Assembly (NCBI GenBank): GCA_016845365.1
Contig: JAERST010000024.1
Coordinates: forward strand, 1-64,000
Origin: Methanobacteriota archaeon
GTDB lineage: Archaea > Thermoplasmatota > Poseidoniia > Poseidoniales > Thalassarchaeaceae
DNA length: 64,000 bases
Direction of reading: 5' to 3'
Part shown: piece by piece, positions 1 to 64,000 of the stretch
Position numbering within the stretch: position 1 is the stretch's first letter
How the letters are laid out: each line of letters opens with the position of its first letter
Notes under the pieces: generated by a model
Told to the model about the DNA's origin: nothing
Database searches by the model: none
The model's input: only the letters and a program-made list of their open reading frames with translations
Position numbers and translations under genes: made by a program

Positions 1-666
1 ATGTGCCATTGCTCGGACACAATCTTCCGCAGACATGTAGGATTTTTCTTGTAGTCCATTACCTAATACTTCCAATCTATTAGGGTCATTCTTCAATTTG
101 TGAATAAAGTCGTAAATCACTCCATGAGTTCCTCTTGGGCCAACGATATTTGCAAAACGGTGAATCCAAGATTTTGCCCCGAATGTACCACACCATGCGG
201 TGATTAGTGCTTCGCTGGCTAACTTACTCGCTCCGTAAAGAGAGATTGGCTTTACTGGCCCGTATGTTTCAGGCGTTGGCATTACATTCGCTTCTCCATA
301 AATCGCGCTTGATGAAGAAAATGAAATTCTCTTTACGTCAGAATTTCTCATTGCTTCCAGTACATTGTATGTTGCAACAGTACCTTGCCGTAAGTCGGTG
401 TCTGTAACTTCAGTACCTAAACGAATGTCGGGGTTTGCAGCCAAATGATGGACGGTTTCTATGCCTTCCATTGCTGAATTTAATGAATCAAAATCAAGTA
501 GATCTCCTTTGACAATTTCAACCATTCCCGAATCCTGATGATGGGATAGGAAATCTTCTCTACCACTGGAAAAATTGTCAAACACGCGAACTTTTTTGCC
601 TTGTGCCACCAATGTATCGACTAGGTGAGAACCGATGAATCCGGCGCCTCCTGTGACTAGTTCCAT
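1..666 (-). CDS. NAD-dependent sugar epimerase/dehydratase (GalE-like, extended SDR), 3' end cut off
   Basis: The minus frame is open from an ATG at 666 to the window edge (222 codons), so the C-terminus is missing. The N-terminus reads MELVTGGAGFIGSHLVDTL, the Rossmann glycine motif GGxGxxG of extended short-chain dehydrogenases. A conserved HHLAANPD stretch follows, then a serine-rich SFSSSSAIYGE segment, then the catalytic YxxxK as LYGASKLASEA, then RFANIVGPRGTHG. This is the usual order in UDP-glucose/UDP-N-acetylglucosamine 4-epimerases and dTDP-glucose dehydratases, which supply activated sugars for surface glycans. Substrate cannot be told from sequence; the Ser-Ser-Ser plus YxxxK layout fits a GalE-type epimerase best. 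It lies 90 nt downstream of the VKOR gene on the same strand. An A/T-rich stretch in that gap could be its own promoter. Confidence 0.9.
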   Translation of the reverse strand, partial: MELVTGGAGFIGSHLVDTLVAQGKKVRVFDNFSSGREDFLSHHQDSGMVEIVKGDLLDFDSLNSAMEGIETVHHLAANPDIRLGTEVTDTDLRQGTVATYNVLEAMRNSDVKRISFSSSSAIYGEANVMPTPETYGPVKPISLYGASKLASEALITAWCGTFGAKSWIHRFANIVGPRGTHGVIYDFIHKLKNDPNRLEVLGNGLQEKSYMSAEDCVRAMAH

Positions 667-756
667 GGTTGCGCCACCTATGCATCTACTTTGAGCCATT
701 CGCCGAATTGTCAACTCAACAATCTATGATTATTTTACTACATTATTGCATATTTT

Positions 757-1326
757 TCAATACCATGCACTAATTTCTCTACGTTCCCTGAGCATCCAGA
801 CTGAAATCAGGTATCCAATTAGTGCTAGGTGTGCTACAGTACAAAATGGGCATATGTGTTGAACAACGAAGATCTCGATACCTACTAGAATGAACAAAAA
901 TGGAACTCCAGCGAGACCTAGCCACCAAGCATAATTGGTATATTGTTCAGACCACTTAGCTAGTGGGTCCATTCGGATACACAAAATAAAGAAAAATAAT
1001 GTTGCAAATGCAGTAAATCCAAGCATACCCCAAGATATACCAAAGAAATTATTGTATCGAGGATCACCGATTACAGAACCACATTGAACAAATCCTTCTG
1101 TCGCACAAAATTCCCCACCAAGCGGATTTCTGACCATGTCATTGTAGATGATCCAAGTCCAAGCCGAACCAAGTAGTCCTGTTGTGGCAAAGGCGAGGCT
1201 TCCGTCGAGCATTCTATTGGTTCCTTCGAGGCCCTTTTTACCTCTTCCATTGGTTAGAAGAAAACCCGAGCCGAATAATCCTGCGATGAAAAACAATAGT
1301 ACTGGGTCTGCTAATGCGTTAGCCAT
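757..1326 (-). CDS. Vitamin K epoxide reductase (VKOR) family protein
   Basis: A 189-aa membrane protein with about five hydrophobic segments (roughly residues 7-24, 43-61, 96-116, 134-155, 165-179). It carries the full cysteine set of the VKOR family: a loop pair Cys74 and Cys82 with the C-x7-C spacing, and the active-site pair CPFC at 159-162 at the start of the last helix. Prokaryotic VKORs use a quinone to reoxidise a thioredoxin-like partner and so drive disulfide formation outside the cytoplasmic membrane, a job like that of bacterial DsbB. The partner is directly upstream: the TGA of the CPHC thioredoxin gene (1329-1327) is immediately followed by this ATG (1326-1324). The two genes are clearly one operon. 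Confidence 0.93.
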   Translation of the reverse strand: MANALADPVLLFFIAGLFGSGFLLTNGRGKKGLEGTNRMLDGSLAFATTGLLGSAWTWIIYNDMVRNPLGGEFCATEGFVQCGSVIGDPRYNNFFGISWGMLGFTAFATLFFFILCIRMDPLAKWSEQYTNYAWWLGLAGVPFLFILVGIEIFVVQHICPFCTVAHLALIGYLISVWMLRERREISAWY

Positions 1327-2007
1327 TCACTCACCCTCTTGCAATAGACGCAATAACGCCTCTCCCATGTCTTCTCCAGGAGGGTGATTTTCAGGTTGTG
1401 CCTGATTCCAAACAACGGTTCCTTCGCCATCTAAAATTACATTGAAAGGTGTACCAGGAAGCTCCCAATCACTAGCGATTGATGAACCGAGATCATCTAC
1501 ATACATCCACGAATGAGGTGCTCCTGGTCTTTCAGCACAGTTTTTCCTACCAGAATAGCAACCGTCGCCATTATTTTCATTGTCTCCATATTGTGATTTA
1601 TCTCTGAATGCCTCTATTTCCTCTCTGGTGCTCTCGTGGCCTGAAATCTGCAGTTCAACCGCGATGGTGATGAACATAACCTCTCCAGATATACCCTCAA
1701 AGATCTCTGAAAGATATTCTGCTTCTGTCCAGCAGTGAGGACAATCAGTATCTAGGAATGTAATCAACACTAAGCGGCCGTCGTATAACTGACTGAGTCG
1801 AACATCTTCCCAGTTTCCTCCATTGTATGCTGAAGCGACGAAATCTGGAGCGAGGGAACCTTCCTCTGGTCCAACATTAGCTGGTGGGGCAATAAACATT
1901 GAAGCCACTAAGACTATGCTAACAACACCTGCTGTAATTAGTCCAGCCATCATTCGGACGTCTTCGTCCTTACCTTTTGGTTCGAGTTGCCTACGCCTGC
2001 GAGCCAT
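1327..2007 (-). CDS. Membrane-anchored thioredoxin-fold (TlpA/redoxin-like) thiol oxidoreductase
   Basis: A 226-aa protein beginning MARRRR, with one N-terminal hydrophobic segment (about residues 19-40) after a charged lead. This suggests a membrane anchor with the catalytic domain outside. The thioredoxin motif is C89-P-H-C92 in LITFLDTDCPHCW, with a later GTPF segment likely holding the cis-proline. Two more cysteines lie in an inserted loop (GCYSG...KNCAE). The CPHC active site is also that of DsbA, and the VKOR gene that follows without a gap makes an oxidative disulfide role likely. The frame is open upstream to an ATG at 2130, but that extension is polar and overlaps the divergent gene's start region. 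I chose the ATG at 2007 because it places the Arg-rich segment just before the helix. Confidence 0.85.
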   Translation of the reverse strand: MARRRRQLEPKGKDEDVRMMAGLITAGVVSIVLVASMFIAPPANVGPEEGSLAPDFVASAYNGGNWEDVRLSQLYDGRLVLITFLDTDCPHCWTEAEYLSEIFEGISGEVMFITIAVELQISGHESTREEIEAFRDKSQYGDNENNGDGCYSGRKNCAERPGAPHSWMYVDDLGSSIASDWELPGTPFNVILDGEGTVVWNQAQPENHPPGEDMGEALLRLLQEGE

Positions 2008-2134
2008 GATTATCGACTCTTGGAGGCACTCATTCACTTTCAGCCGTTCGGCCAAGAGTTCCGCACCCATAATCAGCCTCCCGCCGAGCGCTGATGCGAT
2101 TGTTTCATGTGGGCTCGGTGGGGGCAACATCCTC

Positions 2135-5100
2135 GTGCCCGATGACGTGCGCGATGATGAAGCGATATTTTGGGAGCGCTTCTTTGAGCGACTTCAGCCC
2201 ATAAGAGAGGCTGGAGGAAAGGTAATCCAGAAAGTTGACTCTTCTCCAATTGGCGATGCGGTAGACTATGTTGATCACTTACTAAATGCTGGCTCAAAGC
2301 GAGGCCATGCAATAGCACAGAGGCTTACCGAGTTTTGGTATTCAGCAATTCTTCGTAGCCCTGGTCTAATTGTTGCTTTACTTGTAATCGCAACAGTTTT
2401 GGTAGGTCAAAAATCACTAGATTTCGGGCAACAGATAGACAAAGACGTGGAAATATACCTTCCCGATGATGCAGATTCTACCGATTTGCTCAAACAGGTT
2501 CGTACTCAATGGTCTACTGACATAATGATTCTCTATGTGCAGACAAATAATGCCATTCACAAGGAGTGCGAATCTGGTATTCCAGAAGTTGATAGGAAAT
2601 ACACTTGTAGAGGAACGGAAAACATAACCAGTGTCGATATTTTAGAACAGTTGTCTTGGCTAGAAGGCGATGACCTAAATTATGGAAATGGAGGTTATGG
2701 TTCAGGTCTGGATGAACATAAGGATGATCGAGGTGATCTCGATGGTGTCGTATGGATTCTATCTCCTGCACAGGTGATTAAGGAGGCAAATTCTTCTAGC
2801 TATCGCTTCAATTGTGCCGTAGAAAAATACGGGTTACCTACTGGTCAACGAGATGGGTGCTCAATTGCACAATTAAATCCATTCTATGGATACAGTATTC
2901 CGGACAGACAAGATAACCTTGACAATCTAGTTTCTCAAACTGAAAGTTTGTTGTCTTCATTTGTTATGGATACCCAAGATCATCCTTTATTGGATGAGAA
3001 TGGTGATGGTAATTACAACAATGATGGAGATGGGATTTGGGATACGGGAGTGATTATTCTTGGCCTAAAGTATGACATGGATGGAACTGACATTCCTGCC
3101 AGACAGGACAAGAGAGATGGGCAGGTGCAGGATCATCAAGCCTTTATCCAGTATACCAAGCAGCTAATTGAACGAGCTAATTCAAACGACTGTGAGATTT
3201 GCAATCGTGTTTACCTTGGAGAGGTAATGTCTTCTTCAGTTAGTACCGAAATACATTCACTTTGGTTAGAAGAGGCTAGAAAGAAAGATCCCAATCTTCC
3301 ATCAAGAACACCCGCAACAGGCGTTACCCCTGAAATGATTTCAGAAGCGGAATCCATAGCCAAAGATCGTCCCGTTCGTAATGCTACGACTGTCACTGGG
3401 CTAACACCTGTTGTCCAAGATGTTTCGAACGCTATTTATACAGAATTAGTAACCAAAATGCTTCCTTTAGCGGGGGTGTTAGTGGCAATTACAATGTTAA
3501 TTTTGCATCGTAATCCTAAGGTAATAATTATCTGTGGTTTACCAATTGCAATGAGTTTAGCAATTACATTTGGGACTACTGTGATTGCCGACATTCCTTT
3601 GACGCCGATGATAATTTCTGCAGGCCCAATCTTAGTTGGCCTAGGGGTGGATTATTCCTTACACTTTACCAATAGAATTGAAGAGAATCGCAAAGAGTTA
3701 CTTGAGGAACGTCTAGAAGAGTCTTGGAAAAGACAACGCGATGGATTCACCTCAACTGAATTAGATCCTTGGGATCCTGTGATTAGCCTAACTGCAACTG
3801 TTAGAGCAGCACAAACCACAGGTCATGCAATATTCCTTTCCGCTATTACAACGATTATTGGATTCAGTGTTTTAACTTGGCAATATCTTGTACCAATACA
3901 TCCGATGAGGACTGTTGGAGTAACGCTTGTCTTGGGCATTTCGATTACCTTCCTTCTATCGATGGTAATGGTCCCCGCATTGGTTCATATTTTCCGTTAT
4001 AGAAAGACAGATATTGGGTTTGAAATGCCTACTTTGCAAACACTTCTAATTTCATCAATAGTGGCATTAACGGCAGGAACTTATCTCTACATTCAAGGGA
4101 CTACAACAATTGGTAATGCAATATTTTTCGGTTGTTTCTTTGGCGGTACAATCCTTCTCGCATTCGAATCTGATATTTGGCGCAAAATAGGCGAAGTACC
4201 AGTAAAGGCAACCCTTGTTGTTCTACTTGTAGCAATGATTTCTACCGCTGGTGGTGTGGCTATTCTTGAGGAAGAGATGGGTAAGCCGCTTACTGGTTCA
4301 TCAGATGAAGTGCCTCCAAATATACCGAGTTATGATGCATTAAGGGAATACAGTTTCGTTTTCCAAGGCGGACAAACGAACATGTTCATCGTTGACGCGG
4401 AGGCAAGAGGTCCGGTTAATTCAACAGCACCAATCAGAGATTTACCGATTCTCGATGCTATCGATCATATGCAGGAAAATAAGATCAATAACGTCCCACA
4501 AACATCCAGCATCAGCCTAGTTAACGTCCTGAAAGCAATCCATGTTGATGTTAACTTAACAGATCCAGTAACGGGAATCAGTCTGGAAGTCTACGATAGG
4601 AGTCTCTGGGAATTACTCCATGACGAATGCTGGGATGAATCAACCAATCCACTTCGACCCGAGTGTTGGCCGTACGTTGTCAGTAGTAGAGAAGATATGG
4701 TCAATATCGCTCTTGACACATTGAGTCCTGAAATCCGTAGTATGCTGATGAATGCCGACCAAGATACATGTGGAGGTTCAACCCCCTGTGAAACCAAAAC
4801 ACTCGTCTACGTTACTCAACCATACATCAATTTGCAAGATGCAACCCCACTGAGAGATGCTATTGACGATCACCTTGATGGAGATGGTAATTGCCCTGAT
4901 GCTCTTTCATGTTCGGCTTTTGGAATTGAAGGCGTAATTAATTCTAAGCTAACCGGCGGTTTACCTGTGAGTATCGATATTAATGAAGGAATACAAAAGG
5001 CTCAGAGTGAAACTACAATCGCTACAATGCTAATTTTACTAATTACAATGATGATCTTATTCCGCTCGCCTAGGTTAGCCATATTTACGATGGCCGCGGT

Positions 5101-5551
5101 GGCTGTTGTTGTATTATGGCAGCCATTATTGATGCGCCAAGGCTCAGTCAATGTCAACTTCTTCACTGCCATGGTCGGAACACTCGTCTTTGGTATAGGA
5201 GTAGATGATTCGATACACATAATTGACCGAATCAAAGACGAGGGTGAAACTCCTGCTGGAATAGTCAAATCTGTTTCGAGAACAGGTCAAACAATCTTTG
5301 AAACTACTACAACAACTTGTGCTGGGCTTTCTGCAGGATTGTTCGTAGAAATTCCCGGATTGCAAAATTTCTTCATATTGATGATGTCACTTCTAATTCT
5401 AGCACTAATTACCTCAAGCATCTTGTTACCAAGTTTCATCGTTGCATGGCATGAATTACGTTCAAGATTGCTAGGAAGGGGGCCTTGGTTGGATTATGAG
5501 GATAGTGGGGCACTCGAAGCATCCAGTGTGCTTGAGGCTACCTTAGAATAG
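2135..5551 (+). CDS. RND superfamily exporter (HAE3/MMPL-like)
   Basis: About 1138 aa with the duplicated RND layout: TM1 (ILRSPGLIVALL), a large extracytoplasmic loop, a five-helix block, then TM7, a second large loop and another five-helix block. Each half has the typical TM4 signature: VGLGVDYSLHF in the first and FGIGVDDSIHI in the second, where buried Asp residues would relay protons. This fits the archaeal/bacterial predicted-exporter branch (HAE3, MmpL-like, hopanoid-transporter relatives), which moves lipids or hydrophobic compounds. The first loop has an Asp/Asn-rich stretch (DENGDGNYNNDGDGIWD) resembling Ca2+-binding type-3 repeats. Start: the frame is open far upstream over the antisense thioredoxin gene. 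GTG at 2135, preceded by GGTGGGGG, gives a sensible cytoplasmic N-terminus; ATG at 2006 is an alternative that would overlap the divergent gene by 2 nt. Confidence 0.9.
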   Translation: MPDDVRDDEAIFWERFFERLQPIREAGGKVIQKVDSSPIGDAVDYVDHLLNAGSKRGHAIAQRLTEFWYSAILRSPGLIVALLVIATVLVGQKSLDFGQQIDKDVEIYLPDDADSTDLLKQVRTQWSTDIMILYVQTNNAIHKECESGIPEVDRKYTCRGTENITSVDILEQLSWLEGDDLNYGNGGYGSGLDEHKDDRGDLDGVVWILSPAQVIKEANSSSYRFNCAVEKYGLPTGQRDGCSIAQLNPFYGYSIPDRQDNLDNLVSQTESLLSSFVMDTQDHPLLDENGDGNYNNDGDGIWDTGVIILGLKYDMDGTDIPARQDKRDGQVQDHQAFIQYTKQLIERANSNDCEICNRVYLGEVMSSSVSTEIHSLWLEEARKKDPNLPSRTPATGVTPEMISEAESIAKDRPVRNATTVTGLTPVVQDVSNAIYTELVTKMLPLAGVLVAITMLILHRNPKVIIICGLPIAMSLAITFGTTVIADIPLTPMIISAGPILVGLGVDYSLHFTNRIEENRKELLEERLEESWKRQRDGFTSTELDPWDPVISLTATVRAAQTTGHAIFLSAITTIIGFSVLTWQYLVPIHPMRTVGVTLVLGISITFLLSMVMVPALVHIFRYRKTDIGFEMPTLQTLLISSIVALTAGTYLYIQGTTTIGNAIFFGCFFGGTILLAFESDIWRKIGEVPVKATLVVLLVAMISTAGGVAILEEEMGKPLTGSSDEVPPNIPSYDALREYSFVFQGGQTNMFIVDAEARGPVNSTAPIRDLPILDAIDHMQENKINNVPQTSSISLVNVLKAIHVDVNLTDPVTGISLEVYDRSLWELLHDECWDESTNPLRPECWPYVVSSREDMVNIALDTLSPEIRSMLMNADQDTCGGSTPCETKTLVYVTQPYINLQDATPLRDAIDDHLDGDGNCPDALSCSAFGIEGVINSKLTGGLPVSIDINEGIQKAQSETTIATMLILLITMMILFRSPRLAIFTMAAVAVVVLWQPLLMRQGSVNVNFFTAMVGTLVFGIGVDDSIHIIDRIKDEGETPAGIVKSVSRTGQTIFETTTTTCAGLSAGLFVEIPGLQNFFILMMSLLILALITSSILLPSFIVAWHELRSRLLGRGPWLDYEDSGALEASSVLEATLE

Positions 5552-5578
5552 GCTTGTTTTCACTGATTATTGTAAAGT

Positions 5579-5874
5579 GAGGGTGCAGGGAGTAAGCCCC
5601 TTTCTGTTCACCTTTCAGCTGGTCGCATTCAACTATGCATCCTACCCGGCCCTGTCGATGCACTACGGGCCTGCTTGGACTTGCTCCAGCGGGGTTGCTC
5701 GTTCCAGCCGCGCTCAGGAAACCTCACCCTTGCGGGATCATCGTACGCCTGGCACGGGACGTTTCTATTGCAGAGCCGGCCCTCCCGGACCTCCGGCTTG
5801 AACCGGACCGCTCGCATCTTGGAGAGGGGACTTTCCTCAGTGTCGTACACTGTCAGCGACCCTCCTGCTCCCTC
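5579..5874 (-). ncRNA. rnpB: RNase P RNA (archaeal type)
   Basis: Read on the minus strand, the segment has the universally conserved RNase P blocks in order. GAGGAAAGTCC lies at 5838-5828 (CR-I, half of P4), and ACAGAAAGGGGCTTA at 5607-5593 (CR-V, the other half of P4, near the 3' end). A GCAAGGGTGAGG stretch in between fits CR-IV. The termini pair as helix P1: GAGGG-A-GCAGG at the 5' end (5874 downward) against CCTGC-A-CCCTC ending at 5579. This gives about 296 nt, normal for the family. The RNA forms the catalytic core that trims tRNA 5' leaders. Several open frames cross this segment on both strands, but the RNA signal explains the region. Ends are set by the P1 pairing and could be off by a few nt. 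Confidence 0.93.
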
Positions 5875-5910
5875 GGCTCTTCCGCGAACCGCCCACGCAA
5901 GAACCCAACG

Positions 5911-5972
5911 GTCGGTCGCAGGACGCTTTGTCGTCGGTCGCAGGACGCTTTGTGGTTGGGCATAGGACACTT
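5911..5972. repeat. 22-bp tandem repeat, three copies, in the rnpB-rpiA divergent promoter region
   Basis: Two copies of a 22-bp unit start at 5911 and 5933 and differ only in the last base. A degenerate third (about 13 of 18 positions matching) starts at 5955, keeping the 22-bp period of two helical turns. The array sits between the RNase P RNA 5' end and the rpiA start. No TATA-like box could be placed confidently in this gap. A protein-binding array or a simple slippage duplication are both possible. Confidence 0.75.
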
Positions 5973-6026
5973 GGTTGATGGGTAATTCGCGGGCTTCTGC
6001 TCGATGGATTGCTCAGGGTAAGCATC

Positions 6027-6755
6027 ATGGCCGTCGCTCGGCTGGAGTTGGTCGTGAGCGACGTCGAGGCGCTGAAGCGCGAGGCTGGAATCGCCGCTTG
6101 CGATTTTGTTCGCGACGGCATGAAATTGGGTCTCGGCACCGGCTCAACGGTTCGCTACACGGTGCTCGAAATCGGCCGCCGAATGGCTGAGGAAGGCTTG
6201 TCTGTCGTGGGTGTGCAGACCAGCGAGGCGACTCGAGAATTGGCTGAGAGTCTGGGGATTCCTCTGGTTCCACTGGCTGAGGCTGGAGTTCTCGACCTCG
6301 TCATCGATGGGGCTGACGAGTTCGACCCCGCCTTTGCATTGATCAAAGGTGGCGGGGGCGCGCTGACGCGCGAAAAAATCGTTGCTCAGTCGAGCCGTGG
6401 CATGGTCGTGGTAGCGGATGACCGTAAGCAAGTCGGGGTGCTTGGTGCGTTCGATTTGCCAATCGAAGTCCTACCGTTCGAGTGGGAACGGACCGCTCAG
6501 AGGGTGGGTGAAATCTGCCCTGGTGAGGTGGTCCGGCGAGGCGTCGATGAACCATTCGTGACTGACAATGGTGGCTACATTCTCGACTGTAAATTCGGGT
6601 CAACAATCGACAACCCGAGGGGCTTGGAGCAAACACTTCTCGACATCGCCGGTGTGGTCGAGGTTGGCCTTTTTGTCGGCATTTGCGATGCGGTCGTGAT
6701 GGCCGCATCCGGTGGGGTCGTCACACTGCTCAACGAGAGCGGACGACTGGGCTGA
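6027..6755 (+). CDS. rpiA: Ribose-5-phosphate isomerase A
   Basis: A 242-aa protein that interconverts ribose 5-phosphate and ribulose 5-phosphate in the cytoplasm, feeding nucleotide synthesis. It has the full RpiA motif series: GLGTGST (phosphate loop, about residues 35-41), the DGADEFD segment with the catalytic-site aspartates, and KGGGGALTREK with the conserved Lys and the Glu base. The late DNGGYILDCKF block is also family-typical. Length is normal (about 220-240). The frame extends to a TTG at 6009, but the ATG at 6027 gives the natural N-terminus. It stands alone between the RNase P RNA (opposite strand) and tRNA-Lys. Confidence 0.96.
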   Translation: MAVARLELVVSDVEALKREAGIAACDFVRDGMKLGLGTGSTVRYTVLEIGRRMAEEGLSVVGVQTSEATRELAESLGIPLVPLAEAGVLDLVIDGADEFDPAFALIKGGGGALTREKIVAQSSRGMVVVADDRKQVGVLGAFDLPIEVLPFEWERTAQRVGEICPGEVVRRGVDEPFVTDNGGYILDCKFGSTIDNPRGLEQTLLDIAGVVEVGLFVGICDAVVMAASGGVVTLLNESGRLG

Positions 6756-6805
6756 GAATACAGCTCGACCGTTCCGATTAAAGAGGGGTGCCAAGTCGGC
6801 GGGCT

Positions 6806-6882
6806 GGGTCTGTAGCTTAGTCAGGTAGAGCACCCGGCTCTTAACCGGGCGGTCGCGGGTTCGAACCCCGTCAGACCCGCCA
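6806..6882 (+). tRNA. tRNA-Lys (anticodon CTT)
   Basis: Cloverleaf seen directly. The acceptor stem is GGGTCTG (6806-6812) with CAGACCC (6872-6878). The anticodon stem is CCCGG (6833-6837) with CCGGG (6845-6849), and the seven-base loop CTCTTAA gives anticodon CTT (reads AAG). The T arm is CGGGTTCGAACCCCG-like. The discriminator is G6879, and CCA (6880-6882) is encoded. No intron. Fragments of this tRNA recur downstream up to about 7176. Confidence 0.96.
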
Positions 6883-7286
6883 ACAATCGATGATAATCTA
6901 GGGTCTGACGAGGGTTCGAACCAGGTGAGTATCTCACTCATCAATTGAAAGCGAGATTCTCACCGACGGTTGAGCGGGCTTTCGATTGAATCGAGGTTAA
7001 TCTGAGAAAAACGGTCAACTTAGTCGAATCTGTGATTCGACGCTTAGTTGAGCGGGCTTGCGCCGCACCCTAACACGACCGCTGCGCGGTCGCACGGGCC
7101 CCGTCAGACCCGCCAGATTTCTACTACTGAGAGGCGGGTCTGACTCGTATCGATTACAGAACCCGCGAGCGGGTTCAAATTCGAAATTAGTTGAGTTTGA
7201 GAGATAATTTTCATTTGGAGTATCGAACCAAAGGTTCGAAGGCTCCATTTGATATGCCTAAGACACGACCGAGGCGCGGGATTCGT
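6883..7286. repeat. Gene-free spacer with fragments of tRNA-Lys and two perfect hairpins
   Basis: Pieces matching the adjacent tRNA-Lys recur here. GGGTCTGAC and GAGGGTTCGAACC lie at about 6901-6922 (5' acceptor strand and T arm). A 17-bp exact copy of the tRNA 3' end including CCA lies at 7099-7115, preceded by GCGGTCGC, which matches the tRNA variable region. GTCAGACCCGC (7103-7113) is inverted as GCGGGTCTGAC (7134-7144), an 11-bp stem. A second hairpin, GAACCCGC-GA-GCGGGTTC (7159-7176), is also T-arm-like. I see no coding sequence. Repeated 3' ends of a tRNA usually mark past integration at the tRNA gene, but no integrase lies nearby. Part of the segment is presumably the asnS upstream region. 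Confidence 0.75.
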
Positions 7287-8615
7287 ATGACGAAGGACAC
7301 GTGGATTGGAGATGTCCGCGCCGGCAAACACGACGGCGCGGAAGTTGAGCTGAAGGGATGGGTACACCGGTCCCGTGGCTCGAATAAGATCCGATTCGTG
7401 GTCCTGCGCGACTCAACAGGGACCGTCCAATGCGTCGTCAAACGCGACGCTGTAGGCGACGAGGCATTCGAAGCGATGAAGGAAGCACTAATCGAATCCA
7501 GCGTAATCGTACGAGGAACTGTTGAAGCAACCGACCGCGAACATGGCCACGAGGTGCAAGTCTCCAGTGCAACGGTGGTCGGGCCAGTCAATCCAGAGCG
7601 ACCCTTCCCAATCACTGAATCAGCGATGGAACAAGCCGACGGCGGAGAGACAGAATTTCTCCTCGATAACCGCCACCTCTACCTCAGAACCGGCCGCATG
7701 TCGACGATGCTCAAAATGCGTTCAACAGTGTTCGGAGCCATCCACTCGTACTTTCGCGACCGCGATTTCACCGAGTATCAAGCACCGAACTTTGTCGCGG
7801 GAGCGGTCGAGGGTGGAAGCACACTTTTCGAAGTCCCATATTTCGGACGCAAGGCATACCTAACTCAGTCTTGGCAACTCTATGCAGAGGCGGCGATGCC
7901 AGCCCTCGAAAGGCTCTACACGATGGCTCCATCTTTCCGCGCAGAAAAGAGCCGAACTCGCCGCCATCTTACCGAATTTTGGCATGCTGAAATGGAGATT
8001 GCATGGGCCTCGAACGACGATGTGATGGTTCACGGTGAAGGCGTCGTTCGCCACATCGCTCGAACTCTTTTGGACAATAACGAAGCGGAGTTGGCGAGTA
8101 CCGGAAGGGACCTTGATTTGATTGCCCGTTACGCAGACAATCCTTACCCGAGAATGAGGTACGACGAGGCTGTTGAGACTCTGCAAGGCATGGGTGTCGA
8201 CATCGAGTGGGGGCAGGATTTGGACTACTCGAAAGAGAAGGTTTTGACGCAAGATTTCGACGTTCCACACTTCCTCACGCACTACCCTCGCATCGCCAAA
8301 CCATTCTACCACCGCCCTGACCCGGACGACCCAAAATACGTTCTTTGTCACGATTTGTTGGCCCCCGAGGGATACGGCGAAATTATCGGGGGCGGCGAGC
8401 GGACTTGGTCCGAACCCGAGATTCTTGACCGAATCGATGAGGAGGGCAATGACCGCGAGGCCTACGAATTCTACATCGATATCCGCCGCTACGGCGGGGT
8501 GCCGCACGGCGGATTCGGCCTCGGTGTGGACCGGGTTTGTGCTTGGCTCACAGGTGCTGATCATATTCGAGAAGTGATTCCATTCCCACGCGACTCGCGT
8601 CGCGTGACTCCTTGA
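7287..8615 (+). CDS. asnS: Asparaginyl-tRNA synthetase
   Basis: A 442-aa class IIb synthetase that charges tRNA-Asn in the cytoplasm. It has an N-terminal OB-fold anticodon domain (VELKGWVHRSRGSNKIRFVVLRD type, residues about 15-110), then the class II core. Motif 2 is FRAEKSRTRRHLTEFWHAEME and motif 3 ends GGFGLGVDRVCAWLTG. AsnRS rather than AspRS is favoured by KPFYHRPDPDDP followed by LLAPEGYGEIIGGGER, and by the PFPRDSRRVTP ending. An organism with AsnRS need not rely only on amidation of Asp-tRNA-Asn. I chose the ATG at 7287; ATG at 7254 or a TTG at 7191 would add only an Arg/Lys-rich lead. It is followed 22 nt later by a hydrolase gene. Confidence 0.94.
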   Translation: MTKDTWIGDVRAGKHDGAEVELKGWVHRSRGSNKIRFVVLRDSTGTVQCVVKRDAVGDEAFEAMKEALIESSVIVRGTVEATDREHGHEVQVSSATVVGPVNPERPFPITESAMEQADGGETEFLLDNRHLYLRTGRMSTMLKMRSTVFGAIHSYFRDRDFTEYQAPNFVAGAVEGGSTLFEVPYFGRKAYLTQSWQLYAEAAMPALERLYTMAPSFRAEKSRTRRHLTEFWHAEMEIAWASNDDVMVHGEGVVRHIARTLLDNNEAELASTGRDLDLIARYADNPYPRMRYDEAVETLQGMGVDIEWGQDLDYSKEKVLTQDFDVPHFLTHYPRIAKPFYHRPDPDDPKYVLCHDLLAPEGYGEIIGGGERTWSEPEILDRIDEEGNDREAYEFYIDIRRYGGVPHGGFGLGVDRVCAWLTGADHIREVIPFPRDSRRVTP

Positions 8616-8637
8616 ATTAATCTGCAGAGGATGACCA

Positions 8638-9549
8638 ATGAGCGAACAGGTCAAAATCGAATCAGCGAGTCCTTTCGAGCTCCATCATATTTTGACCAAG
8701 ATGGAATCTGCCCCGCAGCACCCCATTATTGGCAGGCTTCACATCCCAGATGGTGAACCTCCGTTCGCCTGCGTGGTCGCTCTGCATGGAAGCAAAGGAT
8801 GGGGCGACCATCACGACGACCATGTGCAAATTTGGCTTGAGGCGGGCATGGCGGTTCTCCAATTGGATTGCTTCGAATCCCGCCAAGTGCAATCGGTCGT
8901 CGCCGACCAAATGCGAGTCACTCACGCGATGATGACCGTCGATGCATTCAGCGCTCTGAAGTGGTTAGCCGCCGACCCTCGTTTCGATGAATCGAGGGTC
9001 GCTGTCACGGGTTGGAGCCTCGGTGGAACAGTGTCTCTCTACGCGGCTTGGGAACCTCTGGCCGAGGCATTGCTTCCAAGCGGTCTACGCTTCGCAGCAC
9101 ACCTCCCATTCTATCCCGCAGCGCACATCAGACCAGAGGTTCAACGATGGAGCAGTGCACCGATTAGAATAATGCACGGCACCATCGATGATTGGACTCC
9201 AATCAAGTTCGTTCACGACTTCATGGATATCGTCCGACCACTCGGTGTCGATATCGAAGTTGAAGTGATTGAAGGCGCCCACCATTCCTTCGATTCAGAA
9301 AAACCACTGGAATGGCTGCCGGATGCAATTATTCTCGATTATCGAACAGTAGAGATTGATGCAGCGGGCAATATGTCTGCAGAAGTTGAGCCCGGTGTCC
9401 GGCTTCCGATGAACGAACCAGAGGAGAGATTCAAGGCATTCATGATCGCTCAAAATATCGGCTGTCACATCAAAGGGCATCCCGAAGGAAGGGCGCATGC
9501 ACACGTGTTTGCAAAGGAGTTCTTACTCTCATCATTAGCAGTAAACTAA
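8638..9549 (+). CDS. Dienelactone-hydrolase-family alpha/beta hydrolase
   Basis: A 303-aa alpha/beta-hydrolase fold protein, probably cytoplasmic (no signal peptide). The nucleophile elbow is GWSLGG (about residues 125-130). The acid is most likely Asp in MHGTIDDWTPI and the histidine is in EGAHHSFDS, in the expected order. The early VALHGSKGWGDHH segment forms the oxyanion region. Dienelactone-hydrolase relatives act on a wide range of esters and lactones, and the natural substrate here cannot be told. The start ATG at 8638 follows AGAGGATGACCA, a plausible ribosome binding site, 22 nt after asnS. It is followed on the same strand by an acyl-CoA dehydrogenase. Confidence 0.85.
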   Translation: MSEQVKIESASPFELHHILTKMESAPQHPIIGRLHIPDGEPPFACVVALHGSKGWGDHHDDHVQIWLEAGMAVLQLDCFESRQVQSVVADQMRVTHAMMTVDAFSALKWLAADPRFDESRVAVTGWSLGGTVSLYAAWEPLAEALLPSGLRFAAHLPFYPAAHIRPEVQRWSSAPIRIMHGTIDDWTPIKFVHDFMDIVRPLGVDIEVEVIEGAHHSFDSEKPLEWLPDAIILDYRTVEIDAAGNMSAEVEPGVRLPMNEPEERFKAFMIAQNIGCHIKGHPEGRAHAHVFAKEFLLSSLAVN

Positions 9550-9620
9550 CTGTGAAGAGGCGATTTTCTCCTTTCGTCGATAAGAGAATCGCTCATAGGT
9601 TGACCAGCCATGCCAAAGGC

Positions 9621-10835
9621 ATGAGCAGCGATTGGGAGAGCATTGACCTCGCGAATCCTACCGAGGAGCACAGAATGCTTCGGGCTATGATCCGCGACTT
9701 TGTCCGAGAAGAAGTCGAGCCGCAAGCGCTCGAGTATGACCGTGAAGAGAAGTTCAACTTGGATTTGTTCCGCAAGCTCGGAGAGTACGGATTGCTGGGA
9801 ATTTCGGTGGCCGAAGAGTACGGAGGCTCTGGGATGGACGCGACGGCGGTGGCTATCGTGAACGAGGAACTGAGCTATTCCGACCCCGGTTTTTGCCTCG
9901 CCTACCTCGCCCACGCCCAACTCATGGTCAACAACCTCGCCCACAACGGCAACGAGGCTCAAAAATCGCGAATTTTGCCTAAAGTTTGCAGTGGTGAATG
10001 GGTCGGCTGCATGGCGATGAGCGAGCCCGGCTACGGGACTGATGTGCTCGGAATGCAGACGACTGCTGAACAGAATGCGGATGGAAATTGGGTCATTAAC
10101 GGCCGTAAAATGTGGATTACAAATGGCTCAATTGACGAGGATGGAACTCCTGCTGATGTTTGTTGGTTGTACGCTCGTACTGGGACTGATGCGAAGGGAC
10201 GGGCTGAGGTTACTACATTCCTCGTCGAGAAGAGGATGGCCGGTTTCTCGGTGGGTCAGAAAATTTACGATAAGACTGGGATGAGGGCATCGAATACTGC
10301 TGAGTTGGTTTTCGACGACTGTGTGGTTCCGGCTGAGAATGTCGTCGGTGCACCTGGCGAGTCGATGATTCACATGATGCGGAATCTGGAGCTTGAGCGG
10401 ATTGGACTCGCCGCGATGGGGCTTGGGATTGCTCGCCGCTCGCTGGCGGCGATGAATCAGTATGCGAGCGAGCGAGAAGCATTTGGGCGCGAGATTCGTG
10501 ACTTCGGTCAGATTCAGCGTCATATTGGCGAATCTTGGGCCGAATATCGCGCCATGCGCGCTTATGTCTACGATACTGCGCGCAATACCGATTTGGCAAA
10601 ATCGGGCAACCGCTTGGATACTGATGGCGTGAAATTGTTCGGTACAACCGCTGCGAAGAATATCGCCGACCGGGCCATTCAGGTGATGGGTGGCTACGGC
10701 TATGTCGGCGAATATCACGTCGAGCGACTTTGGCGTGATGCCAAGTTGCTCGAGATAGGCGGTGGCACTCTCGAGAGCCATCAGAAGAATATCACTCGTG
10801 ACCTCGCTCGATCTCCGGAAAAAATCGAAGAATGA
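9621..10835 (+). CDS. Acyl-CoA dehydrogenase, isovaleryl-CoA dehydrogenase-like
   Basis: A 404-aa flavoprotein that would oxidise an acyl-CoA to the 2-enoyl-CoA and pass electrons to ETF. The family order is complete: an N-terminal helical domain, the FAD-binding beta domain (CMAMSEPGYGTDVLGMQTTA), then the C-terminal helical domain (EREAFGREIRDFGQIQ; QVMGGYGYVGEYHVERLWRDAK). The MCAD-type catalytic Glu of the YEGTxxIQ motif is replaced (EIGGGTLES). A Glu is kept in NLELERIGLAA, the position used by isovaleryl- and long-chain acyl-CoA dehydrogenases. A branched short-chain substrate, as in leucine breakdown, is therefore plausible. The frame reaches a GTG at 9552; the ATG at 9621 fits the family N-terminus (SSDWESIDLANPTEEH). 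Confidence 0.92.
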   Translation: MSSDWESIDLANPTEEHRMLRAMIRDFVREEVEPQALEYDREEKFNLDLFRKLGEYGLLGISVAEEYGGSGMDATAVAIVNEELSYSDPGFCLAYLAHAQLMVNNLAHNGNEAQKSRILPKVCSGEWVGCMAMSEPGYGTDVLGMQTTAEQNADGNWVINGRKMWITNGSIDEDGTPADVCWLYARTGTDAKGRAEVTTFLVEKRMAGFSVGQKIYDKTGMRASNTAELVFDDCVVPAENVVGAPGESMIHMMRNLELERIGLAAMGLGIARRSLAAMNQYASEREAFGREIRDFGQIQRHIGESWAEYRAMRAYVYDTARNTDLAKSGNRLDTDGVKLFGTTAAKNIADRAIQVMGGYGYVGEYHVERLWRDAKLLEIGGGTLESHQKNITRDLARSPEKIEE

Positions 10836-10975
10836 GGACTCTCGATAAATTCGCGAATCGGATTCTCATCGTTTCCATCTTCGTCACACTACGCCCGAAT
10901 CGGCCGAATCGGCTCCGCCGATTCCAATTAGAAATCGATAGATATGGAATCGATTGAATTGACCGTCGCTTCGTT

Positions 10976-11055
10976 CTCTAAAAAGATAAGCGAGAGTGGA
11001 TTCAATCGCCGCCTTTGGCGGCCTAGATGAGCGCTCTCGGCCGTGTAAGGCCGAG
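10976..11055 (-). terminator. Hairpins and T-run downstream of tRNA-Gln (minus strand)
   Basis: Past the 3' end of the minus-strand tRNA-Gln come two perfect stems, CTCGGCC/GGCCGAG (11036-11055) and GCCGCC/GGCGGC (11008-11022). These are followed by a five-T run on the minus strand (near 10979-10983). Archaeal termination depends mainly on the T-run, and the hairpins may help. The rest of the 10836-11075 spacer shows nothing further. Confidence 0.4.
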
Positions 11056-11075
11056 GCAAGAACGAAGCGGCGGAT

Positions 11076-11151
11076 TGGTAGTCCCGCCCGGATTCGAACC
11101 AGGGTCCCCGGGACCAAAACCCGAGATGATGGACCACTACACTACGGGACT
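11076..11151 (-). tRNA. tRNA-Gln (anticodon TTG)
   Basis: On the minus strand AGTCCCG (from 11151) pairs with CGGGACT (11086-11080). The anticodon stem TCGGG/CCCGG encloses the loop TTTTGGT, so the anticodon is TTG (reads CAA). The T arm is CTGGTTCGAATCCGG. The discriminator is A (11079), and CCA is encoded at 11078-11076. The long open frame of the subtilase gene runs through this tRNA on the other strand, which shows that the protein must start downstream of it. Confidence 0.94.
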
Positions 11152-11239
11152 GTCCGGCTGTCGGTGTGCCCTTCCCTCTTTGATTCTGACGGGCCACGAG
11201 GCCGCAGGCTACAATAGCGTTGGATGCGCCACAGAAGGC

Positions 11240-14200
11240 ATGCGTCAGCGCCTCGCAATAGCGATGATTCTGCTGATGTTGACATCTACGATGTCATTCG
11301 GGATTGCAGGTGCTGAGTTCGAGGAAGCACTCCCTCAAGCGCCTGATTCGCTTGAAGACACGCCCGATTCGCAGGTTTTCGCAACGCCGACAATCAACCC
11401 GAATCCATGGATTGAGCCCAGCCTTTGGCAGCGAGTTAGCGCTGGGCAAGAGCAGGTCAGAGTGACGGTGATCACCTATTCTCTGGTAGAATTGGGACTT
11501 TGGCAGCACGAACACTCCCAAGTCGAGAAGCAATTAGCTGCTGGCGCCGGAGAAAGGCTCGTGGCGACCGACCCGAGCGACGGGAGGGTCGACCACAGGA
11601 CATTTTGGATGGACGCGAATATCTTCCACAAATTGCCGGGCGTGCCGGGCATCATCGGTATTCTCGACGCCCAGAACACGCCCGAACCCTACGATACAAC
11701 ACCATTCGGTTCGCCCGACGGCCCCTCAGCAGACCCCTCTTCGGTCCGCTCGGGCGAGATTCACGGAGCGACGGATGCCTGGGAGCGAGGTTACGACGGC
11801 AAGGGAATTGTTGTGGCGGTTGCGGACACAGGAGTTGACTTTGCACACCCCGATTTGGACGGCACTCAGGCGCGAATTTCGGACGGCAAATCGCATCATG
11901 GATGGCCGATGATGTTTGACCACAATTCGATGTACTACTGGCTTGTTCACGGCGATTCTTACCCTGCACGCGGCACTTGGTACGCCGACACTTCGACACT
12001 CGATTGGGACAATGATTCGAACGGTGTTCTCGACATCTCTGGGCACAATATCTCAGGTGTTCCAGCGTCTATTTCCGGGGTCTATCACCTCGGTGAGCAC
12101 CCCGACCGAACACTTCGCAGTCAGATGGGTGGGGATGTGCCGCTGCTGGTGGTTGATACCGTTCGCAGCGGCGATTATGATTTGGTGATTCCAGACATCA
12201 ATCGCAATGGGAATTTCAGTGATGATGAGCGCATGAGCAAGGGCAATGAGACGGCAGGTCTGGACGAGAATAACGATGGGATTCGCGATGTTTCTGCCGG
12301 TCTTCTCTATTGGATTTCAGACGGGACAAATGGCGTGCCGTACGGCGATACTTACGCCGCTCGCCACGGCTATTCGAACCGCATCGCTGGCGCGGGTAAT
12401 CTGACGCTTTTCATGCTCGATTCGGGCTCGCACGGTACCCTTTGCGCCTCGGCTGTTGCGGCTCAGGCGCAGGTGAATAACGGGGCCGTGCTGGGTATGG
12501 CGCCGAATGCGACAATCGCCAGCATCGGCAACCACTACTCCGGCGGTCACTCGCTCGACGGCTGGCGGTGGATCGCAGAAGGTAATGATGGCGACCCTGC
12601 GACTTGGGATGACCAGCCGCATATCGGCTCCTTCTCCTTCGGATATTCTTCGATAGATGATTCCGGGGCCGATTCTTACTCGCTCTACTTGGATTGGTTG
12701 ACGCGAGTTTACAATAATCAGACTCATTATGCCGTTGCAATCGGCAACGGCGGACATGGTTACGGCACCGTGGCTGTGCCAGGTGCCGCACAAGGCATCT
12801 TTTCTGTCGGCGCGTTCTCGAGCCGCACAAACCAATTGTGGGGCCAGAGTGCGCCGTGGAATAATCGGGGTCCAAACATCGTCGGCAGGATGGACCCCGA
12901 CATCGTCGCAGTAGGGTGGTCTGCCACCGGAGACATCCCTCTCAATTTGCGAAATAATGGAAATACAGCATATTCCACATGGGGCGGAACGAGCCTCGCC
13001 ACTCCAATCGCGGCCGGTCTGATGGCAGTGGTGGAACAGGCGTGGTTCGAGGCCCATGGCGAGTACCCAATGTCTCAACCATTCCGCGATTTCGTCCTTG
13101 CAACCTCCGATGACCGAGGATACGACCCATTTGTTCAGGGAGGAGGCTGGTTCAATGCGAGCCGAGCGACGGCGACTATCGATGGAGAAAATGGTACTTG
13201 GTCGGTCACGCCGAGCCAATGGATGTCAGGAACTTTCCAAGGCGAGCATCGAGATGCCAATATCAACGTCCTGCACAAGGGTGAATCACAGACGGTGACA
13301 CTCGAATTCACCAATCACGGTCAAACAGCCCTCGAGTTCACCGCCCGCCCGATCAAGCACGAACCGCTGGCCCACGAAATTGGCCAATGGCTGAGCATAG
13401 GAAACGGCAGCAGTGGCGGCGAAAACGACACATGGGACGGCTATCAGAGCAGCCGCCCAGACCTTCTAATCCCGATTCACGTCAACAATACAAGTTACCA
13501 ATTACCCGCGGACACAAACCTCGTACGAGCCCGAGCGGTAATCGAATACGCAGCATTCGACGGCGACCTAGACCGTTCATCGAACGAGCGAATCGAACTC
13601 ACACTCTACCGCTGGAGCGACGATGACGGAGATGGAATCTGGGTCGGCGACGAAGACAATGATTCGATGGTCGACGCCGAAGATTGGACCGAATCAAGCG
13701 AATTTGACGCCTACGGAACTTGGTACCATCACGGACCCCAAGCAGAGTTCCGCGTAGGCAATCCATTCGACGATATGCAAGACGGCCTCTTCCTCGGAGT
13801 ATCACGAAGAGACGTATCATCATCCGGCCTCGAAAACGTCAGCATCGAGTGGGATTGGACAGCCTTCGGACCAACACATGACGATTGGATAACCACCTAC
13901 CATTCATCCGGAGAATTACCGCCGATTCAAATCCCAGCAAATTCGACGCTAAACTACAATTTCACAGTGGAAGTACCACTCAACGCAGAATCAGGTCTCC
14001 ACCAACATGGCCTAAGAATCTGGACTCGCGCACCATACCAAAATGGCACGTGGCAAACCCCACACGAATGGGTTCTACCGATAGTCACCAACGTACCGTG
14101 GACCGCACCCGTCGACATCCACGCCAAACCCCTCGACGGCAATGTCAGCAACCAAACCCTCTACTCAGAATCATGGATTTCAGGAGCCCAAAGATGGAGC

Positions 14201-17200
14201 TGGCGCGCAGAATCGGGCGACTGGCGCGTGATGAGCATCGATTGGCCCGAGGATCTAGCAACCGGAGGAACGGCGATCCTCGACGTCGACTGGGACGACA
14301 ATCCATACACAGACGTCGACGTGCTCTGGCTCTCCCAAACAGCGCACGGCTATGCGACGGAGGACCCGCAGGCGTATGGTGAATCGACGTTTTGGATAGA
14401 GGAGCGTTCGGCGAATAACCACAGGGGCTCGGGGAGGCACGATTGGGGCACCTACACCGGCGAATCGCGCGAAGTTTTCGTCGTACCAACCACACCCGGA
14501 CTCCACCAACTCGCACTCCACACCGCACATCATGGCGTGACCACGAACGACAATGCTCTGAACATCTCTGTTGGTTATGTGGCAGCGGAGCAGTCGGGCT
14601 TTCACAAGGTTGAGACCGACTGGTCTGAGGCGAGCGGTTCGGAGACGATTCACGTGGTTTCGACGGTTCCGATGCCGCTCGAGAGCGTGATGTCTTTTGG
14701 TTGGACGCAGCCGATTTCGTTTGATAATGAGACTGCGTATCAAGATGATTCTGGCGATAAGATGAGCGCGTCCTGGTGGCATAATTTCTCTGTACAGGAC
14801 GCGGCCGAATTAAGCATCCGAATGGATGCGTTCGAACAGGCCGACCTCGACCTCTATCTATTCCGCGATTCGGACGAGGACGGCGAGTTCGAGTCGGGCG
14901 AGGAAGTGACTCGCTCTTGGTCTGGCACGAGTGCTGAGAGCATCGAGATTGACTCGCCCGAGGATGGCAATTACTCGGTGGCTGTGCATGGCTGGTCGGT
15001 GAGTGATAGTGTTCAGTTCTGGCTTGAGGTTGACATCATCGCGGGGGCGATGCTGAATGTCACCAATTCGACGATGTTGAATGAGAGTGAGATTTCTGCT
15101 CAATGGCCGAGTGGTTCTGAGACTTTGGCGGGGGCTATTCCTGTTGGGGCGCTTGAATTGGCCGTGGATTATGAGATGCCGGTTAGTGAAGGGGTCTGGC
15201 AAGGCTATGTCGAGGTGACGCTGGAGGGCGGCATCGATATGCGCATGCCATTCACCTACGAGTTGATCGACCTCGAGCCCGAACTCGAGTTCGTCACGCC
15301 TGAGAATCTCACGCAGACAAACGTCGTGCTGCCGCTGGCTTTGCATGCGCTTGACATCGGCAGCGGCTTCAGTTTGGCTGACTTGAATTGGTCTGGTTTG
15401 GACAATAATACTAGTGTGCCCAATGCGACGAGCGTCGAGGCGACCTTGTGGAATCTCTCGACGCTCGACATCACCAATCTGTGGAATTCAGGCAATCATT
15501 CGTCGAATCTGACCTTCCGCGAGGTTTGGGTCAATTCGACTCTGCCGGCAGCCGAGCAGTGGCACGAATACCAAGCGAGCGTGGCAGACCTCTCAGGACG
15601 CTCGGCTACCGATTATCTCTCCATCAATTACGATATCACTAATCCACCGTTGATCCTTCAGGGAATCCCCCAATTCACTCAAGAGAGGATTCTGAATTAC
15701 ACGATAATCTCTGAACCATTCCTCACTGTATACCACGAGAACACATCGATTGTCCTCGATGAGAACGGTAGAGGATATCACGAGGTCAGACTCACTCAGA
15801 TCAGGGTTGCACAACCTGGAACATCTGACTTCCACCCACACTATTGGAATTGGGGGAATAACACATTCACTGTATCAGTCACGGATTTGGCTGGAAACTC
15901 GGTTGAACAGTTCAACCGTGTAATCTATGACAACGAATCCTCCTATATTCGATTGAACAATTTCGGACATTTCCTCCAGAACGAACAATTAGAATGGTGG
16001 TATGACGAGATCCGAATTCATCAAACGGAACGAGAAACAGGAGTGAACCTCTCGCATGGATTCGCCTATTTCGGAGTGCAAGGAGATCTGCGAGATTGGT
16101 GCTTCAAACTCAACGATGCAGATGGCCAGACGAAATGGCAGCGGTGCAATTCGGAGTCAAACCTACCCTCTTTCGTGGCTCCAGGAGATGTGGACGATGC
16201 AAACTGTTGCCCTGATGCGGATTATGGCCCGGACCTCTCCTTCAATATCTCCAATATCCCAGATGGTGCTTACCAGATGGTCTTCAACATGACAGACTGG
16301 GCTAACAATACCGCTACGAAATCTTGGGAACTCAATCTCGACAGAACGCTTCCTGAAGTCGATTGGGAAATCAGCCCGTCAGCCGACGGGCTGCTGTCAG
16401 ACCACCGCTTGGGATTGTCCTGGACGGCGAGCGAGAATGTGGAGTTGGAGTTCACGCACAATGGCGAGCGAATCGAGGTTTGGAACGCGACGTACGGGGG
16501 GCTTTTCTTCGACCTCAACCACACGGGGGACCACGAATTCTGCGTCGATGCATGGGACGTCACACGCGGGCAGCACAACGAAAACCGGTTCTCGGAATGC
16601 CGGACCCTGACCCTCCAACCCTCCCTGTATGCAAGTGAGGTTTGGGCGAATTGGGATGGTACTGTGGTTGGGATTGAGAGCGTCCAATTGGTGTTCTCTC
16701 GCGGGCCCGACCAGTGGGCGAATGTGACTCATGTTCCGGCGGGGGCGGATTTGGGAGATTCCGAGCCGACTTATTCCTTTGAGCCGGGTATGGCATTTGT
16801 TGAGGTTGAATTGGCGCTTGATGAGGGTGAGAATGAATTCTATCTTGCTATTGGGGCGCTCGACCATGTTCAGACCTACTGGTTGTATGTCGAGCGCGAC
16901 ACGATTTCGCCCCGGCTTAACCTGACTGAGGTTGCGAATCGAACGACGAATCTTGAGCCTGTTCGGGTGATTTCGGGGGTTTGTGAGACGCGGGCGAGCG
17001 TTACCGTTTGGACTGAGATTTCGAGCACGAGCTTTGTCTGCGGGTCTGAGGGTAATTTCACTGTTCAATTGGGTGTGCCTGCTAATGCTTCCTGGCACGT
17101 GGTGAGCGCTACCTCGGTGGACCTTGGTGGCAATACCAATGCGACGAGCATCGAGGTGCTGTATCAGGAGTGGTTTGACTGGGCTATCGATGATGCCGAG

Positions 17201-17524
17201 GCTGGTGGGCCGATGCTCTACTGGGGACTTGGTTTGGTGCTCGGGGTGCTCGCATTGCTCGGGTTGACCAGTTGGGGTGTGAGACGGCGGCGTGAGCGTT
17301 TGGTGGCTGCTGAGGCGGCGGCTGTGGCCGAGGCAGAATCGGCTGCTGAGGCGCTTGATGAGGTTGGTGATTGGCTCGATGATATGCTCGATGAGACCGA
17401 GCCGGAGGGGCCTGCTGAGCCCTTGCCTGAGGAGGCGGAATTGCGGGCTTGGGCGCGTGGTGAGCGCGATGTTGGAGATTGGCGTGAGCGAATCCCCGAT
17501 GATGACGTGATCGACATCGATTGA
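11240..17524 (+). CDS. Secreted, membrane-anchored subtilisin-like serine protease (2094 aa)
   Basis: A signal peptide ([20 protein letters not shown]...AGA) leads a very large S8 peptidase. The catalytic residues are D196 in [17 protein letters not shown]398 in [11 protein letters not shown] and S585 in [12 protein letters not shown], with the oxyanion Asn N503 in AIGNGGHG. The roughly 200-residue gap between Asp and His holds an insertion with Asp/Asn-rich loops (DENNDG, DINRNGN). A long beta-rich region follows, including a PPC-like domain near [18 protein letters not shown] helix near the C-terminus ([18 protein letters not shown]) with RRRRE after it and an acidic tail (WLDDMLDE...) predicts a protease tethered on the cell surface. 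It likely digests external protein or matures surface proteins. The ATG at 11240 was chosen because the longer frame crosses tRNA-Gln. Confidence 0.93.
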
Positions 17525-17574
17525 GAATCTCAGTGAGGCGAGGCTTCATGGGCGGCGCGCTGGTCGCGCCGGTC

Positions 17575-18429
17575 ATGGGAATCGAGAAGATTGCAGTTCT
17601 CGGAGCAGGACAGATGGGTAATGGCATCGCGCAAGTCGCGGCTTGCGCGGGCTATGATGTCGTGATGATTGACATCAAGCAAGAGTACGTCGACAAGGGC
17701 TTGGCTGCGATTGAGAACTCTCTCGCGCGCGTGGTGAAGAAAGAGCGAATGACCGCTGATGATGCGGCTGCAGCCCTCGCGCGCGTGGGCGTTGCGACAG
17801 AGAAGAGCGCGGCGGCAGATGCAGATTTGGTCGTCGAAGCGATTCCCGAAATCCCCGACTTGAAGTTCTCAACCTTTGCTGAATTGGACGAGATTTGCAA
17901 GCCTGAGGCGATTCTTGCCAGCAATACTTCGAGCATCTCCATCAATGCAATTGCCGAAGCGACAAACCGCCCCGAGCGAGTTATTGGGATGCACTTCATG
18001 AATCCAGTTCCAGTGATGAAACTCGTCGAGATAATCAACGGCAGCGATACCACCAGCGAAGTCACCGCTGCCGTCGTCGAAGCCAGCGAGCGCATGGGCA
18101 AAACAGCGCTCGCGTGCAATGATTCGCCTGGCTTCGTCTCAAACAGAATCCTCTGCCCGATGATCAACGAGGCCATCCTGACCCTCGAAGAAGGAGTTGC
18201 CGAGCCAGCAGCAATCGATGGCATCATGAAATTGGGAATGAATCACCCAATTGGTCCACTCGCCCTCGCCGACCTAATCGGTCTCGACACGGTTCTTCAC
18301 ATCATGAAGGTCCTACACGAGGGCTTCGAGGGCGACCCGAAGTATGCGCCCAGTGAACTGCTAAAGTCGATGGTAGCAGAAGGCAAGCTCGGGCGCAAGT
18401 CCGGCCAAGGCTTCTACAATTACTCATGA
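17575..18429 (+). CDS. 3-hydroxyacyl-CoA (3-hydroxybutyryl-CoA) dehydrogenase
   Basis: A 284-aa NAD(P)-dependent dehydrogenase of the single-domain-pair type (E. coli/Clostridium Hbd size). It has the N-terminal Rossmann motif [16 protein letters not shown], then ASNTSSISI, then the catalytic-His segment [16 protein letters not shown], then [12 protein letters not shown]. The C-terminal domain ends [12 protein letters not shown]. It interconverts 3-hydroxyacyl-CoA and 3-ketoacyl-CoA, the third step of beta-oxidation or its reverse, and fits with the acyl-CoA dehydrogenase 6.7 kb upstream. The frame extends to a TTG at 17521 next to the protease stop; ATG at 17575 directly precedes the Rossmann strand ([10 protein letters not shown]) and is preferred. 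Confidence 0.95.
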
Positions 18430-18485
18430 ACCCGGAAAAGCGCCGATTGTGGCGGTGCATATTTTGCACTGACGCGGTTGGGATT

Positions 18486-18496
18486 GAATTAAAATG
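18486..18496 (+). promoter_or_regulatory. Box A (TATA-like) for the 1329-aa surface protein
   Basis: GAATTAAAATG lies with its centre about 26 nt before the ATG at 18519, so a transcript would start at or next to the start codon (leaderless), common in archaea. A short inverted repeat GTGCA-TATTT-TGCAC (18455-18469) lies upstream of it. Inferred by spacing only. Confidence 0.5.
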
Positions 18497-18518
18497 CTAG
18501 TCGTTCACCGCCGAGCAT

Positions 18519-21500
18519 ATGACGTCCGCGTATGGCGCTCGAACGATGGTCGCAATGATGCTCTTGGCAGCCTTCTCGGGGCTTGTCTTAGCCGATGATG
18601 CTGGCAGTGGTGGAGATGCAGGAGACACTACCTCGACAGCGGTCTATCTGCCAGCTAGCAATGCAACTTACTACGGTAATCTCAGCTCGACCGATGGCGG
18701 CGATTACTTCGGAATCAATATGACCTCCGGCACCGGAATCGCCGCCCAGCTAACTTCGCCCTCAGGCGCAGATTACGACCTGATTCTACGCACCTCAACC
18801 GGCGTTGCCGTGGATACTTCGTACAGCACAGGTGTCGATGATGTGACATCGAACGGAACCAATGTTGGGGGTTCGACAGTCTTCGTCGAGGTCGACAGAT
18901 ACTCAGGTGCAGGACAATACACACTGCAGATCTGGATTTTCTCAACTGCAGGCCAGCCCGGTTCCAACCAAGATGATGCTGGTAGCGGAACCGACGCGGG
19001 CGCTGACTCGACCGGCGCGGTCGCACTCAGCTCCGCAAATACCACTTTCATGGGTTGGATTTCAGACAATTGGGACTCGTCCGATTGGTACTCAGTAAGC
19101 GTCCCAGCCGACCATTACATCTACGCTGACATGGTCGATTTCGCGAATGCTTCAAGCTACGGTTCGCACATTCGATTGCTGGATTCCTCGGGGAGTTCAA
19201 TCGCCTATGATTACGGCAACACGTGGTCAACAATTACCTCGAACGGCTCCTCCGTGGGTGGCACAACCGTCTACATCCAAATCGCCTCCTCCTCTGACGA
19301 AGGCTTCTACAATTTCTCGTACGGATTAGGCTCTACCTCAAGTCAGCCGGGCTCCAATCAGGATGATGCCGGGACCGGCGGCGACGCTGGCAATACCGCT
19401 TCAGCCGCGACGAACCTTTCGGTGCCAGTCACCGGCGGAAATTACACCGGCTGGGTCTCAGAAAATTGGGACCGCGAGGACTGGTACCGCATCGCAGTAC
19501 CAGACAATCACACAATCTGGGCTTCCGTATCGTGGGACAACTCGAGCGCAGACCTCGATATCTACATGTACGATTCAACCGGTCTGAACACAGTCGATTA
19601 CTCGGCAACGACCACAAGCAACCCTGAGGAAGTAACGGCCAACGGAACCACGGTTGGGGGAGACGATGTGCTTTTCCGCGTGCGCGCGTATAGTGGTGAC
19701 TCGAATTACACGATGAGCTTCGGAATGGAAAACGTCACAGGAGTTCCGACTTCAGACAACCAAAACGATGCGAATACAGGCGGGGACGCAGGCGATAATA
19801 CCTCATTCCCGACCGACCTTCCTCTCAGCAATGCTTCCTACTGGGGCTACATCTCCAATACCGATGACGATGATGATTACTACCGAATCAATGTCACTTG
19901 CTGGTGTATGTTGGATGCGAGTTTGGCTTGGAATAATTCCGATGATTATGACTTGATTCTGCTCGATTCCTCGGGTGGATTCATCGACACCTCGTATTGG
20001 AACAATCCAGAAGAGGTGTCGAGCGGTTCAACGAATATTACCAATGAAACCGTATACGTGCGCGTGAATGCATGGACTGGTGAGGGGGAGTACAATCTCA
20101 ATATCACGATTACAGATTTGAGCACTCACCCGGTGAATAATCAGAACGATTCTGGCACCGGTGGTGATGCTGGGAATGATGTTGATAGCATGACAAATGT
20201 CACTTTGGTCAACGGTGGGAATAATTTCACTGGTTGGGGTTCAGCCGATGTCGATGTCAACGATTACTATCGCTATTCTGTTCCGGTTGATCATGGAATA
20301 GCCATCGAATTGGACTCCGAACCCACGGTTATTCGGCCGTACCTCGTGCTAGGATGGGCTTCGAATTATTCGACGATTGATTCATCGACGAACCTGAATG
20401 GGAACGAGATGGTCACCTCGAATGGATCGATTGTCAGCGGTGAGGACGTTGTTCTCAGGGTCGTCGCGTGGGATGGCGAGGGTGAATACAATCTGACTGT
20501 CTGGATTTTCACCCTCGATACCGATGGTGACGGATTCTGGGACACAGATGAGGTCAATTGTGGCTCGGATCCAGATGATGCGAGCGATTACCCTGTGGAT
20601 ACCGATGGTGATGGTCGCTGTGATACGATGGATAACGACGACGACAATGATGGCGTCTTCGACAATGATGACGATTTCCCGCTCGATCCGAATGAGCAGA
20701 CGGATACCGATAATGACGGCGTCGGCGATAATAGCGATGATGACGATGATGGCGATGGTTGGTCCGACGCCGACGAGAATACCTGTGGCAGCGACCCTCT
20801 GGACGCGTCTGACAGGCCGCCCGACACAGATAACGACATGATTTGTGATGTCGTCGATGACGATGATGATGGCGATGGTGTCCTCGATGTCGACGATGCC
20901 TTCCCGAAGGATGCTACAGAGACTGTTGACACCGACGGTGACGGCATCGGCGATAATGCCGATATGGATGACGATGGTGACGGACACAGCGATTCAACCG
21001 AAATCACCTGTCTCTCTGACCCGATGGACCGTCTCTCGGTTCCACTCGATACAGATGGAGACGGTCAATGTGACGAGGAAGACTACGATGATGACGGCGA
21101 CGGACGCTCCGACGCCGTCGATGCATTCCCTCTAGATGCCTCGGAGTGGGCCGATTTCGATGGTGACGGCGTCGGCGATAATGCCGATGTCGATGACGAC
21201 GGCGACGGATACCTCGACGACAATGATGCCTTCCCTTACGATGCTGCAGAATGGGAGGATTTCGATGGAGATGGCATCGGCGACAATGCCGACGAAGACG
21301 ACGATGGAGATTCGTGGTCAGACCTCGATGAGGCAAATTGTGGCACGGACCCATACTCGAGCCTGAGCATTCCAGACGATTTCGACCAAGACCACATTTG
21401 TGACCTCGAGGATTCAGACGATGATAACGATGGAATCGAGGATGTCAACGATTGGTTCCCACTCGACCCTTCAGAGTGGGACGATACCGACCGCGACGGC

Positions 21501-22508
21501 ACCGGCGACCACGCTGATACCGACGATGATGATGATGGTTGGCTCGATGTCGACGAGCCAAATTGCGGCTCTGACCCGATGGATGCTAACTCGGTTCCAC
21601 TCGACAATGATGCAGACATGATTTGTGATATCGTCGACATCGACGATGACAATGATGGTGTGCAAGATGTCGACGATGCATTCCCGATGGATGGAAATGA
21701 GTGGATTGACACCGATGGCGATGGCCAAGGAAATAATGCCGACATCGACGATGATGGTGATTCTTGGACCGATAATCAAGAGGAAATGTGTGGCACTGCG
21801 AGCCTAGCGGCCAATTCCGTGCCAACTGACACCGATGGCGACGGAACCTGTGATGCTATCGATCCTGATGACGATGGAGACGGTGTGCCCGACGTTGACG
21901 ATGAGTACCCACTGGACGCTAGCGAGTGGGAGGACCGAGATGGAGACGGCTTGGGTGACAATGCTCACCCGCTTTCCATTCTCGACCACATGAAGCTCAA
22001 TCCTGGATTGACTGCTGTAATCATCATTCTACTGCTTGGGGCAATCGGCGCGAGTGCTGCGGTCGTCCTACTTCGCAAGAAAGATGAGGAAGAGGCTGCT
22101 TTCGCCGACGATGAGTACTCTCAGTACGACGGCGCTGAGGATTGGGAAGATCTGCAACAATTCGATGAGGCCGCACAAGAAGTGAGTGCTCCTGCTCCAG
22201 AAGCACCTGCGGCTCCACCTGCTCCTCCTGCCCCGCCAGGATTTGGCGAGGCTGACGAGAATCTCGATGAGACGACTTCCCAGACCCCTCCACCACCGCC
22301 TGGATTCGAAGCTCCAGCCGATGAGTCACGAACACCTCCACCACCACCCGGATTTGGTGCTCAGGCAGAAGAGTCTCAGACGCCACCGCCTCCACCCGGA
22401 TTTGGTGCTCCAGCAGAGGAATCTGAGGTGCCACCAACACCTCCAGGATTCGACACGGTTGTTGAAGATGAAGATTCAGACATTCCGCCTCCACCGCCCG
22501 GATTCTGA
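18519..22508 (+). CDS. Surface protein with PPC-like repeats, Ca2+-binding type-3 repeats, TM anchor and PPGF-rich tail
   Basis: 1329 aa. A signal peptide (TMVAMMLLAAFSGLVLA, likely cut before DDAGS) is followed by five PPC-like beta-sandwich units of about 130 aa. They start near residues 26, 150, 280, 415 and 542, each opened by a Asp/Gly-rich NQDDAGTGGDAG-type linker. From about 667 to 1160 there are thrombospondin-type-3-like repeats (DTDGDGxGDNxDxDDDGDG...DAFPLD), a stiff Ca2+-binding rod. A transmembrane helix follows (about 1164-1186, VIIILLLGAIGASAAVVLL) and then RKKDEEE. The predicted cytoplasmic tail is acidic and ends with six proline clusters followed by GF (PPPPPGF type), the last at the very C-terminus. 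The rod probably displays the PPC modules away from the membrane. It is the first of three consecutive genes with such arrays; function unknown. Confidence 0.88.
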   Translation: MTSAYGARTMVAMMLLAAFSGLVLADDAGSGGDAGDTTSTAVYLPASNATYYGNLSSTDGGDYFGINMTSGTGIAAQLTSPSGADYDLILRTSTGVAVDTSYSTGVDDVTSNGTNVGGSTVFVEVDRYSGAGQYTLQIWIFSTAGQPGSNQDDAGSGTDAGADSTGAVALSSANTTFMGWISDNWDSSDWYSVSVPADHYIYADMVDFANASSYGSHIRLLDSSGSSIAYDYGNTWSTITSNGSSVGGTTVYIQIASSSDEGFYNFSYGLGSTSSQPGSNQDDAGTGGDAGNTASAATNLSVPVTGGNYTGWVSENWDREDWYRIAVPDNHTIWASVSWDNSSADLDIYMYDSTGLNTVDYSATTTSNPEEVTANGTTVGGDDVLFRVRAYSGDSNYTMSFGMENVTGVPTSDNQNDANTGGDAGDNTSFPTDLPLSNASYWGYISNTDDDDDYYRINVTCWCMLDASLAWNNSDDYDLILLDSSGGFIDTSYWNNPEEVSSGSTNITNETVYVRVNAWTGEGEYNLNITITDLSTHPVNNQNDSGTGGDAGNDVDSMTNVTLVNGGNNFTGWGSADVDVNDYYRYSVPVDHGIAIELDSEPTVIRPYLVLGWASNYSTIDSSTNLNGNEMVTSNGSIVSGEDVVLRVVAWDGEGEYNLTVWIFTLDTDGDGFWDTDEVNCGSDPDDASDYPVDTDGDGRCDTMDNDDDNDGVFDNDDDFPLDPNEQTDTDNDGVGDNSDDDDDGDGWSDADENTCGSDPLDASDRPPDTDNDMICDVVDDDDDGDGVLDVDDAFPKDATETVDTDGDGIGDNADMDDDGDGHSDSTEITCLSDPMDRLSVPLDTDGDGQCDEEDYDDDGDGRSDAVDAFPLDASEWADFDGDGVGDNADVDDDGDGYLDDNDAFPYDAAEWEDFDGDGIGDNADEDDDGDSWSDLDEANCGTDPYSSLSIPDDFDQDHICDLEDSDDDNDGIEDVNDWFPLDPSEWDDTDRDGTGDHADTDDDDDGWLDVDEPNCGSDPMDANSVPLDNDADMICDIVDIDDDNDGVQDVDDAFPMDGNEWIDTDGDGQGNNADIDDDGDSWTDNQEEMCGTASLAANSVPTDTDGDGTCDAIDPDDDGDGVPDVDDEYPLDASEWEDRDGDGLGDNAHPLSILDHMKLNPGLTAVIIILLLGAIGASAAVVLLRKKDEEEAAFADDEYSQYDGAEDWEDLQQFDEAAQEVSAPAPEAPAAPPAPPAPPGFGEADENLDETTSQTPPPPPGFEAPADESRTPPPPPGFGAQAEESQTPPPPPGFGAPAEESEVPPTPPGFDTVVEDEDSDIPPPPPGF

Positions 22509-22773
22509 AGACTTCAAAACGGCTGATTTTCGGCTTTCGGAACAAATTTTTGTGTCTGAAGGCGCATATTCCACTTGTGGGAATGTGGAATCACTACTCC
22601 GGAAACGGTACTTTAGACCGGTAAATTTCCATTGGAATGTTATTTTTCTGTAATTTTCGAACATCAGGGCGAAAGCATCAGTAATCTAAACAATGCTCCT
22701 CTCACAACCCCCTAGGGGTTGGATGAACAGGAAACGACATGATTATATCACTAACATAGCGTGATAAACGACA
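22509..22773. promoter_or_regulatory. Spacer with palindrome and box A before the second surface protein gene
   Basis: The spacer is AT-rich at its start. It contains the perfect inverted repeat CAACCCC-CTA-GGGGTTG (22705-22721) and, 21 nt further on, an A/T box GATTATATCA (22741-22750). The box lies 25-35 nt before GTG 22774 and ATG 22783, so the mRNA is probably leaderless. The palindrome could be an operator. No terminator for the preceding gene is obvious beyond short T-runs near 22645. Confidence 0.45.
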
Positions 22774-22782
22774 GTGACGCGT

Positions 22783-25700
22783 ATGCGAAGCAACACAGCC
22801 CGAACAATAATGCTTGCATTGATGATGATAACCATGAGTATTATCCCACTCATGGATGGAGCAGAAGAGAAGACCGAATTACGGGATGATCGACTGCGAA
22901 TGGAGGCCGCTCCGTCGCCTTGTCAAGGTGCGGACGCCTGTCGTGGTACGGATGCCGGAGCCGGTTATAGCAATGGTATGGACATCACGGCCGACTTCGA
23001 TTTCATAGATGGACCGGAGTCGGTAGAATACTGGAATGCGATGGAAGCGACTGGATATTCTTCCAGTTCGACAACCAATATTGATACGTTCATAATCGAT
23101 ATGGAGCCTGGATACGGAGTTAGGTACACATTGACCTGGAACACTACAACCAGTTTCTACTCAAATTATGCATACATGGCGGCATACGGGCCAACCTCCA
23201 TGACTTCTTACTCCACGTACTCGGGCAACTCGTGGGGATACTGCTACTACAGCACAGCTGGACAAGTCGGAATCGGTTCCGATGGAACCTGCATTGGTAA
23301 CTACAACAGCGGAGGCGGCACGACTCGTGACCTCGGCGGCCAAGAGGTCCTCCTCTGGGTTTGGTGCTACTATTGTGGATACGCTAGCATCCTTGACTAC
23401 AACATGAACATCACAACTTTCCCTGCGGACAATGGATTCCCTGGTGACTGGGATGATTCGCCTGATGCGAATAATTTGCTAAGCCTTGAGTTCGATGCTT
23501 ACCCGAACGGCGATTATGCTTCGGGAACTTTCGCGATTTCCACCGGTAGCACCGCGGTAGTCAACTACACATGCGACTACTGGTGCCCTTACGAGACCTC
23601 CCTTGAAATCGAGAAGCCTGATGGTACGACCGATTCATGGGGCGTAGGTTCGTTCTCCTCTTATTCGAGTGGAACAGCGGGCACCTACACCGATGCTGGA
23701 TCTTACACCGTCACGATGGAAGATACCTACGGTGACGGTGGAATGTCGATCGACGTAGTCGATTCGACGCCTCCAGCAAATGCAATCTCAATGGTCGGAC
23801 TCACTGGAGATGCGTTCAATTTGGACGTGAGTACGGGTGGTCACGTTAATCAAACGGATACAGCGGATTATTTCGCTGTCTACATTCCAGATGGTTATGC
23901 TGGCAACTTGACTCTTGATTGGGTCAAGAATGCTGACCTTGACCTTGAGGTGTACTCGGATTCTGCATTCACAACAATGGTCGACTATTCATGGTATGAC
24001 CAGCCGGAATACGTAGACCTCGGCACAACCTTCGAGGACGCAACAGCCTACGTGAAGGTCAGTTACTACGCGTATTACAGTACAGACACCCACGCAGGAT
24101 ACTCCTTGCAATTGCAATTGGCACCTGCGGTTCCACCGCCATGTTCGGTTGCTGATGATGGCGGTTCCGGAGATGATGCAGGTGACACCCAATCAGAGGC
24201 CACCAACATAACAAGTATGGGTTCATCTGCAGTCTTCTCAGGTACGATTTGTGACGGATACGATGATGAGGATTGGTATTCCTACACCCTCGCTCCGGAT
24301 GAAGGATTCTGGTACGTCTTGAACTTCAACCAATCTGAGGGTTCGGAAGCGATTAACGCTTACCTATACATGGATGGTTACTGGTCATACCTTGCCCAGA
24401 ATAACTACCCATATACCCTGAACCCGAAGGGAATGTCGACCAATGAGTCGTATTACTTCCGCAATTATCTCAGCCAGGAGACGACGGTTTACATCAAGCT
24501 CCAAGTTCGCGACCTAGTCGAGGACGTGGAGACCGATTACACGATCGACTTCACGACCTACAACCAGTCTGCAGGCTGGGGCGGGCCATGGACGGACGCA
24601 GGCACCCAGAATGATGGTGGAAACAGTACCAGTGGAAGCGATGCTCTACTCATTCCATCGATGAATGGGTCCTATGTCGGATACGGCCATGATTATGAGG
24701 ACAGGTATGATTACTACGAGATTTACATCCCACAGAATTACGCTCTGCACGTTGAAATTTCCTTCCCTGAAGGCCACGACATAGACGCGGGCATCTACTA
24801 CCGCCACGCCACCTACGGCTGGCTGTACACCGCAGACTCGTCGTACTACTCGAACCCAGAGGAGTTGTGGATTGACTACTCCTACGGTGGCGAGAACATG
24901 TTCATACGCGTGTATACGGATATTGGCGGCGGAATCTACTGGATGAACGTCACAATGGTCACTCCAGATAACGAGCCTGGCGCCAACCCGAATGATTGTG
25001 GTGCAGGAATCGATGCTGGTGACACAATCTACGCAAATACTTGGGACGATGGACCAACATTCCACAATAACTCGAACCAAGCTGACATCAACGGTGACGC
25101 AAACGACACTGGTGGAGTTTGCACATCATGGTTCGATTACACATGGGATCAGCGTGATTACTACCACATCAACGTCCCAACTGGAAAGTACATCAACGTC
25201 ACAGTTGACTTCCCGAACTTGAACCCAGCGAATGCGAATACCTACGTCTACACCTACATGTACATGTGCGGTAATTGGAACATGCAGTGTGTCTATCCAG
25301 GAAACCCTGCTTACTTCGTGGACCAAGTCTACGGACAGGCTCAAACTTACCCGAAGACTGCACACTCCGGTCTCTGGCCAGTTGCAGACTACTGGATTAC
25401 CATGGGAGTTTACTCGTATGGAATCACTCAGCAGGACTACGAGATGAACATCACCTACGGTAACCTCACCGACCTACCTGGCGGTAACCAGAACGATGCT
25501 AACAGCGGCGCAGACGCTGGTTCTTCCTTCGGTTCCTCGGTAGATATTGGAGCATACAATAACGTCACTGCGAACAATACCTACGAGTTTGGCGGATGGG
25601 CAGCAGCAGGACTTGATGACCAAGACTGGTACAACTTCCAAGTTCTACCAGACCACGGCTTCGAGATCACACTCTCGCCAGGATATGACTACCCGAGTGT

Positions 25701-27678
25701 TTGGTACCTACTGTACATCTATGACTCGACTCAGAGCCAGATCGGATACAGCTACTACAGCGACCCACAGACGTGGAATTCGTCGAGCTCGAGTTCGTAT
25801 TACGGCGGCGAGACGATTTACTTCATCGTGAGGAATTACTACTACGATACAGAAGGAACAGACTACAACGTGACGATTTCCTTCTTCTCGCTCGACCCAG
25901 ACGGCGACGGCTGGTACACAGCAATGGAGAATCAATGTGGTACCGATCCGAACGATGCCAACAGCTTCCCAAGCGATACGGATGGCGATGGAATCTGTGA
26001 TTCCCTCGACACTGATAGCGACGGAGACGGAGTAATCGACTCTGAGGACGACTTCCCATTCGATGCGAATGAGACGACGGACACAGATGGCGACGGAATC
26101 GGCGACAATGTTGACGATGACCTCGACAATGACGGTTGGAATAACTCAGCTGAGGCTGATTGTATCACTGACCCAATGGACGCTGACTCGTATCCAGCCG
26201 ACTTCGACAATGACACACTCTGTGACCTTGTCGACCTCGACGATGATAACGACGGATGGAGCGACATCGAGGATGCCTTCCCATTCAACGCGAGTGAGTG
26301 GGCAGACAATGATGGCGACAGAATTGGAGACAATGCTGACCCAGACGACGATAACGACGGTTACTTCGATGATGTCGAAATTGAGTGTATGTCCGACCCA
26401 TTCGAGGTCGCAGACATCCCAACTGACCTCGACCTCGATGGAATCTGTGACGCAATCGACGACGACCTAGACGGTGACGGTGTACTGAATGCAGACGATG
26501 CATTCCCAACCAATCCATCTGAGTGGGCAGACTTCGATGGTGACGGAATCGGTGACAACGCTGACACAGACGACGATAACGATCTGTGGCTCGACGACAT
26601 CGATGCGTTCCCATACGACCAGACTGAGTGGATTGACACAGACGGAGACGGCGTAGGAGACAATGCTGACCTCAACGACGATGGCGACGCTTGGACCGAC
26701 GCCGAGGAGTTTGAGTGCGGCAGCGACCCACTGGACGCTGATTCAGTGCCTGACGACTACGACGGCGACATGGTTTGTGACAAGGTAGACACCGACGATG
26801 ACGGAGACGGAACTCCAGATACTCTGGATGCTTTCCCATTCGACGCTACCGAGAACGCTGACAATGACGGCGACGGAATCGGCGACTTCTCCGACACCGA
26901 CGACGATAACGACGGATGGCTCGACGACGAGGAGCCGAACTGTGGTACCGACCCAATGGACCACACCTCGGTACCTGCGGACAACGATATGGACCACGAT
27001 TGTGACATCTCGGACCAGGACGACGACAATGACGGAGTCCTAGACTTGGATGATGCGTTCCCAATGAACCCATTCGAGCAGCGCGATCTTGACGGCGATG
27101 GAATCGGCGACAACGCTGACATCGACGATGATGGCGACGGCTGGCTCGACACAACTGAGGTCATCTGCCGCAATGCAGTCAATGGACAGGGAGACCCGAA
27201 CAACGCTAACGTCATGCCAATCGACAACGAGACTGTCGACCCGGGTGCAGACGGCGTTTACGGTACCGAAGACGACGTAATCGAGGGAGACGGATTGTGT
27301 AATTCGATCGACCCAGATGACGACAACGACGGTGTGCCTGACCCTGTTGACTACACCCTCGACGCGAACGGTGTCTGTATTACTTGTGAGGACTGGGAGG
27401 ACCACTTCCCATGGGACCCAAGCGAACAGTACGACGGAAACAGCGACGGACTTGGTGATAACAAGAACCCACTGGGTATCCTCGACGACATCAAGGCTGA
27501 GCCTCTACCGTTCATCGGAATTGCCATCGTCGTGATCGCAATGATCGCTCTCATCGCCCGCACCGCTGGAGGCGGCCGCGACGACGATGACGAGTTCGAC
27601 ATGTACGACGAGACCGAGCAGTTCCTCGATGACGAGGACTTCGAAGAGCTCGAAGACGAGGAAGAGATCGACGCTTAA
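22783..27678 (+). CDS. Surface protein with beta-sandwich repeats, Ca2+-binding type-3 repeats and acidic cytoplasmic tail
   Basis: About 1631 aa. The signal peptide is NTARTIMLALMMITMSIIPL. An extracellular region rich in Tyr, Asn and Thr (to about residue 1036) is made of PPC-like modules separated by DAG linkers (for example GSGDDAGDTQ, NPNDCGAGIDAGDT, NQNDANSGADAG). Near residues 240-330 is a module ending in TDAGSYTVTMEDTYGDGG, also seen in the giant protein downstream. From about 1037 to 1570 run type-3-like repeats (DTDGDGICDSLDTDSDGDGV, DAFPFDATE, CGTDPMD). A TM helix (about 1576-1595, IGIAIVVIAMIALIA) is followed by GGGRDDDDE and a tail of almost only Asp/Glu. Layout matches the upstream gene except for the tail, so the two are likely paralogues. 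ATG 22783 is preferred; GTG 22774 is in frame. Confidence 0.86.
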   Translation: MRSNTARTIMLALMMITMSIIPLMDGAEEKTELRDDRLRMEAAPSPCQGADACRGTDAGAGYSNGMDITADFDFIDGPESVEYWNAMEATGYSSSSTTNIDTFIIDMEPGYGVRYTLTWNTTTSFYSNYAYMAAYGPTSMTSYSTYSGNSWGYCYYSTAGQVGIGSDGTCIGNYNSGGGTTRDLGGQEVLLWVWCYYCGYASILDYNMNITTFPADNGFPGDWDDSPDANNLLSLEFDAYPNGDYASGTFAISTGSTAVVNYTCDYWCPYETSLEIEKPDGTTDSWGVGSFSSYSSGTAGTYTDAGSYTVTMEDTYGDGGMSIDVVDSTPPANAISMVGLTGDAFNLDVSTGGHVNQTDTADYFAVYIPDGYAGNLTLDWVKNADLDLEVYSDSAFTTMVDYSWYDQPEYVDLGTTFEDATAYVKVSYYAYYSTDTHAGYSLQLQLAPAVPPPCSVADDGGSGDDAGDTQSEATNITSMGSSAVFSGTICDGYDDEDWYSYTLAPDEGFWYVLNFNQSEGSEAINAYLYMDGYWSYLAQNNYPYTLNPKGMSTNESYYFRNYLSQETTVYIKLQVRDLVEDVETDYTIDFTTYNQSAGWGGPWTDAGTQNDGGNSTSGSDALLIPSMNGSYVGYGHDYEDRYDYYEIYIPQNYALHVEISFPEGHDIDAGIYYRHATYGWLYTADSSYYSNPEELWIDYSYGGENMFIRVYTDIGGGIYWMNVTMVTPDNEPGANPNDCGAGIDAGDTIYANTWDDGPTFHNNSNQADINGDANDTGGVCTSWFDYTWDQRDYYHINVPTGKYINVTVDFPNLNPANANTYVYTYMYMCGNWNMQCVYPGNPAYFVDQVYGQAQTYPKTAHSGLWPVADYWITMGVYSYGITQQDYEMNITYGNLTDLPGGNQNDANSGADAGSSFGSSVDIGAYNNVTANNTYEFGGWAAAGLDDQDWYNFQVLPDHGFEITLSPGYDYPSVWYLLYIYDSTQSQIGYSYYSDPQTWNSSSSSSYYGGETIYFIVRNYYYDTEGTDYNVTISFFSLDPDGDGWYTAMENQCGTDPNDANSFPSDTDGDGICDSLDTDSDGDGVIDSEDDFPFDANETTDTDGDGIGDNVDDDLDNDGWNNSAEADCITDPMDADSYPADFDNDTLCDLVDLDDDNDGWSDIEDAFPFNASEWADNDGDRIGDNADPDDDNDGYFDDVEIECMSDPFEVADIPTDLDLDGICDAIDDDLDGDGVLNADDAFPTNPSEWADFDGDGIGDNADTDDDNDLWLDDIDAFPYDQTEWIDTDGDGVGDNADLNDDGDAWTDAEEFECGSDPLDADSVPDDYDGDMVCDKVDTDDDGDGTPDTLDAFPFDATENADNDGDGIGDFSDTDDDNDGWLDDEEPNCGTDPMDHTSVPADNDMDHDCDISDQDDDNDGVLDLDDAFPMNPFEQRDLDGDGIGDNADIDDDGDGWLDTTEVICRNAVNGQGDPNNANVMPIDNETVDPGADGVYGTEDDVIEGDGLCNSIDPDDDNDGVPDPVDYTLDANGVCITCEDWEDHFPWDPSEQYDGNSDGLGDNKNPLGILDDIKAEPLPFIGIAIVVIAMIALIARTAGGGRDDDDEFDMYDETEQFLDDEDFEELEDEEEIDA

Positions 27679-27703
27679 TCGTGGAACTCGACAAAAAACG
27701 TAA

Positions 27704-27743
27704 CCGGATTTCCGGGGCCCCAAACGGGGCCTCGGATCTCCGG
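27704..27743 (+). terminator. Strong hairpin after the second surface protein gene
   Basis: Two 18-nt arms (27704-27721 and 27726-27743) pair with three mismatches around the loop AAAC; the inner part is GGGGCCCC/GGGGCC. It starts 25 nt after the stop codon. A nine-T run follows later at about 27830-27838. Either could end the transcript. Confidence 0.55.
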
Positions 27744-28472
27744 CCACTTCATTCCTGACTTCATCCTACTCTGGATGGAGCTCGATTTCTATCTCCATCT
27801 TCTTGATTCCGTTGGATAACGGTTCAGGATTTTTTTTTCGACTGATTCTGGTTCATTTTTCTCTTACGCGCGCGCGGGGTGCACGCAGGAAGAAATGAAT
27901 TGGCAACGGGTAATTGAGGGTGCAGGCTCGGGTTGATTTCCTGGCGAATCGTTGTTGATTCTACACCAATAATTGCCAATTTTGGACTCAATAACCCCCT
28001 ACTTTTGCCGTCAATTCAGCTCGAATCAACTCCTTTGGTTTATAAAAGAACATTGAGACTTTCTGCCAAACCTCGGTCAAAATGCACTGTAATAGTGATT
28101 AGTTCAGATTTGGCCCGATTCAGCTGAAAGAAGCAGAGAGTTCTGTTCGAATCGGGAGTACATCAGGATGTCTCTGGCATGTGTGAATCCAATTCTGATA
28201 ATAATGAACAAAATTGACCCGTTATCGCCCTCAGGGCGCATAGACAAGGCGGCGTCAAAACAAGTGTCAAAAACGATGCACACCTCGTATCCAGTATTGC
28301 GTTTCTCGATGCCATCGAACTTGCTGGAAAGCGACTCTATAATCCACAAAAACGGTGACAGAGCGGCTATTTTAGTTCAGGTTAGTATCGATTATCGGCC
28401 CCGCTGATAACCCCCCACCCTAAAGGGTGGACTCCGCAACCTTCTAAATGCAAGAAAGACGTGGCAACCAAC
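27744..28472. other. 729-nt gene-free spacer before the giant surface protein gene
   Basis: No convincing gene. It holds a nine-T run (about 27830-27838), an alternating CG tract ACGCGCGCGCG (27866-27876) and a strong box A, TTTATAAAAG (28039-28048). It also contains an unrecognised 79-codon open frame (28168-28407), the inverted repeat CCACCC-TAAA-GGGTGG (28415-28430) and a weaker A/T box, TTCTAAATG (28442-28450), 25 nt before ATG 28473. The strong box A has no long frame within reach. A small RNA or a long leader is possible. Confidence 0.5.
28039..28048 (+). promoter_or_regulatory. Strong box A with no obvious gene
   Basis: TTTATAAAAG matches the archaeal TATA element closely. Initiation would fall near 28070. 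The next ATG (28081) opens only a six-codon frame. It may drive a small RNA or an approximately 400-nt leader of the giant gene. Inference from motif and spacing only. Confidence 0.4.
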
Positions 28473-31400
28473 ATGGTTGCAGCCATGCCGCTAACTGCTG
28501 AGACAACGAACAACAGGTTTGACCTGACGACGATCGCCCTGGGATTGGCCGCCATGATGGCGCTGGTCCTGGTTGCAGGATCGCTGAACGAGGCCCCCGT
28601 GGCCGTAAATGAACTGGACGAGGCCAGCTCGCAACGCTTCGCTGTGCCGACAATTTCGATTACAACAATCGCTTCTGATGGGTACATCAATGAGGATGAA
28701 TCCAGTACAAATGGATTCACGGTGACTGGCTGGGCAACGGATGCGGATAACGATTGTTCAGGTGGCGCTTGTACCGTTACGGTTGAACTGACAGATTCTG
28801 CTGGTGATGACCATTCAGAGACTTGTACAGTTACAGCATCGAATACTTGGAGCTGTACTTTTGCCGCCGGCGATCTTACTGCTTCGAGTATTGCAGATGG
28901 GACGGTTACAGTCACGGCAGATGTGAGTAACGATGACGGCGCCGCTACTCAAGCATCGGGTCAGGCGGTGCTAGACACTGTTGATCCAACCGTCACTATT
29001 GATTCTTCTCAAATCGATTCAGGTGACAGCTACAATTCAGACGTAACTCTTAGTTTTACTATGAGTGAGGACACTTCAAACTTTGTAGTGGGTGACGTAA
29101 CTGCTGGCGGAGGCGGTTGTTCACTCAGTTCATTCACTGAAGTCAACTCTCAGAGTTACACGGTTGTTTGTGATCCTAGTTCAGAGGCGGCCATTACAAT
29201 TGATGTAAACGCTGGAGCATTTACTGATGCAGCTGGTAACGGGAATACGGTTGCCACTCAATTTACTTGGACAAATGACGAGACTGCACCTACAATGACA
29301 CTTTCGACTAACGATGTTGGGGACGGCGGGTCTCACAACGCAGCAGTCACGATTACATTCACTGCTGGGCAGGCTACCTCTGATTTTGCAGTTGGAGATA
29401 TTACTACCGGTGGTGGGGGCGACTGTACCCTCTCATCCTTCACGTCGAACTCTGCAACGGAGTATACAGCAGTTTGTACTCCTGATTCAGATGGAACCGT
29501 AACTGTTCAGGTCGCTGCTGGAACGTTTACGGATGCGGCGGGGAACAGCAACACCGTTTCGAACGAATATGATTGGACACATGACTCCACTGCACCGACG
29601 ATTTCAAGCTTCTCTCTTGCTGCATGCGATTGTGCTGTAGGTGAGACAGTGACGGGGACAATTACTGCAGATGCTTCTGGATATTCTAATTCTGCCATAT
29701 CGATAAACGGAGTAACTGTATCCACTTTCCAAGACAATAGTGACAATACATACACTGTAACTTATGTTGTCGTAGAGGGTAATGACGATCAGAGTGCTGG
29801 GTCGACACCTGTGAGTGCAGTTCTCTCAGACGGTCTCAACACCAATTCCGCATTCACGACAGCCTCGTATGGTGGAACCTTGACCATTGATGCTAACTCC
29901 CCTGCAGCTACCACAACAGTATCTGCTCCTTCCGGAACATATGGGGTTGGCGAGAGTATCACAATTACGATTACCGCGAGCGAGACTGGATTGTCATGCT
30001 CGGCATGTACGATGAACGGGGTAACAGTAACCGGTTTCACAGACAACAACGATAATACCTACACTGCAACTTATACAGTCGCGGAAGGTAATACAGACCG
30101 AGCTGCTGGAGCTTCCGACTTCATCAGTTTCGTCCTCTCTGACGCTGCAGGAAATACTAACTCAGCCTTCACAACTCTAACTGAGTCAGGTGGTGCTGTT
30201 GTTATCGATGGAAACTCGCCCGCTACGACGACAACGGTTTCTGCCCCGGCCGGAACATATGGGGTTGGCGAGAGTATCACAATTACGATTACCGCGAGCG
30301 AGACCGGATTGTCATGCTCGGCTTGTACGATGAACGGCGTGACTGTTTCTGGCTTCACAGATAACAATGACAACACCTACACTGCAACTTACACAGTTGC
30401 GGAAGGTAATACGGACCGAGCTGCTGGGGCTTCGGACTTTATCAGTTTCGTCCTCGCTGACGCTGCAGGTAATACTAACTCTGCTTTCACCACTTTAACT
30501 GAGTCAGGCGGTGCTGTTGTTATCGACGGAAATACGCCTGCTGATGCATCTTCGGTTTCTGCTCCAGCGGGAACATATGCTGTGGGCGATACAATAACGG
30601 TAACTATTACGGCAAGTGAAACAGGGTTGTCTTGTACTTCTTGTACAATGAACGGAGCTGCTCTAACTGGATTCACTGATAACAGTGATAACACATACAC
30701 AGCAACTTACACAGTAGTGGAAGGTCATTCAGACCGTGATGCTTCGGCCTCAAACTTCGTCAGTATTGACCTCGAGGACGCCGCTGGGAACTCCAATAAC
30801 GCCGTGACTACGTTAACGGAGTCGGGTGGGTCAGTAATTATCGATGCAAATTCTCCTGCAGCAACGACTACTGTAAGTGTTGCATCAGGAAATTATGGCG
30901 TCGGCTCTGACATTTCAATCACAATCACTGCCAGTGAAACTGGATTGTCTTGTTCTGCATGCACGATGAATAGCGTTACGGTTACTGGCTTTACAGATAA
31001 TGGCGACAACACCTACACTGCAACTTACACAGTTGCGGAAGGTAATACGGACCGAGCTGCTGGGGCTTCGGACTTCATCAGTTTCGTACTTGCTGATTCC
31101 GCTGGAAATACAAATGCTGCATTTACAACGTTAACAGAATCTGGTGGGGCGGTAGTCATCGACGCCAACACCCCAACAATCTCAACTGCTTCTGTGCCCT
31201 CGGGAACCTACAAAATAGGTGATGCAATTACTTTAACAATTACCGCGGGCGAAACTTCTCTCTCCGAGAGCGCAATTTCAGTAAATGGAGTCTCAGTTAC
31301 AGGTTTTACAGACAATAATGATAACACGTACTCAGCCACCTATACAGTTGTTGAAGGTAATACGGATAGATCAGCGGGTCAAACACCAGTTAGTGTCGTT

Positions 31401-34400
31401 TTATCAGATGGTATCAATTCCAATTCAGCGTTTACAACTCTCACAGAATCTGGCGGTGATGTCACAATTGATGCCACGAAACCAACGGTAGAAATCTCCG
31501 TTTCTCAAGTCTCATCTGGTGGGACATATAACGCAGATGTCTCAATCACATTCACAATAAGTGAATCAACGGCTGACTTCGTCTCCGGAGACATTTCCAC
31601 CTCCGGCTGTACAATAGGAGACTTTAGTGGATCAGGCACATCTTACACAGCAACTTGTTCCGGTGGCCTATCAGAGGGTACAGTCACACTAGATGTCGCC
31701 GCTGGCGTGTTGTCTGATTCTGCTGGAAATACTAATTCTGCAGCGACTCAGTATTCGTGGACTCATGATGAAACTGCTCCACTAATTGGAATAACAACAG
31801 TTGCATCAGACGGATATGTCAACAACGCTGAGAAGAACACCAATGGATTCTCCGTCTCTGGTACGGCTAACGGTGCAGACGGACAGACCGTCACAGTAGG
31901 ATATGGTGATGCTTCTACGACTTGCACGGTTTCAGGGACATCATACACTTGTACATTTTCGACATCAGATTTGGCATCAGCTGGCACCAGCTCGGGTGAT
32001 TCAGTTCAATTAACTGCGGATGTTGACGACGCGGCGGGTAATTCAGCAAGTCAGGCTACCTTCTTTGCAACCGAGGACACGGTTGCACCATCTGTAACCG
32101 CATTGTCTCTGGCAGCGGGGACCTTGGGAGTTGGAGATTCATTGACCCTCACAATTACTGCAGATGCGGCAGGGTACACAAAGAACACTATTACAATTAA
32201 CGGAGAGAATACTGGTTCGATAACTGATGCTGGCGGCGGATCTTACACCATTTCGTACACTATTGCTGAAGGAAATACAGATAGAGCAGCTGGCGCCACG
32301 CCTGCAAGCGTCATTCTTTCTGATACGGCAGGTAACACTAACTCAGCTTACACGACCGTATCCTATGCGGGCACGCTCACTATCGATGCTAATACGCCCT
32401 CCATTAGTTCTGCAACAATTTCCTCAGGCACTTATGCCGTCGGCGACGCGGTTAGCATGACTATTGATGCCGGTGAAACAGGCCTCTCCGAAAGTGCCAT
32501 TTCCATAAACGGAGTTGCCGTCTCTGGATTCACAGACAACAACGACAACACATACTCTGTGACTTACACAGTGGGAGAAGGAAACACGGACAGAGCGTCC
32601 GGGGCTTCCGATTTCATTAGCGTCGTTTTAGATGACGGAGTAAACACGAACGTAGCATATACCACTCTCACTGAGTCTGGTGGAGATGTTGTAATCGATG
32701 CTAATTCACCGGCTGCAACCAGCACAGTATCTGTTTCCGCGGACACAGTTGGTGTTGGAGATACAGTAACTTTGACCATCACAGCCAGCGAGACAGGACT
32801 TTCCTGTTCTGCTTGTACGATGAACAGTGGAACTCTAACAGCATTCACAGACAACAACGACAACACGTACACAGCAACATACACTGTTGCAGAAGGTCAA
32901 ACGGACCGTGCATCTGGTGCGTCTGATTTCATCAGTATCGTATTGGCTGACTCTGCAGGAAACACTAACTCTGCATTCACTACTCTTACTGAGTCGGGTG
33001 GAGATTTGGTAATCGACGCGAACACTCCGTCAATTACCTCCGCAACTATCACTTCGGGAACTTACGCAGTAGGTGACGCCATTACCATGACCATTGATGC
33101 TGGCGAGACTGGCTTGACTTCGAGTGCAATTACGATCAATGGTGTTGCAGTAACGGGCTTTACCGATAACAACGACAACACTTACTCAGTAACTTACACA
33201 GTTGTCGAAGGCAACACTGACCGGGCCTCTGGCGCTTCTGACTTCATCAGCGTGGTCTTGGATGACAGCGAGAATACAAACTCCGCCTACACGACACTAA
33301 CAGAGTCTGGTGGAGATGTTGTAATTGATGCGAATTCCCCTGCGACAACAACCAGTGTCTCGGTATCGTCGGGAACCTACGCAGTTGGAGATGCAATATC
33401 GATTACAATTACTGCTAGCGAGACAGGCCTATCTTGTTCCGCTTGTTCTATGAACGGCGTGACTGTTACTGGCTTCACAGATAACAATGACAACACCTAC
33501 ACTGCAACTTACACAGTTGCAGAAGGTAACACAGACCGAGCATCTGGTGCTTCTGACTTCATCAGCTTCGTCCTGGCAGACTCGGCGGGCAACACGAACG
33601 CAGCATTCACTACTCTCACTGAGTCTGGTGGAGATGTTGTAATCGATGCTAATTCACCTACCTTGACAACTGTATCAATTTCTACCGCTGGGACCGGAGA
33701 TGCGAATAACGGAGATGATGTTACTCTCTCGTTTACTTCTAGTGAAACTATTGGAACGCCATCATGCACTATAAATGACGGTGAAGGAAATGCGATGGCA
33801 AATTCAGTAACTGTTTCCAACACGCAAAACAACGACTGGACATGTGTAGTAGACACAGCTGATGATGATGGAAATGGAGCCATTTCGTTCTCCATCACGT
33901 TCTCAGACTCAGCTTCCAACGCGGGTTCCGCGGTTAGTAGCGTCACTGATTCGACCAGCGTAACTATCGATAACACACATCCAACATTGAGCACAATTGC
34001 AATTTCAACTGACGGTAACGCAGGATACGGAAAGAGTGGAGACACACTCACATTGACAATAACTGCAAGCGAATCGGTCACAAACCTCGCTTGTACGATA
34101 GCGAGTGAATCTGCGACAATGTCTGGTTCTGGGACCTCCTGGACTGCAGAGTTAACACTGAGCGGAGATGAAAATGAAGGGTCAGCATCTTTCTCTTGTG
34201 CAAGTCACACTGATTCTGCAGGAAATGAGGGAGTCGCGGATACATCGGCCGATTCAGGCTCTGTAACCATCGACTTCACTGTTGCAGCAGCAACAGAAAG
34301 CGTGGCAGTATCAACTCCAGCTTCAGACACGACACCAGATGTCACGATTAGCGTGACTGAATCTGGAACAGTTGACGTTGGTGGCTCCTGTGGCTCATCC

Positions 34401-37400
34401 ACCTCTACCTCAGTTAGCTCAGGAACAAACACGTTGACACTGACTCAGTCTGATGACACAACTGCATTATCGGATGGCACCTACTCTGATTGTACGGTGA
34501 CCTTCACCGATAGTGCAGGTAATGCGGCAAGTGCTCTCACGCTAACGACGTTCGTCGTGGATACCGGTGCACCTTCAGTTACACTCTCTTACACGGGTTC
34601 TTCACCAGCTACTGGATCTACCTTCGATGTATCGATTTCATTCAGTGAATCAGTAACAGGCTTCGCTGTTGGTGACATTACGGTAAGCGGGGGCTCAGCT
34701 TCGTTATCTGGAAGCGGTTCAAGTTACACAGCAACTATCACCCCAACTGCTGATGGAACTGTGACAATCGATGTTGCGGCTGGTGTCGCATCAGATTCAT
34801 CTAGCAATACTAACACTGCTGCAACTCAACTTTCAGTCGATTCAGATCAGGCCGATGCCCCAGCGTTCACGAGCACTGCGGGAACAAGCGCTACGGAAGA
34901 TAGTGCATATTCCTACACCATCACAGCAACAGATGCAGATGATGGTTCACCTAATTCGAACACAATTACCCTGTCGTGTACGACCTGCCCATCTTGGTTG
35001 ACATTTACCGACAATGGTGGCGGATCTGCAAGTCTGACCGGCACTCCTAGTGACTCGGCAGTCGGTTCGAATTCCGTAGTATTGAAGGCAGAAGATGGTG
35101 ATGGAGAATACACTACCCAATCGTTTACTATTACCGTGACAAATGTCAATGATGTTGGAACTGTGTCAATTACAGGAACCAATGCAGAGGACAGTACTCT
35201 AACTGCATCTGTCTCGGACGACGATGGCCTGACAGGAGTGTCCATCACATACCAGTGGCAGAGTTCATCTGATCTCTCGAGTTGGAGTGACATTTCAGAT
35301 GCTGATGACTCGACGTTTACTTTGACTCAGACACAGGTCGGCGATTACATGCGCGTACGCGTGCAATACACTGACGAAGACAGCACTCAAGAATCGCACA
35401 CTGCAATGTTGAGTACAACTGTCTCGAACGTCAATGACGACAACACCGGCACTCCGACAATCTCGGGAACGACCACAGAGGATGAAACTCTGACTGCAGA
35501 CGCTTCTCCACTATCTGGCAATGACGAGGACGGAATGTCTGGTTCTTCGTTCACCTACCAGTGGCAGCGCTGTACAAGCACGACAACATCGACATGTTCG
35601 GACATCTCGAGCGCAACCTCGTCGACTTACGACCTCGATGACAGCGACGCAGAGCAATACATCCGCGTAGGTGTGTCATACACTGATGATGAAGGAACAT
35701 CTGAGACAGTTTACAGCTCAGTTACTGCACAGATTACCGATGTTAACGATGGACCATCCGCAGGTGATGACCAGACAGGTTCAGTTACAGAGGATGACTC
35801 GACAACAACTGCTACGGGAACAGTCTCTGGTAGCGATGTAGATCCGTCTGACACACTCAGTTACACTGCAGGTAGCACTTCCGGAACATACGGAACATTC
35901 GCTGTAGTAAGTGGAACTGGTGCCTGGACTTACACCATCTCGAACGCTGATGCTGATACGGACGCTCTCGACTCTACTGAGAGCGACACGGACACATTCA
36001 CAGTTACAGTCTCTGACGGAACACTCAGCGACACTATGGATGTCGTAATCACCATCAATGGTGCGAATGATGCTCCAGTAGTCTCGAGTGCAATCTCTGA
36101 TGAGAGCACAGATGAGGACGCATCCTACTCGCTCGATGTGACAGGAGGGTTCTCAGATGTCGATGTCGAAGATCTGACTTACACTATGTCTGGTGCACCA
36201 AGCACTCTGAGCATCTCGAGTGGCACAATCAGTGGAACTCCAACTAATGATGATGTTGGAACTCACTCGATTACTGTAACCGCATCTGACGGCGATGCTT
36301 CGGTCTCGGACACATACGTTCTGACTGTTGCAAACACCAACGATGCTCCAACTGTTGCAAACGCCATCGCAGACGACAGCGTGGCCGAAGATTCATCCTA
36401 CACCTTTGACTTCTCGAATGTGTTCAGTGATGTTGACTCTGGCGACTCGTGTTCATACAGTGTATCTGGTAACCCGAGCACAATCACAATCTCTGGAACA
36501 GATCTGACTGGAACTCCTCTGAATGCAGATGTTGGTACTCACACGATTACCTTGACTTGCACAGATGGAAGTAACGCAGCTGTGTCCGATTCATTCGATC
36601 TTACAGTGATCAACACGAATGATGCTCCAACCATTACCAGCACTGCAATCACTGCAGTCGATGAGGATGCAGCCTATTCATACACAGTGACCACTGCAGA
36701 TGATGACGGTGAGACAATCACACTGACCGGAACGACTGTTCCATCGTGGTTGACATTCACCGCGTCGACTGGTGTCTTGGCTGGAACTCCAACCAACGAC
36801 TATGTTGGAAGCCACAGTGTGGTCATCACAGCGTCGGACGGAACTGCCTCGGTGACAGACACGTTTACCATCACAGTCTCGAACACCAACGATGCTCCTG
36901 AAGCAGGTGCTGACCAGACTGGCAGTCTAACCGAAGATGATTCGACCACCACTGCAACTGGAACTGTGTCTGGAAGCGATGTTGACTCTGGCGACACTCT
37001 ATCGTACGCAACGAGTTCAACTGGCGGAACCTACGGAAGCTTCGCAATCGTAGACACAACCGGTGCCTGGACATACACGCTGGACAATAGCGATGCAGAC
37101 ACAACGGCTCTCGATGCTGATGATTCGGTAACGGACACTTACACCATCACAGTAACAGACGACGGAACTGGTACTCTAACCGACACCATGACAGTCACGA
37201 TCACCATCACTGGTGCAGATGACGATGTCACAGCTGGCGCAGACCAGACTGGCTCGGTAACTGAGGATGCTTCGACAACCACAGCAACTGGTACTATGGA
37301 TGCAAGCGACGCAGATGCAGACGCTTCACTATCCTACAGTGGCGATGCAACCGGAGTTTACGGTTCGATTGCAATTGACAGCACTGGTGCTTGGACATAC

Positions 37401-40400
37401 ACATTGGACAACGCCGATGCGGACACAACTGCACTGGATGCAGGCGACTCAGTTGACGACGTGTTCACTCTAACCGTGAGTGACTCTTCCTCTGGCGAAT
37501 CTGACACAATGACCGTCACCATCACCGTAACCGGTGCTGACGACGATGTGAGTGCTGGAGCTGACCAGACTGGAGCGGTAACTGAGGACGCGAGCACATC
37601 AACCGCAACCGGCACAATTGCTGGAAGCGATGCAGATGATGCTTCCTCGCTCTCTTACAGTGGAGACGCAACCGGAACCTATGGTTCGATTGCCGTTGAC
37701 TCAAGCACTGGTGCTTGGACATACACATTGGACAATACCGATGCTGACACAACTGCACTAGATGCAGGTGATGAGGTCACGGACGCATTCACCATGACTG
37801 TCTCCGACAGCGCTTCGAGCGAAAGTGACACTATGACTGTCACAATCACCGTCACGGGTGCTAACGACGCGCCTGACGCAGGAAGCGACGCAACTGGTGC
37901 AGTCACTGAGGATGCAACCACAACCACGGCTACTGGCACTGTCTCCCCGACGGATGACGATGCTTCGGCAGCATTCACCTACAGCGGTGACGCAACTGGA
38001 ACATACGGTGCGATCGCAGTCGACAGCGCTGGTGCTTGGACATACACCTTGGACAATAGCGATGCAGACACTACTGCACTCGACGCAGGTGACTCGGTAA
38101 GTGACGCGTTCACTCTGACTGTATCAGACGGAACTGCCTCCGACACATTGACAGTCACTATCACCGTAACTGGTGCTGATGACGATGTCAGTGCTGGTGC
38201 TGACCAGACAGGCGCTGTGACAGAAGACGCAACGACAACTACTGCAACGGGAACGGTCGCAGGAAGCGATGCTGATGCAGATTCGGTGCTCTCGTACAGT
38301 GGAGATGCCACAGGCACATACGGTTCAATTGCTCTAAGTGGCGCAGATTGGACCTACACCCTGGACAATAGCGATGCAGACACAACTGCCCTAGATGCAG
38401 GTGACTCAGTAACTGATGCCTTCACCATCACAGTCAGTGATTCTGCCTCTGGTGAGTCGGACACAATGACTGTGACAATCACGATCTCTGGTGCTGATGA
38501 CGATGTCAGTGCTGGTGCTGACCAGACTGGAGCTGTAACTGAGGACGCAAGCACCTCGACAGCAACAGGAACAATCGCTGGAACTGATGCCGACGGTGCT
38601 TCGGCACTCTCGTACAGCGGAGATGCAACTGGAACCTACGGTTCGATTGCAGTCGTATCGACCACAGGTGTTTGGACCTACACATTGGATAACACCGATT
38701 CTGACACTACCGCACTAGACGCAGGTGACTCAGTCACAGATGTGTTCACAATGACAGTATCCGACAGTGCTTCGAGCGAATCTGACACCATGACGGTGAC
38801 AATCACAGTCACTGGTGCAAACGACGCTCCGAGTGCCGGAGATGATGCAACAGGCGCGGTAACTGAGGATGCTACGGCAACCACGGCAACCGGCTCGATC
38901 ACAGCAACTGACGACGATGCTTCGGCAGCATTCACCTACAGCGGTGACGCAACCGGAACATACGGATCGATTGCAGTCGACAGCGCTGGTGCATGGACAT
39001 ACACCTTGGACAACAGCGATGCTGACACCGATGCCCTCGCACACGATGGCTCGGGCACTGACACGTTCACTCTGACAGTATCCGACGGAACTGCATCAGA
39101 CACGATGACAGTAACAGTCACGGTCTCTGGTGCAAACGACGCCCCGACCGTTGCAACTGCTATCTCAGATGCAAGCACGGATGAGGATGCAGCATACAGC
39201 CTCGACATCTCGAGCAACTTTGCTGATGTCGACACTGGCGATGCTCTATCATTCAGCGCAACCGGCCTACCTACCACACTCTCGATATCTTCGGATGGTG
39301 TGATCTCAGGAACTCCGGTCAACGCAGATGTTGGAACACACACGATTGTAGTCACTGCAACTGATGATGCGACAACCGCTGGCTCAGTCACGGACACCTA
39401 CGTCTTGACTGTCGTCAACACTGATGACGCAACCACGGGTACAGTCACAATTAGTGGAGACGCATACGATGATGAGACGCTAACAGCCGTCACTAGTGAT
39501 TTGGCTGACGATGACGGATTGGGCACATTCACCTACCAGTGGGCTGACGCTGACGGAGATATCTCGGGAGCAAACAGCAGCACGTACACCATCCCATCCT
39601 GTGAGAGCACAGCGGTTTGCAGTTCACTTGGCAAGACCTACACTGTAACCGTCACTCACACTGATGCATACAGCGTCGTGCAGACAATGGATGCTTCCGC
39701 CGCTACCTCGGCAGTCACCCTCAACCCAGATGGTGACCTCGATGGTGATGGAATCATCAATAGCGCTGACACGGATGACGACGGTGACGGCTGGATCGAC
39801 AGCTCGGATGCCTTCCCAAGCGACTCAGACGAGTGGCTCGACACCGACTCCGATGGAATCGGTAACAACGAGGACACAGATGATGACGGCGACGGTGTCG
39901 CTGACGCAGATGATGACTTCCCAACCGATGCAAGTGAGCAGTGGGATGCTGACGGCGACGGCTGGGGTCACAATGCTGACGCAGACGATGACGGCGACGG
40001 AATCGAGGACTCAGTTGACGACGACGATGACGGCGATGGAGACCCAGATGCTACCGACCAATTCCCGAACAACTACAACGAGTGGGACGACACCGACTCG
40101 GATGGAATCGGTAACAACGCTGACACAGATGACGACGGTGATGGAGTTGAGGATGCAGACGACGCATTCCCACTCGACTCAACCGAGACTCTCGACACAG
40201 ACGGCGACGGAACCGGTAACAATGCTGACACTGATGACGACGGCGACGGATTCTCTGACGATGACGAGACCACCAACTGTGGTGAGGCTAACGACCCGCT
40301 AGACTCGGCTGACACACCAACCGACACCGACGGCGACATGTCTTGTGACACACTCGACGACGACGATGACGGCGACGGTGTGGTCGACGCAAGCGATGCA

Positions 40401-43400
40401 TTCCCACTTGACCCAAGTGAGACCACCGACTACGATGGTGACGGCACTGGCGACAACGCTGACACTGACGATGACAACGACGGATACGCGGACGATGTCG
40501 ATGCCTTCGACAACGATGTTGATGCCTGGACCGACACCGATGGTGACGGACTGGCAGACGACTTCCCATTGGTCTCCGTCACAACCGAGTACAGTCTAAC
40601 AGTCTCTGACAGCTATGGTGACGGTGGACATGGAATCACAGTAACCTCCAGTGGAGGCTCAGTGCTGTGCTCTATCTCACAATACGGTTATTCCTCATCT
40701 GCCTCTTGCTCATTCGCGCTAACTAGTGGCACGGCTGATGTATACGTTAACACCGACTCTTGGGCATCTGAGGGTTCAATGGTCATCACAACACCAAGTG
40801 GCACCGTTGGAAGCACAATCACATGGAGCAGCGACTCAACTGTAACAACTCTAACCGAGTTGTCGACAACCGCAACTCCATCCGTGAGCGATGCTGGAAC
40901 CGTCCTCGACACTGACGACGATAACGACGGCGTCAGTGATGTGGATGAGGCTACTGCAGGCACTGACCCATTGGTGACTGACACCGATGGCGACGGCGAC
41001 GATGACCTCAACGACCAGTTCCCGCTCAACTCTGCTGAGTGGGACGACTCGGACGGCGACGCACCTGCTGGCTCGGACGGAACTGGATACGGAGACAACT
41101 CCGACGCCTTCCCGAACGATGCCTGCGCGAACGTCGACACCGATGGTGACGGCATGCCTGACTCGATTGTCGACGGCTGCACAACCACGTTGACCGAAGA
41201 CACGGACGACGACGGCGATGGTGTCCTCGACGAATTCGATGACTTCCCAACCGACTCGTCGGAGACAACTGACACCGACGGCGACGGAATCGGTAACAAT
41301 GCTGACACCGACGACGACGGTGACGGTACAGACGACGAGGATGACTGGGCACCTATTGACTCGAGCGAGTGGCGCGACGACGACGGCGACGGAATTGGAA
41401 ACAACGACGACGCAGACGACGACGGCGACGGCACTCCGGACGGTGATGACCCCTACCCACTGGACTACGATGACGACGGCTGGGACGATGTCTTCGAGAT
41501 CGACTGTAACACCGATCGCTTCAGCTCTTCGAGCACACCAAGTGACAACGATGCTGACTCGGTCCACCCAAGCGATGCTTCGGGCGCAATCAACCTCTGT
41601 GACTACGTCGATACCGACGATGACAACGATGGATACCTCGACACTGACGACGCGTTCTCCTTCGACGTGCACGCATGGAATGACACCGATGGTGACGGCA
41701 AGGCCGACAGCCTCGATGACAGCCTGACTCAGGTATCCTACGAGACTGTTCAACTGTGCACTGGCTCGACCTGGTACAGCACCTCGTACACGACCTACCC
41801 TGACCAACCGGTTGGTGGATACATCGCGGTTCAGTCGAGCCACGATGACAGCAATGGCGATGGTGAGGACGACGACGAGTGTTCCTTCACCCTACCAGCG
41901 GGCGAGACCTTGGTGGTCACGCTCAACACAGGTAGCTGGGGAAGTGAGGCTATTGTCGACATCGTCGACCCAAGCGGCACAAACCACAACTACGCGAGCT
42001 TCGGCAGCGGTGGCAACTACGAGGTTGCAACATTCACCGATGCCGGTGACTACACCATCTACTACGGTGACTCGTATGGCGACGGATGTAACCCATCCTC
42101 GTACTACGGTGTGTGCTGGGTGCAGGCTTCCTACACCTACATCTCGGGTGTTGTCGCAGCGACTGAGACTCCATACGGAACTCAACTCGACTACGATGAC
42201 GACGCGGACGGCTACACTGACCTCGACGAGACTGTGAACTGTGACGACGGTGGAGCATACGCATCCACTGCTGACCCACTCGACGCATCGAGCACTCCGG
42301 CCGATATGGACGGAGACTTGACTTGCGACGCTTTGGACAGCGACCGTGACGGTGACTCATACGACAACAGTGCCGATGTCTTCCCAGACGATGGCAGTGA
42401 GTGGATCGACACCGACAGCGACGGTACCGGTAACAACGCCGACACCGACGATGACGATGACGGAACACTTGACGTCGATGACGCGTTCTCCTTGGACAAC
42501 TGTGCCGACACAGATTCGGACAGCGACGGTAAGCCAGACTCGCTTGTCGCGGGCTGCACAAGCACGCTCGTGCGCGACGATGATGACGACGACGACGGCG
42601 TCTGGGACATCAACGACGCCTTCCCATTGGACGACACTGAGTCGTCCGACCTCGACGGTGACGGAATTGGTGACAATGCCGACAACGACGATGATGGCGA
42701 TGGTGTGAACGATAACCCAGACGTTTGGTCGATGAATGCTTGTGCAAGCGTCGATACTGACGGAGACGGAATGCCGGACAGCATGGATGCCGTGAACTCT
42801 TGTGGTGCTACGGTTGCTACGATTTCCTTCGAGGCTCCTGCGAGCGCGAGTGGAATGTACACCGACACGGGCAACTCGTCCGTTAACCACACGCTGGCCA
42901 ACAACGATGGTGAACCTGCGGTCAACTACGATGACACGAGCTACACGGCTTGCACAACTGGTGGATTCATTGGAACTGCGTTCAACTGCAGCTTCACTCT
43001 CGCTGACGGCGAGACGCTACACGCGACCATCAACTCGGCTTACACCTACGCGTACCACGCAATGTCGCTGACCGGTCCATCCGGTCACCTGCTGATGGCA
43101 GCCGATGACGGTGATTCGTACAGCGGCTGGGCTTCCAATGCTGGAGTCAGCTGGGGTCCATGGACCGAGGCTGGCACTTACACCTGGTCGCAGGATGCAG
43201 ATCCGTTCACCGGTGGCGCGAGTTACCAGATGGTATCCTTCGCAGCAACGGTCAGCGCATCTGACCTCGGCTACACCGCTTCGTACATCTCGACAGGTGG
43301 AAGCGGTCTGACCGACGGCGACTACTTCGGTGTGACGAACTATGCTTCGACAGTTGGAGCCTTCACCGATGGTGACCAAGGCTACCAGATGTCAGACAGC

Positions 43401-46025
43401 GACGGAATCGTACAATTGATGTCCGACTCGGTCGGCAATGCAGACCATGTCTCACTCGACCTCTTCGTGGCAACCACCGGCTGGGAGACTTCCGACTACA
43501 TCACAATCTCGTGGGTCGGAACCACCACTACGGTGCTCTTCGACACGGCTGGATATGACATCAACACCGACTTCCCTGCATACGAGGGAGTTTGGACGAC
43601 GATTGCAGGCGAAGTCGACGGAACTGGATACTTGGTTGTCGAGTTTGCTTCGAACTCCGGTTCAGAGGCAATGTTCCTCGACAACATCGTAGTGAAGTCC
43701 GACGGACTGACCGAGGATACCGACGACGATAACGACGGTCACCTCGATGTGAACGACGATTGTCCACTAGACCCTGCTGAGTACCTTGACTCGGATGGCG
43801 ACGGCTACTGTGACATCCAAGACACTGACGACGACAATGACGGCGTCTACGACTTGAACGATGCACTACCGCTTGACCCGAACGAGACAATGGATTCGGA
43901 CGGTGACGGAATCGGCGACAACGCGGACGATGACGATGACAACGATGGCTACAACGACACCGTTGACCAGTTGCCATACGACCCATCCGATCACCTCGAC
44001 AACGATGGTGACGGTGTCGGCGATACGGCTGACCCAGACGACGATAACGATGGTGTGCTCGACGAGGACGATGCCTTCCCATTCGACAGTACAATGTCTG
44101 TCGATACGGATGGCGACGGAATCGCTGACTACACCTCGCCAGCCCAATTCCAGGGTGACTTCGAGTCTGGTTCAATCGGTGGAAGCTGGTCAACCTCCGG
44201 TAACGCCCTCTGGTTCGTCCAGAGTACCACAGTCATCAGTGGCTTCTACTCCGCTGAGTCTGGTGATATCGACAATAACCAGAACAGCTGGCTAACGGTC
44301 ACAGTTGCGAACATGATCAACGATACTGACACCGATGGTGACGGAATCCTCGACAGTGCAACAATCGAGTTCGCTTACCAGACCTCGACTGAGAGCAACT
44401 GGGACTTCCTAGTGTTCTGTGTCGATACGACAAGCTGTACCCGCACAGGCGGATACACCGCTCGCTGGTCGGGTGTCTCGGCGGGTACCTACACGCACAA
44501 TTTGCCTGCAGGAACTCACGACTTCCACTGGGTCTACTTCAAGGACAGCAGTGTGAGCTCGAATGACGACACAGTCTGGATTGACGACGTCACTGTCTCG
44601 TGGCCTTCCTATGTGACAAACCTCGATACCGACGACGATAACGACGGTGTGCTCGATGGCGATGACTTGGATCCTATCGACCCATGTATCAGCATCGACA
44701 CCGATGGTGACGGATTGGCTGACGAACTCGGCGCTACCAACCTGAACGGTACCGCTTGTGACCCAGCCGACTACACCATCGACGAGGATGACGACGATGA
44801 CTCCTGGAGTGACGCTGACGAAGCAACCTGTGGTTCAGACCCACTAGTTGCTAACTCGACTCCGGATGACTTCGAGGGTGACCACATCTGCGATGTCATG
44901 GACAGTGACGATGACAACGACGGAGTCGATGACGACGTCGATGCATTCCCACTGAATGCGAGTGAGGTCGCCGATAATGACGGCGATGGTCTCGGCGACA
45001 ATAGCGATGTTGACGACGATAACGACAATGTCACGGACGGACTCGACGCGTTCCCATTCGATGGAACCGAGTGGGTCGACACCGACGGCGACGGAACCGG
45101 CGACAATGCTGACACCGACGACGACGATGACGGCGTAGAGGATGCTAACGATGCATTCCCACTCGACGCTACTGAGTGGGACGACACCGACGGCGATGGT
45201 CTTGGGGACAACAAGGACCCAGACGACGACGGCGACAATGTTGCTGACGTCGCTGATCCTTTCCCACTTGACTCAACCGAGTGGGCTGACGACGACGGCG
45301 ACGGAATCGGTAACAATGCCGACGACGACGATGACGGCGATGGCTACGACGATGTTGACGACGCCTTCCCAGAGGACCCATCCGAGTGGATTGACACCGA
45401 TGGAGACGGACAGGGTGACAACTCTGACGCTGACGACGACGGTGACGGTGTGAACGATGGAATCGACGACTTCCCGATGGACTCAACTGAGTGGATCGAC
45501 ACGGACGGCGATGGAATCGGTGACAACACCGACGAAGACGACGACGGTGACGGAGTCAACGATGTGGATGACGCCTTCCCGCTGAACCCAGCAGAGACTG
45601 CTGACTTCGACGGAGACGGTGTTGGTGACAATGCAGACAGCGATGACGACGGCGACAGCGCCCCAGACATCTCGGATGCGTTCCCATACGATGTCAACGA
45701 GTGGATCGACACAGACGGCGACGGAATCGGCAACAATGCTGACGACGACGACGATGGTGACGGATACTCCGACGCTGACGAGGACGCCTGCGGTTCCAAC
45801 CCAGAGCTCGCTTCCAGCGTACCTGTCGACTACGATGCAGACGGACTGTGCGATGCGATTGACGATGATGTCGACCCAACGGTCGTCGGTAACAACACCG
45901 AGACCAAGACTGGATTCGACAACTTCCGTGAGAACTTGCCAGGATTCACTGGTCTAATCTCCACGCTCGCCCTCTTCGGAGCAGCGATCGGCGTCGGCCT
46001 GTCAGGCCGCCGAAAGGACGACTGA
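28473..46025 (+). CDS. Giant modular surface protein (about 5850 aa) with Ig-like, cadherin-like, VCBS and Ca2+-binding type-3 repeats and a PGF-CTERM-like end
   Basis: One uninterrupted frame of 17.5 kb. An N-terminal hydrophobic segment (LTTIALGLAAMMALVLVAG, about residues 20-38) acts as signal sequence. Then in order: Ig-like (BIG type) domains to about 373; about eleven 105-aa Ig-like repeats (374-1724) interrupted by two further BIG-type domains (about 999-1205); more Ig/cadherin-like domains and two QWQ Ig domains (to about 2427); one VCBS repeat, three cadherin-like domains, then seven VCBS repeats (2809-3559). Type-3 repeats (about 3753-5808) follow, interrupted by four beta-rich inserts. 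The end is LPGF, a hydrophobic stretch (TGLISTLALFGAAIGVGLSG) and RRKDD, the tripartite layout of archaeosortase substrates. A Ca2+-stabilised stalk or adhesin anchored through its C-terminus is likely. ATG 28473 fits a leaderless start; GTG 28461 and ATG 28485 are also in frame. Confidence 0.87.
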   Translation: MVAAMPLTAETTNNRFDLTTIALGLAAMMALVLVAGSLNEAPVAVNELDEASSQRFAVPTISITTIASDGYINEDESSTNGFTVTGWATDADNDCSGGACTVTVELTDSAGDDHSETCTVTASNTWSCTFAAGDLTASSIADGTVTVTADVSNDDGAATQASGQAVLDTVDPTVTIDSSQIDSGDSYNSDVTLSFTMSEDTSNFVVGDVTAGGGGCSLSSFTEVNSQSYTVVCDPSSEAAITIDVNAGAFTDAAGNGNTVATQFTWTNDETAPTMTLSTNDVGDGGSHNAAVTITFTAGQATSDFAVGDITTGGGGDCTLSSFTSNSATEYTAVCTPDSDGTVTVQVAAGTFTDAAGNSNTVSNEYDWTHDSTAPTISSFSLAACDCAVGETVTGTITADASGYSNSAISINGVTVSTFQDNSDNTYTVTYVVVEGNDDQSAGSTPVSAVLSDGLNTNSAFTTASYGGTLTIDANSPAATTTVSAPSGTYGVGESITITITASETGLSCSACTMNGVTVTGFTDNNDNTYTATYTVAEGNTDRAAGASDFISFVLSDAAGNTNSAFTTLTESGGAVVIDGNSPATTTTVSAPAGTYGVGESITITITASETGLSCSACTMNGVTVSGFTDNNDNTYTATYTVAEGNTDRAAGASDFISFVLADAAGNTNSAFTTLTESGGAVVIDGNTPADASSVSAPAGTYAVGDTITVTITASETGLSCTSCTMNGAALTGFTDNSDNTYTATYTVVEGHSDRDASASNFVSIDLEDAAGNSNNAVTTLTESGGSVIIDANSPAATTTVSVASGNYGVGSDISITITASETGLSCSACTMNSVTVTGFTDNGDNTYTATYTVAEGNTDRAAGASDFISFVLADSAGNTNAAFTTLTESGGAVVIDANTPTISTASVPSGTYKIGDAITLTITAGETSLSESAISVNGVSVTGFTDNNDNTYSATYTVVEGNTDRSAGQTPVSVVLSDGINSNSAFTTLTESGGDVTIDATKPTVEISVSQVSSGGTYNADVSITFTISESTADFVSGDISTSGCTIGDFSGSGTSYTATCSGGLSEGTVTLDVAAGVLSDSAGNTNSAATQYSWTHDETAPLIGITTVASDGYVNNAEKNTNGFSVSGTANGADGQTVTVGYGDASTTCTVSGTSYTCTFSTSDLASAGTSSGDSVQLTADVDDAAGNSASQATFFATEDTVAPSVTALSLAAGTLGVGDSLTLTITADAAGYTKNTITINGENTGSITDAGGGSYTISYTIAEGNTDRAAGATPASVILSDTAGNTNSAYTTVSYAGTLTIDANTPSISSATISSGTYAVGDAVSMTIDAGETGLSESAISINGVAVSGFTDNNDNTYSVTYTVGEGNTDRASGASDFISVVLDDGVNTNVAYTTLTESGGDVVIDANSPAATSTVSVSADTVGVGDTVTLTITASETGLSCSACTMNSGTLTAFTDNNDNTYTATYTVAEGQTDRASGASDFISIVLADSAGNTNSAFTTLTESGGDLVIDANTPSITSATITSGTYAVGDAITMTIDAGETGLTSSAITINGVAVTGFTDNNDNTYSVTYTVVEGNTDRASGASDFISVVLDDSENTNSAYTTLTESGGDVVIDANSPATTTSVSVSSGTYAVGDAISITITASETGLSCSACSMNGVTVTGFTDNNDNTYTATYTVAEGNTDRASGASDFISFVLADSAGNTNAAFTTLTESGGDVVIDANSPTLTTVSISTAGTGDANNGDDVTLSFTSSETIGTPSCTINDGEGNAMANSVTVSNTQNNDWTCVVDTADDDGNGAISFSITFSDSASNAGSAVSSVTDSTSVTIDNTHPTLSTIAISTDGNAGYGKSGDTLTLTITASESVTNLACTIASESATMSGSGTSWTAELTLSGDENEGSASFSCASHTDSAGNEGVADTSADSGSVTIDFTVAAATESVAVSTPASDTTPDVTISVTESGTVDVGGSCGSSTSTSVSSGTNTLTLTQSDDTTALSDGTYSDCTVTFTDSAGNAASALTLTTFVVDTGAPSVTLSYTGSSPATGSTFDVSISFSESVTGFAVGDITVSGGSASLSGSGSSYTATITPTADGTVTIDVAAGVASDSSSNTNTAATQLSVDSDQADAPAFTSTAGTSATEDSAYSYTITATDADDGSPNSNTITLSCTTCPSWLTFTDNGGGSASLTGTPSDSAVGSNSVVLKAEDGDGEYTTQSFTITVTNVNDVGTVSITGTNAEDSTLTASVSDDDGLTGVSITYQWQSSSDLSSWSDISDADDSTFTLTQTQVGDYMRVRVQYTDEDSTQESHTAMLSTTVSNVNDDNTGTPTISGTTTEDETLTADASPLSGNDEDGMSGSSFTYQWQRCTSTTTSTCSDISSATSSTYDLDDSDAEQYIRVGVSYTDDEGTSETVYSSVTAQITDVNDGPSAGDDQTGSVTEDDSTTTATGTVSGSDVDPSDTLSYTAGSTSGTYGTFAVVSGTGAWTYTISNADADTDALDSTESDTDTFTVTVSDGTLSDTMDVVITINGANDAPVVSSAISDESTDEDASYSLDVTGGFSDVDVEDLTYTMSGAPSTLSISSGTISGTPTNDDVGTHSITVTASDGDASVSDTYVLTVANTNDAPTVANAIADDSVAEDSSYTFDFSNVFSDVDSGDSCSYSVSGNPSTITISGTDLTGTPLNADVGTHTITLTCTDGSNAAVSDSFDLTVINTNDAPTITSTAITAVDEDAAYSYTVTTADDDGETITLTGTTVPSWLTFTASTGVLAGTPTNDYVGSHSVVITASDGTASVTDTFTITVSNTNDAPEAGADQTGSLTEDDSTTTATGTVSGSDVDSGDTLSYATSSTGGTYGSFAIVDTTGAWTYTLDNSDADTTALDADDSVTDTYTITVTDDGTGTLTDTMTVTITITGADDDVTAGADQTGSVTEDASTTTATGTMDASDADADASLSYSGDATGVYGSIAIDSTGAWTYTLDNADADTTALDAGDSVDDVFTLTVSDSSSGESDTMTVTITVTGADDDVSAGADQTGAVTEDASTSTATGTIAGSDADDASSLSYSGDATGTYGSIAVDSSTGAWTYTLDNTDADTTALDAGDEVTDAFTMTVSDSASSESDTMTVTITVTGANDAPDAGSDATGAVTEDATTTTATGTVSPTDDDASAAFTYSGDATGTYGAIAVDSAGAWTYTLDNSDADTTALDAGDSVSDAFTLTVSDGTASDTLTVTITVTGADDDVSAGADQTGAVTEDATTTTATGTVAGSDADADSVLSYSGDATGTYGSIALSGADWTYTLDNSDADTTALDAGDSVTDAFTITVSDSASGESDTMTVTITISGADDDVSAGADQTGAVTEDASTSTATGTIAGTDADGASALSYSGDATGTYGSIAVVSTTGVWTYTLDNTDSDTTALDAGDSVTDVFTMTVSDSASSESDTMTVTITVTGANDAPSAGDDATGAVTEDATATTATGSITATDDDASAAFTYSGDATGTYGSIAVDSAGAWTYTLDNSDADTDALAHDGSGTDTFTLTVSDGTASDTMTVTVTVSGANDAPTVATAISDASTDEDAAYSLDISSNFADVDTGDALSFSATGLPTTLSISSDGVISGTPVNADVGTHTIVVTATDDATTAGSVTDTYVLTVVNTDDATTGTVTISGDAYDDETLTAVTSDLADDDGLGTFTYQWADADGDISGANSSTYTIPSCESTAVCSSLGKTYTVTVTHTDAYSVVQTMDASAATSAVTLNPDGDLDGDGIINSADTDDDGDGWIDSSDAFPSDSDEWLDTDSDGIGNNEDTDDDGDGVADADDDFPTDASEQWDADGDGWGHNADADDDGDGIEDSVDDDDDGDGDPDATDQFPNNYNEWDDTDSDGIGNNADTDDDGDGVEDADDAFPLDSTETLDTDGDGTGNNADTDDDGDGFSDDDETTNCGEANDPLDSADTPTDTDGDMSCDTLDDDDDGDGVVDASDAFPLDPSETTDYDGDGTGDNADTDDDNDGYADDVDAFDNDVDAWTDTDGDGLADDFPLVSVTTEYSLTVSDSYGDGGHGITVTSSGGSVLCSISQYGYSSSASCSFALTSGTADVYVNTDSWASEGSMVITTPSGTVGSTITWSSDSTVTTLTELSTTATPSVSDAGTVLDTDDDNDGVSDVDEATAGTDPLVTDTDGDGDDDLNDQFPLNSAEWDDSDGDAPAGSDGTGYGDNSDAFPNDACANVDTDGDGMPDSIVDGCTTTLTEDTDDDGDGVLDEFDDFPTDSSETTDTDGDGIGNNADTDDDGDGTDDEDDWAPIDSSEWRDDDGDGIGNNDDADDDGDGTPDGDDPYPLDYDDDGWDDVFEIDCNTDRFSSSSTPSDNDADSVHPSDASGAINLCDYVDTDDDNDGYLDTDDAFSFDVHAWNDTDGDGKADSLDDSLTQVSYETVQLCTGSTWYSTSYTTYPDQPVGGYIAVQSSHDDSNGDGEDDDECSFTLPAGETLVVTLNTGSWGSEAIVDIVDPSGTNHNYASFGSGGNYEVATFTDAGDYTIYYGDSYGDGCNPSSYYGVCWVQASYTYISGVVAATETPYGTQLDYDDDADGYTDLDETVNCDDGGAYASTADPLDASSTPADMDGDLTCDALDSDRDGDSYDNSADVFPDDGSEWIDTDSDGTGNNADTDDDDDGTLDVDDAFSLDNCADTDSDSDGKPDSLVAGCTSTLVRDDDDDDDGVWDINDAFPLDDTESSDLDGDGIGDNADNDDDGDGVNDNPDVWSMNACASVDTDGDGMPDSMDAVNSCGATVATISFEAPASASGMYTDTGNSSVNHTLANNDGEPAVNYDDTSYTACTTGGFIGTAFNCSFTLADGETLHATINSAYTYAYHAMSLTGPSGHLLMAADDGDSYSGWASNAGVSWGPWTEAGTYTWSQDADPFTGGASYQMVSFAATVSASDLGYTASYISTGGSGLTDGDYFGVTNYASTVGAFTDGDQGYQMSDSDGIVQLMSDSVGNADHVSLDLFVATTGWETSDYITISWVGTTTTVLFDTAGYDINTDFPAYEGVWTTIAGEVDGTGYLVVEFASNSGSEAMFLDNIVVKSDGLTEDTDDDNDGHLDVNDDCPLDPAEYLDSDGDGYCDIQDTDDDNDGVYDLNDALPLDPNETMDSDGDGIGDNADDDDDNDGYNDTVDQLPYDPSDHLDNDGDGVGDTADPDDDNDGVLDEDDAFPFDSTMSVDTDGDGIADYTSPAQFQGDFESGSIGGSWSTSGNALWFVQSTTVISGFYSAESGDIDNNQNSWLTVTVANMINDTDTDGDGILDSATIEFAYQTSTESNWDFLVFCVDTTSCTRTGGYTARWSGVSAGTYTHNLPAGTHDFHWVYFKDSSVSSNDDTVWIDDVTVSWPSYVTNLDTDDDNDGVLDGDDLDPIDPCISIDTDGDGLADELGATNLNGTACDPADYTIDEDDDDDSWSDADEATCGSDPLVANSTPDDFEGDHICDVMDSDDDNDGVDDDVDAFPLNASEVADNDGDGLGDNSDVDDDNDNVTDGLDAFPFDGTEWVDTDGDGTGDNADTDDDDDGVEDANDAFPLDATEWDDTDGDGLGDNKDPDDDGDNVADVADPFPLDSTEWADDDGDGIGNNADDDDDGDGYDDVDDAFPEDPSEWIDTDGDGQGDNSDADDDGDGVNDGIDDFPMDSTEWIDTDGDGIGDNTDEDDDGDGVNDVDDAFPLNPAETADFDGDGVGDNADSDDDGDSAPDISDAFPYDVNEWIDTDGDGIGNNADDDDDGDGYSDADEDACGSNPELASSVPVDYDADGLCDAIDDDVDPTVVGNNTETKTGFDNFRENLPGFTGLISTLALFGAAIGVGLSGRRKDD
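29593..33643 (+). repeat. About eleven ~315-bp tandem repeats encoding Ig-like modules
   Basis: Units begin near 29593, 29886, 30204, 30524, 30838, 31156, then 32090, 32384, 32695, 33010 and 33323. The break at 31467-32089 is filled by two different Ig-like domains. Each unit has SGTYxVGDxITxTI..., then a central TGLSCSACTMNGVTV or GLSESAISINGVxV variant, then FTDNNDNTYTATYTV, EGNTDRAxGAS and LTESGG. The CxxC variant occurs in units at 29886, 30204, 30524, 30838, 32695 and 33323; the others have Ser/Ile or similar instead. Some stretches are identical between units at the DNA level for more than 50 bp. Confidence 0.88.
36898..39147 (+). repeat. Seven VCBS repeats, including a duplicated triplet
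   Basis: VCBS units of 105-111 aa (GAVTEDATTTTATGTVxGSDxD...LSYSGDATGTYGSIAxDSxGAWTYTLDNSDADT...) start at 36898, 37231, 37549, 37873, 38188, 38506 and 38830. Another unit lies apart at 35754-36077. Units 2-4 and 5-7 match pairwise by order: SGESDT ends, SSESDT ends, and DDDASAAFTYSG versions. This shows that a block of three units (about 957 bp) was duplicated as a whole. Confidence 0.85.
39730..45895 (+). repeat. Thrombospondin type-3-like Ca2+-binding repeat array with four inserted beta-rich domains
   Basis: Dozens of Asp-rich units of the form DTDGDGIGDNADTDDDGDGV-xDxxDAFPLDxxEWxD, each offering several Ca2+-coordinating DxDxDG loops. The array is broken by non-repetitive beta-rich domains at about 40570-40905, 41720-42190, 42800-43710 and 44130-44625. 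Some cysteines (CGSDPL, CDVMDSD) are spaced as in the arrays of the two upstream proteins. The low-complexity DNA gives long false frames on the other strand. Confidence 0.9.
45908..46022 (+). other. PGF-CTERM-like C-terminal sorting signal in the giant protein
   Basis: The last 35 or so residues are FRENLPGF, a roughly 20-residue hydrophobic stretch, then SGRRKDD. Known archaeosortase substrates end with a short PGF motif, a hydrophobic helix and a basic cluster. After cleavage they are linked to a lipid in the membrane. Here it is the only one of the three surface proteins with this layout instead of a TM helix plus long tail. Confidence 0.7.
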
Positions 46026-46047
46026 ACCCAGTTCAGTCGACGAAAAC

Positions 46048-46080
46048 CCCGGGCCGGGGACAACCGGTCCTCGGCCCGGG
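46048..46080 (+). terminator. 14-bp GC-rich hairpin after the giant gene
   Basis: CCCGGGCCGGGGAC (46048-46061) pairs with GTCCTCGGCCCGGG (46067-46080) with one G-T pair around a five-nt loop. It begins 22 nt after the stop codon. No clear T-run follows at once. It may act as a terminator or protect the 3' end of the 17.5-kb mRNA. Confidence 0.6.
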
Positions 46081-46214
46081 ACCCAACCTTCGATTGCGAT
46101 GAGCGTTGAGCATCGGTGACGAGTCTTGCAATCCACACACCAGGGCGTCGGAAGTGAGGACTCACGCACAATCATCATAAGACGAAGCAGCGGGCTCGTT
46201 CCATAGGTGAGCAA

Positions 46215-46601
46215 ATGCCCGGAACAACCCGCGTCGAGATTCGAACACTCAAGGTCGGTCGCTACGTTGCAATCGACGATAGCGCCTACAAGATTCTATC
46301 AATTTCAAAGTCCAAGCCGGGCAAGCACGGTAGCGCAAAAGCCCGCCTTGAGCTCGAAGATCTATTCACAAAGCAAAAGCGCTCTCATGTCGGCACCGTG
46401 ACCGACAATATCCAGGTGCCGTTGCTAGAGAAGGGCTCAGCAATCATCACCCACGTCCAAGGCAACGAGGTTCACGCCATGGATAACAAGACCTACTCTA
46501 ACCTCATCCTTCCAACCGAGGAAGGCTTGAACCTCGAACCAGGCGGAGAAATCCAGTGGGTCGAGGCCATGGGTCGATACAAGATCACGCGCGACCACTG
46601 A
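46215..46601 (+). CDS. Translation factor aIF5A
   Basis: A 128-aa protein, the archaeal homologue of eIF5A and bacterial EF-P, which helps ribosomes through difficult peptide bonds such as polyproline. It has an N-terminal SH3-like domain with the hypusine loop KSKPGKHGSAKARLEL, where the Lys in GKHG is the modified residue. A C-terminal OB domain (residues about 70-128) follows. Length is typical. The ATG at 46215 follows GGTGAGCAA, a good ribosome binding site. The next gene starts 4 nt after its stop, so the transporter and surE probably share its transcript. The PPPPP tracts in the 1329-aa surface protein are the sort of sequence this factor is known to help translate. Confidence 0.96.
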   Translation: MPGTTRVEIRTLKVGRYVAIDDSAYKILSISKSKPGKHGSAKARLELEDLFTKQKRSHVGTVTDNIQVPLLEKGSAIITHVQGNEVHAMDNKTYSNLILPTEEGLNLEPGGEIQWVEAMGRYKITRDH

Positions 46602-46605
46602 TTGG

Positions 46606-47598
46606 ATGGTTGCCGGTATGGTGACAGAGGGAGTCGCCTCTGCGAATTCCGTGGGCTCATCGGCACAGATTCCCTTTCACGCTTGGCTTGTCCTTGGCGT
46701 TGCCCTATTCGCTGTCTCGAGCGCGGGCGCTGTCTTCGAGTTGATAGACGGGGTCGCCGGATTGACGAAGGCAGCCTGGCGTCTGCAGGCGACCACGCTC
46801 GTTTTGTTGCCCGGATTCCTCCTGCAATATTCTCGGGCAGATACTGAGTTACGCCAATCCTGGCGGGGCTCATTTGGGTTGTTGGCGATTTCTGGGATTT
46901 GTCTTGCTTTGCACTTCGGTACATGGCTGATGTCTCTTGACCACACGACTTTGACTCATTCACTTCTATTCGTGACGGCGCATCCGCTGGTTATCATCGT
47001 TGGAATGTGGCTTCTGCGCCGACCTGCTACTCGTAAGCAATCGATTGGTGCACTCGTTGGTTTTGCCGGTGCCGCAGTAGTCGTAGGGGGTGGTGGAGGA
47101 GAGTCTGGAGTGAGTCTTTACGGTGATTTTCTGGCATTTATCGGAGCGGTTACGGTCGTTGGCTACCTCGCGATTGGGCGGATGGTCCGCGGCTGGATGC
47201 CACTCTTCCTCTACGCATTTCCTGTGACTGCGATATCTGCAGTTTTGCTTACGGTCTGGGCGGTGCAAGCTGAAGGATTGACCATTGGTATCGACGAAAT
47301 CGCTGGTGCTTTTGGTTGGATCAGCGCTGCTTGGATAGGCTACGTCGTCTACCTTGCCCTCGGTCCAGGGTTGGCTGGACACACCGGGATAAACGCTGTA
47401 CTGCGCTGGATACCTCCTTTGATAATCTCGATGGTATTAATCCTCGAGCCGGTCATCGGCTCGTTAATTGGCTGGATTGTAGGTGTCGATACGATACCTG
47501 GGACATGGACTCTAATCGGTGGGGGATTGATGGTCTCTGGACTTGCACTGGTGACTCTTGAGTCCGATTCTGCTGATGCTGCCGAACCTGTCGATTGA
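46606..47598 (+). CDS. EamA/DMT-superfamily membrane transporter
   Basis: A 330-aa protein with about ten hydrophobic helices in two similar halves, the layout of EamA-domain (drug/metabolite transporter) proteins. It contains family-like segments, for example WRLQATTLVLLPG in the first half, TLTHSLLFVTAHPLVIIVGMWLL at the end of the first half, and LEPVIGSLIGWIVG near the last helices. Such proteins export or import small metabolites; the substrate is unknown. It starts 4 nt after aIF5A and overlaps the likely surE start by 23 nt, so the three form an operon. ATG 46618 is an alternative start. Confidence 0.85.
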   Translation: MVAGMVTEGVASANSVGSSAQIPFHAWLVLGVALFAVSSAGAVFELIDGVAGLTKAAWRLQATTLVLLPGFLLQYSRADTELRQSWRGSFGLLAISGICLALHFGTWLMSLDHTTLTHSLLFVTAHPLVIIVGMWLLRRPATRKQSIGALVGFAGAAVVVGGGGGESGVSLYGDFLAFIGAVTVVGYLAIGRMVRGWMPLFLYAFPVTAISAVLLTVWAVQAEGLTIGIDEIAGAFGWISAAWIGYVVYLALGPGLAGHTGINAVLRWIPPLIISMVLILEPVIGSLIGWIVGVDTIPGTWTLIGGGLMVSGLALVTLESDSADAAEPVD

Positions 47599-48556
47599 TG
47601 TAGTCGCGCGCTTTCGACCATTTGTGTCGCGTCCTTGCCTATTTCTGACCAATGATGATGGCATTGAAGCGCCAGGATTGCAGGCGCTGATTCGGGCGCT
47701 GAATGCGCGCGGGTTTCCGATTGTGGTGATGGCGCCCGCGCGCGAGCAATCTGCCAGCGGTATGCGACTTTCACTTCGTCACGACCTCAAGTTCGTCGAG
47801 CGGAAAGACTTGGCTGAGCAGCTAGGGCAAACCGACGGCCCCCCGCTTCGGATGTTCTCGCTCGATGGAACTCCGTGTGATTGTGTCATCGTCGCTTTGG
47901 ACGGAGGATTGGCTCATTGGGCGCCGGAGATGAAGCCGGCTTTGTGTGTCTCCGGCGTCAATCAGGGACCGAATCTTTCCGTCGATGTCATGCATTCTGG
48001 AACTGTATCCGCTGCTCGCGAGGCAGGATTGTACGGCTTGCCGGCTATCGCCACTAGCCTGGCGACATATGCTCACAGCGAGTTTGACGAGACCGTCGAG
48101 GCGACGGCTCGAGTGGTTGAGGCCGCAGTCGAATTATTGCCGAAAACTGCGGCGAATCTCTTGCGGCCGAACGGTTCACGCACACGCCCAATTGGTGAAA
48201 CCGAAGCGGAGCAAATCATCGATTCATTCCGCAATGGCGACCTGATGTTGAACATCAACGCACCCGAGAAGTGGACCAACGGATTCCAAACAGTTTCCCT
48301 CGGCGTGCGTTGGTATCACAATGCGATCGATATGTCAGACACCGAGCACCTCGGTGTGGCCTACGAAGTCGGCGCGGCCCGCATCGAAGACGAGGACATT
48401 CCGCAGACCGACTGCAACGCGGTCAATGAGGGAGCGGTCGCAATTACCCCACTCTCCTGCTGGCCAGTCAACCATCCACTGGGGATTTCGCAACGACTCC
48501 TCGCGAGCGCAACCAAGGCTGGAAGCAACGGTCTTCCATTCTGGCTCGAGAAATAA
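47576..48556 (+). CDS. surE: 5'/3'-nucleotidase SurE
   Basis: A 326-aa metal-dependent phosphatase that removes phosphate from nucleoside monophosphates (and often polyphosphate). SurE hallmarks are present: LFLTNDDGIEAPG near the N-terminus with the two metal-binding aspartates, APAREQSASG with the conserved Ser, CVSGVNQGPNLSVDVMHSGTVSAAREA with the metal-binding Asn, and SLDGTPCDCV. Homologues usually start a few residues before the first strand. ATG 47576 overlaps the transporter end by 23 nt and adds a short lead, while GTG 47624 would give the more usual N-terminus. The C-terminal part is longer than in E. coli SurE (253 aa). Confidence 0.92.
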   Translation: MLPNLSIDVVARFRPFVSRPCLFLTNDDGIEAPGLQALIRALNARGFPIVVMAPAREQSASGMRLSLRHDLKFVERKDLAEQLGQTDGPPLRMFSLDGTPCDCVIVALDGGLAHWAPEMKPALCVSGVNQGPNLSVDVMHSGTVSAAREAGLYGLPAIATSLATYAHSEFDETVEATARVVEAAVELLPKTAANLLRPNGSRTRPIGETEAEQIIDSFRNGDLMLNINAPEKWTNGFQTVSLGVRWYHNAIDMSDTEHLGVAYEVGAARIEDEDIPQTDCNAVNEGAVAITPLSCWPVNHPLGISQRLLASATKAGSNGLPFWLEK

Positions 48557-49147
48557 TCAACGCGAATCAAGCGCGTGATGAACAATCGTTACACACGCAT
48601 GTCCTTGCAACCAATCAGAGCCAACGCTAACTCGAGGCAGGCTCGCAGTGGCTTGAATTTCTGCCTCGTCCAAAGGCAAATGATCAGACAATAAGAAGCC
48701 AATTCGCTCACCCTCATCAACCGATTCTACAGGTTCACCGCCAGCATCGAGAACATACAATTGAACTCCTTCCCGCTCCCATTCCGCAAGCGTGTGAGAA
48801 AGTCCGCCCCCAGTATCGAAAATGCCCTGAGTGACTTCATCAAAAGTCCCGATTGCCGGCACAGGCCGCTTCAATATCGCCTTGATTTGCCCAGCAATCG
48901 ACCGCTCGTCCGGCCTCACGCCGGCGAGCGTTTCACCATTGAACCATATTCGACGGTCAGGCCCGGGGCCCCCGCATAGATGGAGTGTGATGTGGGTGTC
49001 TCGGCGGATGCCGTGGGATACGAAAAGAGCCGCGTTTACCGCCCTGATTAGCACATCCATTCGGCCTGAACCACCGGCTAAATCGTTGAGATTCAACTTG
49101 CCAGAACTCGGCGCGAGATGGCCGATGATGGCGAAGCGCCGTTGCAG
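48557..49147 (-). CDS. trmY: tRNA pseudouridine-54 N1-methyltransferase TrmY, with a non-standard start codon
   Basis: A SPOUT-class methyltransferase that makes N1-methylpseudouridine at tRNA position 54 in archaea. Typical blocks are SGRMDVLIRAVNAALFVSHGIRRDTHI, HLCGGPGPDRRIWFNGETL, VRPDERSIAGQIKAIL, and the C-terminal cofactor-knot segment RIGFLLSDHLPLDEAE. The longest frame with ATG, GTG or TTG begins at 49096 (TTG) and lacks the first strand. In the same frame further upstream the sequence reads QRRFAIIGHLAPSSGKLNLNDL, which is the family N-terminus. The frame is open to a TAG at 49171-49169 and contains no ATG, GTG or TTG there. CTG at 49147 (after GGTGAAATT) or ATT at 49150 must be used, unless the sequence has an error. 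The start lies 4 nt after the srp54 stop: one operon. Confidence 0.88.
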   Translation of the reverse strand: MQRRFAIIGHLAPSSGKLNLNDLAGGSGRMDVLIRAVNAALFVSHGIRRDTHITLHLCGGPGPDRRIWFNGETLAGVRPDERSIAGQIKAILKRPVPAIGTFDEVTQGIFDTGGGLSHTLAEWEREGVQLYVLDAGGEPVESVDEGERIGFLLSDHLPLDEAEIQATASLPRVSVGSDWLQGHACVTIVHHALDSR

Positions 49148-49151
49148 AATT

Positions 49152-50507
49152 TCACCCCATTCCGAGGTCTAAATCGTCGACGTCCATCATCGATTGCATC
49201 TGCCTTCGCATGCGTCTATCGCCCTTCATTCCGCGCATCATTTTGCGACTGCGATTCCATTGATTGAGGAGTTCCTTGACGTCCTTTTCGCTGGTGCCCG
49301 AACCTCGTGCGATGCGTCGGATTCGTTGGGATTTGAGTAGTAGCGGCTCGTCCTTTTCCTGCTGTGTCATCGAGTCCATAATCACCCGAAACTTCGCCAA
49401 ATTCGCCTGCATCTGCTTCTTCTGCCCTGCCGACATCGACCCCATGCCAAACATCCCATCAGGCAGGTGGGAAAGGATTCGGTCGACTGTTCCGATTCGG
49501 CTCATCATCTCCATTTGAGTGTACATGTCTGTGAGGGTGAATCTTCCAGACATTAGGCGCTGAGTGAGCCGAATCGCCTCTTCTTGGTCGAGATCTTCGG
49601 GGGCTAAATCGATTAGTCCTTGGATGTCGCCCATACCGAGAAGTCGAGAGATAAAACGGTCGGATTCGAACTTCTCGAGGTCGCCGACGCGTTCTCCTTC
49701 TCCGACGAATACAATGGGCGCGCCGGTTACTGAAACCGCGCTGAGAGCTCCACCTCCACGCGCTGTCCCATCGAGCTTGGTGACGATGGTTCCTGTGACT
49801 CCTACGAGGTCGTGGAAAGTCTGTGCGACCGGGCCGGCCGCTTGGCCGACTTGGGCGTCGATTACGAGGAATCGCTCGGTCGCATTTGCTATCTCAGCGA
49901 TGCGAACTAATTCATCGCGCAATTCTTCATCGAGGCTGTCGCGGCCGGCGGTATCGATGATGAGAACGTCTGCTGTTCCGACGGCCTTGATTCCGTTGCG
50001 GACGATTTTGGCCGGGTCTGTCTCGTCCGGTTCTCCATAGACCTCTACGGGTGAGTCCTCGAGCAATTGTTGCAATTGGGCGTAGGCCCCGGGCCGGTGA
50101 ACATCAGCCTCGATTACGGCGACTTTGACTCCGTGTTTGCGGCGCCACCATTCCGCAACTTTGGCGGTGGTGGTTGTCTTTCCTTGACCGTAGAGACCGA
50201 CCATCAAGACTGTCTCATTGTGAGGCTTGATGTCGCGAGCGGGTCCGAGAAGGCGGACCAGCTCGGTGTAAATGAGATTCATAGTGTGAGTATCGAGCTT
50301 TACTCCCGGCCGTGGTTCTTCTTCCATCAGACGGCGCTCGATGCGCTCGGTCAGCTCCTTGGCCTGTCTGACGTTGAAATCGGCCTCGAGCAGGGCTCGT
50401 CGAAGGGCGCGTGTCAATTCGCGCACCGTCTCCTCGTCGATCTCCCTCTTACCCGAGAGCAGGCCGACGGAGCCGAGGATTCTGCGCTTCAGACCCTCGA
50501 GTGCCAT
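49152..50507 (-). CDS. srp54: Signal recognition particle 54 kDa protein
   Basis: A 451-aa SRP GTPase that binds signal peptides and 7S RNA and docks ribosomes at the membrane receptor. The N domain is about residues 1-95 ([14 protein letters not shown]). The G domain has P-loop [13 protein letters not shown], the EADVHRPGA segment, DTAGRD and [11 protein letters not shown]. The methionine-rich M domain follows (about 310-451: [28 protein letters not shown], and the RNA-binding [14 protein letters not shown]). The order and length are standard. It precedes trmY in a two-gene operon and diverges from the unknown membrane protein at 50679. The window's many large exported proteins would be clients of this targeting route. 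Confidence 0.97.
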
Positions 50508-50678
50508 GGCCTGCGGGTCCGAAGCGTGTGGTTTGAACGTTATTGGCTGCGTATCGCAGTATTGCGCTTACATTCGCCAATCCAAATACCACGTCCCAAC
50601 TCTATTCTGCAGTCCATTCCGGCATTCCGACCTTCTAGACAAGCGTTGGACTGAAAACGCGTGGGCCGTCGGCAAAGC

Positions 50679-51473
50679 ATGGCGCAGGCTCCAATCGACC
50701 TGTGGGAGATGCAACTCGCCTTCGCCATCGGCCTGCTCGGAATCTACGTCGGATGGCGTGGAACTATCGCCCGAATGACTGGATTTTATGACCTATCAGG
50801 AGCCGTCAAGACCCTCCTATTCGGGTTGGTCGCAGGCGTCCTCGCAGCATCGGCAATCGACGCCCTAATTCTCGCAAATATCCGCGAAGCCTCGGTCAAT
50901 ATTCTCTCGGTATCAGTAATCGCCCTAATCATCGCCATGGCCGAATCGGCCTTCGCGCTTTTCCTCCTAGGCCGGCCAAGAACCGTGGGCCTGCGAGCAA
51001 GCTCACCCTACGGCTGGACTCTCGGTTTAGGCTACGGAGCGATGCGAGCAGCCCACCTAAACGTTCGCCTATTCGACCCAGAAGTATGGCCGGGCGTAAC
51101 CGGATTTGACCCACTCAACATAGCGATAGCATGCACTCTAACACTCACAGCCTGCATCGGCCACGCATCAATCGCAGCATGGCAAGGTTCGCGAATTATC
51201 GAACACGAGCGCGCACGGACATTTTTCACCAGCGCGCTCGCCAGAGCCATCCTCATCATCAGCACTGTCCTCACCGTGTTCAACCCATTCATGCTGGCTC
51301 TGGTAGCGCCGGCAGTAATCTGGTCATGGCTGCCGGCACATGACCGCTGGCTCCCATCAGGAATGACCCCAGCGGCCGCCCAAGCCTACCGCCGCACCCT
51401 CCGCGGAACCCAACGCCACGAGCGTGCGGCGGCCGAACGTGTGCGCGGGGAGAGGGTTCTTGAGGAGGAGTGA
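50679..51473 (+). CDS. Polytopic membrane protein of unknown function
   Basis: About 264 aa with about seven hydrophobic segments and a basic/acidic C-terminal tail (RRTLRGTQRHERAAAER...). I do not recognise it. Polar residues within membrane segments (MAESAFALF, GYGAMRAAHLNV, CIGHASIAAWQG) resemble the Glu and His arrangement of PrsW/CPBP-type intramembrane peptidases in spacing, but the key Glu pair is not present, so this is only a weak thought. It is divergent from srp54 (171-nt gap) and precedes trkA-trkH on the same strand by 99 nt. ATG 50679 was preferred over GTG 50661. Conserved in order or not cannot be judged here. Confidence 0.7.
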   Translation: MAQAPIDLWEMQLAFAIGLLGIYVGWRGTIARMTGFYDLSGAVKTLLFGLVAGVLAASAIDALILANIREASVNILSVSVIALIIAMAESAFALFLLGRPRTVGLRASSPYGWTLGLGYGAMRAAHLNVRLFDPEVWPGVTGFDPLNIAIACTLTLTACIGHASIAAWQGSRIIEHERARTFFTSALARAILIISTVLTVFNPFMLALVAPAVIWSWLPAHDRWLPSGMTPAAAQAYRRTLRGTQRHERAAAERVRGERVLEEE

Positions 51474-51572
51474 GGAAACCTCCGGAAGATAGCCTCGCAG
51501 TCCCTTGATGATTCATTAACGCCTTCGCAAGAAGTCATGATTATAGCCGCCCCGCCGAAGGAGCGCCGCAGA

Positions 51573-52991
51573 ATGCGTGTCATAATCGCAGGAGCCGGCG
51601 AAGTCGGCAGGGGTGTAGCAGCCGCCTTGAGGGCAGAACGACGTCAGGTTGCGCTCATCGATCCTGACCCTGAAGCGATCAATCAATCCCAGTCTCTTGA
51701 CTGTCTTTTGGTGACGGGAAATGCGCTTTCTCGCGAATCTCTTTTGCGCGCTGGAATCAACGACGCTGAAATCATGGTTTTGTGCACAAATAACGACGAG
51801 GTCAACCTGCTGGGTTGTGCCTTCGCAAAACGCGTGTATAGTGAGCAGGTGGGCGATCGTGCTACTCGTGGGCTTGTGACGATCGCCAAGATTCGAGATC
51901 CAACACTGCTGGACAAGAATCGCGGCGCGGGGCCGCTTGAGCGGTGGACTCGCGCCGACCATATTGTCAGCGCCAGCGACGATATCGTCAAGCAATTGGC
52001 CGCTGGCTTGCTTGCTCCATCTGTAACCGAAATCTTGCCATTAGGCGATAATGCTTGGATTGCTGTTGCAGAGGTGATGGCTAATTCTGCGCTTATCGGG
52101 AAAACGACTGGGGAAGTTGGCCAGTGGATTGTCAATATCCCGTCGATTTATGGCATCCGTTCTTCGGATGGCATTGGCCAACTTGTATCGGGGGCCGAAG
52201 TCATCCAAGAGGGAGACATGCTGTGTTTTGTAGCCCGCTCTACCGAAGAATTCCTTACGATCACCACCGGCGCGGGCTTGCAGGACCCCGAATGGCCCGA
52301 AGACCCGATGGTGGCGATTTTTGGTGCTACCCAATTCGGCACTAAATTGGCCGCTCACTATCTCAGTGCTGGGGCTGAGGTTGCGGTTATCGAGCCCGAC
52401 CTCGATGCGGCGAACGAATTGGTCGGCTCGCGCATCGGCAATAGCAAGCGCCTCGATGTCATTCATGGCGACCCTCAGGATGGCGACCTTCTGCGGGAAT
52501 TGGGAATCGAGACGCATCATGTCGCAATCGCTGCTCTCGGAGATGATAATCTCAACATCGCAATCGCGATGCGCGCCAAGGACAAGGGGGTGCCTCGCAC
52601 CGGCTTGATTCTCAAGGACAGGGCCCTGGTCGAGGCAGTTCAGAGAATCGGACTCACTCGACCAGTCAGTAGGCGCCACGTCACAGTTATTTCGATTCTC
52701 AAATCGATTCACATGAATGTCCCGGGGGCTTACCAAGTGATTCCTTCTTTGCCGGAAATAATTTCGATTTCGGCCTCGCTCAGCGCGAAGGCAGAAATCG
52801 TCGGTCGAACCATCGACGATGCGGAATCCAAACTCTCTTGCCGCATCGTCATGGTCGAGCATGAAGACGATGATGGAGTAACTCACATCCTCAACCCGAC
52901 TGAAGTTGACACCCTCCAACTCGGCGATAAGGTGCTCCTTTTCCTCCATCGGGATGATTTGAAGCGCGTGGAAAAAACTCTGGGGAGTTGA
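51573..52991 (+). CDS. trkA: Trk potassium uptake regulatory subunit TrkA
   Basis: A 472-aa peripheral protein with two tandem RCK units, as in E. coli TrkA (458 aa). The first Rossmann fold starts VIIAGAGEVGRGVAAAL and has LIDPDPEA at its second strand; the second starts VAIFGATQFGTKLAAHYL with VIEPDLDAA. Each is followed by a RCK_C (TrkA-C) domain (about 140-225 and 385-472). NAD(H)/ATP binding to the Rossmann folds gates the TrkH channel. The trkH gene begins 3 nt after the stop, so the two are co-transcribed. The frame runs back to 51537, but ATG 51573 sits directly before the first strand and after GGAGCGCCGCAGA. Confidence 0.95.
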   Translation: MRVIIAGAGEVGRGVAAALRAERRQVALIDPDPEAINQSQSLDCLLVTGNALSRESLLRAGINDAEIMVLCTNNDEVNLLGCAFAKRVYSEQVGDRATRGLVTIAKIRDPTLLDKNRGAGPLERWTRADHIVSASDDIVKQLAAGLLAPSVTEILPLGDNAWIAVAEVMANSALIGKTTGEVGQWIVNIPSIYGIRSSDGIGQLVSGAEVIQEGDMLCFVARSTEEFLTITTGAGLQDPEWPEDPMVAIFGATQFGTKLAAHYLSAGAEVAVIEPDLDAANELVGSRIGNSKRLDVIHGDPQDGDLLRELGIETHHVAIAALGDDNLNIAIAMRAKDKGVPRTGLILKDRALVEAVQRIGLTRPVSRRHVTVISILKSIHMNVPGAYQVIPSLPEIISISASLSAKAEIVGRTIDDAESKLSCRIVMVEHEDDDGVTHILNPTEVDTLQLGDKVLLFLHRDDLKRVEKTLGS

Positions 52992-52994
52992 GCC

Positions 52995-54566
52995 ATGCGC
53001 TGGGACGTAATCGGCCTTGTTACCGGCTGGACTTTGCGAATCTTCGCCATGCCACTGGCCGTTGTTGGAGCGTATTCGATTTATGCCGACGGCTGGGAAT
53101 TTGCTGTCAAAACCTATGCCGTCGCTTTGTTATTGGCCTTCGCGATCAGTCAATGGTTAATCGCGAAGGCCCACGGTCACGATGTCCAAAATCGTGTACG
53201 TGACCGCGAAGCCTTCGCTGCAGTCGCTCTAGGCTGGCCGCCCGTGGTATTCCTGGGTGCAATCCCATTTTGGCTCGGTGGAATGTTTCACGGGCCATTC
53301 GAATTTCTAGCTGGAGATTCGACCTTTACACAGATGTGTGTCGGCGCCCTCCACTCCTGGTTTGAATCGATGTCAGGATTCACAACCACAGGTGCATCGA
53401 TAATCGATCCCTCAACAAGCCCAATCTGCGGCGGTGACTTCGATGGCGATTGTGTCGGAAGCCAGCGCAAGAGCTTGATTCTTTGGCGCTCGCTATCCCA
53501 ATGGATAGGTGGAATGGGTGTGATTATGCTCGGCCTGCTCATCTTCTCCAAAGCCCTCGGCGGAGGAATGGCACTCGCTCGCGCCGAACTCACCGGCCCA
53601 ACCGTCTCAAACCTCGGCACCACCCTCGAAGGAACAGCACGCAAACTCTGGGCGATTTACATCGGCTTGACAATCCTCGAAGGATTACTTCTCTACCAAT
53701 TCACCAATATGGGTTCCTTCGACTCTCTCAATTACGCCTTGACGACGATGCCATCCGGCGGCTTCGCGACGAGCGATATGGGAATCATGGGGTTCAATGA
53801 CACACTCATCGAATCGATAATCATGGTCTTCATGGTGCTAACCTGCATCAATTTCAGTCTGCTCTACTTCGGATTCTCTGGCCGATTCGGTGAATTGGCC
53901 AAAGACGAGGAATTGCGAACTTACCTCCTCATTCTCCTCGTCGCTTGGCTAGCAATGGCATTCAATTTGACTCGCTCTGGAAATTACGAATTTCTCGAGT
54001 CGATGCGTTACTCACTCTTCCAATCGATCTCGATATCAAGCACTGGATATTCTAGCGCCGACTTCTCCACTTGGCCCGTATTCAGTCAAGTCGTTCTCCT
54101 CCTCTTGATGATAGTCGGCGCCAGCGCTGGTTCGACCGGAGGTGGTCTGAAGGTCTTGAGAATCCGCGTTGCATTCGAGTTGGCGAAGCGTGAAGTGATG
54201 AAAATTATTCAACCTCGAAAGGTGGTTGCAATCCGCTTTAATCAGCAAGTAGTCGATGAAAATCGAATCTGGATAATTCTGGGAATGGTCAGCTCGTGGA
54301 TGGTTCTAGTGACACTTTCAATCCTGACGATTTCATTCCTCGAGCCATCGCTGACAATGACTGATGTGCTCTCCGTCTCGATATCTCTACTGGGTAATAC
54401 CGGCCCTGCTCTCGGCTCATTTGGACCGGTCGGTGCTGCTGCAACTTGGGCTGACCTGAGCCTTCCATCGATGTTCGTTTCGACGATTTTGATGTGGCTC
54501 GGACGTCTCGAATTACTCACGGTTCTGGTTCTGTTGCACCCTCGAACTTGGGCTGGCGGCAACTGA
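52995..54566 (+). CDS. trkH: Trk potassium uptake membrane subunit TrkH/TrkG
   Basis: A 523-aa K+ translocating subunit with about ten to twelve membrane helices in four M1-P-M2 repeats. Selectivity-filter loops are visible: SMSGFTTTGASI (first), MPSGGFATSDMG (second), ISSTGYSSADFSTW (third) and LGNTGPALGSFGP (fourth), each with the conserved Gly. The gating-loop segment MIVGASAGSTGGGLKVLRI before the last helices is also typical. It acts with the TrkA product encoded 3 nt upstream. K+ accumulation serves osmotic balance, as expected for a marine cell. It converges with rfcL (17-nt gap). Confidence 0.95.
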   Translation: MRWDVIGLVTGWTLRIFAMPLAVVGAYSIYADGWEFAVKTYAVALLLAFAISQWLIAKAHGHDVQNRVRDREAFAAVALGWPPVVFLGAIPFWLGGMFHGPFEFLAGDSTFTQMCVGALHSWFESMSGFTTTGASIIDPSTSPICGGDFDGDCVGSQRKSLILWRSLSQWIGGMGVIMLGLLIFSKALGGGMALARAELTGPTVSNLGTTLEGTARKLWAIYIGLTILEGLLLYQFTNMGSFDSLNYALTTMPSGGFATSDMGIMGFNDTLIESIIMVFMVLTCINFSLLYFGFSGRFGELAKDEELRTYLLILLVAWLAMAFNLTRSGNYEFLESMRYSLFQSISISSTGYSSADFSTWPVFSQVVLLLLMIVGASAGSTGGGLKVLRIRVAFELAKREVMKIIQPRKVVAIRFNQQVVDENRIWIILGMVSSWMVLVTLSILTISFLEPSLTMTDVLSVSISLLGNTGPALGSFGPVGAAATWADLSLPSMFVSTILMWLGRLELLTVLVLLHPRTWAGGN

Positions 54567-54583
54567 TTGGATTGCTTGTCGCC

Positions 54584-56122
54584 TCAGAAGGAATCAAGCG
54601 AAAATTGAGTAGATTGGTCCTCTGATTTTTCTTCGCTAGATTCGGCTGACTGCTCGGCTTTTTGCGGAGTCGGCACAGGTGTTTCTTCCCATGATTCGTC
54701 GGGCAGGGATTCATCGAAGGCTTTGAGGATCTTTTTCGCTTCTCTGCGGGACTTTGGTATTCCGTGCAAAGCGAGGTGGTCTTCGCCTCGTAAGCCGAGG
54801 TGCATCGCGAGTGAGAAGTCATTGGGGTCGCCCCCTAGGCTCTCGTCGTGGACTGCTAGCAGGTTTGGCCAGAGGTCTTCTCTGACTGAGGCTTTACTGG
54901 TGCCGGATTGTTCAGCCAAGGCTTCGACAACACCTGATGTTCGCCATGCTTCTGCGCCCCTGCGCAGGAAGCCCGGATAGGTCAGGTATGGGTCGGCTGC
55001 TGAATCGGCTCGTTTGGCGGCGACCGCGGCTTGGGAAGGGAGGTTTGAGCCCCAATACCATGCGCGGTAGGCTCGATTGGTGTACTTGGTAGCGAGGGCG
55101 CGGTCGGCGAGCACCATGGCGTGTGAAATCGAAGCTAATTGGCTGATTTCGAAGGTTGATTGGTTATTCCAGGCGAACCATGCTAGCATTTCGTCGGGGT
55201 CTTTGTCCGAGTTCATCAGCAAGTGGTTCGCCTGCTTGCCCGAGCGCGCTGAGTAGACTTCTCGCAGGGCGCGGAAGACATCGATTTGTGAATCGCGCTC
55301 GGCGACCTCTGCGAGCGCCTTGACATCTTCGAGGTCGATGTGTTCGCCGCCGATTGCTGCGGCGGCTTGCAGATCTCGAATGAGTGCGCGCAAGTCGCCG
55401 GGATTGTTCTCGATTAGAGCCTCGACGGCGCCGGGGTCCATCGAGAGTCCTTCGCCGTCGAGCACGCGGTGGGCGATTCTTCGCATGTGCAATTTGCCCA
55501 CGCGCTTGAATTGAATATTCTCGGCCAGCGCCATGACTCTGTCGCGATTGCGACGCCAGTCTCGGCCCGAGCCCCAAAGGCGCATCGGGTCATTACAGGT
55601 CATGATGACAGGTTGCTCAGCATTTTTCAGCAGATTGAGCAACTCTGCTTTGCCACCCGAATCGCCTTTGATGGTAGCAGCTTCTTCTTCCTCGGGCGTC
55701 AGAACCTTGTCGATTCTATCTTCGGACAATTTAGCAAATCCGCCCGAGAGATGGTCGACCTCGTCGAGCAGTACCACGGTTTTCGACGAGTCGTTTTCGC
55801 CTCCGGTGAAAGCCGCCAGCGAAATGTGTTGGCTGCCGCGTGTCGCCGCTCGCCGAATCGCGGCAGCATTCCTCTCCTCGCTGGCATTCAACTCGATTAT
55901 CGTCCATCCCCGTTCGGCAGCCACCGCTTTGGCGAGGGTAGTCTTGCCCACCCCAGGAGGCCCAGAGAGCATCATTCCGCGCTTGTCGGGAGTCTTTCCG
56001 CGTGCCCAACGGTCGAGCCATTGTCCGATCAACCGCAATTGTGAGTCATTGCCTTCCATCTGCGCCATGCTCGTCGGACGATACTTCTCCGTCCAGTCCT
56101 CGAGACTCTCGCTGACGCTCAC
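54584..56122 (-). CDS. rfcL: Replication factor C large subunit
   Basis: A 512-aa AAA+ clamp-loader subunit that opens the PCNA ring with RFC small subunits at the replication fork. The N-terminus has the RFC box WTEKYRPTSM. Walker A is LSGPPGVGKTTLAK (about residues 52-65), Walker B is VVLLDEVDHLSGG, and sensor 1 is MTCNDP. The collar domain is about 250-450. The acidic, low-complexity tail ends QFSLDSF, a PIP box (QxxLxxF) for binding PCNA. Length and order match archaeal RfcL. It starts at GTG 56122 after GGGGTGTG. It converges with trkH and is preceded by glyS on the same strand (65-nt gap). Confidence 0.95.
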   Translation of the reverse strand: MSVSESLEDWTEKYRPTSMAQMEGNDSQLRLIGQWLDRWARGKTPDKRGMMLSGPPGVGKTTLAKAVAAERGWTIIELNASEERNAAAIRRAATRGSQHISLAAFTGGENDSSKTVVLLDEVDHLSGGFAKLSEDRIDKVLTPEEEEAATIKGDSGGKAELLNLLKNAEQPVIMTCNDPMRLWGSGRDWRRNRDRVMALAENIQFKRVGKLHMRRIAHRVLDGEGLSMDPGAVEALIENNPGDLRALIRDLQAAAAIGGEHIDLEDVKALAEVAERDSQIDVFRALREVYSARSGKQANHLLMNSDKDPDEMLAWFAWNNQSTFEISQLASISHAMVLADRALATKYTNRAYRAWYWGSNLPSQAAVAAKRADSAADPYLTYPGFLRRGAEAWRTSGVVEALAEQSGTSKASVREDLWPNLLAVHDESLGGDPNDFSLAMHLGLRGEDHLALHGIPKSRREAKKILKAFDESLPDESWEETPVPTPQKAEQSAESSEEKSEDQSTQFSLDSF

Positions 56123-56187
56123 ACCACACCCCTGTCGTGGAGCCTCATGAAGATTGGTGGTGGGCTGGCGCCGGCTAATGCGATTAA

Positions 56188-57903
56188 TCAGAATAAATTC
56201 TGCATGGTGCCGGCGGCTAGGTGTTGTAGAATTTCATCGACGAAGGCGCGAATCTGCACTTGGTCATCGCGCCTTCGAACGGTCACGCTTCCATCTTCAA
56301 GCGAGGTGTGGTCAACTGTGAGTGCCCACGGAACGCCGATTTCGTCGGCGCGCGCGTAGCGTCGTCCAATCGACTTGCTAGAATCCATCTCTGCGCGGGC
56401 GTGAGGTAGCGCATTGATTGCTGCTGTGACTTCGCAGGCAAGGTCTGGCATTCCATCTTTGTCGAATAGTGGGAGCACTACGCAATCGACACTCGAGATT
56501 CCCTCTGCAAGTCGCATGAAGGTGTAGTCCTCGCCTTCTTTCTGCGCCTCTTCGTAAGCGTGGTCCAGGACGTGCCAGATGATTCGGTCGATTCCGAAAG
56601 CGGGCTCGATTACGTGAGGCGTGAACCACTCGCCGCTGACGTTAGCCGTCTCTATGCGGCGTTCTACCATGCCCGGTTCGATGGTAACGGTGCGTCCATC
56701 TGCGAGCGTCAAGTCAAATGGCAATTCATCAGGCAATTCTGTGAGGCCTTCGAGAGCGGCTACAACCGCACCTGCATCTGCGCGGAAGGTTGGGCCGATT
56801 ACCGAGCCATTTGGCGCGAGGCGCTCAATGGTTTGAGAGCGGGGCTCGGCGAATTGTCTCCAAGCACGAAGCCCCTTCGCCTTAGAGTGCGTCTCGTGAC
56901 TCTCCAAGTCATGACATGTGCGGTTGGCAATCCCGACGCACTCGATCCATCCATGCTCTCCATGAATCTCGCAATCCCAGCAATCCGCGGCGTAGTGAGC
57001 CATCTCGGTGCTTGCGTGTTGGCGGAAGCGGATTCGAGCAGGGTCGATTCCGACTTCAATTAGGAAATCCCATGTTCGCGCAAGGAACCAAGCCACAGTA
57101 GGGTGGCGAACGATTCCAGCGTCGAGAGCCGCCCCGAATCCCATTCGAACCTCGCCAGCGTGAGGGCCATCGGGGTCGGGAACGAGCATGACAATCTCAG
57201 ACCGCCGGTTCAAATCTGCAGTCGGCGGTTGTTCTGGGTCGATGAAATACTCGAGTTCTGCCATATTGAATTCACGCAAGCGAATCATTCCTTGGCGCGG
57301 ACTTATCTCATTTCGGTAGCCCTTTCCAGTCTGAATCGCGCCGAATGGAAGCTTCTGGCGGAAATGTCGGTACAAGGCAGGATAGAGCATGAACATGCCT
57401 TGAGCTGTCTCAGGGCGCATGTAGGCAGTGCGCCCTGCGCTCATCGCACCGATCCGAGTAGTGAACATCAGATTCATCGGCAGCGATGCGGTCCAAGCCG
57501 AATCGGAACACGACGGACATTCGATACCACTACCGAGTAATTCGTCGATAGCATCAGATGCCAATGAATCTGCATTCGGATGCAAATGCTCGACCAGATG
57601 GTCTGCTCGGAAAACCGAACCACAAGCCTTGCACTCGGTCATCAGGTCGTTGAATTCGCCGACGTGACCACTGGCAACTAGAACTGGCTCAGGTGTAATC
57701 GTCGGCGAATCGATCTCAACGATATCTCCGTGGCTCAACCAATGGTCGACCCACTTCTGAGTAATGCGGCGGCGAATAGCAGCCCCAACCGGTCCGTAAT
57801 CGATGAGACCGGAGACGCCACCGTAGATGTCGAAGGCTGGCAGCACCACACCGCGACGCCGCAACATCGCTGACAGCCTCTCGAGTCGCCTCTCCTCAGC
57901 CAT
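56188..57903 (-). CDS. glyS: Glycyl-tRNA synthetase (alpha2, archaeal/eukaryotic type)
   Basis: A 571-aa class IIa synthetase. It starts with the typical LSAMLRRRGVVLPAFDIYGGVSGLIDYGPVG, then ASGHVGEFNDLMTECKACGS with a zinc-binding-like CxxC and a second pair ECPSC. The catalytic core includes YMRPETAQGMFMLYPALYRHFRQKLPFG (motif 2 region, IGKGYRNEISPRQGMIRLREFNMAE type), and motif 3 is HVIEPAFGIDRIIWHVLDHAY. The anticodon-binding domain covers about 460-571. The frame runs to a TTG at 57909; ATG at 57903 is preferred. It lies upstream of rfcL and diverges from the Lhr helicase gene across a 293-nt spacer with short repeats. Confidence 0.96.
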   Translation of the reverse strand: MAEERRLERLSAMLRRRGVVLPAFDIYGGVSGLIDYGPVGAAIRRRITQKWVDHWLSHGDIVEIDSPTITPEPVLVASGHVGEFNDLMTECKACGSVFRADHLVEHLHPNADSLASDAIDELLGSGIECPSCSDSAWTASLPMNLMFTTRIGAMSAGRTAYMRPETAQGMFMLYPALYRHFRQKLPFGAIQTGKGYRNEISPRQGMIRLREFNMAELEYFIDPEQPPTADLNRRSEIVMLVPDPDGPHAGEVRMGFGAALDAGIVRHPTVAWFLARTWDFLIEVGIDPARIRFRQHASTEMAHYAADCWDCEIHGEHGWIECVGIANRTCHDLESHETHSKAKGLRAWRQFAEPRSQTIERLAPNGSVIGPTFRADAGAVVAALEGLTELPDELPFDLTLADGRTVTIEPGMVERRIETANVSGEWFTPHVIEPAFGIDRIIWHVLDHAYEEAQKEGEDYTFMRLAEGISSVDCVVLPLFDKDGMPDLACEVTAAINALPHARAEMDSSKSIGRRYARADEIGVPWALTVDHTSLEDGSVTVRRRDDQVQIRAFVDEILQHLAAGTMQNLF

Positions 57904-57972
57904 ATCCAACGGCGAGGCGACCGTCCACCCGTCTGTAAAGCCATCCTCAAGTCAATGCCCAAGAAGCCATGT

Positions 57973-58075
57973 CAAAGCACCCGTCGAGGGGAAGCCAAGG
58001 CACCCCGCAAGGAGAAGCCAAAACACCCCACAAAGCACCCGTCGATACGCAGCCAAAGGAAATGCCAAAACACCT
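57973..58075. repeat. Short direct repeats in the glyS-lhr divergent spacer
   Basis: CAAAGCACCCGTCGA occurs at 57973-57987 and 58031-58045. AAGCCAAGGCACCCC (57992-58006), AAGCCAAAACACCCC (58015-58029) and a partial ATGCCAAAACACC (58062-58074) are variants of one motif. Two small Lys/Pro-rich frames cross it but look like by-products of the repeats. A likely box A, GATTTATCTA (58129-58138), lies beyond, 60-70 nt before the helicase start. Confidence 0.6.
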
Positions 58076-58196
58076 GAATTCTACCCTCGGAGAGCGAATT
58101 ATGCCCATTCAGTACGTAGTACTGTACGATTTATCTAAGCGAAGCCTTCATTTATGGAATCGAGCCGCTGAATCGTCCGTAGTGTGAGTGCCGTTT

Positions 58197-61100
58197 ATGC
58201 CAGAAATCGAGTATGTGGAGGATTCCTGGGACACCGAGCAATTGCTCGAATCTCTCTCACCCCCCGTGCGCAACTGGTTCAAGGACAAATTCCCGGACTT
58301 CACCGACCCGCAAAAACTCGCGATACCACGCATTCTGAAGGGCGAACATTTGCTTCTCTGCTCGCCTACAGGGTCTGGAAAGACCCTGACTGCCTTCCTA
58401 TCGATTATCGATGATTTGGTGCGGCGCTCGCTGGATGGGAGTTTGGATAAATCGGTGCAGTGCGTCTACATTTCACCGATCAAAGCACTGGCTAATGATA
58501 TTCAGAAGAATTTGATTGGACCGCTGACTGAGATCCGCGAGCGGTATTTGCCGAGTCGGGCGAAGGAGATTACCGTTGGTCTGAGGACCGGCGATACCAG
58601 TCAGAAGGAGCGCGAGCGGATGCTACGCAAGCCTCCGCACATTCTGATTACGACGCCAGAATCGCTGGGTTTGGCTCTGGCGTCGAAGCGGTTTAGGCCG
58701 TTGCTCAACGATATGCGTTGGATGATTATTGATGAGATGCACTCTCTGGTTCCTACGAAGCGAGGGACTCATCTTTCGCTGAGCTTGGCCTTGATGGATA
58801 GCGTGATTGATTCCGATGTTCAGAGGATTGGGATTTCGGCGACCATGGAGCCGTTGGAGGCGGTCGCCGAATTCTTGGTTGCCAGCGACTCGCGCGAAAG
58901 CGATGCTCAGCCACAACATGTTGCTATCGCTAAAGTCTCGGGATCGCGTAGACTCGACCTCGACATTATTCTCCCAACGCCTCGATTCTCCTCGCTGCCG
59001 GTTAAGGAGATCCTCGACCATAATGTCGACCGGATCAAGGAAATTGTCGAGGCACACACGACCACGCTTGTCTTCGTCAATACACGACAAATGACTGAGA
59101 CAGTCGTTCAGAAACTGAAGATTTTGGGTGCTGCGGGAGTCGAAGGCCACCACGGTTCGATGGACAAGGCCATTCGACTCGATGTTGAGCAGCGCTTGAA
59201 GAATGGACTACTGCGCTGCGTTGTATCATCCTCATCTCTCGAGATGGGTATCGATATCGGTTCTGTAGATTGTGTTGTTCAGGTCGGCAGTCCGGGTTCT
59301 ATCGCGACCGCCCTGCAAAGGATCGGTCGCGCCGGTCACCAAGTTGGAGGACTGCCGCGAGCGCGTTTCCTACCAACTTCGCCGCAAGACTTGCTCGAAG
59401 TCGTCGCTCTGCAAAATGGAATCCTTCGAGGCTCGATGGACCTTCTCAAATTCCCTCAAAACGCGCTCGATGTGCTGGCGCAATTCATGATTGGCCTGAC
59501 CATTATCCGAGAGTGGGACATAGACGAGGCGTACGAATTAGTGACCGCATCGTGGCCCTACCGAGCTCTGCCGTACGACGATTATATCGAAGTGCTCGAC
59601 CTTTTGGAGGAAGAACGCCGCGTCTGGGTCGATTGGGAAGAGAACAAATTCGGCAAGCGCGGCTACGCCCAGATGATTTATTACACCAATATCGGGACTA
59701 TCGCACCGGACAATAATTACCTCGTTTTCACTAGTGATGGTACCCTTGTTGGTCAACTTTCGAGTGGCTTCGTTGCGAGCCTCCGCAATGGTGATGTTTT
59801 CTTGCTCGGAGGCTCGACATACCGCGTTTCCAGCGTTCAAGGAACGCGTGTAAACGTGACTTCAGCTACAGGATACCGCCCAACGATTCCATCGTGGGCG
59901 GGCGAGGCGAATTCGCGCACCAATGAATTGAGTTACGAGGTACTCGATGTGCTGGAGCAAGCCTCGGTGATGGTCAGAATGGGGCGCGATGTGCGACCGC
60001 TTCTGACCGATGTTTACGGATTGAATAGGCCGGTCGCAAATGCTCTTGGGAATTATCTCGATGAGCATTGTGCAACCACCTTCCAAGTTCCGAGTCGAAA
60101 TCGTATCATGGTCGAACAGGTGACAACTTCTCCTCTGCCGACCTATATCGTCACCACTTGCCGAGGTCGGGCATTCAATCTCGCGCTCGGCTATCTCTTC
60201 GCAGGAATCGCCGTGCGCGATAATGTCCTCGTCAACGAAATCTCATTCGACGAAAATGGCTTCATGATCAAACTCAGCCACGAGGTAGAGATTTCGAAGA
60301 TTCCTGAACTCTTCCAAGATGATTCGAGTCGAGAAGTTCTCACCCGCTACATGCTCGACTCGCAACTCTTCGCCAAGAGATTCCGCGAGGTATCAAGCCG
60401 CAGTATGCTGAATCCTCGCCGCATCGGCGCCGACGAAGTCAGCCCGAAGCAATTCCAAAACCGCGCCGAGCAAATCCTCCGCGCTCATCGACAAATGGAG
60501 GATTCAGTGGTCATCCGCGAGGCGATGAACGAGATTATGAACTCCGATTTGGAGATGAATGAATTATCCGATTTCATCGCTCGAATGGATAGCGAGGATG
60601 TTCGAATCGTCCATCGCAAGGTGAAGATGCCTTCTCCTCTTGGAATGACACTATTCATGTCTTCATTCGAAGACTTGCTGAGTTTGAGGACTCGCGCCTA
60701 TCTGATCAAGGATATCGACCCAGAAATTCTGCGTCGACTGCTAGGCGCGCGCTCGCTGGCAACCGACTTAGATCGCGAGAGACTTGCCAAGTATTACCAA
60801 GACAAGGTCGCAGTCCCAGATTCTCCGATGGGCCTTTTGCGTCTGATGGACATGGGCGGAGGCTTGGAGAAAACGCTCACTCACCCCCTGTATTCCGAGA
60901 AACTTCGCAGCGTAGATTTCGAACAATTACGCACTTGGGTCCACGAATTGGCCGAACGAGGCCTCATCACAAAGGTACGCAATACCGGCCACCCACAAAT
61001 CGACGACAAATGGTTCTCCGAGCGCATGGCTGGCGTTCACGGAACGCTCGGTTGTCTTGCTGCGTCAGGCGCGGATGAAATGGATGACCTACGCGCTTTG

Positions 61101-63491
61101 TACACCGGCGGGCTGACATTTGAGATGGGTGAGGATTTCACCGCAGCCCAGCCCGCTACTTGGAAGCAGACTTCTCTCTCGGACCCGATGGATTGTCTAC
61201 GACTCAAACTCCTCGATATGCTCGGTTCAGAGGGTCCGCAAACCCTCGATAAGCTGGCCGACCGTCTACCATTCCCACGCGCCCAGGTCGAGTCGGTTCT
61301 GCAAGAACTCGAGATGCGCAATTTGGTCTCAATCGGATTCTTCACCCAAACCGACGATGGAGAATACATTCTGCGCGTCGATGAATATCGCATCACAGGA
61401 GGGCAGGTTGAGGTCGTCGATTACCGCACCTTGCAGACCCATATCCTCCACAAGTCATTCGCGCAGTACGACGAACCTGCCGACGCGATTCGCAACCTCA
61501 TCTTGGTCCAACGCCGCGACGAAATGCTCCATCGCGTCAAGGATTACCGCTTCCGCGATTGGAAGGATATCAAACACGACCCTGACGTCATTAACGGACG
61601 TTTGCTGCACAATCGCGTCGGATACACGATGGAGGACCAATTGCCTTTGGTTCTCGGTTTACGTGGTGAGCCTTGGATTGGTCCGCTGGAAGAGGAATTG
61701 CTCGATAAGATTCCCAAGGATGGCATGAGCCGAATGGAATTATTCGCCGATTATCCAAAAGGCAAGGATCATGTTCACATTCAGCGCTCTCTGAAGAGCG
61801 CACTGGCAAATCTTGAGCGACAACTCATCATCGGCAAGAAATACATCGATTTGCCAAATCGTAAGCGCTCGCTCGCTGTTTTCCACCGCATTCACGAGCG
61901 AGTCAAGCCAATGCCATTCGATGAGGCGGTAAAGACCCTGATCGAGCGTATCGGCCCTGTCCGCTTGCACACGCTACGATTCTTCGTATCTCGGCCGGTT
62001 GAGGAATTGGCCGAGACGCTACGCGACCTCGAGAACGAGGGACGAATCGTTCGAGTGGTCGCGCTACAGCCCGACCCAACCGACTATTATTCCAGCCACG
62101 AGGATGCGGAGAAATTGCTCTCACCGATGGCAGAAGACCGTACCATGCGCATCCTCTCGCAGTCGGACCCCTTCTGCTCACGCTTCATCCAAGAAGTCCG
62201 ACTGATGCTGAAACAGGGATGGTACCATCCCGTCTTCAAGGGAGTCGACCCGGTTGGTCGAATCCTCATGTTCGTCGTCAATGATTATCTCGAAATCAAA
62301 GACGTCAACATCCCGCATTCCTACCTCGACGAATTCAAAACGACCTTCGACGAGCTTCTGGAGAATTATCGAGATCGGCTCGTCGATGTATCGGTAATCC
62401 ACGCATTCAATGGCGTTCCAGTCCATGATTGCGATGAAAATGTCCAGCAGATTCTCGCGGACCTCGGCTTCGAATCGATGGGTGATGGAGAGCGATACAT
62501 CCGAGGCGGAGTCGTCGACCCAATGCCTCGAAAGAAGATTAATCGCATTCTCTTCCACCATCATTCTCTACATCAGAAAACCCGCTACGAGAATGAAACA
62601 ATGGCGCTCGAACACCTCGATGAATTGCGCGATGATTTCGCTCTACGCGGCCGCTGTGAAATGTTCCGCGTCGACCTCAAATCGATGGCGGCCGCGCACC
62701 GACTCCACCAAGGTACGAACCTCCGCGGACACCTCGTATGGGCCCGCATGCCACACTTCCAGCGATTGCTAACAATTCGTAATGTCCCAGCCCCGGAAGA
62801 AGACGAGGACATTCTGCAATTCTTCCGAGAACACCACGATCCAGCCATCTTCATGGAGCGTCATGCGATGCGCCGCGGCGAATTCAGAAAACTCATCTCG
62901 CCGCTGGTCAGAAGCGGTCACCTCGTACAGGATTACCGCGGCGGCTTCAAGACCGTCGAACCGCTTGACCGCTCAGACCTCTGGGAGGTCAAGCGAGATT
63001 ACCTACGCGACCTCGTGAAGGATTACCCAGTGATCACCCTCAAGCAAGTCGAGAGGTTAGCAGGTTCACCATTCTCAGCCGAAGAAATATCAGATGTTAT
63101 GCGAGAATTCGAAGAGGATGGCACACTCATCAAAGGATTCCTCGTCGACGATATGCACGATGTTTGCTGGGGCCGACACGACTTGATCGACGGTTCGGAC
63201 GCGATTTCTCGCTCGCGCGACCTCGTCGTCCCACCTTCTGACCCTCTAATCCACTACTACGGAAGCCTGCTGCGCGAGCGCTTCGGCTACGGTTCAGCCT
63301 ACCTTGTCTTCCACCGTGAGGAACCGGTTGCTGCATTCAAGGCCAACACGCGCGAGGGCGTGATTCACATCACTGATTTCGTCGGTGATTCGGACCTCGA
63401 GAAGGAAGCCCTGCGCGTGATGAAGGAATTCGCTTGGGAACACGATATGCCGCTGCGTGGGAAGTTGTACGAACGGCTACGAACGCGGTGA
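58197..63491 (+). CDS. lhr: Lhr-type superfamily 2 helicase (long form)
   Basis: A 1764-aa ATP-dependent helicase. The N-terminal part is the Lhr core: motif I CSPTGSGKTLTAF (about residues 52-64), Ia SPIKALANDIQ, motif II DEMH, motif III SATME, motif IV LVFVNTRQMTE, motif V VVSSSSLEMGIDIG and motif VI QRIGRAGHQ. The winged-helix and four-helix-bundle-like regions of the Lhr core follow to about residue 880. The remaining 880 or so residues resemble the extra C-terminal winged-helix array of bacterial long Lhr more than the roughly 900-residue archaeal Lhr. Lhr proteins unwind RNA:DNA and branched DNA and are linked to repair. It starts at ATG 58197 (GTG 58188 also in frame) and is single, converging with the archaeosortase gene. 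Confidence 0.92.
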   Translation: MPEIEYVEDSWDTEQLLESLSPPVRNWFKDKFPDFTDPQKLAIPRILKGEHLLLCSPTGSGKTLTAFLSIIDDLVRRSLDGSLDKSVQCVYISPIKALANDIQKNLIGPLTEIRERYLPSRAKEITVGLRTGDTSQKERERMLRKPPHILITTPESLGLALASKRFRPLLNDMRWMIIDEMHSLVPTKRGTHLSLSLALMDSVIDSDVQRIGISATMEPLEAVAEFLVASDSRESDAQPQHVAIAKVSGSRRLDLDIILPTPRFSSLPVKEILDHNVDRIKEIVEAHTTTLVFVNTRQMTETVVQKLKILGAAGVEGHHGSMDKAIRLDVEQRLKNGLLRCVVSSSSLEMGIDIGSVDCVVQVGSPGSIATALQRIGRAGHQVGGLPRARFLPTSPQDLLEVVALQNGILRGSMDLLKFPQNALDVLAQFMIGLTIIREWDIDEAYELVTASWPYRALPYDDYIEVLDLLEEERRVWVDWEENKFGKRGYAQMIYYTNIGTIAPDNNYLVFTSDGTLVGQLSSGFVASLRNGDVFLLGGSTYRVSSVQGTRVNVTSATGYRPTIPSWAGEANSRTNELSYEVLDVLEQASVMVRMGRDVRPLLTDVYGLNRPVANALGNYLDEHCATTFQVPSRNRIMVEQVTTSPLPTYIVTTCRGRAFNLALGYLFAGIAVRDNVLVNEISFDENGFMIKLSHEVEISKIPELFQDDSSREVLTRYMLDSQLFAKRFREVSSRSMLNPRRIGADEVSPKQFQNRAEQILRAHRQMEDSVVIREAMNEIMNSDLEMNELSDFIARMDSEDVRIVHRKVKMPSPLGMTLFMSSFEDLLSLRTRAYLIKDIDPEILRRLLGARSLATDLDRERLAKYYQDKVAVPDSPMGLLRLMDMGGGLEKTLTHPLYSEKLRSVDFEQLRTWVHELAERGLITKVRNTGHPQIDDKWFSERMAGVHGTLGCLAASGADEMDDLRALYTGGLTFEMGEDFTAAQPATWKQTSLSDPMDCLRLKLLDMLGSEGPQTLDKLADRLPFPRAQVESVLQELEMRNLVSIGFFTQTDDGEYILRVDEYRITGGQVEVVDYRTLQTHILHKSFAQYDEPADAIRNLILVQRRDEMLHRVKDYRFRDWKDIKHDPDVINGRLLHNRVGYTMEDQLPLVLGLRGEPWIGPLEEELLDKIPKDGMSRMELFADYPKGKDHVHIQRSLKSALANLERQLIIGKKYIDLPNRKRSLAVFHRIHERVKPMPFDEAVKTLIERIGPVRLHTLRFFVSRPVEELAETLRDLENEGRIVRVVALQPDPTDYYSSHEDAEKLLSPMAEDRTMRILSQSDPFCSRFIQEVRLMLKQGWYHPVFKGVDPVGRILMFVVNDYLEIKDVNIPHSYLDEFKTTFDELLENYRDRLVDVSVIHAFNGVPVHDCDENVQQILADLGFESMGDGERYIRGGVVDPMPRKKINRILFHHHSLHQKTRYENETMALEHLDELRDDFALRGRCEMFRVDLKSMAAAHRLHQGTNLRGHLVWARMPHFQRLLTIRNVPAPEEDEDILQFFREHHDPAIFMERHAMRRGEFRKLISPLVRSGHLVQDYRGGFKTVEPLDRSDLWEVKRDYLRDLVKDYPVITLKQVERLAGSPFSAEEISDVMREFEEDGTLIKGFLVDDMHDVCWGRHDLIDGSDAISRSRDLVVPPSDPLIHYYGSLLRERFGYGSAYLVFHREEPVAAFKANTREGVIHITDFVGDSDLEKEALRVMKEFAWEHDMPLRGKLYERLRTR

Positions 63492-63530
63492 AGCGGTCGG
63501 TCCAGTGCGCCTATGCGGTGAGCAGTCGCA

Positions 63531-64000
63531 TCAGTTCGACGAACTCGCAGAAGAGTCCGCCGAGGCATTTCCTCTGAGTTGGCGGGGAAGCAAGCGCAAG
63601 ATATTGCGATGAAGTTCAGGAAGCAGGTCGAAAAGAGCAATCGCCATCAAAAACATCGCGAAAAGACTCGCCACTTTTGCTGCATAACTATGGGCGAAAT
63701 CGAACATACTCAAGCCCATGAATTGCCATGTTTGGTAGGTGTCTGAAAGCCACACAATTCCTGCATTTCGGAATGTATTCAGGATGTGAATAGTCGGAAC
63801 AGAAATCAACAATCCGCGAAGGCGGCGATTCCAAGAAACGGTTTGCAGTGCAACGATTGCGCCGACGAAGATGATCATCGATTGGAGTCCTGAGCAACTG
63901 AGGATGAAGCCGATGTTGACCTCCTCTCCGGTCGCGTGGTACATCGGGATGAAGAAGCCACCATCGCCCAAGGGTTGGGTTAGCACCCACATATTGCCAT
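63531..64000 (-). CDS. Archaeosortase/exosortase-family membrane protein, 5' end cut off
   Basis: The minus frame is open to the window edge; 156 codons are visible. It has the three invariant residues of exosortase/archaeosortase transpeptidases at proper spacing within membrane segments: Cys in LSCSGLQSM, Arg in HILNTFRNAGIVW, and His in FDFAHSYAAK. The segments VGAIVALQTV, LLISVPTIHILN and KVASLFAMFLMAIALFDLL form helices. The enzyme family cuts C-terminal PGF/PEP-like sorting signals of exported proteins and attaches them to a lipid. A Ser-rich C-terminal tail (NASADSSASSSN) follows. The likely substrate in the window is the giant protein ending at 46025. Subfamily not assignable from the partial sequence. 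Confidence 0.85.
   Translation of the reverse strand, partial: GNMWVLTQPLGDGGFFIPMYHATGEEVNIGFILSCSGLQSMIIFVGAIVALQTVSWNRRLRGLLISVPTIHILNTFRNAGIVWLSDTYQTWQFMGLSMFDFAHSYAAKVASLFAMFLMAIALFDLLPELHRNILRLLPRQLRGNASADSSASSSN

Follow-up and report, generated by a model that had tools for sequence, protein, structure and literature searches.

A PPxPPG-hydrophobic motif repeated on the predicted cytoplasmic tail of a Thalassarchaeaceae surface protein recurs in unrelated proteins of the Poseidoniales

The window, a stretch of 64,000 nucleotides at the start of contig JAERST010000024.1, belongs to a genome of Thalassarchaeaceae (Marine Group IIb, order Poseidoniales) that is 84% complete. Its forward strand encodes a surface protein laid out as a signal peptide, a PPC-like/TSP3 ectodomain, a single transmembrane (TM) helix, the residues RKK, and a tail with proline motifs.

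18519..22508, + strand: open reading frame (ORF) of 1,329 amino acids, type I surface protein (ORF reading and domain profiles)
18519..18593, + strand: signal peptide region, residues 1 to 25 (hydropathy 1.83 at residue 7)
19476..19637, + strand: PPC-like domain match PF04151, residues 320 to 373 (profile match of 25.0 bits, slightly under the cut-off of 25.9 bits)
20586..21965, + strand: TSP3-type Asp-rich repeats, PF18884, approximately residues 690 to 1149 (boundaries by eye)
22008..22073, + strand: TM helix, approximately residues 1164 to 1185 (hydropathy)
22074..22505, + strand: predicted cytoplasmic tail, residues 1186 to 1329, beginning RKKDEEE (hydropathy and sequence)
22224..22244, + strand: motif 1, PPAPPGF, residue 1236 (in-frame reading, as for all six)
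22287..22307, + strand: motif 2, PPPPPGF, residue 1257
22335..22355, + strand: motif 3, PPPPPGF, residue 1273
22383..22403, + strand: motif 4, PPPPPGF, residue 1289
22431..22451, + strand: motif 5, PPTPPGF, residue 1305
22485..22505, + strand: motif 6, PPPPPGF, residue 1323, with the stop codon directly after

The hydrophobic core of the signal peptide begins at residue 7, and its exact cleavage site is putative. The most hydrophobic window of the ORF spans residues 1167 to 1185, and RKKDEEE follows directly at residue 1186. Sequence-based prediction thus finds every feature of type I topology: a signal peptide, a single TM helix after it, an RKK positive-inside stop-transfer signal, and a C-terminal tail. 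The ectodomain carries 28 N-glycosylation sequons and the tail none. The cytoplasmic placement of the tail in the preliminary description agrees with this prediction, and it is also favored because the same motif occurs in the cytosolic protein FtsY and in proteins that lack a signal peptide or TM helix. The range originally given, 22186 to 22508, spans the proline part, whereas the full cytoplasmic tail begins at about 22074. Two other surface proteins are encoded on the same strand: an adjoining TSP3-type paralogue of 1,634 amino acids (22774 to 27678), whose wholly acidic tail (GGGRDDDDEFDMYDETEQF...) is without the proline motif, and a nearby giant protein (28461 to 46025), whose ORF of 5,854 amino acids contains TSP3 together with Big_12, He_PIG, and cadherin-like repeats.

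The six proline motifs first described in this tail are all present between nucleotides 22224 and 22505, all read PP-x-PP-G-F, and the last of them forms the C terminus. The starts of adjacent motifs lie about 48 bases or more apart. The tail comprises 144 residues, including 35 Pro, 21 Glu, and 14 Asp, and six of its eight Phe residues are inside the motif. When the tail was shuffled 200,000 times, at most one PPxPPGF arose, compared with the six observed; shuffles that moved proline runs as blocks yielded no more than three PPGF, again compared with six. Synonymous codons differ among the six copies, which therefore do not reflect a fresh DNA duplication. An acidic residue (E or D) follows F in 23 of 33 tail motifs.

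A PGF near the C terminus of a TSP3 surface protein resembles the archaeosortase (PGF-CTERM) sorting signal, and such ends do exist on TSP3 surface paralogues within the genus (e.g., PGFGAILGTLAILSAMLVARRRIE). We rejected this explanation for the window protein because the order of its elements is wrong: a PGF-CTERM signal runs from an external PGF through a TM helix to a terminal basic cluster, whereas here the TM helix is followed by RKK and then by six motif copies, on the cytoplasmic side and with no TM helix beyond them. A search of NCBIfam also returned no PGF-CTERM (TIGR04126) match for the window protein (P0001), and FtsY, which bears the motif as well, is cytosolic. We regard a sorting function of the six motifs as wholly improbable. 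PGF-CTERM-like ends are found in TSP3 paralogues L128, L130, L131, and L133 (for L130, TIGR04126 scores 24.2 bits, with a cut-off of 24.5); the lineage therefore probably uses two anchoring modes.

We searched the 1.73-Mb source genome by pattern, with the reversed pattern as a control, and sampled stretches around the matches. PPPGF has five matches, four in the window tail and one in FtsY, and the reversed control has none. The PPxPPG-hydrophobic pattern (PPxPPG+[NT]) has 15 coding sites with a control of 0, and all 15 are in frame and spread over four unrelated proteins.

Tail of the window surface protein: 6 sites
N-terminal array of a DUF11/zinc-ribbon protein, divided between two contig ends, C2 and C18: 5+1 sites
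FtsY linker, APPPPPPPGFEQFKEE: 1 site
N terminus of a 269-amino-acid protein without a Pfam match, MSDGEDKSLDDLPLPPPPPGL...PPPPPGI: 2 sites

The proposal that the motif be sought in other membrane proteins of the lineage was thus borne out, since it is present in membrane and soluble proteins alike.

The source-genome FtsY is 80 to 90% identical to records of "Ca. Thalassarchaeaceae," Thalassarchaeum sp. (MGIIb-O1), and uncultured Poseidoniales, which places the window in Marine Group IIb. Every FtsY of the source genus and its sister group (L155 to L170 and L001) has PPPPPPGF, whereas none of the other Poseidoniales FtsY N termini recovered does, a set in which a few loci are without a complete N terminus. 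In full-length sequences, all residues of this motif are invariant while each position uses two to four synonymous codons; the motif is under purifying selection. In an AlphaFold2 model of FtsY (31-sequence alignment; mean pLDDT, 78), residues 52 to 85, which include the motif, have a pLDDT below 50, and the motif has the look of a linear motif that selection keeps in a flexible linker. Two GTDB contigs titled Dehalococcoidia bacterium UBA2588 (L184) and uncultured Rhodobiaceae bacterium (L229) encode Poseidoniales FtsY, and these titles look mislabelled.

The DUF11/zinc-ribbon protein, present in 47 of 59 relatives, combines DUF11 (PF01345) with a CxxC...CxxC ribbon at its end and has no signal peptide or TM helix by inspection. 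Most Thalassarchaeaceae have PPPPPGF/L/M in its N-terminal array; in genera g2 and g4 the array reads PPPPPPGMDA, and in Poseidoniaceae PPAPPGMPPMPP (PPAPPGM). Copy number is very variable, and the arrays include PPPAMD, PPAPPDM, and PPADPLM; they look like easily expanding proline-rich repeats, so slippage could explain part of the copy number.

We extended the searches to other genomes of the class, all of them draft metagenome-assembled genomes or single cells, with the Thalassarchaeaceae and Poseidoniaceae labels of the genome groups inferred. In Thalassarchaeaceae, PPPPGF is enriched, with 110 matches (in 49 of 80 genomes) against a control of 5. The coding matches belong to FtsY, the DUF11/zinc-ribbon protein, various types of surface tail, and a small number of other membrane proteins; some matches are in short noncoding frames. 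There was no enrichment in Poseidoniaceae (13 matches in 94 genomes; control, 8). A third family of the class (21 genomes) yielded two matches against a control of 0, and this pair sits in short Arg-rich frames that are not gene-like. PPPGF matches in four Poseidoniaceae loci (L016, L018, L107, and L110) were discarded as tail motifs, as they lie inside an ORF (PPPGFDAVVADVPCTG) that we take from its sequence to be an RsmB/NSUN-like methyltransferase. The counts in the source genome and in the 80 Thalassarchaeaceae genomes show one linear motif common to nonhomologous proteins beyond chance.

Poseidoniaceae have PPAPPGM arrays, and the cytoplasmic tails of their surface proteins L352 and L388 end in PPPPPGMK or PPPPPGMG; the order-wide motif is therefore better written PPxPPG-Φ, where Φ is F, L, M, I, or occasionally Y, and the F form is commonest in Thalassarchaeaceae. 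The residue after PPxPPG is hydrophobic (F/L/M/I/Y) in 199 of 202 motifs: 89/89 in the DUF11 protein of most Thalassarchaeaceae, 21/21 in genera g2 and g4, 58/61 in Poseidoniaceae, and 31/31 in surface tails. Several proteins carry variants in which PPG is broken and G-F is kept (PPVGF, PPLGF, PPSGF, and PPPPPAGF). The hydrophobic position does not change jointly across protein families, as genus g4 has F on its surface tails and M in its DUF11 array. We accordingly rejected a concerted M-to-F change as proof of a coevolving pocket, because this genus mixes F tails with M arrays.

Absence of the motif from all close homologues, which the preliminary description took as counting against its reading, is not what we found. 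The 78% identical orthologue (L116; L064) has five motifs, including a C-terminal PPPPPGF, and the 66% identical one (L117; L050) has two; with these orthologues and the other lineage proteins that bear the motif, the earlier reading stands on this point. A 50% identical orthologue in genome G021 (L119) has no motif, and its tail ends in PGWLWDPSEEKWVPEE, so the motif is dispensable in some orthologues, as it is in FtsY beyond the source genus and its sister group. The motif also occurs on the tails of very different surface proteins (L064, L050, L074, L085, L088, L091, L235, L239, L249, L256, L257, L261, and L265).

The tail linkers diverge fast between orthologues. This divergence and the variable DUF11 arrays, with their imperfect units, are what compositional drift would produce, in which acidic Pro-rich spacers grow by slippage and have no specific binding function. 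Such drift does not account for the invariance of the FtsY motif at the protein level under free synonymous change, the different codons of the six window copies, the arrival of unrelated proteins at the same heptad, or a reversed-pattern control near zero. We therefore consider drift unlikely as the explanation of the motif.

Translational pausing is a second alternative, and to us a slightly less likely one than drift. Strong EF-P-dependent pausing is known at PPP and PPG (PMC4140641), and in Escherichia coli polyproline motifs are overrepresented after TM helices and close to start sites (PMC5811046). The archaeal motifs, relieved by aIF5A, could stall and slow the ribosome after a TM helix or N-terminally and so aid insertion or folding. 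Their PPP/PPG content and their place match such pause motifs, as the window motifs come after the TM helix and the arrays of the DUF11 protein lie at its N terminus. Pausing, however, needs only PPX and gives no account of the hydrophobic residue conserved after G or of the variants that lose PPG and keep G-F. Furthermore, the final window motif lies at the extreme C terminus, one TM helix needs no six copies, and the FtsY motif is situated midway in a soluble protein. The aIF5A dependence suggested at the outset is hence plausible from PPP/PPG content but leaves the conserved hydrophobic residue unexplained.

Several surface tails end in Trp-rich modules. A conserved Trp-rich module (alignment A1) forms the C-terminal end of tails in genera g9 and g11 and in part of g8, with PPPPPGF upstream of it. 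This module, of about 38 amino acids on cytoplasmic tails (SWEDLPDGGDYVxTEPMQYxGEECGTWVRQxDDSW), is seen in L275 to L293 (mostly Thalassarchaeaceae) and L294 to L304 (Poseidoniaceae), approximately once per genome where it is found. Poseidoniaceae proteins of similar layout have a diverged A1 module and KGPPPR-type segments instead of PPPPPGF: the L294 to L304 tails carry basic proline segments (LKGPPPRSK and KKRGPPPAK), compared with the acidic PPPPPGF segments of Thalassarchaeaceae. Sequence comparison of the module with Pfam and PDB returned no relatives, and we rejected it as a WW or GYF relative. A second Trp module, [YH]PGWxWDPxxxxWVPDP, occupies the extreme C terminus of membrane proteins (L145 to L153, including L148 of the source genome at C22:11808). 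A third, GLPxGWTxEQWxxYGxEWL, often comes straight after PPxPPGM (L358, L382, L391, and L011), and a fourth tail module reads YTDEELxxAGWTxxQIxxxR (L125 to L127 and L142 to L144). One 425-amino-acid membrane protein with a CGGSCHGDP motif (L045/L153; G016:C3) has a tail with PPPPPPPGF and PGWLWDPVEEEWVEDP.

Trp clusters are typical of polyproline-binding folds, and the Trp-rich tail modules (SWEDLPDGGDY...GTWxxxxDxSW, PGWxWDPxxxxWVPDP, and GLPAGWTMEQWxxYG) might themselves read the motif, with tails binding one another. The spacing would suit this idea: the SWEDLP module lies about 15 to 35 residues past PPPPPGF in most sampled tails, and the PGWxWDP module comes after PPPPPPPGF in L045. Nevertheless, the SWEDLP module adjoins KGPPPR-type rather than PPPPPGF segments in Poseidoniaceae, is also found on tails without the motif (L120), matches no known structure by sequence, and was not detected in the source genome, which has multiplied the motif. 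We judge this arrangement to be very unlikely.

The preliminary description had likened the tail to eukaryotic ligands of GYF domains. PPGF is the ligand of the GYF domain of plant PSIG1, and a G-to-A change abolishes the binding (PMC5657617); PPPPGHR in the CD2 tail is reported to bind the GYF domain of CD2BP2 (PMC5127646). The archaeal motifs share with these ligands a PPG-based core carried on a surface receptor's cytoplasmic tail or in a disordered region, and PPG followed by a hydrophobic residue, as in GYF ligands, is found in nearly all of the 202 motifs, with FtsY providing a low-pLDDT segment. They differ in tolerating PPVGF, PPLGF, and PPPAGF and in having strongly acidic flanks after F. 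Moreover, the GYF domain itself did not turn up in the lineage: GYF_2 (PF14237) gave nothing above the cut-off in 35 genomes, and its sole subthreshold match, in G020, was discarded because it sits in an ORF that by eye is PEP-synthase-like. The PF02213 (GYF) profile had no match, and the control genomes likewise had none. Another parallel is offered by the disordered tails of SmB and SmN, in which PPPPGMRG and PPPPGIRG are read by OCRE, WW, and GYF domains; their PPPPG-M/I is close to the PPAPPGM arrays of Poseidoniaceae. Unlike these, the archaeal proteins have no Sm tail and no Arg after M, and their context is that of membrane proteins and a cytosolic scaffold.

Together, these observations lead us to favor, with reasonable though limited confidence, the view that selection acts in Poseidoniales on PPxPPG-Φ as a cytosolic short linear motif that is read by a common putative domain. 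We infer the reader domain, its binding mode, and a role as a membrane hub along the following lines. The polyproline stretch would form a PPII helix, and the G-Φ step would turn the chain and anchor it in the hydrophobic pocket of a shared cytosolic reader. The surface protein, displaying six copies on its cytoplasmic tail, could then recruit multiple reader molecules or engage a multivalent complex. Because the motif is shared with FtsY and the DUF11/zinc-ribbon protein, a gathering role at the membrane is likely; surface proteins, the signal recognition particle (SRP) receptor, and the cytosolic scaffold would be brought together at the inner membrane face, where the recurrence in FtsY and surface tails would place at least part of the function. 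More tentatively, and as a possibility that we consider rather unlikely, Poseidoniales may have their own proline-recognition network, in which a novel non-GYF reader links surface receptors, the SRP receptor, and the zinc-ribbon scaffold in a manner like that of GYF or WW systems but independently evolved.

Proline-motif adaptor networks have been described mainly in eukaryotes. If our reading is true, the PPG-hydrophobic motif of these abundant marine archaea would be their prokaryotic counterpart. The vague question of whether multivalent proline motifs act in archaeal signalling or membrane organization becomes testable with defined peptides such as PPPPPGFEAPADES, PPPPPGA, PPPPPAF, and scrambled forms. 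The motif would also offer an initial route to the function of the Asp-rich TSP3 surface proteins of Marine Group II, as well as of the order-wide DUF11/zinc-ribbon protein.

Follow-up and report, generated by a model that had tools for sequence, protein, structure and literature searches.

Where does translation of a gene begin when its reading frame holds no ATG, GTG or TTG ahead of the conserved N-terminus of its protein family? The trmY gene considered here raises this question. It lies in the window, by which we mean the whole stretch of 64,000 nucleotides analysed (positions 1-64000 of contig C24 of an archaeal draft genome, 26 contigs, completeness 83.7), and the relatives of this genome are Thalassarchaeaceae and Poseidoniales records. 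An earlier sequence-only reading had proposed that initiation at this locus is non-canonical, perhaps by translational coupling to the upstream srp54 gene, and its claims were assessed by comparison of the trmY start region across the order.

The trmY locus and its product

Re-reading of the coordinates and the frame on the minus strand confirmed that the trmY frame, closed upstream by a TAG (49171-49169), stays open to a stop TGA (48559-48557), and that no ATG, GTG or TTG occurs from that TAG to RRFAIIGH. The codons after the TAG end ...GGT GAA ATT CTG CAA CGG CGC TTC..., with the translation running I L Q R R F A I I G H, and from the in-frame TAG to the TrmY N-terminus the only NTG codon is the CTG at 49147-49145. 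Read from this CTG, the trmY coding sequence occupies 48557-49147 and comprises 196 residues and the stop. The first ATG, GTG or TTG of the frame was verified to be the TTG at 49096-49094, downstream of the first strand. Upstream of trmY and on the same strand, the srp54 ORF (49152-50507) ends with a TGA (49154-49152) that lies within GGGGTGA (49158-49152), a Shine-Dalgarno (SD) sequence ending 4 nt before the CTG; the GGTGA-like site that had been remarked over the srp54 stop is thus in place, with 4 bases from that stop to the CTG. At the other end of trmY, the plus-strand gene surE (end 48556) converges with it, with 0 bases between the two.

The CTG-started product matched Pfam PF04013 over residues 3-195 with 130.9 bits (gathering score 25.5), and the TTG-started product with 119.4 bits. 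Alignment with MJ1640 and AF1056 (structures 3aia and 2qmm) extended over the full length, from residue 3 or 4. As judged from these matches, the product is a clear member of the PF04013 SPOUT methyltransferase family. Since its score against the NCBIfam TrmY equivalog NF002560 was 160 bits, below the cut-off of 183, we call it a TrmY-family protein and not a proven equivalog; an enzyme of the latter kind would methylate pseudouridine 54 in tRNA. The best NCBIfam match of srp54 was ffh, with 385.9 bits, which is below the cut-off of 473.2.

The trmY start column among relatives

Searches of relatives at three ranks gave trmY matches in 14 of 18 genomes of the genus, 120 of 148 of the family and 239 of 292 of the order. 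We read 131 loci that included the N-terminus, 118 from the window's family (f1) and 13 from a second family (f2); L015, which covered the C-terminus only, was dropped, and G019, with a C-terminal match only, was not fetched. In the family, trmY was unmatched in 28 of the 148 genomes. Within genus g3, no match was obtained in G022, G023, G024, G026, G027 and G028 (completeness 67-89), and the trmY proteins found in this genus were 46-49% identical to that of the window. One in-frame stop was reported inside the trmY match in each of G095, G084, G232, G039 and G038.

At the position homologous to the window's CTG, the 131 loci carried ATG (39), CTG (31), TTG (24), GTG (13) or another codon (24), and all 24 of the last class had an ATG, GTG or TTG one codon away. 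An NTG in 107 of the 131 loci, with a shift of a single codon in the others, well supported the non-canonical initiation that had been proposed. The recommended comparison of start regions in related genomes likewise showed that CTG recurs, and the CTG is shared by the nearest relative, G013 (89% identical; likewise record JAQXEV010000013.1). Five f1 genera contained it, namely g1 (3/13), g7 (4/13), g9 (2/9), g10 (5/11) and g11 (17/23); none was found among the loci read from g2, g3, g4, g5, g6 and g8.

Over the 107 loci, the first base of the column had an entropy of 1.9 bits and the second and third were invariant, but this subset had been picked for NTG at that place, and the fair comparison is thus that of Leu codons. 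The Leu codons in the column of the 131 loci were CTG (31), TTG (24), CTA (1) and CTC (1), with a canonical start one codon upstream in both the CTA and the CTC locus. CTG and TTG therefore account for 55 of 57 (55 of 55 in the 107-locus subset), against only 247 of the 628 internal trmY Leu codons of the 31 CTG loci, which is more than chance would give. A weak codon is thus kept at this position in several species that have no usable canonical start. On these comparisons, non-canonical initiation is supported more firmly than the reading of a single sequence could show, and a start of trmY at the CTG 49147-49145 is strongly supported.

Three other readings of the locus had to be weighed against this one. 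An ordinary start further upstream, at the ATT or at an NTG inside srp54, or else a frameshift in srp54, would make the CTG a plain Leu codon. In 29 of the 31 f1 CTG loci the 7 codons that precede the Phe of RRF include no ATG, GTG or TTG, and in 16 of the 31 none lies anywhere from the in-frame stop to this Phe; with five f2 loci described below, 21 CTG loci lack any such codon up to the in-frame stop. The upstream reading can draw on 13 of the 31 loci, in which the only canonical codons stand 10 or more codons ahead of the Phe, within the srp54 reading frame, and on the two with a nearby alternative 2-3 codons upstream, G005 (GTG) and G079 (GTG and ATG). It is contradicted by seven genomes in which an in-frame stop abuts the start codon, so that neither an upstream start nor an srp54 frameshift is available there: TAG immediately precedes the CTG of G140 and G125, and TGA precedes the TTG of G011, G001, G012 and G004 and the GTG of G006. 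The same stops dispose of an srp54 fusion in these genomes, and the ATT at 49150-49148 was rejected as a conserved start since the codon at that place can be anything, in several relatives even TGA or TAG. Together with the Leu codon bias of the column, these data make an upstream start quite improbable.

Translation from the downstream TTG (49096-49094), which would yield a shortened TrmY, has in its favour that this is the codon chosen by a gene finder limited to ATG, GTG and TTG. Its column in the 131 loci is an ordinary hydrophobic position inside the protein (TTA 30, TTG 22, CTG 19, ATC 14, CTT 12 and others), and the conserved start at this place in relatives, which the sequence-only reading had named as evidence that would overturn it, did not appear. 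Ahead of the TTG, the first five codons following the Phe (+1 to +5) have nearly fixed first and second bases and a variable third base (107 loci), which indicates that this stretch is coding; this protein-level constraint on the first strand and the PF04013 match uphold the claim that the family N-terminus is encoded upstream of the TTG. Several CTG loci, moreover, have no ATG, GTG or TTG within 20 codons after the Phe, and we regard the TTG start as highly improbable. A sequencing or assembly error that turned a true ATG, GTG or TTG into CTG would be conceivable in a draft genome of this kind; the same codon nevertheless stands in 31 of 131 loci, the nearest relative included, and in 6 of 87 genomes of the second family. 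The recurrence of CTG in relatives of two families led us to reject error as a general account, and for the window itself it is improbable in the extreme.

For the codon history, a rapid maximum-likelihood tree was made from the trmY protein without the start columns. Switches between CTG and other codons numbered at least 11 on it, against 25-30 with shuffled labels (50 shuffles), indicating that CTG has been inherited in clades yet gained or lost on many occasions. Some close pairs differ, for example G069 (CTG) and G076 (TTG), and G138 (CTG) and G137 (TTG). On this tree, two g5 sequences (L040 from G045 and L041 from G048) fell among g1, and g7 separated into two groups that lie far apart and differ in their start regions; either transfer or misbinning may explain both placements.

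Shine-Dalgarno sequence, srp54 and the second family

The 16S tail is ATCACCTCCT in the congeners G016 and G010; a search for the 16S of the window's own genome found none. SD strength was expressed as the pairing of the 18 bases before the start with AUCACCUCC, with which the SD of the window's trmY pairs at -10.6 kcal/mol. Pairing of -8.4 kcal/mol or stronger was observed at all 31 CTG loci (f1), 25 of 33 TTG, 3 of 13 GTG and 9 of 54 ATG loci, and GGTGA preceded the trmY start in 30 CTG, 26 TTG, 3 GTG and 6 ATG loci. From this SD to the CTG the spacing was 4 nt in 28 loci and 5 nt in 2 (f1). For other genes, 112 groups with 806 starts were inspected, 103 of them behind GGTGA, and the modal spacing was again 4 nt (45/103), so that the CTG is placed where a start would be expected. 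These other starts were ATG in 77 of 103 cases, against 6 of 65 trmY loci with GGTGA; trmY thus avoids ATG behind GGTGA and the other genes do not.

The association of strong SDs with weak start codons was pronounced when kinship was ignored (Fisher p 3e-14), but it vanished once phylogenetically independent pairs were compared on the trmY tree (median p 1; informative pairs were few), and the clade pattern of SD and start codon may reflect shared ancestry. A search for RNA structure at the trmY start found none (z -0.96; one sequence).

The srp54 gene lies upstream of trmY in 125 of the 131 loci, and the gap from its stop to the trmY start is 4 nt in 80 of these 125 and in 27 of the 31 CTG loci. 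The trmY start thus has both an SD at working distance and a short stop-to-start gap. Coupling to srp54, which had been offered as a possible basis of the unusual start, is partly supported by this constant distance and by the overlap of the SD with the stop. As the cause of the odd start codon it did not hold, since f2 has CTG starts at loci where trmY lies behind another gene.

For f2, 20 further loci and then the genera g13, g12 and g14 were read, giving 87 genomes without duplicates; L370 and L371 were skipped because they were C-terminal only. CTG occupied the start column in 6 of the 87, five from g13 (G162, G191, G214, G149 and G168) and one from g14 (G208). The five g13 cases have no ATG, GTG or TTG upstream of the CTG before the in-frame stop, and G208 has a TTG six codons upstream as a possible alternative start. 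The CTG of G162 and of G191 lies over the stop of the upstream gene, as CTGA behind GGAGG, and the C-terminus of that upstream gene is unlike srp54; going by its motifs, it may be CoaBC-like. No srp54 was found upstream of trmY in the four f2 loci searched (g12, g13 and g14). The protein from the G162 locus matched PF04013 with 86.8 bits. With both families pooled, CTG is present in 37 of 205 trmY loci. As a separate observation, ATT occupies the trmY start column in two g14 genomes, G272 and G304 (L352 and L353), with a TTG six codons upstream as an alternative start; in the other 17 members of g14 that were read, the column holds GTG, TTG, ATG or CTG.

Gene specificity, mechanism and relation to known systems

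To what extent CTG starts are peculiar to trmY was assessed in 11 genomes (six g1 and five g11), one contig each, amounting to 1,559,020 bases and 176 ortholog groups. When CTG was allowed as a start, a recognisable start column was present in 146 groups with 1,069 members, and members with a CTG and no canonical codon within eight codons were flagged. The 13 flagged members belonged to four groups: trmY (five), group 22 (six), group 158 (one) and group 157 (one). Groups 22 and 158 were rejected as CTG starts, since their Leu columns lie inside the aligned proteins, at a depth of 80-98 and 218-251 residues, and group 157 offered a candidate in a single genome, G005. The candidate is a small conserved ORF on contig C18 (plus strand, about 39727-40144) that reads CTG at a place occupied by ATG in three relatives; its frame holds no canonical codon further upstream, and this may be a second, sporadic CTG start. 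The trmY group of these 11 genomes had CTG in 7, TTG in 3 and GTG in 1, and none of the 145 other gene groups showed a conserved CTG start. Another test counted a group only if half or more of its members had ATG, GTG or TTG, so that trmY itself fell out; it found 4 CTG among 994 start-column codons, each with a canonical codon nearby. When ATT, ATC, ATA, ACG, AAG, AGG, CTC, GTA, GCG, TTA, GTC and GTT were put through the test that had allowed CTG, each gave 0-4 flagged members. A genome-wide habit of CTG starts was thus not found in the 11 genomes, and the conserved CTG start is specific to trmY within the sampled g1 and g11 contigs.

Taking these comparisons together, we consider it very likely that trmY is subject to gene-specific CUG initiation at 49147-49145 behind a strong SD, an arrangement that would hold TrmY output low. 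The SD GGGGUGA, lying over the srp54 stop and ending four bases before the CUG, would position the ribosome, and the ordinary initiator tRNA would then read the CUG and probably insert Met. The weak start is a property of trmY itself, since its first base drifts among A, C, G and U with the UG kept, and CUG recurs in two families. If srp54 and trmY share an mRNA, the likely effect would be much less TrmY than SRP54 from the common message. The weak CTG start thus probably keeps TrmY scarce, and a low TrmY dose may be what selection favours.

A tRNA of the window's genome (L268) has a CAU anticodon, A1-U72, a GGG/CCC stem and T54, and we take it to be the initiator from these features, as judged by eye against the rules for archaeal initiators. 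The genome gave 46 tRNA matches; among 30 of these together with contig C24, an incomplete set, no initiator tRNA with a CAG anticodon was found. In the same genome, ARAGORN reads L275 (G000:C1:115777-115922) as a CAU tRNA with a 73-base intron. For E. coli, PMC11497404 describes a structure with a C.U mismatch to the CAU anticodon in the P site, and a CUG output of 0.86% of that of AUG.

A serious rival to selection for low TrmY output is that the weak start serves no purpose: behind a strong SD which srp54 encodes by chance, the start codon would matter little, and it would drift. The strongest SDs do stand at CTG and TTG loci, and the independent-pairs test gave no adaptive link, both as drift would predict. 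It would leave unexplained why other genes with GGTGA keep ATG so frequently, and why CTG recurs in f2, where no srp54 was found upstream in the four loci searched. On balance, drift behind a strong SD appears to us quite possible, if short of probable.

A more elaborate variant of low output would be that TrmY autoregulates through start-codon stringency, as an archaeal counterpart of IF3 and infC. TrmY would then act on position 54, either in the initiator tRNA or across the tRNA pool, the modification would alter the acceptance of CUG, and the CUG of trmY would in turn sense the TrmY level. Compatible with such feedback are the weak start that accompanies trmY in two families with differing upstream genes, the T at position 54 of the initiator tRNA, which is the base TrmY would act on, and the ATT in the start column of the two g14 genomes, for which the upstream TTG is an alternative. 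This idea seems to us unlikely.

A single gene that returns to CTG across an archaeal order would provide a natural test system for start selection by aIF1, aIF2 and the initiator tRNA, and for the trade-off between SD strength and start codon. In practical terms, gene finders limited to ATG, GTG and TTG will truncate or wrongly extend the trmY N-terminus in dozens of these genomes. No report of a conserved archaeal CTG start or of trmY start codons was found in the open literature searched, subscription journals lying outside its scope.

Among known systems, the TrmY family itself (PF04013; MJ1640 and AF1056) shares with the window's protein the full-length match and the N-terminal strand, and differs in that the latter falls below the NCBIfam cut-off and has no ATG, GTG or TTG start. 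Of the NTG codons, CUG serves least often as a start in prokaryotes. Near-cognate CUG is read by the initiator tRNA and SD strength tends to offset weak starts (PMC5622118, PMC11497404), CUG makes up 0.024% of bacterial start codons (PMC11497404), and CUG was gained at 2 of 61,358 ancestral AUG and 1 of 2,468 ancestral UUG starts (PMC5622118). The trmY case resembles these sporadic starts in the presumed use of the initiator tRNA and in the tendency to SD compensation, but they are rare and scattered, whereas trmY has CTG in 37 of 205 loci. A further likeness is to a single gene that keeps an abnormally weak start across species with a good SD adjoining. Such a gene is bacterial infC, encoding IF3, which reportedly starts at AUU, an observation credited to Butler in 1987. 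The two differ in that infC has AUU, against which IF3 itself discriminates so that a feedback loop arises, whereas the CUG of trmY is exchanged for UUG, GUG or AUG among relatives, its product is a tRNA methyltransferase, and feedback at this locus is only hypothetical.
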